Source: JBFMHD01 sp040752395 [NCBI: Candidatus Hydrogenedentota bacterium]
Lineage (GTDB): Bacteria > JBFMHD01
Length of the DNA stretch: 31,001 nucleotides
Direction of reading: 5' to 3'
Assembly (NCBI GenBank): GCA_040752395.1
Contig: JBFMHD010000006.1
Coordinates: forward strand, 1 to 31,001
Within the stretch, counting starts at the first letter, position 1; every line of letters starts with the position of its first letter. Under the pieces are notes generated by a model. The model was not told the DNA's origin. It worked only from the letters and a program-made list of their open reading frames with translations, and did not search any database. The translations under genes were made by a program, and so were the position numbers. Below are positions 1 to 31,001 of this stretch, one piece after another.

Positions 1-281
1 GGAAACTTCAATGTTTACTACACATCAAAGTATACAACCACCAAAGAATTTTGACAAGTATTCAAATCACTAATTAATTTTTGATAGTTTATATCACTTC
101 CCTGTGAACCATTATTTAATACCTTGAAAATGGCTGATTAAATGAAATCCATTGACTTATTTTCTGCTAAAGTATAGTGGTATAATCAGATTTGAGGTAT
201 TCCATTTGAGATTTGGGGTCGCGTTAATTTCAGTTTTATTGTGGTGTGGCATAATGTTTGTTTTCTGTTTCGGGTTCTAAT

Positions 282-2018
282 TTAGTATACTGGAATATAG
301 TACTGGTCGCAGGTTTTACAGATATCCGGATTATCAAAAATATTATTTCTATGATTTTTTATCCATATCTGGTATTTATCATTCAGGACGAAATCTTTTA
401 CAAGGTCAAACGTTGCATTAGCAAAACAATATTCTCCCTCCATATCCTGTTCGCATAGAGTGATTTTACCGTTTGTAAGAAGTACACAACCATTAATGAG
501 TCTTCTACAGGGGAAACGTTTTAGAGGGGTAAAATCAGCAACGGTTTTATCCACAAGTTTACCACAGAAAGGATTATAGACATAAACCACTGCGTGCTCG
601 AGCGGTAATTTTAATTCTCTGTAAAAGGTTTCAAATATTTTTTCTGTCTCAGGTCGAGAATATTCTTTTCCGGGCAAAAAATAATTTTTTAATTTGTCCC
701 ATTCATTTAGAAATGATTGAACAGAACCTTCTGTATCCCTGGATAAAATCATCGTAATACCTGTTTCAGGTTTCGGCTTGAAAAAAGTATTTTCTTTTTC
801 CATTTTACAATATTTTTTATAAAGAAAATTTAAAAAGTTAGATTTTGCAATCTCAAGAGATGGCAAACCAGTAAGTAATGTATAATTTTCCTGTGCCCCT
901 GTGAAAGTATTGAACAGAAGATTATCAATGCTGGTTTCTAATATTATCCCGGCAATATCATCAGTTAACCCAAGACCGTGAGTGTATATGGTTATTTCCA
1001 CTGGAAATGATTTAAAAATTGGCTGATTTTGTCGTTCTTTTCTAAAATCGTTTAATAATCTCAATATGGTCTTTATTTCTGGATGCAGCAACGGGTCTTT
1101 ACTACCAATCAGGTCAAAGTGAAGAATACCAGGAAACCTATTTAATGAATTCAGTAGAGATTTTATATCATCAATGGATATCCATTCCTTACGAGCATTA
1201 TTAACTTTAGGATAAAATATATTATTACCGTTACCGTCAAATCCAATTTCTATTGCAAATCTATCAGGAAAAGAAACCATACGTTCATAAGTTTGCAGAG
1301 AGATTGAATGTGGGTCCTGGCTCGTAGCGGACATAACATTGTCGAGATGTTCAAAAAGGACTGGATCGATTAGATAAAAGAGATAGCATCGTTTTGCGAA
1401 GTCATAAGTGATTCCGAGTAAGTCAAATTGGTATGAAATCTCAATATTGGTATGGTATTTATTTTTTAAATCATAGATGAAATAGTGGGTAGGATAATAA
1501 TATTTTGGAGTATTAACCAGTTCAATGTTCAGAAGCTCACGTAAAATATTTGTTGATATAATAAATGGAGCAAATTTCTGCTCAATGTTATTTAAGTTAA
1601 AGACAGCAAACTCGTAACCGTTTTTAATGACCTCATTCATAAGATACCTGGTTACATCAGCATCGAAAATTAAGTTGAAGGCTGAATAGAAATGCAGGTA
1701 TTCAATTTCAGGATAATCATTTATTATCTTTTGCAATGCTTCTCTGACAGTAAAAAAAACTTTCTCATTGAGTGATAAGCCATCTGCGAATGCTGGGGAG
1801 ACAATTATTTGAGGCGTATCTTTATAAGCGGAGACAGTATCTTTTACTTTTCTAATAGCATCTTCTCCAACCACGGTCAAATATACCTTTTTTCCGGCAA
1901 GAGCTGAGGTAAATAGATTATCTAAAAAAATCTTTAAAAAATTAGTATTACCCAATTTATGCAAGGTAAAATAATAACCATAATAATTTGAAACATCTAT
2001 AAGTGTTACATATTTCAT
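282..2018 (-). CDS. SPASM-domain protein with degenerate radical SAM core and nucleotidyltransferase-like N-terminus
   Basis: About 578 residues from the ATG at 2018; a TTG one codon upstream is also possible. GGAG lies 8 nt before the ATG. Residues 1-230 look like a degenerate GT-A/CMP-sugar-synthetase-type nucleotidyltransferase. Residues 250-440 have the layout of a radical SAM barrel, but where CxxxCxxC should be (about 255-275) there is no cysteine at all. The C-terminus keeps a SPASM-like auxiliary cluster region: Cys at 485, 504, 511, 522, 531, 567 and 570, with NGKITLCEQD in the expected place and a terminal CxxC. It probably cannot cleave SAM by the usual route. It may be a binding or scaffold protein, or bind only an auxiliary Fe-S cluster. 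The arrangement resembles the family called spiro-SPASM in Spirochaetes. That assignment is from memory of the architecture and needs a profile search. Confidence 0.72.
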   Translation of the reverse strand: MKYVTLIDVSNYYGYYFTLHKLGNTNFLKIFLDNLFTSALAGKKVYLTVVGEDAIRKVKDTVSAYKDTPQIIVSPAFADGLSLNEKVFFTVREALQKIINDYPEIEYLHFYSAFNLIFDADVTRYLMNEVIKNGYEFAVFNLNNIEQKFAPFIISTNILRELLNIELVNTPKYYYPTHYFIYDLKNKYHTNIEISYQFDLLGITYDFAKRCYLFYLIDPVLFEHLDNVMSATSQDPHSISLQTYERMVSFPDRFAIEIGFDGNGNNIFYPKVNNARKEWISIDDIKSLLNSLNRFPGILHFDLIGSKDPLLHPEIKTILRLLNDFRKERQNQPIFKSFPVEITIYTHGLGLTDDIAGIILETSIDNLLFNTFTGAQENYTLLTGLPSLEIAKSNFLNFLYKKYCKMEKENTFFKPKPETGITMILSRDTEGSVQSFLNEWDKLKNYFLPGKEYSRPETEKIFETFYRELKLPLEHAVVYVYNPFCGKLVDKTVADFTPLKRFPCRRLINGCVLLTNGKITLCEQDMEGEYCFANATFDLVKDFVLNDKYQIWIKNHRNNIFDNPDICKTCDQYYIPVY

Positions 2019-2044
2019 CAACCAATCTCCATCCTGATAAAAAT

Positions 2045-2071
2045 ATTATAGGATAGTATCATTAAGGTCAA
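2045..2071 (-). promoter_or_regulatory. Putative sigma70-type promoter for the SPASM protein gene
   Basis: On the minus strand TTGACC (2071-2066) and TATAAT (2050-2045) are separated by 15 bp, shorter than the preferred 17. The -10 is a perfect match. The leader to the ATG at 2018 would be about 20 nt and contains the GGAG ribosome site. It would let this gene be transcribed independently of the acetyltransferase gene upstream. Confidence 0.4.
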
Positions 2072-2100
2072 TTTTAAAATATAACTACCTGTTAATAGAT

Positions 2101-2592
2101 TTACTCATCCACAAATACTTTAAATTTATCACGAACATCTCCTGTTTTAGTTCCGGGGATTCCGGTAACAATCGAATAAGGTTCAACATCCTTTGTTACA
2201 ACAGCATTAGCACCGATAATCGAAAATTTTCCAATAGTAACACCAGGTAAGACCACTACGCCAACTCCAATCCAGACGTCATTTCCAACGATAATTTTTT
2301 TAAATTTTGAAGTCGGATAATCTGCCAATCTTGAATTATTGGCATGTGAGGATGCGATCAGGGCTGCGTTTTTAGCAATCGCAGTTCTATCACCTATAAT
2401 GATAGTATTGCTTATATATTCATCTTCAAAGACTACATTCATATTTATAAAAGCATTTTTACCAATACTAATTCCAGATAAACGATATAAAAGCATACGA
2501 ACCCACGGTATTGGGCAGTGAGCGGCAATAAGACGAATGACTGCTTTTAATCCGGAAATTATATAACTATTCTTTGGAATAATTGTGTTCAT
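2101..2592 (-). CDS. Hexapeptide-repeat (left-handed beta-helix) O-acetyltransferase
   Basis: 163 residues from the ATG at 2592; a TTG start two codons upstream is less likely. Residues 40-150 carry the [LIV]-G-x4 hexapeptide pattern of the maltose/galactoside/serine acetyltransferase superfamily: IGKNAF, IGDRTAI, VGNDVWIGVG, LPGVTIGK, IGANAVV and a terminal GIPGTK. The general base His is expected at H83 in SSHANN. Such enzymes transfer acetyl from acetyl-CoA to a sugar hydroxyl or amine in the cytoplasm. The short helical N-terminus (15-38) is typical of WbbJ/maa-like forms. The gene faces away from the glycan block and shares its divergent control region, so it is probably a decoration enzyme of the same glycan. 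The acceptor sugar cannot be read from the sequence. Confidence 0.85.
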   Translation of the reverse strand: MNTIIPKNSYIISGLKAVIRLIAAHCPIPWVRMLLYRLSGISIGKNAFINMNVVFEDEYISNTIIIGDRTAIAKNAALIASSHANNSRLADYPTSKFKKIIVGNDVWIGVGVVVLPGVTIGKFSIIGANAVVTKDVEPYSIVTGIPGTKTGDVRDKFKVFVDE

Positions 2593-2601
2593 ATACAACT
2601 A

Positions 2602-2631
2602 TTTATACTTAATTTAGTTATAATCAGTCAA
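2602..2631 (-). promoter_or_regulatory. Leaderless-type promoter of the acetyltransferase gene
   Basis: On the minus strand TTGACT (2631-2626), an 18-bp spacer and TATAAA (2607-2602) lie directly before the gene. Only 9 nt separate the -10 from the ATG at 2592, so transcription should begin within about 3 nt of the start codon. No Shine-Dalgarno can fit in such a leader. Confidence 0.6.
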
Positions 2632-2702
2632 ATAAAAAATCATCCAGTACAAATCCTTCTCTCTAAAAAATCTACGTAAGACAGAAAGGTTTAAAAATTC
2701 AA

Positions 2703-2723
2703 CATTCAAAGATTGAAAGAATG
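2703..2723. promoter_or_regulatory. Imperfect dyad in the divergent promoter region
   Basis: Two nested inverted pairs overlap here: CATTC (2703-2707) with GAATG (2719-2723), and TTCAA (2705-2709) with TTGAA (2713-2717). The site lies about 50 bp upstream of the rightward -35 and about 70 bp from the leftward one. It could bind a regulator controlling both transcripts, but short dyads are common in AT-rich DNA. Confidence 0.2.
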
Positions 2724-2774
2724 ATAGGGAACAAGTTGTATAGAGACAAAAAATGTATATAGTTAACCACAGGA

Positions 2775-2803
2775 TTGACAACAAAAAATAATATAATTAT
2801 AAT
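2775..2803 (+). promoter_or_regulatory. Consensus sigma70 promoter of the glycan block, leaderless-type
   Basis: TTGACA (2775-2780), exactly 17 bp, then TATAAT (2798-2803): a perfect consensus in both boxes. The -10 ends 6 nt before the ATG at 2810, so the usual start point (about 7 nt downstream) coincides with the A of the start codon. The 6 nt between consist only of A. Confidence 0.8.
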
Positions 2804-2809
2804 AAAAAA

Positions 2810-4192
2810 ATGTGGTACATAAACGACCAAATGAGATTGAAATTTTTTCTGAATAATTATTTTTTGAATTATCTGTTGAATAACAATTATTCTGTACAGT
2901 ACTCGGCAGATAACAGAAGTTATGAGGTATCCTTTTGCTCTGATGGTGGGAAGAAGATAGTAGTTAAAATAATGAGAACAGGTTTCTCCAAGACACTACC
3001 TGAATTACAATCACCAATAAAAATATTTAATAAATATTTAAAAATGTATTCTCTACATCAACCAGCCGGGAATAAAATGTTTGAATACATAACCAAACAA
3101 AATATTTTTATTATAAAATTTAATATAAACATAATAGATGATACTTTTTGCTATTTTACCAGAATAAACAGAGACGGGAATAAATTTACACGTATATTGA
3201 AGACTGATTATCCGATAGTTGATGCAATATATTATTTATTTACCGAGACGGTTAACAAAGCAGCAGAAGAAAATAATATGCATCCTGTATTATCCCGGAA
3301 AAAGAATTGTCTACAAATATATCTCACTCATGATGTTGATATAATGAATAAAAATTTCGGGTCATTGTTAAGGCTTGCAGGAATAAATTTTTATAAATTT
3401 ATGACTATGGGATTTAAGGTAAAATATTTACTGGAAATATTTGAGTATATGATTCAAAAACTCAATTATGATGATTTTAGCGTACTTTATCAGATTGAAC
3501 AGGATTATAGCTCAACATTTTTTCTTCATCCTGGCTATAAAAATCTGACATTTTACCAGAAATTCATTAATTTTTTAATAAATCCACGTTATCAATTAAC
3601 CGAAAAAACCGTGGAGGAATTAAAAAAAAGAAAGAAAAATATAGGTTTACATTCTGGTTACCATTCAGCAAAAATCAAAAGTTTACTGGAGCAGGAGTGT
3701 ACGAGAATTAGCAGTATTGCTGGTCAGAGGGTAGATGTAACTCGGTTTCATTTTCTTGCATTTGACACCAGAATCACTCCTGGAATATTAGAAAAGAATG
3801 GCATAACAATTGATATGAGTTTGTATTACAATAGACATACAGGCTGGTATTATCATCAGACCACGCTGCCATATTTTCTTTTTGACACATCTGATTTTAT
3901 TCAGATACAGGTAGTAGAGATACCAACAGTTTTGATGGACGCAACTTTATATAATTATTATGATCTGGGATACGAAGAGGCGAGGAATAGAAGTATTGAG
4001 CTATTGGAGAATCTGAAGAATTTTTCATCGTTATGTTCAATCAATTTTCATACAGAGTCATTTGTTATGAGAAAAGAATATATTGTAGGGATATATAAAA
4101 ACATTATCGCTTGGATAAAGGGAAATGACGTCAGTGTTGGAGAGATAGAATATTTTTATGAAGAAATTAGACCAGAATTAAAATTTATATGA
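2810..4192 (+). CDS. NodB-like polysaccharide deacetylase (DUF7033-type)
   Basis: 460 residues. After a divergent N-terminal domain (1-165) comes a carbohydrate-esterase-4-like barrel: THDVD (173-177, catalytic Asp and metal Asp), TFFLH (236-240), GLHSGYHS (279-286, supplying HxxxH metal ligands H281 and H285) and RFHFLAFD (312-319). Near 370 is IPTVLMDATL. This is the pattern of large cytoplasmic NodB-like proteins found in O-antigen and capsule loci, where they are thought to remove N- or O-acetyl groups. No signal peptide is seen. The stop overlaps the next start (ATGA), so the two are translationally coupled. The start at 2810 rests on the promoter position; a second in-frame ATG at 2831 lacks a ribosome site. 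Confidence 0.8.
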   Translation: MWYINDQMRLKFFLNNYFLNYLLNNNYSVQYSADNRSYEVSFCSDGGKKIVVKIMRTGFSKTLPELQSPIKIFNKYLKMYSLHQPAGNKMFEYITKQNIFIIKFNINIIDDTFCYFTRINRDGNKFTRILKTDYPIVDAIYYLFTETVNKAAEENNMHPVLSRKKNCLQIYLTHDVDIMNKNFGSLLRLAGINFYKFMTMGFKVKYLLEIFEYMIQKLNYDDFSVLYQIEQDYSSTFFLHPGYKNLTFYQKFINFLINPRYQLTEKTVEELKKRKKNIGLHSGYHSAKIKSLLEQECTRISSIAGQRVDVTRFHFLAFDTRITPGILEKNGITIDMSLYYNRHTGWYYHQTTLPYFLFDTSDFIQIQVVEIPTVLMDATLYNYYDLGYEEARNRSIELLENLKNFSSLCSINFHTESFVMRKEYIVGIYKNIIAWIKGNDVSVGEIEYFYEEIRPELKFI

Positions 4193-5256
4193 GAATAGAA
4201 TTGTTTGATATCAATAAATATGAAAAAAAATGGGATGAGTTTTTATTGAATAATTCAGATTCCACTGTATTTCATACATCGATATGGCTTAAATTGATGT
4301 CTGAATTTTATAATTTTAAATTGTATCCATTATCTGCTATTGACCAGGGTAATATAATCGGGATATTACCATTTTTTCAGGTAAAAGCCCTGCAATTGAA
4401 TCATCTTGTCTCATTACCTTTACGGGATAAAGGTGGTTGTGTTGTAAGCAGAGATGATAACAATACAAGAGCTCGTTTAATAGAGTCAATGATACAGTTT
4501 GGTCGAACTCTGGATTGTAATTATATTCAAGTAAAAACAAGCGACTCAGAGGAGAAAAATGTGCTGGAACAGATGGGATTCTCTGTTCGTGAGGAATGGA
4601 TTCTATCCAGCATTAAACTTGAACCGGATTTTAATATTACAAGAAATAATTTTATAGATAAGCGGCTTAATTGGTCAATAAATAAGGCGATAACCAGTAA
4701 TTTGCAATTTGAGGACGCGGTCTCTGATATTGCAGTTTCAGAATTTTACAGGATATTTCTTAATAAAAGGAAATCACTGGGGGTTCCTCCCTATGCAAAA
4801 AAGTATTTTGATTTATTATATTCATTATTTGCGCCGAGTGGTATGGCTAAAATATTTATTGTAAGAAAGGGTTCTGAGTCATTATCATCTACATTTTTGC
4901 TTTTTCACAATAGGAAGGTTTATGATATTTTTTCCGCTTCATTAGAAAAAGGGTACGAATATCGTGCAAATGATTTTCTTATATGGCATATGATAAAGTG
5001 GCTTTGTGAACACGGATATGATGAGATTGACCTCGGTGCTGATTCACCATATCAGGAGACATTAATTAAGTATAAGAGGAAATGGGGAGTAAATGAGAAG
5101 AATCAATATTTTCTTTACTATTTTATAAAAAATAAAAAAATATTCATTAGAGACAGCGACCATCCCGGGTACCGGTGGATAAGAAAAATCTGGAGATGGA
5201 TGCCTGATTTTATGTTTGAAAACTTAGGCTCTATGCTGATTAAATATCTTGCTTAA
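4189..5256 (+). CDS. FemAB-like GNAT-fold acyl/aminoacyltransferase
   Basis: 355 residues, coupled to the gene before it by a 4-nt overlap. The N-terminus has FHTSIWLKLM (about 30), typical of FemAB/BioF2-like proteins (PF13480 type). The C-terminal GNAT lobe has DEIDLGADSPYQETLIKYKRKWG (about 278-300; only the ends of this stretch are conserved), matching the family's D-x-G-R-S...FK...G signature. FemAB proteins transfer amino acids from aminoacyl-tRNA, and relatives transfer acyl groups to sugar amines. Following a deacetylase that would expose an amine, an N-acylation role is attractive but is inference. No membrane segment is seen. Confidence 0.72.
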   Translation: MRIELFDINKYEKKWDEFLLNNSDSTVFHTSIWLKLMSEFYNFKLYPLSAIDQGNIIGILPFFQVKALQLNHLVSLPLRDKGGCVVSRDDNNTRARLIESMIQFGRTLDCNYIQVKTSDSEEKNVLEQMGFSVREEWILSSIKLEPDFNITRNNFIDKRLNWSINKAITSNLQFEDAVSDIAVSEFYRIFLNKRKSLGVPPYAKKYFDLLYSLFAPSGMAKIFIVRKGSESLSSTFLLFHNRKVYDIFSASLEKGYEYRANDFLIWHMIKWLCEHGYDEIDLGADSPYQETLIKYKRKWGVNEKNQYFLYYFIKNKKIFIRDSDHPGYRWIRKIWRWMPDFMFENLGSMLIKYLA

Positions 5257-5276
5257 GAAATTATGAAGGTTCAGGG

Positions 5277-6926
5277 ATGCAGAGCAATATTTATCTGGCT
5301 AAAAGTCTTTACGAGATAAACCGTATAATAAGTTTGATTGATAGAAGTATAGCTTCAACTACATACGGTTGTTTTGACCGACGATACTGGTCATGGCGGA
5401 TTGGTGATATCCCCAATGCAAGCTTGCAATATGGAATATTACCATTGACGTTGGTCCGGGCCACGAAATTTGAGGGAAATAATTACTATCAAAATAAAGT
5501 TATTAAAGAATGGATACTGGCTGGATTGAAGTACTGGATTAAAATACAAAATAGAAATGGTTCATTGAACCAGTTTTTTCCAAATGAACAGTCCGTTGGT
5601 ACAACTTATTATATACTATCAGCTGTTTTACAGGTATATGATTTGCTGGAAAACGAGATCGATGACGAGATTAAAGAAAAAATTGAAATCGCAGTTAAAA
5701 AGTCGGCTGAGTTTGTACTAAAATATGATGAAACGTATGCGATAATATCAAACCATATTGCATTGTTTGCTTTTGTTCTTTACAGGTTAGCTTTGAGGTA
5801 TAACGATACCCGTTATCGGGTTAAAGCTGATAGGTATTTAAACATCATTCTCAAACATCAATCTGCTGAAGGATGGTATCTGGAGTATAATGGTGCAGAC
5901 CCGGGTTATCAAACCCAGTGCATTTATTATCTTGCTGAATGCTATCGTTTAACGAAGAATGAAGAAATAGTTGATTCTGTAAAAAAGAGCATCGAAAAAT
6001 TTCTCGTATATTTTTTTCATCCTGATGGTTCATTCGGAGGAGAATACGGTAGCAGAAACACCGAACTCATTTATCCAGCTGGATTCGAGATTTTGAAAGA
6101 TAAACTGGAATCTTGTTCAATCATATCCTCGTTTATTAATCAATACCTGCGGAAGGGAACTTTGATTAGTTTGGATTCAATGGATGATGAAAATCTGCTT
6201 CGTTTGACAGCAAATTATATTATTACTTACAATTACAGTAAAAGTACGGATAACAGCTATGAACCAGAACTTAATTTACCGGCGTACAACGATTCTCTGC
6301 AGGTCTATTTTCCTGAAGCTGGTATTTTAGTGAAGGCAACTGATTGTTATTATATGATTATTGGAGCAAGTAAAGGAGGGGTTTGCAAAATATTCGATAA
6401 AAGAAACCAGAAGATTATTTTTGATGACCCCGGATACGCATTTGAGTGCACGGATAGTATAATGATTACAAATCAATTTATGCAGAAACCACGACTCAGG
6501 ATAGAAAATCAAAGTGTTACTCTTGAGGCAGATTTTTATACAGTACTGAATTCTATGCTGATGCCGTTTACTAACGTTATTTTGAGATTGTTATCTCTAA
6601 CATTTTTTAGAAGTATATTTTTTGTAGATATGTTTAAAAAATATCTTGTTAAAAAAGCTTTCACTGGTAGCCGAAAAGTCTATTTAAGTTTAAAACGAGA
6701 AATATACTTCAGGAACAAAGAGATTATTATTGAAGATACTTTAAACAAGGACAATACCTGCATAATAACAAAACAGATCAGTGGGAGAAAGTTATTTTCA
6801 GTTAAGATGGCTTCATCCAGTTATGTGTCAGTTAATGACATGGTTGACTGCTGCGGATTAACGATTAATATCGAGGTACTGAACAGAGATAATGCTATCC
6901 GGGTAAACAGGACTATCAGGATTTGA
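5277..6926 (+). CDS. Putative (alpha/alpha)6-toroid glycan-active protein, heparinase-like layout
   Basis: 549 residues. AAGG lies 7 nt before the ATG. Residues 35-300 are helical with repeated aromatic-rich hairpins (SVGTTYYILSAVLQVYD near 105-122, NHIALFAFVLYRLA near 159-172, ADPGYQTQCIYYLAECYRL near 207-225, GSFGGEYGSRNTELIYPAGF near 251-270). That is how (alpha/alpha)6 lyases, epimerases and hydrolases look. Residues 330-549 are strand-rich, like the beta-sandwich that follows the toroid in heparinase II/III-type lyases. There is no signal peptide, so it would act inside the cell or be exported otherwise. The EYGSRNTE block may be the catalytic patch. I cannot name a family with certainty. 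The downstream radical SAM gene overlaps or abuts its stop. Confidence 0.5.
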   Translation: MQSNIYLAKSLYEINRIISLIDRSIASTTYGCFDRRYWSWRIGDIPNASLQYGILPLTLVRATKFEGNNYYQNKVIKEWILAGLKYWIKIQNRNGSLNQFFPNEQSVGTTYYILSAVLQVYDLLENEIDDEIKEKIEIAVKKSAEFVLKYDETYAIISNHIALFAFVLYRLALRYNDTRYRVKADRYLNIILKHQSAEGWYLEYNGADPGYQTQCIYYLAECYRLTKNEEIVDSVKKSIEKFLVYFFHPDGSFGGEYGSRNTELIYPAGFEILKDKLESCSIISSFINQYLRKGTLISLDSMDDENLLRLTANYIITYNYSKSTDNSYEPELNLPAYNDSLQVYFPEAGILVKATDCYYMIIGASKGGVCKIFDKRNQKIIFDDPGYAFECTDSIMITNQFMQKPRLRIENQSVTLEADFYTVLNSMLMPFTNVILRLLSLTFFRSIFFVDMFKKYLVKKAFTGSRKVYLSLKREIYFRNKEIIIEDTLNKDNTCIITKQISGRKLFSVKMASSSYVSVNDMVDCCGLTINIEVLNRDNAIRVNRTIRI

Positions 6927-6940
6927 TTTTGCATTTATTT

Positions 6941-8122
6941 ATGCCTATGAAACGATATTATTTACTGGCAAAAAGATTTTACAAACGGCTGTTTAAGATT
7001 CAGGCGCATCAGAGTGCGGGCCCGAATGCAACGCCATTGAGGCTTATATGGAACGCCTTGCCATATTTATTTTTAAAAAACGGATACAGTTTTTCACCAC
7101 TCTCTCTTTTTTTTATCATAAACAGCAGATGTAATTTTAAATGCAAAATGTGCGATGTTGGACAGAATAATTCAAAAAGCATGTTTTACAAAAACCTGGT
7201 TGGAAGTGATAAAGGAGATTACCCGGTTGAGGCTTTTAAAAGACTGATTGATGAGGTTAAAGGATTTAAACCATATATCAGTATCACTTCGACCGAACCT
7301 CTGCTCTACAAACCACTGCCAGAAATAATTAATTATGTAATTCAGTCAGGACTAATAATAAATGTTCTTACGAACGGTTATATTCTTGAAAAGAGAGCAG
7401 AAGAATTAGTGGATGCAGGGCTGTATAGTTTGAATGTTTCAATTGACGGACCACCTACTGTGCATAATCAATTACGCGGTGTATCTGATGCTTTTGAACG
7501 AGCAATAGCCGGCATTATGAAAATCGTTGAAAGAAAAGAGAAAAGAAAGAGTAAATTACCTTACCTTGGTATTAATGCTACCATAACAGACAGTACCGCC
7601 CCATATATGGTAGATTTAATAAAATCTTTACCTATGAAGCATCTGGCCAAGGTATCATTTATGACAATGGTATTTCTATATCAGGAATTAGCCGACCTGC
7701 ATAACAGAGAGTTTGGAGACAGGTATTTTGCTACAGAAGTCTGTCTTTCAGGAGGAGCTAATCCTAAAAAAGTGGATGTTGACAAACTTGTAGAACAATC
7801 AAATTTAGTAAAGAAAATGTATCCTGATAAAGTGTTTTTATACTACCAACCGGATAAAGAAGAGTTAACGAGATATTTTTATAAACCCGATGAGTTTATG
7901 GATAATACCAGATGCGTATTCCCGTGGTTTTCTGCACAGATATTATCTAACGGCGATCTGGTGGGATTAACCAGATGTTATCCAACGGTATTTGGCAATG
8001 TGGTGGAAAAATCCTTCAAAGAGGTATGGCTTGGGGAGAAGATCAGGGAATTCAGGAAGGATTTGCAGAAATATGGTAGGTTTCCTGCCTGTACAAGATG
8101 TGAGGGTGTGCTGTACGAGTAG
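6941..8122 (+). CDS. Radical SAM/SPASM enzyme
   Basis: 393 residues from ATG 6941. A TTG at 6923 overlapping the previous stop (TTGA) would add six residues. Neither start has a clear ribosome site. The radical SAM motif is CNFKCKMC (Cys 64, 68 and 71 from the ATG), followed by STEP in the GGEP position, and by VLTNGY and NVSIDG strands. The C-terminus has a SPASM/twitch-like region with Cys 325, 346, 384 and 387 and LSNGDLVG. It should bind SAM-cleaving [4Fe-4S] plus one auxiliary cluster. Relatives modify peptides or sugars, act as carbohydrate dehydrogenases or epimerise residues. Its neighbour is the (alpha/alpha)6 protein, suggesting a glycan substrate. The N-terminal 40 residues are basic and amphipathic, perhaps for membrane contact. 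Confidence 0.85.
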   Translation: MPMKRYYLLAKRFYKRLFKIQAHQSAGPNATPLRLIWNALPYLFLKNGYSFSPLSLFFIINSRCNFKCKMCDVGQNNSKSMFYKNLVGSDKGDYPVEAFKRLIDEVKGFKPYISITSTEPLLYKPLPEIINYVIQSGLIINVLTNGYILEKRAEELVDAGLYSLNVSIDGPPTVHNQLRGVSDAFERAIAGIMKIVERKEKRKSKLPYLGINATITDSTAPYMVDLIKSLPMKHLAKVSFMTMVFLYQELADLHNREFGDRYFATEVCLSGGANPKKVDVDKLVEQSNLVKKMYPDKVFLYYQPDKEELTRYFYKPDEFMDNTRCVFPWFSAQILSNGDLVGLTRCYPTVFGNVVEKSFKEVWLGEKIREFRKDLQKYGRFPACTRCEGVLYE

Positions 8123-8165
8123 ATAATGAAAAAAATTTGTTATCAACCAGTAACTATTATTTTTG

Positions 8166-9638
8166 ATGATGGAATACTCTAATTTGATACCTAAAGAAGT
8201 AGCCAAACAGACAAGGATGTTATTTATCGCCCCTGGCAATCTGGCTGGAGATTTCTCAAATGTTCCCCTTGGTATAGCTACTCTTGCATCCATCCTCCTG
8301 CTAAACAATGTGTATGTAATAGTGAAAGATTATAGTGTTGAGCAACTTGATCTGGGTGAACTCAAAAGGATAATAAAAGATAACAATATTAACATTGTGG
8401 GAATAACTATGATGACCTGTCAGGCAACTGTGGGTTACCGTATCGCAGAATTTATCAAAAGTAATTTTACTGATGTCACTGTAGTTTCAGGTGGTATTCA
8501 TCCCACAGTTTTACCTGAGGAATCTTTAAAAAATTCAATTGATATTGTATATCGTGGAGAAGCAGAAATAAGTTTCCCTAAATCTATACCATATATTATT
8601 AACACAGATTACCGGGGATTGAAAGAGATAAGGGGGTTGACATTTAAATATAATGATGAGTTATATACAACACCTGAAGCGGAGAGAATTACGAAGTTAG
8701 ATAATATACCACTACCAGCATATCAATTGTTTAAGTTTCCTCATAAATATACAACCCAGTTTTTGTTTAAACGTGGATATTCAACCAATCTTATAACAAG
8801 TCGTGGTTGTACAGGACATTGTGTTTTTTGTAGTAAATATTATCAGGGTGTATATTATCAAAGTCCTGAAAGGATAGTTAACGATATTATATTTTTAAAA
8901 GATAAATATGGGGTAACTCAATTTTTTCTTCAGGATGACCTATTCACATATGATATAGATCGTGTTATAAAGTTCTGTGATATCTTAATCAAAGAAAAGA
9001 TTGACATCCACTGGGTATGTTCGAATACGAGGGCAGATACGGTCACAGAAGAGTTGTTTAAAAAAATGAAGAAGAGCGGGTGTATAAGTGTTGGTTTTGG
9101 GGTAGAGTCAGGTAATGAAGAGGTAAGAAGAAAGATAGGAAAAAATTTAAAGACAGAAGATATTGTCAGAGCAGTGAAACTTGCGAAAAGTACAGGTTTG
9201 CTAACAAGTGCTTTTTATATTTTTGGACATCATTGTGAAACGTATCAGCAAGCTTTTGAAACAATAGATTTTTCTATAAAACTTAATACAGATACTGTGA
9301 CATATTCCGTAAACTGTCCATATCCGGGTACCACTTTGTTTAAAATGGATGGTAAAAAAATAAAAATACTTACCTATGACTGGGATAGGTATAGAACGTG
9401 GGGGAAACCTGTTATGGAAACAGAGTTTCTGGCAAAAGACCTAATTGTTAAATTACAGAAACTTGCGTATAGAAGGTATTACTTCAGGATGAATTACATA
9501 TATAATCAGATAAAAAATATGATAAAATATAAAAATATATATATGTATCAGCGAGGATTTAAATGGTTGATAGAACAGTATTTTGATTATAGAAGATTAT
9601 CTAAATATAAACCTGAACATTTAAGAATATACCAATGA
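8166..9638 (+). CDS. B12-binding-domain radical SAM enzyme (first of tandem three)
   Basis: About 490 residues. Starts at 8163 (TTG), 8166 or 8169 (ATG) are all in frame and none has a ribosome site. Numbering here is from the ATG at 8166. Residues 15-140 form a Rossmann-type B12-binding domain (VPLGIATLASIL, SGGIHPTVLP, YRGEAEISF). The radical SAM core begins with SRGCTGHCVFC (Cys 215, 219, 222) and continues with ...VGFGVESG and an FGHHCET stretch where the family has G-x-PGET. No DxHxxG is present in the B12 domain, which is normal for this class. Members perform methylations of unactivated carbon, cyclisations or ring contractions (BchE, HpnJ, GenK types). The substrate is unknown. The gene overlaps the next B12 radical SAM gene by 4 nt. 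Confidence 0.9.
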   Translation: MMEYSNLIPKEVAKQTRMLFIAPGNLAGDFSNVPLGIATLASILLLNNVYVIVKDYSVEQLDLGELKRIIKDNNINIVGITMMTCQATVGYRIAEFIKSNFTDVTVVSGGIHPTVLPEESLKNSIDIVYRGEAEISFPKSIPYIINTDYRGLKEIRGLTFKYNDELYTTPEAERITKLDNIPLPAYQLFKFPHKYTTQFLFKRGYSTNLITSRGCTGHCVFCSKYYQGVYYQSPERIVNDIIFLKDKYGVTQFFLQDDLFTYDIDRVIKFCDILIKEKIDIHWVCSNTRADTVTEELFKKMKKSGCISVGFGVESGNEEVRRKIGKNLKTEDIVRAVKLAKSTGLLTSAFYIFGHHCETYQQAFETIDFSIKLNTDTVTYSVNCPYPGTTLFKMDGKKIKILTYDWDRYRTWGKPVMETEFLAKDLIVKLQKLAYRRYYFRMNYIYNQIKNMIKYKNIYMYQRGFKWLIEQYFDYRRLSKYKPEHLRIYQ

Positions 9639-11062
9639 AAATATTATTTTTAATACCGTTTATTAATAGAAAAGAGCAATGGGGTCCCTGGCGCTGGGGT
9701 GCTGGCAACAATCAGTTTAATTATGGTATTGCTTCTCTCGCCGGATATCTGGAAAGTAAAGAGATTGATGTTGGACTTATTGATATGCAGTTTTTAAAAG
9801 ATAAAGACTTAGGAATTATGCTTAATAAAGAGATGCCTGATTTAATAGGTATTAGTTGTTATACACCGACTTATAAAGCATCTATTGAACTTGCCAGATT
9901 GTGTAAAAATATAAATTCAGATGTAAAAATTATATTTGGTGGCGCACATCCCTCATTATATCCACGTGATACATTAGAAGAAAATTCTTTCATAGATTTT
10001 GTTGTGGTAGGTGAAGGTGAGATTACTTTATATGAGCTTATAAAAGCATTGCAAGATATGAGATACGATTTTTCAGATATAAAAGGTCTTGCTTATAGAA
10101 AAGATGGAAAAGTTTTAATAAATCCTAAACGAGAATTCATAGATTTAAGTAAAGATAGTACCTTACCAGCATATAAAATTTTTCCACTCGATAAATATAT
10201 AATTCAGGCAACATCTTATAAAAAGTTGCCTACATATACACTTGTTGCTTCTCGCGGTTGCCCATATAATTGTACCTTCTGTCAGGTAAAACAATTCCTT
10301 GGAAGCAGGATGAGATATAAATCCCCTGAAATTTTAATCAAAGAGATTAGATACCTTAAAGATAATTTTAATGCTCGAGGAATAATGTTCCAGGATTCAA
10401 CTTTTACTACTGATTGGAACTGGTTAAAAAAATTTTGCAAATTAATGACAGATGAACGGTTGAATGATTTAACGTGGATGTGTTTTACAAGGGCAGACAG
10501 GGTAAATAAAGAGATTCTTTCTATGATGAAAAGAACAGGTTGTTATGGTATGAGTTATGGTGTCGAGTCAGCAAACCAGAAATCGCTTGATTTACTTAAA
10601 AAAGGTATAAAAATAGAGCAGATAATTGATACTGTTAAACTCTCGCTCGAGATGGGATTTTATGTGACAACCACATATATGCTTGGCATCCCGGGTGAGG
10701 ATGAATCCGATGTGATGAGAACAATAAAACTTGCTAATACTCTTGCAACCCATATTGCTCACTTCTATCTACCTATCCCATATCCAGAATCTGAATTGTA
10801 TTATCAATGTAAAGAGACTGGCGGATTAAGGGAGGACATTATATGGGAGGATTATAATATGTTTGATGATGAAAGACCTGTATATATTAATCCAAAGATT
10901 GGTTTAAAAAAGATGGTAGCTCTAAAAAATTATGCGGTTAAAAAATATTATATAAACCCCAGGGTTATCTGGAGAAATATCAAGGAGATCAACTCTAAAG
11001 ATGACATAATAAAATACTGGGATGCAGTAAAATCTTTAGCAGGATTTTTTATTAACAGATGA
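9635..11062 (+). CDS. B12-binding-domain radical SAM enzyme (second of three)
   Basis: 475 residues, coupled by ATGA overlaps on both sides. The N-terminal B12-type Rossmann domain contains FGGAHPSLYP (about 101-110) and the canonical GEGE (126-129). The radical SAM motif is SRGCPYNCTFC (Cys 209, 213, 216), followed by a full core with YGVESANQKSLDLL and LGIPGEDESD. This is the most canonical of the four B12 radical SAM proteins in the window. The first 30 residues hold an unusual WGPWRWGAGNNQ loop before the usual 'YGIASLAGYL' helix. Tandem paralogues usually act on successive positions of one product, but the product is not deducible from sequence. Confidence 0.92.
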   Translation: MKILFLIPFINRKEQWGPWRWGAGNNQFNYGIASLAGYLESKEIDVGLIDMQFLKDKDLGIMLNKEMPDLIGISCYTPTYKASIELARLCKNINSDVKIIFGGAHPSLYPRDTLEENSFIDFVVVGEGEITLYELIKALQDMRYDFSDIKGLAYRKDGKVLINPKREFIDLSKDSTLPAYKIFPLDKYIIQATSYKKLPTYTLVASRGCPYNCTFCQVKQFLGSRMRYKSPEILIKEIRYLKDNFNARGIMFQDSTFTTDWNWLKKFCKLMTDERLNDLTWMCFTRADRVNKEILSMMKRTGCYGMSYGVESANQKSLDLLKKGIKIEQIIDTVKLSLEMGFYVTTTYMLGIPGEDESDVMRTIKLANTLATHIAHFYLPIPYPESELYYQCKETGGLREDIIWEDYNMFDDERPVYINPKIGLKKMVALKNYAVKKYYINPRVIWRNIKEINSKDDIIKYWDAVKSLAGFFINR

Positions 11063-11748
11063 AAGATGAAGAATTATTTGAATTATGGGAAAACAAAATA
11101 AAAATTGAACTTACACAGGAGATTGTTAATAAGAGATTTAATATCTGGTCTATTTTTCATAAATGGGGACATAACTCTGTAGTAACATACTTAAAAAGCA
11201 TCAATTTTACAAAAAATGATACTATCCTTGAAGTAGGTTCAGGTGACTGTTATTTCAGTTCTTTGTTAGATGAAAATTTATCTAAGAGATATATAGGTCT
11301 TGATATCTCTAATAAAATACTCTCTTTATCTAAAAGAAAGGTTAAAAAAATTCAGGCAGATTTATATAGCCTGCCTTTTAGAGATGATTCCATTAAGGTT
11401 ATAATATCTATATATAATCTTGAGCATCTGCATTTATTAGAAAAAGGTATCGATGAGATAAATAGAGTATTACAGATGAGTGGGAGCTTTATTTTTGCCA
11501 TCCCTATGGAAAATGGTCTTTTATATGATTTAGCAAGATGGTTTACTACGAAAAGGATTGTTGAGAAACGATATAAAGTTGATTATATGAAGATCATAAG
11601 AGAGTATGAGCATCCTAATACTGCAAAAAATGTATTAAAAAGAATAAAACAGAAATTCAAAATAGTAAAATCGGGATATTATCCATTTTTGGTACCATTT
11701 ATTAATTTAAACTTATTTTCTGTTTTCAAGGCTGTTAAATATGAATAA
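11059..11748 (+). CDS. Class I SAM-dependent methyltransferase
   Basis: 229 residues. Motif I is ILEVGSGDCYFSSLL (about 55-69); the acidic end of the second strand is YIGLDIS (about 79). The Methyltransf_11 pattern of LPFRDDSIKVIISIYNLEHL follows (about 110-130). The C-terminal part (150-229) is basic and lacks a recognisable substrate domain. It lies between the second and third B12 radical SAM genes with a 4-nt and an 8-nt overlap, so it is almost certainly made together with them. O- or N-methylation of the same sugar or lipid is likely. Confidence 0.82.
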   Translation: MKDEELFELWENKIKIELTQEIVNKRFNIWSIFHKWGHNSVVTYLKSINFTKNDTILEVGSGDCYFSSLLDENLSKRYIGLDISNKILSLSKRKVKKIQADLYSLPFRDDSIKVIISIYNLEHLHLLEKGIDEINRVLQMSGSFIFAIPMENGLLYDLARWFTTKRIVEKRYKVDYMKIIREYEHPNTAKNVLKRIKQKFKIVKSGYYPFLVPFINLNLFSVFKAVKYE

Positions 11749-13264
11749 TAAGAGTGTATTATTGATATATCCACCACTTGGTTCTGATGATATTTTTATC
11801 AGGGATATTCCGCTCAGTCTCCTTTATGCAGCCACACTCTCAGTAAAAAATGGGTATCATATTGAGATACTTGATTTAAGAATTTGTAAAGATTTTCGTG
11901 GCACATTGATAAAAAGAATAGCAAAAGGGGATATTTTATTAGTGGGAATATCAGTTCTAACTGGGAACCCTATAAAGTATGCTATTGAGATTACTGATAT
12001 TATAAAAAGTTTTAGAAGAGAGATAAAGATTGTCTGGGGTGGACATCATTCTACAATGGAACCTGAATCTACTATGGGATTTAAGAAAATAGATTTTCTT
12101 ATAAGAGGATTTGGTTCAAAACCTTTAAAGAAACTTATTGAACAACTATTTAATGACACGAATAATTTTTCAGAAATACAGGGTTTGACATATAGAGATG
12201 GAGATAAAATAATAAGTAACGATATTGAAACAGAATGGGAGATAATTAATTATAAAGATATTCCATATCATCTTATAGAAAACAACCTGGTAAATTATAG
12301 CAGGTTTAAAGGTCGAGATAGAACATTCCCCATATTTACAAGTATGGGGTGCCCATACAAATGTAGTTTCTGTATGGCACCACTTTTATACAAAAATTTT
12401 AAAAGAAAGATTATATATTTTGATATAGATGAAGTTATAGAGCATATTAAATTTTTAATAGAAAGATACAATGCAACAGAGATATCTATATATGATGATG
12501 ATTCATTTGTTGATATAAAAAGAATGGAATATTTTTTTAAGAGAATAATTGGGGAAGATATACGGATAAAGATAGACTTTCGTGGTATCCGTATAGATGA
12601 ATTGTATCGTCTGGATAATAATTTTCTTGAACTGATGAGAAAAGCAGGGGTCAGGCATTTTCAAGTAGGGCTTGAATCAGGTTCACAGAAGGTTCTTGAT
12701 ATACTGAACAAAAATATAAAAATTGAGCAAATAATAGAAGTAAACAGAAGATTGATAGATTACAAGGAACTTGTACCTTTATATAATCTTATGACAGGTA
12801 TACCAGGAGAAACAATTGCTGAATTAAAAGCCACTCGTGATTTAGTATTAAAATTGTATAATGAGAATCCGAATTGTATAATAGGGTTTCCTGCAAAATT
12901 TAAACCTTTACCAGGAACTGAACTGTATAAGATAGCAGTAAAGGATTATAATTTAAGAAAAATCGATACTCTTTCTGAATGGGCAAAGATAGATACTGCA
13001 GAAACAGATTTATATTTTCCCTGGTATACTCGAGAATGTAATAATTATATAAAAATGTTCCAGGTAGTATCATTTTTTATAGATAAAAAAATTTTGAGAG
13101 AGATTGAGTGTACATCTGTAATTAATAAAATTCTGAGAATTATAGCAATACTATATAGACCTGTAGCTTTATTCAGACTCAAACATAATATTACTCTTTT
13201 AAATATCGAATATTTTTTATATACATTAATTAGAAGAGCCATACAGAAAATAAGATATTTATAG
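11741..13264 (+). CDS. B12-binding-domain radical SAM enzyme (third of three)
   Basis: 507 residues. The B12-type domain has LSLLYAATLS and WGGHHSTMEP (about 99-108), but the usual GEGE is replaced by GFGS (123-126). The radical SAM motif is SMGCPYKCSFC (Cys 204, 208, 211), followed by VGLESGSQKVLDIL and TGIPGET. A basic, helical C-terminal extension (about 430-507) contains hydrophobic stretches ending in RRAIQKIRYL and may attach to the membrane. This would fit a lipid-linked substrate, which is inference. It closes the tightly overlapping module B; about 120 bp without a gene follow. Confidence 0.9.
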   Translation: MNNKSVLLIYPPLGSDDIFIRDIPLSLLYAATLSVKNGYHIEILDLRICKDFRGTLIKRIAKGDILLVGISVLTGNPIKYAIEITDIIKSFRREIKIVWGGHHSTMEPESTMGFKKIDFLIRGFGSKPLKKLIEQLFNDTNNFSEIQGLTYRDGDKIISNDIETEWEIINYKDIPYHLIENNLVNYSRFKGRDRTFPIFTSMGCPYKCSFCMAPLLYKNFKRKIIYFDIDEVIEHIKFLIERYNATEISIYDDDSFVDIKRMEYFFKRIIGEDIRIKIDFRGIRIDELYRLDNNFLELMRKAGVRHFQVGLESGSQKVLDILNKNIKIEQIIEVNRRLIDYKELVPLYNLMTGIPGETIAELKATRDLVLKLYNENPNCIIGFPAKFKPLPGTELYKIAVKDYNLRKIDTLSEWAKIDTAETDLYFPWYTRECNNYIKMFQVVSFFIDKKILREIECTSVINKILRIIAILYRPVALFRLKHNITLLNIEYFLYTLIRRAIQKIRYL

Positions 13265-13305
13265 ATATTACTTTCTCTATGAGATTTAAGTCAATTTAAA
13301 ATCGG

Positions 13306-13324
13306 AATAACAAGTGGTGTTATT
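13306..13324. repeat. Perfect 7-bp inverted repeat between modules
   Basis: AATAACA (13306-13312), a 5-nt loop and TGTTATT (13318-13324) lie 41 nt after the third B12 radical SAM gene. The stem is A/T-rich and not followed by a clean T-run, so it is a weak terminator candidate at best. It could instead be an operator for the SGNH gene. Confidence 0.25.
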
Positions 13325-13386
13325 TATAGAAAATGATTTATGATTTTCTTGAAAAAGTTTAATGTATCTTGGAAAATGGAACTGAT

Positions 13387-14502
13387 ATGAGCATATTTTC
13401 GAGTAGGAAGACATTTTATAAATTATTATTTATTATATTGTCATTATCGCTTAGCTTTGTTTTTCTTGAGGCAGGTATCCGTTTAATATTGCCTTCTCAA
13501 AGGCATCCAGTCTTATACCAAAAGAGTGAGAGTGGCAGCCATCTTCTAAAGCCTAATGTGAAATTAAAATATAGCCAGAAAGAATTTTCACATGATATTT
13601 TTACTAATTCGGCCGGCTTCAGAAATAAAAAAGAACTATTTAATGAAAATATTATTCTTTTTATCGGAGATTCGTTTACATTTGGTGCCGGTGTTGATGA
13701 GGAAAATCACTACTCTTACATCTTTGACAGATTGCTAAACTGGAATAAAGAAAGATTCAATGTATACAATGCAGGTGTACCAGGCTATTGCACAATAGAT
13801 GAATATCTTTACATAAAAGACCTGATAAACCGTAGGTTAGATATCAAAGTTATTATTTTAGGAGTAGATATAAGCGATTTTAACGAGAATTTGCTTGTGC
13901 CTATATACGATATTATGGATGGTCGTCTTGTATTTTCGACAAAAGAGAAAAAAGGCATTATTGTAAGAGTCATAAATTTTCTTGCCACTAATTCTGAATT
14001 GGTAAACTTTATTTATTATAGAATCGTGCATTCGAGCGTATTAAAGAACTATTTTGACTCTATTCTTAATTATGAATATTTTAGTATCAACCTTCCTGAT
14101 AAGAATCTTGGGCTTTTCGCAAGACAAAAGGATCAGACCAGCAGTAGAAAATTGAAGGTATTCGAGGAGTATCTTATTAAGATTATAGAATTATGCAGGG
14201 AACACGATATAGAATTATACGTCTATTATATCCCTATGATTCTGGAAATTTATGACGAAAGTTATCAAAGCACATTGAAGACTTATGACCTGAAGCCTGG
14301 AGATTTTGATCTGTCATTTTTGAATGAGTATATAAAGTCTATTGCCATAGAAAATAATGTTCAATTTCTTGATTTAAAGAGCGACCTTTTAAGATTTAAT
14401 GACTACCCACTATATTTTTTGATAGACCAGCACTTTAATAAATACGGGAATTTTATTGCAGGTATAAGCCTCTATAAGAACTACCTTAATAAGCAAAAAT
14501 AA
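13387..14502 (+). CDS. Membrane-anchored SGNH/GDSL-family hydrolase or acetyltransferase-like protein
   Basis: 371 residues from the ATG at 13387, preferred because GGAA lies 5 nt before it; a TTG at 13369 would add six. Residues 8-36 form one hydrophobic signal-anchor segment preceded by SSRK, so the catalytic part should lie outside the inner membrane. The nucleophile block is LFIGDSFTFGAG (Ser 96) and the C-terminal Asp/His pair is in DQHFNKYG (D347, H349), the SGNH catalytic arrangement. AlgX/AlgJ-like and related SGNH proteins acetylate or deacetylate exported polysaccharides. This one probably adjusts ester groups on the finished glycan. It is flanked by 122 bp and 268 bp of non-coding DNA, so it may be its own transcription unit. 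Confidence 0.82.
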   Translation: MSIFSSRKTFYKLLFIILSLSLSFVFLEAGIRLILPSQRHPVLYQKSESGSHLLKPNVKLKYSQKEFSHDIFTNSAGFRNKKELFNENIILFIGDSFTFGAGVDEENHYSYIFDRLLNWNKERFNVYNAGVPGYCTIDEYLYIKDLINRRLDIKVIILGVDISDFNENLLVPIYDIMDGRLVFSTKEKKGIIVRVINFLATNSELVNFIYYRIVHSSVLKNYFDSILNYEYFSINLPDKNLGLFARQKDQTSSRKLKVFEEYLIKIIELCREHDIELYVYYIPMILEIYDESYQSTLKTYDLKPGDFDLSFLNEYIKSIAIENNVQFLDLKSDLLRFNDYPLYFLIDQHFNKYGNFIAGISLYKNYLNKQK

Positions 14503-14564
14503 AATAGCCATAGTCATATCAAATTATTATGGAAAGGATTTTACATTTCGGAATCTGCATTTAA

Positions 14565-14620
14565 TCTTTGTGCCCGGTAACTGATGTTCTAACTTCTAAC
14601 TTCTGAGCAAACCACAAAGA
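14565..14620. repeat. Inverted repeat enclosing heptanucleotide repeats
   Basis: TCTTTGTG (14565-14572) and CACAAAGA (14613-14620) form a perfect 8-bp stem. The 40-nt loop contains TTCTAAC twice in tandem (14587-14593 and 14594-14600) plus a decayed third copy. It sits in the 268-bp non-coding gap between the SGNH hydrolase and the glycosyltransferase. It may be a dispersed intergenic repeat or an RNA structure. No further gene is seen in the gap. Confidence 0.35.
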
Positions 14621-14727
14621 ATCTAATAATGTAAAAGAAAAGTTTTGCCGATATATATATTCAGGAGAGGGTCTCTTGATGTTACAGGTTATGGCTTCCA
14701 CAATTAATCATCTCTTATTTAAAAAAC

Positions 14728-14756
14728 TTGTAATAAATAAAGAAATAAAATATATT
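14728..14756 (+). promoter_or_regulatory. Putative promoter of module C
   Basis: TTGTAA (14728-14733), 17 bp, TATATT (14751-14756). The -10 ends 14 nt before the ATG at 14771, predicting a leader of about 8 nt without any ribosome site. This matches the short-leader pattern at 2602-2803. Confidence 0.5.
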
Positions 14757-14770
14757 TATCAGATGATATT

Positions 14771-15565
14771 ATGAATAAAAACAGTAAAATTGCGGTCATT
14801 ATTCCAATCTACAATGAGGAAGATACACTACCTCATCTTTTTTATCGGATTGATGGTGTATACAAGATATTGAAGGATGATTATCAGATAAAATTCATCA
14901 TAGTAAATGATGGCAGCAAAGATAATTCGCAACAACTGCTGGTAAATAAATACGGTGATTCTTCTTTTGTTGATATTATCCATTATCCTGAGAACAGTGG
15001 ATTTGGAGGTGCTTTAAAAACCGGATTCAAAAAAACTCTTGAAGAAGGATACCAATTTATTATCACGATTGATGCAGATACTAATTATGACCATTTTTTG
15101 ATCCCATATTTTATATATGAATTCAAACCAGATGAGGAGGATATACTTGCTGGCTCGCCATGGCATCCCGAAATCGTTCGGAATAATTTCCCCTTTATTA
15201 GATATATTTTAAGTTATTCTATGTCTCTTATATATCAGTTTGTTCTTCGAAATAAATGCAAACCATTAACCTGTTATTCTGCCTGTCTGAGGTTATATAA
15301 ACGTGAAGTCATTGCCAATCTTCAAATTGAGAGCAATGATTTCTTAACAAATACTGAGATTATGACCAAAGCTTTGCTACGGGGGTACAGGGTGAGGGAA
15401 CTGCCTGTTAGTGTGAATTATCGTCTGTTTGGGATATCGAAAATGAAATTTACGCAAACAATTCTGCGTCACATAAAATATTTATGGTATCTCTATAAGT
15501 TGTATAAATTAAAAGATAATGAGCATCTGAAATATGTGCGGTATTTGTGGAATATATTATTTTGA
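14771..15565 (+). CDS. Family 2 glycosyltransferase, polyprenyl-phosphate sugar transferase-like
   Basis: 264 residues, GT-A fold. The N-terminus has AVIIPIYNEEDTLPHLFYRI (8-27), VNDGSKDNS (about 46) and a DxD-type site in TIDADTNYDH (about 98). The C-terminal YRLFGISKMK matches the pocket signature of dolichyl-phosphate mannose synthase (DPM1) and DesVII/ArnC-like enzymes. No transmembrane helices follow the catalytic domain, so it would be a DPM1-like single-domain enzyme working at the inner face of the membrane, loading a sugar onto a lipid phosphate or extending a glycan. Its last 32 nt overlap the start of the amidotransferase gene in another frame. Confidence 0.85.
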   Translation: MNKNSKIAVIIPIYNEEDTLPHLFYRIDGVYKILKDDYQIKFIIVNDGSKDNSQQLLVNKYGDSSFVDIIHYPENSGFGGALKTGFKKTLEEGYQFIITIDADTNYDHFLIPYFIYEFKPDEEDILAGSPWHPEIVRNNFPFIRYILSYSMSLIYQFVLRNKCKPLTCYSACLRLYKREVIANLQIESNDFLTNTEIMTKALLRGYRVRELPVSVNYRLFGISKMKFTQTILRHIKYLWYLYKLYKLKDNEHLKYVRYLWNILF

Positions 15566-17411
15566 CAAACATAATAACGTAAAACCAGAACAGATTATCA
15601 CTATGCGTGATACAATGATTCATCGTGGGCCTGATGACTGCGGTTTGTATCTGAAGGGTAACATCGGGCTGGGACACAGAAGACTGAGTGTCATTGATTT
15701 AGAGACAGGACATCAGCCTATATTTAATGAAGATAGGACCATTGTTATTATATTTAACGGAGAGATATATAATTATCTCGAATTAAAAGAGAGATATCTT
15801 AAACATCATACGTTTACTACTAAAACTGATACAGAAGTTATAATACATTTGTATGAAGAGTTCGGGACCGGTGCTTTTTGTCTGCTTGAGGGTATGTTTG
15901 CTTTTGCTTTATATGATGCCAGCCAGGATGTTATGCGTATTGTGCGTGATTATTTTGGTATTAAGCCACTTTATTATTATTATGATAAAGACCAGTTTAT
16001 TTTTGCTTCGGAAATAAAAGCACTTCTTAAGCTTGGTATAGAACCTGTATTAAATGATGAAATTATGCTTGAGTATCTGACCTTCCAATATTATCAAAGC
16101 GATTCAACATTGCTGGAAAATATAAACCGGTTAACCCCGGGATGTTATCTTTCTCTGTCATGGGGTCTGATAAAAAAAGATAGATACTGGCAATTAAAAG
16201 TTAATGAAGACCAATCAATCACTGAAACAGATGCCAGGGAACATATAAAAAAATTAATTCAAAATTCAGTCAAACTTCAATTAAGGAGCGATGTACCGCT
16301 TGGTTGTCATCTGAGCGGCGGGGTGGATACTGCAATAATCAGTGGCATAGTAAGTAAACAGAATATTAAAGACCGACTCAAAACATTTACCGCATATTTT
16401 AGCAATGAATCAGGTATTTATGACGACACCTTTTTTGCAGAGAAGACAGCTCGTCATATCGGTGCGGAAATGTTTAAGATAGATTTAAACGAGGATGATT
16501 TTTTTGAAACCCTGAGAGAATTATTTTATTATCTTGAAGAGCCTGGTGCAGGAGAAGGTGCTTTACCACACTATTTTGTGTCGAAACTGGCTTCAGAGAA
16601 TGTTAAAGTGGTATTAGGTGGTCAGGGGGCTGATGAAATGTTTGGTGGTTACGTTAGATACTACATTCTTTATCATTCCTTACTATCCGATTCATCAGTG
16701 AAACTTTCAGAAAATGATCTGCGGATGGAGGATTTAAAGGGTTCGGCTGAACAACTGAAGAATTATAACCAACTTTATATGGATATGCTCACATCTACGT
16801 GTGGTTGCCATCTTGCTCAAAAATATTTTTTCTTAATCAACAGATTAAAAGAACCAGGGAAAGTATTAAGTGAGCAACTCTATAATAAATACAAATCATA
16901 TGATACAAGATTTGCCATCAGACCTTTTTTAGAATGCAATGCGGAGAGTACCATATTAAACCGTGTTTTATTATATGAAATAAATACCTGGTTGCCTACT
17001 TTATTAAATGTTGAGGACAGGATGAGTATGAGATGGTCAGTAGAGTCACGGGTTCCTTTTCTGAGTCATCAGTTGGCAGAGTTTGCTATGCAGATACCGG
17101 CAAAAATTAAGTTAAATGGTGGCATTTTAAAATATATATTAAAACAGTCTATGAAGAATTACCTGCATCCTGAGATATTTAAAAGAAAAGATAAGATTGG
17201 ATTTCCTGTACCGCTCACTTGCTGGCATAAAAGAATCACTGAATACTTGAGAAATATGATTAAAAACTCGCCTGCTATAGAATATATATTCAGTCGACAA
17301 TATTTGAATACAGCGGCAACCGAAACAAAAGAATTTGATAGAGGGTTATGGGGCTTGATATCAGTATCAAACTGGTTGAATATATTTCAACCGAAACTCA
17401 GAGACCAATAG
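15534..17411 (+). CDS. asnB: Asparagine synthetase-type glutamine amidotransferase
   Basis: 625 residues. The start is fixed by the invariant MCGICG, since Cys2 is the glutaminase nucleophile. The class II amidotransferase domain (1-200) shows HRGPDD (30-35), HRRLSVID (48-55) and NGEIYN (75-80). The ATP-pyrophosphatase domain shows SGGVDT (261-266, P-loop) and GGQGADEMFGGY (about 363). Length fits the long AsnB/AsnO forms. It uses glutamine and ATP to amidate a carboxylate. In glycan loci such proteins (WbpS-like) often amidate uronic acids instead of aspartate. The 32-nt overlap with the glycosyltransferase and the neighbouring nucleotide-sugar epimerase support that reading, but real asparagine synthesis cannot be excluded. 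Confidence 0.88.
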   Translation: MCGICGIYYFDKHNNVKPEQIITMRDTMIHRGPDDCGLYLKGNIGLGHRRLSVIDLETGHQPIFNEDRTIVIIFNGEIYNYLELKERYLKHHTFTTKTDTEVIIHLYEEFGTGAFCLLEGMFAFALYDASQDVMRIVRDYFGIKPLYYYYDKDQFIFASEIKALLKLGIEPVLNDEIMLEYLTFQYYQSDSTLLENINRLTPGCYLSLSWGLIKKDRYWQLKVNEDQSITETDAREHIKKLIQNSVKLQLRSDVPLGCHLSGGVDTAIISGIVSKQNIKDRLKTFTAYFSNESGIYDDTFFAEKTARHIGAEMFKIDLNEDDFFETLRELFYYLEEPGAGEGALPHYFVSKLASENVKVVLGGQGADEMFGGYVRYYILYHSLLSDSSVKLSENDLRMEDLKGSAEQLKNYNQLYMDMLTSTCGCHLAQKYFFLINRLKEPGKVLSEQLYNKYKSYDTRFAIRPFLECNAESTILNRVLLYEINTWLPTLLNVEDRMSMRWSVESRVPFLSHQLAEFAMQIPAKIKLNGGILKYILKQSMKNYLHPEIFKRKDKIGFPVPLTCWHKRITEYLRNMIKNSPAIEYIFSRQYLNTAATETKEFDRGLWGLISVSNWLNIFQPKLRDQ

Positions 17412-17424
17412 CAGGGAGTGAATT

Positions 17425-18483
17425 ATGAAAATTGCGAGTATTATAGGGACGCGACCGAATTTTACCAAAGAATTTGCAATAAATGAAATATGTCGACAGA
17501 AAGACATTAAGGAAATACTGATTCATACCGGCCAGCATTACGATTATGAGATGTCCCAACTATTTTTTCAGGAACTTAATATACCACGGCCGGATTTTAT
17601 TAATTCGATAATTAAGGGCCCGCAGGGATATGAGACAGCCACTATGCTTGCTTTCATCGAACAGGTACTTATGCAAGAAAGAGTAGATGTCACAATTGTG
17701 TATGGTGACGTCAACTCATCTCTTGCCGGTGCTCTTGCCTCGGTAAAACTTAGGATTCCAGTGGTACATATTGAAGCTGGCCTACGTACCAACGACTTTT
17801 ACAACTCTGAGGAAATTAATCGCAGGGTTACGGATGCCTGTTCAGAATTGCTTTTCCCACATATCCAATCTGCTTATAATTCACTAATCAGGGAAGGTTA
17901 TGACAGGGATAGAGTATTTTTATTTGGTGATATTGTAAAGGATAGCCTGCTAAAAATAATTGAGCAGAAGAAGATAGTTGTTACCAGAGATAACTATATT
18001 TTATGTACCATCCATCGTGCTGAAAACACCGATTCGCCAGAGAGAATGACGAAAATAATCAATGCTTTGCTAAAGAGCGATAAAACTATAATATTTCCAG
18101 TTCATCCACGCACAATGGATAGTCTTAAAAGATATGGTCTCTATGAGCAGATAAGCAAAAACAGCAATATCGTATTACTGCCACCGCAGGGATTTCTTGA
18201 TTTTATCAGGTTGCTTGCTGGGTGTAACAAGATTATAACTGATTCAGGTAGCGCAAGGCGAGAAGCATATATTCTTGGCAAGCCAATTATTGTTCCAATT
18301 AATCTGATATGGGTTCCGGAGATGGTAGAATGTGGCTGGAGTAGAATAACCGATGCTGAGGAACAAGCCATATTGGAAGCAATATATAAACATAATCCTT
18401 CAAATGCAAACAGGCCGGAGATTTTCGGTGATGGTCACGCCGCAGAAAAAATCATAACAAAAATTATGGAAAGATTCGGATGA
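17425..18483 (+). CDS. wecB: Non-hydrolysing UDP-GlcNAc 2-epimerase family protein
   Basis: 352 residues. A good ribosome site, GGGAG, lies 6-7 nt before the ATG. GT-B-type fold with GTRPNF at 8-13 (the family usually has GTRPE), YGDVNSS (D95), HIEAGLR (E117), NSEEINRR (E129/E130) and HRAEN (H197). These match the catalytic Asp, Glu, Glu and His of E. coli WecB. In the UDP-binding loop the usual TDSGGxQEEA is TDSGSARREA (273-282), so Gln and both Glu differ. The reaction is interconversion of UDP-GlcNAc and UDP-ManNAc or a related 2-acetamido sugar. The altered loop suggests a variant substrate. It couples to the next gene by ATGA. Confidence 0.88.
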   Translation: MKIASIIGTRPNFTKEFAINEICRQKDIKEILIHTGQHYDYEMSQLFFQELNIPRPDFINSIIKGPQGYETATMLAFIEQVLMQERVDVTIVYGDVNSSLAGALASVKLRIPVVHIEAGLRTNDFYNSEEINRRVTDACSELLFPHIQSAYNSLIREGYDRDRVFLFGDIVKDSLLKIIEQKKIVVTRDNYILCTIHRAENTDSPERMTKIINALLKSDKTIIFPVHPRTMDSLKRYGLYEQISKNSNIVLLPPQGFLDFIRLLAGCNKIITDSGSARREAYILGKPIIVPINLIWVPEMVECGWSRITDAEEQAILEAIYKHNPSNANRPEIFGDGHAAEKIITKIMERFG

Positions 18484-20483
18484 ATGTTATAAATATTTTA
18501 TTTTATCTTACAATTATTTATTTCGTTAATTATTTATGTAAAAGAAAATATTTTTATCAAATACTGACAAATGATTCCTACCAGATACTTTACGCAGTAT
18601 ATTTTTATCCGGATTATACAACCCGTAATACAGATATTCAATGTTACAATAGCGGCGAACTTTTTTTGTTATTACTATATCGTAAATTACTGGGCTGGTT
18701 AAAGATAAAATATTCCCCTCAAGTTTTTCTAAGAAGTTTTTTATATCTGTATTCCAATATTATTCTCACAGCTGTTTTCTTTATAATACTGGTATGCACT
18801 AATAATGTAACGATAAGTGTGCTGGGCTGCATTCTGCTTGCTATATTAATATCAGCACAGGAACTCACATGGTATAACTATTTTTATGAGACGTTCCTTA
18901 CAGGGACAGAATTATTAGCATATCTTTTTTTAATGATTGGCATTAAAAATAACTCACTAATTGCTATCGGGATATGCGGCTTTTTTCTGACAATTAACTT
19001 CTTATTTAAACCAATAGTCCCGATTGTCCATCTATTTTTTATATCTTTATACTTGGCTATATTCTTTAACCTACAATTTATTATAACTCTTGTTATATCC
19101 ATCATATTAAGTTCTATATCTCTTCTGCCAATTGTAAAGTTGTTTTGTGATATCGGATTCTGGTATAGAAAAATAATCAGGATTTATAATGTCACTGATT
19201 TCAAGAAAGTAGTAAGTAAGATACATAAGAAATATTTGCAAAATATAATCAAGAAGTTCTTTACTAACTACTGGCTATATATCATTTTTGCAGCAGCTAA
19301 TATGTTAAATCTTTTGTTCTTCCATTGCGACCGGACATTATTATTACCAATGCTATTGGGATTAATATCTGCTTTAATAATAATATATCTCCAGGAAGTT
19401 ACTGTTTTATATTATACTTTTTTTCTACTATGTATGACAATTATCAATTCGTTTATTTTTTTATACGAATTTTTTTCCATAAATTTTATTATGATTGTTT
19501 TTATAAGTTATTTAATAATTGAGAATTATACTAGAATCAGGTCACAGGACAAACATTATTTTAAAGATTATCGTATGTTTAATAATGATTTATTACCACT
19601 CAGACTATTATATAATTATATAAAAAGGAATACAACTAATGATGCAAGAATATTGATGCTGGGGTTTGATATAAGCATTCATATTGAAATTAATAGAAAA
19701 TCTGTTACCGGTTATCTTAGTTATGAAAATTACAGAATATTGAAAGAATCACGAAGGGATTTTTTTATAACACTAATAAGAAATTTAAAAAATGGTGAGA
19801 CTGAATATATAATAAAATCCTTGAGAAGCTTTAATATTGATGAAATATCAAAAACTTGTGGATATCGGTATTTGCTGGAGAAAAAGATTGGTATCTACGA
19901 GATTTACAAAAAAGCTGAAAAAATGTCTGTAATACAGGAACTTATATTTGACAGAGAAGGTAAACCCAATATAATAGAATACGATTCACTGTGTAACTAT
20001 GAGCCATATTTTGCTATCGTACCTCGCCAGTTTGAGAATTATTATTCGGTGGCACTTACAGACATAGAGAAGTTAAGGTTTATATTAAAAGAGTTTTTTT
20101 TAATTATGAAATATCTTTCAGTCAAGGATGCATATATTCTTGGGTTCTCAGAACTTGCCAAATTATTTTTAAAAGAAAATGATGAAATGAATATCATAAG
20201 CATCTTTGATAAATACAAAGCTGGTTTGCAATATCATAGTTTTATAGTTAGACCATTAAAGGATATTAGAAATATTGAAATAAATTCCGTAGTGATTGTA
20301 TGTACCTCGGTTAATAAAGATTCGGTCAAAAAAGAGATAGAACCACTGAACCAATCCTGTAATCTAATTTTTCTCTATGAATTTCTTGAAGTCATGACCG
20401 ACTATATTTATTCCCGATACCATGAACGACGCCTGGCATATGCATATAAAGAGATGGCTCATATTTTAGATTATATAAGATAA
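18480..20483 (+). CDS. Large multi-pass membrane protein with soluble C-terminal domain
   Basis: 667 residues, overlapping the epimerase gene by 4 nt. Residues 1-350 contain about nine to ten hydrophobic segments separated by short loops, with an early extracytoplasmic-looking loop (about 30-60, rich in Tyr and Asp). This size and layout fits a GT-C-type glycosyltransferase or an O-antigen-polymerase-like protein, but no diagnostic motif was found. Residues 360-500 are soluble and charged. Residues 540-645 look like a Rossmann-type domain (DAYILGFSELAKLFL, then SVVIVCTSVN), similar to the nucleotide-sugar-sensor domains of some sugar-tailoring proteins. The family is not recognised. It is the only integral membrane candidate for assembly or export in the block. 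Confidence 0.6.
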   Translation: MNVINILFYLTIIYFVNYLCKRKYFYQILTNDSYQILYAVYFYPDYTTRNTDIQCYNSGELFLLLLYRKLLGWLKIKYSPQVFLRSFLYLYSNIILTAVFFIILVCTNNVTISVLGCILLAILISAQELTWYNYFYETFLTGTELLAYLFLMIGIKNNSLIAIGICGFFLTINFLFKPIVPIVHLFFISLYLAIFFNLQFIITLVISIILSSISLLPIVKLFCDIGFWYRKIIRIYNVTDFKKVVSKIHKKYLQNIIKKFFTNYWLYIIFAAANMLNLLFFHCDRTLLLPMLLGLISALIIIYLQEVTVLYYTFFLLCMTIINSFIFLYEFFSINFIMIVFISYLIIENYTRIRSQDKHYFKDYRMFNNDLLPLRLLYNYIKRNTTNDARILMLGFDISIHIEINRKSVTGYLSYENYRILKESRRDFFITLIRNLKNGETEYIIKSLRSFNIDEISKTCGYRYLLEKKIGIYEIYKKAEKMSVIQELIFDREGKPNIIEYDSLCNYEPYFAIVPRQFENYYSVALTDIEKLRFILKEFFLIMKYLSVKDAYILGFSELAKLFLKENDEMNIISIFDKYKAGLQYHSFIVRPLKDIRNIEINSVVIVCTSVNKDSVKKEIEPLNQSCNLIFLYEFLEVMTDYIYSRYHERRLAYAYKEMAHILDYIR

Positions 20484-20542
20484 TTTATTTATTGTTAGAT
20501 GATTTCTCAAAAGATAGTATTCATAATGGGAGTTTGGATATT

Positions 20543-21592
20543 ATGGATTTAAGTATAGATATTTTATCTGAAAACAGATGGAAACTTTATAATGAATTTA
20601 TTTTAACGAAAACTCATATCTATTCCCCACATCAATCCGAAAAATGGCTAAAAATGCTGAAGAATGTTTTAAACGATGAACTAAAAGTTATCACCGCTTA
20701 TAACGGGAATGAGATTGTTGCTGTATTCCCGCTAATGATAAGAAAAAGAGAGCGTGGCAGTGTGATCAATTCACTTCCTTTAAGTGGTAGTCCCGGTGGA
20801 ATAATATTAAAAATGGGTATCTCGGATGATATGAAACTAAAAATAATAAATAGGGTGAAAGACTATTTTGATAATTACATATTAAAAGATAATATTTTAA
20901 GTTATACTATTATTCAGACCCCGATGAGTGAAATAACAAGAGATGATTATATAAAGTTAATTGACCCTGATTATGTCTATGACCGTATAACGCAGTACAC
21001 TGATCTTGAAACAGATGAACTGAATTACAGACCAGAAGTAAGGAACCGAATAAGAAGAGCAATTAGAAAGAATGTTATTATTGATGATAGTATTGCTGAT
21101 TCAAAACTTGAGGAATTCTGGTTGGTGTATAAAGATAATATGGAAAGAAAAAATCTTGCCGTCAAATCAATCTCTCAATTTAAAAATTATATTGAATTAT
21201 TTGGTGATTCGGTGAAATATAAACTTGCTTTGTTTGATAACAAAGTTATCGGTGGCATAGTATATTTTATTTTCGGCAAACATGTTTTCCTGATAGAGGT
21301 TGTCTATAAAAAAGAATATGGTAGCCTTCAACCTTGCACTCTGGCTATTGATTCAGCTTTAAAAGAATGCAAACAGAACGGATTTAAATACTGGAATTTT
21401 GGAGCCTCGGATAAAAAAGACAATGGAGTGTATATATTTAAAAGTAAGTTCGGACCCTTCGAGGTATATTATTCATATTTTACAAAAATACTACAAAAAG
21501 AAAAATTAAAAATATTGGGTCTGGATTATATAAAGAGTGAGTTTGCGTGGTATTATACAGCGCCATATGATTTTTTTAAGCAGATTTCATGA
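20543..21592 (+). CDS. FemAB-like GNAT-fold acyl/aminoacyltransferase (second)
   Basis: 349 residues from the ATG at 20543, chosen because GGGAG lies 10 nt upstream; a TTG at 20492 would add 17. Features as in the first FemAB-like protein: HQSEKWLKML near 30-40, ending lobe with YWNFGASDKKDNGVYIFKSKFG (short core GAS...FKSKFG) near the C-terminus. Overall identity to the copy at 4189 looks low, so this is a distant paralogue and not a recent duplication. It probably acylates an amino sugar or adds an amino acid. It ends module C; a 176-bp gap follows. Confidence 0.68.
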   Translation: MDLSIDILSENRWKLYNEFILTKTHIYSPHQSEKWLKMLKNVLNDELKVITAYNGNEIVAVFPLMIRKRERGSVINSLPLSGSPGGIILKMGISDDMKLKIINRVKDYFDNYILKDNILSYTIIQTPMSEITRDDYIKLIDPDYVYDRITQYTDLETDELNYRPEVRNRIRRAIRKNVIIDDSIADSKLEEFWLVYKDNMERKNLAVKSISQFKNYIELFGDSVKYKLALFDNKVIGGIVYFIFGKHVFLIEVVYKKEYGSLQPCTLAIDSALKECKQNGFKYWNFGASDKKDNGVYIFKSKFGPFEVYYSYFTKILQKEKLKILGLDYIKSEFAWYYTAPYDFFKQIS

Positions 21593-21610
21593 GCGCGGTT
21601 TGCGTTCTAC

Positions 21611-21649
21611 ATCCCGTTAGAGAAAGATATTCTGTTAACACTCCGGGAT
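21611..21649 (+). terminator. Possible hairpin terminator after module C
   Basis: ATCCCG (21611-21616) pairs perfectly with CGGGAT (21644-21649), and an inner GTTA/TAAC pair (21616-21619/21636-21639) can extend it with bulges. T-rich sequence follows (TAAATTTTGTT). The surrounding 176 bp are noticeably richer in G and C than the genes and hold no evident gene. Confidence 0.35.
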
Positions 21650-21768
21650 TAAATTTTGTTCTGTAACGTGGTAAATAAAGCATGAGAAACCGGATTGAGA
21701 CGTTCTCTTGCGTCTTGCATCTGGCTTCGTGTTTCTATTGAGATTATTTTAGTTACATAGTTTTTCGA

Positions 21769-22752
21769 ATGAGCAGGATTATGTCAGGCAGGATGATTAA
21801 AAATGAAAATATTTTTATTTCTGGTGGCTGCGGATTTATCGGCTGCAAATTTGCCGAAATGCTCGCTGATAATAATAAGATTATCCTGTATGATATCAAT
21901 ACTAAAAAAAATAGCTATAATTATTCATCAATATCCAAACATAAAAATGTTACGGTAATTGAGGGTGACATTACAGAACCAGAGATGGTCAGGAATGCAA
22001 TAAAAGATGCTACGATTATAGTTCATACTGCGGCAATCGTTGGTGTTAAAAAAGTAATCGAGCAGCCGCGTCTTACATTGGAAGTCAATTTTATTGGTAC
22101 TCAAAATATTTTAAAATCTATACAAAATTATAAAAAGATAAAAAGATTTGTTTATTTCTCAACAAGTGAGATTTTTGGTGGTTATGTTTTCAGAGCCGAA
22201 GAAGAAGATAATACGATTATAGGTACCTGTAACGATGCACGCTGGAGCTATGCAATATCAAAAATAGCCGGAGAACATTTAGTACAGGCGTATAACCGTG
22301 AGTTTGGTTTAAAAACTGTTATTATTCGGCCGTTTAATATTTTTGGACCAGGAAGATTTGGCGAACATGCTTTAAAAATATTTATTGAACAAGCATTAAG
22401 AGGAGATGATATAACTATTTTACAAGATGGTTCCCAGGTACGTTCTTGGTGCTACATCGATGATTTTACACAGGGTGTTTATAATTCTATAATTTATGAA
22501 GATGCAATCGGAAAATCATTTAATCTTGGTAATCCTATAAATACTATTACTATTTATGAGCTTGCTAAAATGATAAAGAGACTCCTTGGATCAAAAAGCA
22601 AGATAATTTTTATTGATGCAACATACAGCGATATCGATCTTCGTATACCTTCAATTACTTATGCAAAAAAAGTAATCAGATTTAATCCCTGCGTGGAATT
22701 GGAAGAAGGTATACTTAAGACCTCACAATGGTATAAACAATTTGTTAAATGA
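21769..22752 (+). CDS. NAD-dependent nucleotide-sugar epimerase/dehydratase (extended SDR)
   Basis: 327 residues. In-frame ATGs at 21781 and 21793 are also possible starts; AGG runs precede both. The Rossmann motif is GGCGFIG (19-25). The catalytic set is STSE (131-134) with YAISK (Y161, K165). FNIFGPG and RSWCYIDD follow, as in UDP-glucose 4-epimerase, UDP-glucuronate decarboxylase and similar enzymes. RWSYAISK is common in epimerase/decarboxylase subgroups. It makes an NDP-sugar for the pathway; the exact sugar is not decidable. It opens module D and lies 9 nt before the second radical SAM/SPASM gene. Confidence 0.88.
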   Translation: MSRIMSGRMIKNENIFISGGCGFIGCKFAEMLADNNKIILYDINTKKNSYNYSSISKHKNVTVIEGDITEPEMVRNAIKDATIIVHTAAIVGVKKVIEQPRLTLEVNFIGTQNILKSIQNYKKIKRFVYFSTSEIFGGYVFRAEEEDNTIIGTCNDARWSYAISKIAGEHLVQAYNREFGLKTVIIRPFNIFGPGRFGEHALKIFIEQALRGDDITILQDGSQVRSWCYIDDFTQGVYNSIIYEDAIGKSFNLGNPINTITIYELAKMIKRLLGSKSKIIFIDATYSDIDLRIPSITYAKKVIRFNPCVELEEGILKTSQWYKQFVK

Positions 22753-22761
22753 TGAAAGATT

Positions 22762-23721
22762 ATGAGATACAATTATATATCAATAAAAGATAGCAGGTTC
22801 CCTAAAATGGTGGTCGTTGAAGTATGCAATATCTGTAATTTTCGGTGTTTACACTGCGGTTACAGGAAGATTATTAATGATAGAAGATATAAACCATGTT
22901 TCCTTGATTTTAAAATATATAAAAAAGTAGTTAATGAGGTTCTAAAATATAAGAATTCATTTTTAAGGTTTACAAGTGATGGCGAACCACTGATGCATCC
23001 TGAGTTTATTAATATGGTAAGATACGCAAAAAATAGTGGTTGCTATCCTCTAACAGTAAATACTAATGGTATGCTGCTTACCGGTGAAAAAAGTAAAGAG
23101 TTGTTAGATGCAGGAATAGACATAGTAGAAGTGAGTTTGAATGCATTTAGAAAGGAGACTTATAATAAATTAAGAATCGGTGGAGATTATGATACGGTGA
23201 TAGAAAATATAAATAAACTGATAAGATACAGGAATAAAAATAAATACAAAACAAAAATTATGGTGAGTATGATTGATTCACTTGATATACCAGGGTATAA
23301 TGAAGAAATTCTGGAGTTTAAAAGATATTGGGCTAAAAGAGTTGACAAAATAATTATGCGAAAATTTTTCGATCAACAAGGGCTTGTAGACATAAATAGA
23401 TCGAGGAAACATAAAATAATGAAAGATAGATACCCCTGTCCTCAATTATGGAAAAGAATCACAGTCTCATCAAATGGATGGTTAAAATACTGTGTCAATG
23501 ACTGGTTTAATTTAACGGCTATTGCTGATTTGAGGAATAAGGAGGTCTTTATCTACCGCGTATGGAATTCCGAAGAATATAAAGAAATGAGGAAGAACCA
23601 GATTGCTGGTAAATATGACCGGATGAATATGTGTGGTAGCTGCACTGACTGGAAGGCTATGGACTGGGAGTACGATTATAATTATGCTGTGGAAAGACTG
23701 ATAAATGAAAAAAAGAATTAA
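22762..23721 (+). CDS. Radical SAM/SPASM enzyme
   Basis: 319 residues. The radical SAM motif is CNFRCLHC (Cys 25, 29, 32), followed by FTSDGEPLMHP (GGEP position, 70-80), NTNGMLL and EVSLNA. The SPASM-type C-terminus has Cys 226, 244, 291 and 294, with SSNGWLKYC and MCGSCTDW. This compact form is frequent in LPS, lipid and sugar-modifying gene sets. A weak GAAAG precedes the ATG. Its 3' end overlaps the next glycosyltransferase gene by 17 nt in another frame, so the two are coupled. Confidence 0.88.
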   Translation: MRYNYISIKDSRFPKMVVVEVCNICNFRCLHCGYRKIINDRRYKPCFLDFKIYKKVVNEVLKYKNSFLRFTSDGEPLMHPEFINMVRYAKNSGCYPLTVNTNGMLLTGEKSKELLDAGIDIVEVSLNAFRKETYNKLRIGGDYDTVIENINKLIRYRNKNKYKTKIMVSMIDSLDIPGYNEEILEFKRYWAKRVDKIIMRKFFDQQGLVDINRSRKHKIMKDRYPCPQLWKRITVSSNGWLKYCVNDWFNLTAIADLRNKEVFIYRVWNSEEYKEMRKNQIAGKYDRMNMCGSCTDWKAMDWEYDYNYAVERLINEKKN

Positions 23722-24691
23722 TGTATTAATATTATGTCTTTACGATGCAGCGGGAATCCCATCAAAATTAAACTTCTTTTTGAATTATTATCCACAATAT
23801 TTTAAATCTGATATTTTATATTATTCAAGTCACGGATATCAATACAATCTTTATAACTCCATTGATGATATTAATATTGATATCATAAAAAAGAAGATTG
23901 AATGGGCTGACGCTTTTCTTTTTGAATTAGTAGGACTGGACCATCCTGCTTACAGACTTTATGATTTGGATTTTAAAAGAGAATTACACGGTAAAAAAGT
24001 TTTCTTTTATTCTTTATGCTCACCATATATCTGGGATATTGATGCCACGCTTGATTTTATAGTAAAGCACAATGTTTATGTTATACCGGCGTTTTACGAG
24101 GAAACTCGGCATTATAATAACGCTGTAAAACAGGTTTATCTTCCGTATCCTATATTGAACAAAGAGTTACTGTACTACAAAAATAGAGATGGTAAAGAGA
24201 GCAGGTCTATCAAACTATTTCATTCACCCACCAATGAGATGTTAAAAAATTCGCATATATTTCTTAAAACAGCGATTGAGTTAAGAAAGAGACACCCAAA
24301 TATCGAATTAATCTATAACCGCGGGTTAACATACCGGGAAAATATGAGAAGCCTTAGTTCAGCTGATATCGTTTATGATGAGATGTGGGTGATGAGTTTA
24401 TGGGGACAAAGCGGTATTGAAGCAACAGCTCTCGGGAAACCGGTACTTGTATATCTTTCCGAAGAAAGTCAGATTTACTGGCAGAAAGTATGCGGTACAA
24501 ATGTACTGCCGTTTGTACTCTGTGAACCACAGAACCTGAAAAGAAAATTAATTGAACTGATAGAATCAGAAGAATTAAGAAAATATTACGGTGAGAGATC
24601 GAAACATTGGTTCTGGGAACACTGGTCTGGAGAGAAGACAGCCAGGCGGTACTATAATGCAATTTGCGAGATGGAGCCATTTAAAAAATGA
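23705..24691 (+). CDS. GT-B-like glycosyltransferase
   Basis: 328 residues. The C-terminal half has FHSPTNEMLKNSHIFLKTA (about 178-196), matching the 'H-x-PT...KG' region of family 4-like enzymes. It continues with ADIVYDEMWVMSLWGQSGIEATALGKPV, whose core GIEATALGKPV (about 237-247) is the nucleotide-sugar-binding signature. The N-terminal half is a divergent acceptor domain without a signal peptide. The usual E-x7-E is reduced to one clear Glu (GIEA). It transfers a sugar from an NDP-sugar in the cytoplasm; donor and acceptor are unknown. It overlaps both neighbours (17 and 4 nt). Confidence 0.72.
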   Translation: MKKRINVLILCLYDAAGIPSKLNFFLNYYPQYFKSDILYYSSHGYQYNLYNSIDDINIDIIKKKIEWADAFLFELVGLDHPAYRLYDLDFKRELHGKKVFFYSLCSPYIWDIDATLDFIVKHNVYVIPAFYEETRHYNNAVKQVYLPYPILNKELLYYKNRDGKESRSIKLFHSPTNEMLKNSHIFLKTAIELRKRHPNIELIYNRGLTYRENMRSLSSADIVYDEMWVMSLWGQSGIEATALGKPVLVYLSEESQIYWQKVCGTNVLPFVLCEPQNLKRKLIELIESEELRKYYGERSKHWFWEHWSGEKTARRYYNAICEMEPFKK

Positions 24692-25824
24692 TACTGTTAA
24701 GCGTGATTATTCAAGACGATAAAAATTGTCCGACTAAAGTAAAAAAGATTCGCAGTTATTACCACTCTTTCGCAAAGAACGAGATTGAGTTTATAATCGC
24801 ACGTAATCAGATAACAAGAACTAAAATAAAAGGAATATATTATCAAAAAGTTAACATCGATGACGTGATACTAAAAGAGGGTTCGAATATTATTCGCAAT
24901 ATGCTGATTAAAAATAAATACGATATTGTATATTGTGATTTTTATTTGTGTGAGGGGGACAGAGTTATAACCTCCTCGCAACAATTAAAATTAAATGGGG
25001 CACCAGGTTCGGTCGTATTTACTAGAAAAGACAGTATGTTTAAGAATAATATACTTTATATAAAACAGCCGTTAATGAAAATCAGTATTTCTAACTGTAG
25101 AGAATATATCTCCTTATATCTTGAAAGATTATATAATAAAATTAATAAAAAAATAAAGAACGCAAAGAAATATCTGTATCTGAAAAAGTATACAAGGGCG
25201 TTATCTCTATATTGTCAGGCAACTAGAGTATTTAATTATACATTGTGGTGGTTCTATCATTTAAAGCAGGCAAGAAAATTACTCGAATTATATTACGAGA
25301 GAGCAAAAATAGAATTTATCTTAAAAAATTATGAGTATGCTGCATACCTTGTATTACCTTTGATCCATATCACAGGATTTTGTAATAAAAAATATTTCGG
25401 TTTCCTTAAGCGTTGTTATAAAAAGATGGGATGGGACAATATAGTAGAAGAATGCGACTATCAATACCTAAAAATTAAATTTCTTAAGAACAATATAAAG
25501 TATCTTAAAGAGATGGATAGAATTATGCGTTATTTTGTTTATGATAGTGATCTTCTTTTCAGGATGGGGGTTGCTTATGCACTGACAGGTAATTATAAAC
25601 GTGCTCTGGATTATTTTGATAAATTACCGGATACTATGGTTGAAAAATTTAATAATATCTCAGTGTGCAAATATAGATTAAAATATCGTAAAAAAGATAT
25701 TTATCGAGACTTAAAACATGCATTAACTATTAAAAATGATTATAGAGATGCGTTACACAATTGGGAGTGTTTAAATAAGGATACAGAGGTTACCAGGATC
25801 ACCGTTAATAAAATTACGACTTGA
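24688..25824 (+). CDS. Protein with degenerate GT-A-like N-terminus and TPR-like C-terminus
   Basis: 378 residues, coupled by 4-nt overlap to the glycosyltransferase before it. Residues 1-110 begin LLSVIIQDD, continue with EIEFIIARN (about 32-40) and KYDIVYCDFYL (about 86-96). That echoes a family 2 glycosyltransferase whose Pro, Glu and DxD residues are mostly gone. Residues 140-345 are basic and helical with TPR-like units, the clearest being LLFRMGVAYALTGNYKRALDYF (core 294-310: MGVAYALTGNYKRAL). It may be an inactive transferase serving as a scaffold. The next gene encodes a B12 radical SAM enzyme with a TPR-like tail, so the two may form a complex. No known family is recognised. Confidence 0.5.
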   Translation: MILLSVIIQDDKNCPTKVKKIRSYYHSFAKNEIEFIIARNQITRTKIKGIYYQKVNIDDVILKEGSNIIRNMLIKNKYDIVYCDFYLCEGDRVITSSQQLKLNGAPGSVVFTRKDSMFKNNILYIKQPLMKISISNCREYISLYLERLYNKINKKIKNAKKYLYLKKYTRALSLYCQATRVFNYTLWWFYHLKQARKLLELYYERAKIEFILKNYEYAAYLVLPLIHITGFCNKKYFGFLKRCYKKMGWDNIVEECDYQYLKIKFLKNNIKYLKEMDRIMRYFVYDSDLLFRMGVAYALTGNYKRALDYFDKLPDTMVEKFNNISVCKYRLKYRKKDIYRDLKHALTIKNDYRDALHNWECLNKDTEVTRITVNKITT

Positions 25825-25830
25825 TTTATT

Positions 25831-27558
25831 ATGAAAATACTGCTTGTTAATCCGTTAAACTATGGTTTCAGCTCGAGTCCGCCACTTGGTATTGGCTACA
25901 TAGCATCGAATCTGTTGAAAAATGCTCAGGATGTAGAGGTGTTTGATGCGGTACCGTTTTTGGGGAAAAGATGTAGTGAGACACAGATTTATTATTCACT
26001 TGTTGAAAAAATTGAGAGGTTTCGGCCTGATGTAATCGGGTTATCCATAATGAGCTGCCAGCTGAAAAGTGCCCGGCAGATCGTATCACTGATTCGCCAG
26101 AAGTTTGGAAATAATGTGGTTATTGTAGCCGGCGGCGTACACCCAACAGTCGAACCACTTCATACGTTCAATTATTTAAAAGAGATTGACTTTATCCTTG
26201 AAGACGAGGCTGAGACTTCTTTTCTGGAAATGGTAAGAAACATTGATTTTAAGAATGTGAAGGGTCTTTATTATAGAGATGGTGACGGTATAAAGTTTAC
26301 TGGTAAAAAAGAGAAATTGATTAATATTGATTCTCTCCCCAATCCTGCAAGAGAACTGTTTGATATGGAATTTTACTGTCAGGAAAGAAACGCCACAGTT
26401 CAGCACGTTGAATCAAAAGCAACAACCATACTTACTTCACGCGGTTGTCCCGGAAGATGTGAATTCTGTGCATCAAATAGAATCGGTTTGCCTGTAAGAT
26501 GGCATTCTCCAGAATATGTTTTAAATGAAGTGGAATCAGTGCTTTCAAGGTATGATGTAGAATGTATAAGTTTTGTTGATACTATGTTTACGTCAAATAA
26601 AGACAGACTTTACAGTATTTGCGATTTAATGATTGAAAACCGGCTCCATAAAAAGATTAGATGGACATGTTCATTACGCACAGATTACGTTGATGAGGAT
26701 AGTTTGAAAAAGATGAAGGATGCAGGCTGCTTTCATCTAACATTTGGCATAGAATCCGGGTCACAGAAAATCCTGGATAAAATGAATAAACAACTATCTC
26801 TGGAAACAAACCGTGGTATTATGATGAAAGCAAAAGAGATGGGGTTTTTGGTCAACGCAAGTTGCATATACGATTTTCCGGGTGAGACATATAACGATAT
26901 AAAATTAACCTTTGATTTAATCAGTGAGACAAAACCATACTATGCAGGCTTAAATAAATTCACGCCTCTTTTTGGAAGCCCAGTGTATTATAAGATAATA
27001 AACAGAAATGATATAGATAATCTTATCGATGAATGCGGCTATATAAGTAGTAAATACTATAATGAGTTTTCAAAAAAAGATATTGATAATATAATTAATG
27101 AGATAAGAAAAATTATTTTCTCCAATACAATAAATTATTATTTCTACCAGATTTATAATTACAGCGTCCCCTCGACCATACTTGACGATATTGAGCTGTT
27201 CAAGCTGTTTATAAATGAATATTATGATAAATCACTGTATGCAGAATTTATTGACAAATTATTTACATTAAAGACAAAAGAGACTTATATCTCAGATTTT
27301 TATATTGGTAACAGCTATTATTTAATAAATGATTATATAAGAGCAAGGATATATTACGAAAATGCTTTGAAAAAGAGAGAACGTCCTGAAATAAAAAACA
27401 ATTATGCTTGTGTTTTGTACAAACTGGGAGAATGTGATCGAAGCCAGAAAATCTGGAATGAATTATTTTTGCAAAAAGATGATTATAATGACGTAAGATA
27501 TAATCTTCAGAACAACCCCAATATAAAGATTACGAAAAAATTATTTCCGGTTTATTGA
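25831..27558 (+). CDS. B12-binding-domain radical SAM enzyme with C-terminal TPR-like extension
   Basis: 575 residues. The B12-type domain shows PPLGIGYIASNLL (17-29) and AGGVHPTVEP (100-109), but GEGE is replaced by EDEAE (124-128). The radical SAM motif is SRGCPGRCEFC (Cys 206, 210, 213), with FGIESGSQKILDKM and YDFPGET later. After the usual core a tail (about 425-575) ends in TPR-like helices (FYIGNSYYLINDYIRARIYY and NNYACVLYKLGECDRSQKIW, about 490-550). This makes it longer than the three tandem copies in module B. The tail is probably a protein-protein contact. The gene starts 6 nt after the TPR-like protein without a ribosome site. Confidence 0.9.
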   Translation: MKILLVNPLNYGFSSSPPLGIGYIASNLLKNAQDVEVFDAVPFLGKRCSETQIYYSLVEKIERFRPDVIGLSIMSCQLKSARQIVSLIRQKFGNNVVIVAGGVHPTVEPLHTFNYLKEIDFILEDEAETSFLEMVRNIDFKNVKGLYYRDGDGIKFTGKKEKLINIDSLPNPARELFDMEFYCQERNATVQHVESKATTILTSRGCPGRCEFCASNRIGLPVRWHSPEYVLNEVESVLSRYDVECISFVDTMFTSNKDRLYSICDLMIENRLHKKIRWTCSLRTDYVDEDSLKKMKDAGCFHLTFGIESGSQKILDKMNKQLSLETNRGIMMKAKEMGFLVNASCIYDFPGETYNDIKLTFDLISETKPYYAGLNKFTPLFGSPVYYKIINRNDIDNLIDECGYISSKYYNEFSKKDIDNIINEIRKIIFSNTINYYFYQIYNYSVPSTILDDIELFKLFINEYYDKSLYAEFIDKLFTLKTKETYISDFYIGNSYYLINDYIRARIYYENALKKRERPEIKNNYACVLYKLGECDRSQKIWNELFLQKDDYNDVRYNLQNNPNIKITKKLFPVY

Positions 27559-27570
27559 AAGGGGGAGTTT

Positions 27571-28428
27571 ATGGACGAATTTTTTGCCCAAATGAAGGAT
27601 TATTGGGAAAATAATTTGCCTGGTCCACAGGTCACCACTGCTCCCGAAGGAACCAGAGAGTTTTTTGACCAGATCGCGGAACACAGATATTCGGTTTACA
27701 AAGATTTGTTTGATGAAGTAGATTTTAACTCTTTTAAAGGGAAAAAACTTCTTGAGATAGGATGCGGTACTGGGACAGATGCTGTCTCCTTTGCTAAAGC
27801 CGGTGCGAGAGTTACTGCTATTGATCTGACTGAAAGAGCCATAAGATTGACAAAGAAAAGGTTTGAGGTTTATGGTTTAAAATACGACGAAATAAAAATA
27901 GTTAATGCACTACATCTCGATTTCCCGGACAATATTTTCGATGCTGTATATTCACACGGTGTGCTGCTTTGTCTTCCCAATATTCAGGATGCTATAAAAG
28001 AAATATATCGTGTTTTGAAACCAGGCGGGATAACAAAAGTTATGGTGTATAACAAGGATTCTATGTTTTATCATTATTGGATAATTTATCAAAAATGTAT
28101 AAGACTGAAAATGGATGAAAAGTATGACTTAAACTGGATTATTGCCGAGAGTACGGAATCTACCCATCCTGAAGGTAAACACTGTCCCTATATCGGGGTT
28201 TATACCGCAAAACAATGTTATGAACTGTTCAGGAATTTTAAAAATGTTAAAGTACAAAATTTTGTACCTTTGTACACTACAACTTTACCCGAATACAAGA
28301 TTAAAGAAACGGATTTCAGTAAATATCCTGATACCTATGACTTTTTTATAAAATGTCTTAAATGGGAAGCAGAAGGTACTTTAACCAAAAACATAGGTTG
28401 GTTTAACCTGATTACTGCTTATAGATGA
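27571..28428 (+). CDS. Class I SAM-dependent methyltransferase
   Basis: 285 residues. The best ribosome site in the window, a GGGGGAG run, lies 4 nt before the ATG. Motif I is LLEIGCGTGTD (60-70), the ribose-binding acidic residue is in VTAIDLT (81-87), and the later strands are FDAVYSHGVLLCL and EIYRVLKPGG. A C-terminal lid (about 165-285) contains HPEGKHCPYIGVYT, probably the substrate pocket. Similar proteins methylate small molecules, quinone-like compounds or sugars. It is the last gene of the plus-strand block. A 168-bp convergent gap follows in which I see no strong terminator. Confidence 0.88.
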   Translation: MDEFFAQMKDYWENNLPGPQVTTAPEGTREFFDQIAEHRYSVYKDLFDEVDFNSFKGKKLLEIGCGTGTDAVSFAKAGARVTAIDLTERAIRLTKKRFEVYGLKYDEIKIVNALHLDFPDNIFDAVYSHGVLLCLPNIQDAIKEIYRVLKPGGITKVMVYNKDSMFYHYWIIYQKCIRLKMDEKYDLNWIIAESTESTHPEGKHCPYIGVYTAKQCYELFRNFKNVKVQNFVPLYTTTLPEYKIKETDFSKYPDTYDFFIKCLKWEAEGTLTKNIGWFNLITAYR

Positions 28429-28596
28429 CTTTTTTCTTTATATTATTGTAATTATACTATTATTCCAAGGCTGTTTTACCAACTTTTTTACGAATGAACC
28501 ATCTTTTAATCTTCTCCATTGATTATAATACCATTATTCTAATATAATTAACAATACAACCGATTTTATATAAAGTCAAGGTATCTAATTTAAGTT

Positions 28597-30789
28597 TCAC
28601 TTTATAAAAAATATTCTCGCCTGATAAGGTTTAAGTTTTAATTTTATTCTTGTATCCGTAATAGTAAAATTATTATCGTCTGATATAAGACTTCTCAATA
28701 AATTTATCTTATAACCGAGATCAATAGTTACGATTTTATCAAGAACACCAAGATTCAATACAACAACAATCTTCTGGTTACGATATTCTCGTGCATAGGA
28801 ATAAACCCTTGTCCCTTCAACTATCTTAAGTTTCCTGATACTTCCTCGTCTTAAAGCGATATAATCTTTTCTTAGATTAATTAATCTCTTATAATATTCA
28901 TACAAATCACAATTCCCAAAATCCCAATCCATAAACTGTCTATTTGTATCACCTCTCATCTTACCAGTCATCCCGAATTCTTCACCGTAATATATTAAAG
29001 GTACTCCGGGAACTGTCATCAATACTGAGAAACAAAGTTTATTAAGTCTTATATCACCATTAACTACGGTCTGGAATCTATCAAGATCATGATACGATAG
29101 AAATCTCATAGGTATTTTCTTTTCTTTATCTTTCTCAATTAAAAGTAGATCAAGCAAGTTTACATCCTCTCCTTTTACCACATCAAGAACCTTTAACACG
29201 CTATCATCATAATACATATCAAAATATGGTTCATTAAATTCAGGGAGTAGTAAAATATTTTTGTTTTGGGTTTTAAGTGCCAGAGCCCACTCATACCAGA
29301 AATCATCTGGCACACTATGAGCCACATCGCATCTATATCCGTCAACCCCGAGGTTCTGCCAGTAGAGTGCTACATCAATCGCATATTGTCTAACCAGAGA
29401 ATTATTAAAATTCCATGCAGGCATATTAGTATTTTTACCACCAAAACCTTCCCAGGTACAATTATCAATCCATTTATACCAGCTTCTGAAGATTGAAATA
29501 TCATCTTTGCAGGCTAAAATAAATAACGGATGGTCAGCTGAAGAATGGTTGAAAACATAATCAAGCATAACTTTTATACCATTCTTATGACATTCTGAAA
29601 TATATCGTTTAAAATCCTCGATACAGCCAAATTTATCATCTATAGTATAATAATCTGTTGTATGGTATCCGTGTTGAGTTGGTGATTTAAAAATCGGCAG
29701 AGTATAGACCCAGTTTATGCCGAGTTCTTTTAAATACCCTATTTTTTCTATAATACCTTGTAAATCACCAACGCCATCTTCATCAGAATCATAAAACCTC
29801 GAAACCATAATCTGATAAATAATTGCGTCTTTATAAGAATAATTATTGTCAATTTTGTCTTTTTTAACAGGTGTATAACGTTTTTCATAAATCCTGTCTG
29901 ATTCTTTATATATCAAATAAAAAAATGCAGGTATTGTTTTATAAAATTTATGTTTTGCATAAATTGATACTGTATTTAACCCGCAAGCAAGGGTTCTAAC
30001 CTCAATATCGATTCTGCCATTCTGTCTATCAAACCCTGCTGGTATTAATTCATTATTCAGATAACTCTCAATAGAGAACTCATCATAATTTATGCTTTTA
30101 GTTTTTTCGTGTTTAATAAGTTTAGCAGAGATACTAATAGCATCTTTATCGACAATTATATAATTCTGTGGGGATTCAATTTCAATGTGGCATTTATCTT
30201 TATCGTATGGATATATGAAACATTTTGTCGGGTCTCTTTTTATATCTATTTTATCACAGCCGACTAAAAATATATCAGAGGCAATGGGTTGTATTGCATA
30301 AGTAGCAGTCCATATTTTAGATGTTTTATCAAGTTTAAGTCTATAACCATCTGAATCCCATCTGGAAAATTCACCTAAAACAGAAATTTTAGAATAATTT
30401 TTATCCTGTATCTGGAAAGTAAATGGTTGTATCTTTACTGAAAAGTTCTTTTTAACATCTTCTTTAGAATTTAATATTAATTTAGAGTTTCCACTCACTG
30501 TAATCCGTGGGTTCTGTGGGTCGCTAATCCTGATATTTTTATCAAGTACAAATTTATACTCATATTTCCCGGGGTTAAGAGCGATTGTACAAACCCACGT
30601 AAAATTATCAATTTTTCTGAATAGGGTTTCAGTATGCGACCACTCATTAAAATTTCCTGCAAGATGAACAGATTTAGAATAAGAATCATAATACAAGAAA
30701 TCTACCTTTATCGGTTCAGCACAAAGTAATCTGGATGTAATTATAAATAATCCAGCGGTATTCACTAATGAGATAATTAATTTTCTCAT
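28597..30789 (-). CDS. Secreted GH13 alpha-amylase-family glycosidase with N-terminal Ig-like/CBM48-type domains
   Basis: 730 residues from the ATG at 30789. A TTG at 30885 would add 32 residues, but those translate the insertion-sequence end. A signal sequence follows the ATG (MRKLIISL, a hydrophobic run, then SRLLCAEP); cleavage probably comes after CA. One or two beta-sandwich modules of CBM48/E-set type follow (VHLAGNFNEWS, GKYEYKFVLD, then VLGEFSRWDSDG). The GH13 barrel has all key residues (numbered from this ATG): DYVFNH (410-415), GYRCDVAH with nucleophile D488, PEFNEP with acid/base E517, and YHDLDR with D568. A C-terminal beta domain ends the protein. It hydrolyses or rearranges alpha-glucans such as glycogen, maltodextrin or pullulan outside the cytoplasm. 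It converges on the glycan block and is probably unrelated to it. Confidence 0.92.
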   Translation of the reverse strand: MRKLIISLVNTAGLFIITSRLLCAEPIKVDFLYYDSYSKSVHLAGNFNEWSHTETLFRKIDNFTWVCTIALNPGKYEYKFVLDKNIRISDPQNPRITVSGNSKLILNSKEDVKKNFSVKIQPFTFQIQDKNYSKISVLGEFSRWDSDGYRLKLDKTSKIWTATYAIQPIASDIFLVGCDKIDIKRDPTKCFIYPYDKDKCHIEIESPQNYIIVDKDAISISAKLIKHEKTKSINYDEFSIESYLNNELIPAGFDRQNGRIDIEVRTLACGLNTVSIYAKHKFYKTIPAFFYLIYKESDRIYEKRYTPVKKDKIDNNYSYKDAIIYQIMVSRFYDSDEDGVGDLQGIIEKIGYLKELGINWVYTLPIFKSPTQHGYHTTDYYTIDDKFGCIEDFKRYISECHKNGIKVMLDYVFNHSSADHPLFILACKDDISIFRSWYKWIDNCTWEGFGGKNTNMPAWNFNNSLVRQYAIDVALYWQNLGVDGYRCDVAHSVPDDFWYEWALALKTQNKNILLLPEFNEPYFDMYYDDSVLKVLDVVKGEDVNLLDLLLIEKDKEKKIPMRFLSYHDLDRFQTVVNGDIRLNKLCFSVLMTVPGVPLIYYGEEFGMTGKMRGDTNRQFMDWDFGNCDLYEYYKRLINLRKDYIALRRGSIRKLKIVEGTRVYSYAREYRNQKIVVVLNLGVLDKIVTIDLGYKINLLRSLISDDNNFTITDTRIKLKLKPYQARIFFIK

Positions 30790-30844
30790 CGTATTAAAAA
30801 TTGGGTTTATAGTAGTAGGGATATCTATGGGATATTGAACGGTG

Positions 30845-30901
30845 CATAATGTCAAATATTTAGTGCAAAAACGCCATAATGTCAAATATTTAGTGCAAAA
30901 A
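30845..30901. repeat. Two direct copies of a 27-bp repeat at the insertion-sequence end
   Basis: Positions 30845-30871 and 30875-30901 are identical over 27 bp and separated by 3 bp. The inner copy encodes the last residues and stop codon of the truncated transposase frame. The outer copy is probably the terminal repeat of the element. The other end of the element is outside the window. Confidence 0.85.
30857..30885 (-). promoter_or_regulatory. Putative promoter inside the insertion-sequence end, reading into the amylase gene
   Basis: On the minus strand TTGACA (30885-30880), from the inner 27-bp repeat copy, is followed after 17 bp by TAAATA (30862-30857) in the outer copy. The leader to 30789 would be about 60 nt. 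Alternatively a TATAAA at 30811-30806, only 16 nt before the ATG, gives a short leader but lacks a -35. Confidence 0.35.
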
Positions 30902-31001
30902 GTTTATCTGGGCACTTCTTCCATTTAACATTATAATAGTTAAAAATAGCAAAAAGAATACGTTCACAACTTGCCTTATTCTTAAATGAGGGTATTGCCT
31001 T
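30882..31001 (-). CDS. Transposase, C-terminal fragment (runs off the window)
   Basis: An open frame enters from the right edge and ends at TGA (30884-30882), giving 39 residues. It reads PSFKNKASCERILFAIL near its start and LNGRSAQ further on. The F-x-N-x-x-S-x-x-R-[IL][LIV] pattern followed by LN is typical of the end of IS256/mutator-class transposases. The stop codon lies inside the inner 27-bp repeat. The catalytic DDE part would be beyond the window. Confidence 0.5.
   Translation of the reverse strand, partial: KAIPSFKNKASCERILFAIFNYYNVKWKKCPDKLFALNI

Follow-up and report, generated by a model that had tools for sequence, protein, structure and literature searches.

What do three different cobalamin-binding radical SAM enzymes and a methyltransferase, encoded in one overlapping run, do in a surface-glycan locus? 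The run lies in a 31,001-nt stretch of DNA (the window). Cobalamin radical SAM enzymes are abundant, and few have known substrates. In the portions of the sources available to us, the sugar-acting examples come from antibiotic (PMC5461906) or hopanoid (PMC12583986) pathways. Among the papers listed by literature searches, no title or opening part of an abstract described a comparable B12 radical SAM set in a glycan locus. The three enzymes were named B12a, B12b and B12c, and the methyltransferase MT.

The four-gene run and its conserved neighborhood

The earlier note had described three different B12 radical SAM proteins and a methyltransferase overlapping by 4, 4 and 8 nt. The open reading frames, Pfam domains and pairwise identities confirmed this description. 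The four genes are as follows.

8163..9638, + strand: B12a, cobalamin-binding radical SAM enzyme, 491 aa; start at TTG 8163 or ATG 8166
9635..11062, + strand: B12b, cobalamin-binding radical SAM enzyme, 475 aa; top HMM name HpnJ, far under its cut-off
11059..11748, + strand: MT, SAM-dependent methyltransferase (O-, N- or C-type), 229 aa; Methyltransf_11
11741..13264, + strand: B12c, cobalamin-binding radical SAM enzyme, 507 aa; without the GExE acidic pair and without the Arg preceding the Cys motif

The stop of B12a and the start of B12b overlap at 9635-9638, B12b and MT at 11059-11062, and MT and B12c at 11741-11748. B12a, B12b and B12c all have the class 1 cobalamin radical SAM architecture, an N-terminal B12-binding Rossmann domain followed by a barrel with CX3CX2C. 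They scored 50.2, 83.2 and 41.5 bits for the B12-binding domain (PF02310, Pfam cut-off 32.1) and 86.1, 90.8 and 81.7 bits for Radical_SAM (PF04055, Pfam cut-off 29.5), respectively. Their pairwise identity was 24-28%, indicating three distinct proteins. MT scored 59.6 bits against Methyltransf_11 (Pfam) and had weak PDB matches only.

A genome collection (84,980 species according to the tool description) was scanned with B12b as the query. The scan gave 270 relatives, from which 79 distinct loci were kept. One of them, L001, is from Spirochaetes bacterium RBG_16_49_21 (MAG). Its orthologs of B12a, B12b, MT and B12c are 59%, 66%, 52% and 58% identical, respectively, vs at most 34% for B12b in the other loci of the same table. 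In L001, SPASM1 is directly followed by B12b, MT, B12c and B12a, then by the GDSL, GT2, AsnB and WecB genes. Counterparts of the FemAB, hexapeptide transferase, 549-aa protein and deacetylase genes lie upstream. All 13 window genes in 2101-18483, i.e., the trio, MT and nine neighbors, have a counterpart in L001. The order differs in the positions of B12a and the hexapeptide gene. The conserved block, about 2101-18483, is thus larger than the four-gene run. The nine neighbors are listed below with their identity to L001.

2101..2598, - strand: hexapeptide acyltransferase, PF00132; 64%, at a different place in the gene order
2810..4192, + strand: VimE-like deacetylase, NF053580 51.6 vs 440 bits, without a Pfam match; 27%
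4189..5256, + strand: FemAB/GNAT-like protein, Acetyltransf_6 58.6 bits, pepcterm_femAB 139.4 vs 260.35 bits; 47%
5277..6926, + strand: 549-aa protein, tentatively heparinase/lyase-like, Pec_lyase 21.9 bits, just under the cut-off of 22; 47%
6923..8122, + strand: SPASM1, radical SAM/SPASM protein, PF04055 and PF13186; 76%
13369..14502, + strand: GDSL/SGNH-type protein, PF13472 35.8 bits; 56%
14771..15565, + strand: GT2, DPM1/ArnC-like (polyprenyl-phosphate sugar synthase type), top PDB relatives DPM synthase and ArnC; 63%
15534..17411, + strand: AsnB-type glutamine amidotransferase, TIGR01536 477.9 bits, over the cut-off of 267.1; 53%
17425..18483, + strand: WecB-type non-hydrolysing UDP-GlcNAc 2-epimerase, TIGR00236 252.4 bits, over the cut-off of 210.15; 71%

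The recurrence of the four genes with nine neighbors in L001 indicated a grouping beyond chance. The conserved-neighborhood search proposed earlier thus recovered the four-gene set as a unit, in rearranged form. Its placement in a glycan locus also held, as the glycan-type neighbors GT2, AsnB and WecB are co-conserved. The unit was found in one other genome, so the co-conservation rests on two loci. Synonymous sites were saturated in the dN/dS comparison with L001. Farther right in the window (18480-28428), identity to any counterpart in L001 or in the flanks L085 and L086 did not exceed about 32%.

Further genes were noticed in the window. A fourth B12 radical SAM gene, with NCBIfam matches under cut-off, lies outside the conserved block at 25831-27558 and is followed by a second methyltransferase gene. 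Two SPASM radical SAM genes are present, at 6923-8122 and 22762-23721. The product of 282-2021 has a spiro-SPASM-like C-terminus (84.0 bits vs a cut-off of 250). Scanned at E 1e-30, this protein matched none of the 392 genomes of the phylum sample, an empty answer that by itself is not evidence of absence. By reading of translations, the L001 flank contains apparent heptose-pathway genes, epimerases and aminotransferases. L001's genome (G001) also carries a cobalamin adenosyltransferase gene that scored over its cut-off. An exosortase/PEP-CTERM link, hinted at by the FemAB-like protein, was rejected, as neither of two genomes (G001 and G024, the latter with a distant B12c relative) had an exosortase match.

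The occurrence of the unit was assessed with B12c, scoring the top few candidates per genome in the phylum scan. At E 1e-60, two of the 392 genomes of the phylum sample had a match; at E 1e-45, so did two of the 46 class genomes. Pattern-based scanning of this kind may miss orthologs. The two class genomes were G001 and G024 (32%). SPASM1, scanned at E 1e-50, matched a single genome of the 392 in the phylum sample. The few B12c matches indicated that the unit is rare in what was searched. In G024, the B12c relative lies among similar heptose-pathway-, epimerase- and aminotransferase-like genes, again by reading of translations. No virally encoded relatives of B12a or B12c were found. Plasmid relatives numbered 191 (B12b), 108 (B12c) and 126 (B12a) records, all below 60% identity and, among those listed, up to about 30%.

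Families, folds and motif residues of the trio

The three enzymes were compared with NCBIfam families (the best 25 of 31 for B12a, the best 25 of 29 for B12b and all 24 for B12c), and none reached a cut-off among them. MT reached none in 20 of 20 families. Scores in bits for B12a, B12b and B12c, in this order, were as follows.

BchE (TIGR02026), cut-off 481.35: 160, 174.5, 107.5
HpnJ (TIGR03471), cut-off 577.6: 155.2, 192.5, 92.4
AprD4 family (NF033070), cut-off 500: 90.2, 70.6, 38.7
B12_rSAM_oligo (TIGR04295), cut-off 400: 60.5, 74.9, 49.5
RiPP C-methyltransferases (TIGR03975), cut-off 281.85: 83.5, 125, 81.2
MgmA (TIGR04014), cut-off 360: 81.2, 117.3, 78.5

The best-scoring HMM names were BchE for B12a and B12c and HpnJ for B12b. 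The earlier note had asked whether all three would fall into established families of unrelated function, or whether the cluster would be absent from relatives. Instead, the trio stayed under every named-family cut-off compared, and the unit is present in the relative L001.

ApyD and rSAM_ocin_1 were also among the better HMM matches, as might be seen if the trio methylated a ribosomal peptide in RiPP maturation. Their scores were far under cut-off. In addition, the gaps in L001 from the 549-aa protein to WecB are at most 18 nt (with the MT start at the aligned ATG 11439), indicating that no precursor gene lies between those genes. We therefore consider RiPP maturation very improbable.

For the tree and residue counts, 157 of 163 HMM hits were kept (score >120, length 380-750). 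The tree of these 157 B12 radical SAM ORFs was built by a quick method with SH-aLRT support only, and 42 of its 152 inner branches were drawn open. B12a adjoined 11 ORFs of Bacteroidales-type tandem runs in L004, L005, L021 and L042 (SH-aLRT 87). B12b grouped with its L001 ortholog alone (SH-aLRT 100), and B12c grouped with its L001 and G024 relatives (SH-aLRT 83). The BchE and HpnJ references fell elsewhere.

3D structures of B12a and B12c were modeled, with pLDDT values of 90.0 and 90.1, respectively. The top match of both models was AprD4 (6fd2), with Z 31.2, rmsd 2.8 and 407 aligned residues for B12a and Z 28.2, rmsd 3.2 and 420 aligned residues for B12c. MgmA (9ccb), the MCR glutamine C-methylase, was second in both cases. 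For B12a (Z 28.2, rmsd 3.0, 376 aligned) it was tied with CysS (Z 28.0), and for B12c (Z 27.2, rmsd 3.2, 381 aligned) it was nearly level with AprD4. CysS gave Z 26.0 with B12c, and OxsB gave Z 26.2 with B12a and 27.1 with B12c. The top four matches of B12c were within about 1 to 2 Z of one another. Foldseek also placed AprD4 first for B12a, followed by TsrM and MgmA. Both models aligned with OxsB, TsrM, TokK, CysS and MgmA as well. As modeled, B12a and B12c have the cobalamin/radical-SAM fold, a likeness that proves no reaction. AprD4 acts on an aminosugar and was solved with bound paromamine, but its identity is 17-21% and its cysteine motif in the alignment is CX3CX3C instead of the CX3CX2C of the trio. 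MgmA is a cobalamin C-methylase of similar length, but its substrate is a protein and its identity in the structural alignments is 21-22%.

The three cysteine residues (CX3CX2C) and the G-G-x-H-x-T/S motif, which we take to be the cobalamin-binding loop, are intact in B12a, B12b and B12c. The G, G and H of the motif are present in 145, 146 and 137 of the 157 rows, respectively. The conservation of this motif in all three is, at the residue level, in line with their predicted binding of cobalamin. The HpnJ reference has V, G and K at the G, G and H positions and lacks the T as well, so that its second G alone is kept. In phmmer alignments, W76 of TokK and N186 of OxsB (both at the lower cobalt face) are opposite P78 of B12b and M84 of B12a, respectively; these positions were counted along the alignment and are unsure.

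B12c differed from most rows at other positions. At the two acidic positions of GExE, where E is found in 139 and 142 and D in 6 and 8 of the 157 rows, B12c and its L001 ortholog carry F and S. No other row lacks both acids. A non-acidic residue or a gap occupies the first position in ten other rows, and the second position is non-acidic in five others. The Arg preceding the Cys motif is present in 143 rows; in B12c and its L001 ortholog it is replaced by M or L, and in six others by L. Wherever the second acid is absent, L or M replaces the Arg (7 of 7 rows), vs 1 of the remaining 150 (L020). Five of these seven rows form one clade, so the pattern represents two independent losses. The pattern suggests a contact between this Arg and the second acid, bridging the two domains. 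B12c is thus unusual and may do something else, which is a counterpoint to the sugar-tailoring reading below.

Several of these results bear on whether one or more members of the trio contract, cyclise or deoxygenate a lipid-linked aminosugar, as HpnJ does with bacteriohopanetetrol glucosamine and AprD4 with paromamine. The best HMM scores (HpnJ for B12b and BchE for B12a) and the AprD4 match of both models are in line with such a reaction. So is the pairing of GT2 with the VimE-like deacetylase, which parallels HpnI/HpnK/HpnJ. In the part of PMC12583986 available to us, HpnJ follows a glycosyltransferase and a deacetylase and acts on lipid-linked glucosamine. However, the family cut-offs were missed by a wide margin, the HpnJ reference has a degenerate B12 loop whereas the trio keeps its residues, and HpnJ stands apart in the tree. 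BchE has the same architecture as the trio, but its reference groups with other rows. HpnH had no match over cut-off (0 of 11) in L001's genome, whose completeness is not stated. Ring contraction, cyclisation or deoxygenation is therefore a possibility that we rate as rather unlikely. The HpnJ and BchE cut-offs, the tree and the HpnH search also disfavored a hopanoid pathway as such.

Runs of B12 radical SAM genes in other loci

Same-strand runs with genes at most 300 nt apart were counted among the 79 loci; a kept ORF was present in 77 (none in L046 and L049), and plasmid loci, L085 and L087 were excluded. At least two B12 radical SAM genes form a run in 17 of the 79 loci, L001 included, and at least three in 8, frequencies that are not a genome-wide rate because the loci were picked by likeness to B12b. 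L004, L005 and L042 appear to belong to a single lineage and L014 with L017 to a second, leaving about five independent lineages. The earlier view that such trios are known mainly from natural-product, hopanoid or phosphonate-like pathways was therefore too strong, as several of the runs of three or more are beside glycan genes.

Glycosyltransferase or glycan-export genes are near the runs in Bacteroidales, L009, L032 and L011. In the Patescibacteria locus L009, genes for a SPASM protein, three B12 radical SAM enzymes and two methyltransferases are in a row beside a GT2 gene, with a GT1 gene and a flippase-like gene nearby. The tandem trio of the Bacteroidales locus L042 has ABC exporter, UbiA, DegT and PglD-like genes nearby. 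Other runs are not always in glycan loci, which is a counterpoint to the glycan reading. L011 is mixed, with HMGL-like and dehydrogenase genes ahead of its trio and a GT2 gene behind. In the archaeal L017, no glycan gene was seen among the two neighbors tested (one IlvD-type dehydratase and one without a match).

The UbiA prenyltransferase near the Bacteroidales-type runs of B12a relatives (L042 and L021) and a squalene/hopene cyclase-like gene in L001's genome could point to another substrate. The enzymes would then methylate or join carrier or membrane lipids, and the glycan genes would be merely adjacent. However, the cyclase-like gene scored 244.9 bits vs a cut-off of 431.1 and is on another contig, and the co-conserved neighbors of recognizable type are mostly glycan-type. 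We consider lipid or polyprenol modification improbable.

A proposed route to a carbon-modified surface sugar

The likeliest explanation, which we hold with about even confidence, is that the four genes are a sugar-tailoring set for a surface glycan. The set would make a carbon-modified sugar, probably by C-methylation and one O- or N-methylation. In the part of PMC5461906 available to us, the gentamicin C-methylases GenD1 and GenK (cobalamin radical SAM enzymes) and the SAM N-methyltransferase GenN modify one aminosugar scaffold. As in the run described here, more than one cobalamin radical SAM enzyme and a SAM methyltransferase would act on one saccharide. The likeness is in pathway layout alone; GenD1, GenK and GenN belong to an antibiotic cluster, whereas the present set is in a surface-glycan locus with GT2, AsnB and WecB. 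The portions of two further sources available to us describe the class as particularly well known for methylations, besides contracting rings and forming thioether bonds and rings (PMC13331322), and methylation as its commonest reaction (PMC11659888). Given these precedents, the anatomy of the set favors C-methylation of a sugar by at least one of the trio, at roughly an even chance, with ring rearrangement or deoxygenation next. The counterpoint is that AprD4, the nearest fold, is a dehydratase and not a methylase, and that BchE and HpnJ are not methylases either. The substrate could also be a lipid or an amino-acid substituent. The earlier proposal of C-methylation or ring rearrangement of a sugar fits the GenD1/GenK and HpnI/HpnK/HpnJ precedents, so far as the available parts of those sources describe them.

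We infer the substrate, carrier, step order and reaction type of the following route. Polyprenyl phosphate probably receives its sugar from GT2, which would use a nucleotide sugar that is amidated, acetamido or both, made with the AsnB and WecB types. The polyprenyl carrier is suggested by the subfamily of GT2. Using a 5'-deoxyadenosyl radical and cobalamin, B12a, B12b and B12c would act in turn on the carrier-linked or nucleotide sugar. One of them, and probably more than one, would methylate an unactivated sugar carbon, with methylcobalamin as the methyl donor, and MT would cap a hydroxyl or amine. The resulting sugar would be branched and carry several methyl groups; the deacetylase and the acyl-transfer proteins would complete it before export. 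A bolder version, which we put forward tentatively and think rather doubtful, has the trio performing three radical steps in succession on a single carrier-linked sugar to give an undescribed surface monosaccharide, with B12c, which lacks the GExE acids, catalyzing an unprecedented cobalamin radical reaction.

The locus contains a co-conserved set of an uncharacterised cobalamin radical SAM trio and a methyltransferase among surface-glycan genes. The probable product of the set is a sugar not described so far, modified at carbon and most likely C-methylated. Compact and observed twice, it is a defined four-enzyme system that points to B12-dependent building of surface sugars. The runs in several phyla suggest a recurring, little explored route to surface-molecule diversity.

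Paired residue losses and the cobalamin loop

The acidic motif GExE is near-universal in the alignment of 157 B12 radical SAM ORFs. Residues 135 and 214 of B12a, one of the window's cobalamin-binding radical SAM proteins, were used as reference positions for comparing its second acid with the Arg before the Cys motif. All seven rows without the second acid, which fall in two clades, had also lost the Arg (7/7). Among the remaining 150 rows, the Arg was lost in one.

The same alignment covered the B12-loop residues (G-G-x-H-x-T/S) of the HpnJ reference.

L089 4794-6215, annotated HpnJ

Its loop was degenerate, with G, G and H replaced by V, G and K. Because these residues are degenerate, the sequence suggests that this HpnJ may depart from the usual way of binding cobalamin.

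Window genes outside the conserved block

25831-28428, fourth B12 radical SAM protein and the following methyltransferase
282-2021, minus strand, protein with a spiro-SPASM-like C-terminus (84 of 250 bits)

The genes at 25831-28428 lie outside the conserved block. In the tree, two Omnitrophota proteins were group-mates of the fourth B12 radical SAM protein. This protein carries a C-terminal extension. A TPR gene comes before its gene, and a second methyltransferase gene comes after. For the 282-2021 protein, the Pfam search gave no match, and at E 1e-30 none of the 392 sampled Spirochaetota genomes matched.

Radical SAM gene groups in other loci

L021 9905-11320, first B12 radical SAM gene of a Marinilabiliales run, apparently split
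L090 8247-18094, five radical SAM genes, Citrobacter portucalensis plasmid
L011 4224-12124, three B12 radical SAM genes, Planctomycetota

In L021, the first of two ORFs, 274 aa long, contains the B12 domain but an incomplete radical SAM domain; a 193-aa ORF comes next. The B12 radical SAM run in L005, on a contig labelled Mycobacteriales, had the spacing of that in Bacteroidales L004, with nearly equal scores; L005 is probably a mis-binned contig.

The L090 plasmid was typed as mobilizable. A GH3-like gene precedes its radical SAM group, which is accompanied by N-acetyltransferase, fatty acid desaturase and PAP2 phosphatase genes.

In L011, HMGL-like and E1/transketolase-like dehydrogenase genes directly precede the three B12 radical SAM genes, and a GT2 gene follows. 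This locus possibly encodes carbon-chain building that feeds its radical enzymes.
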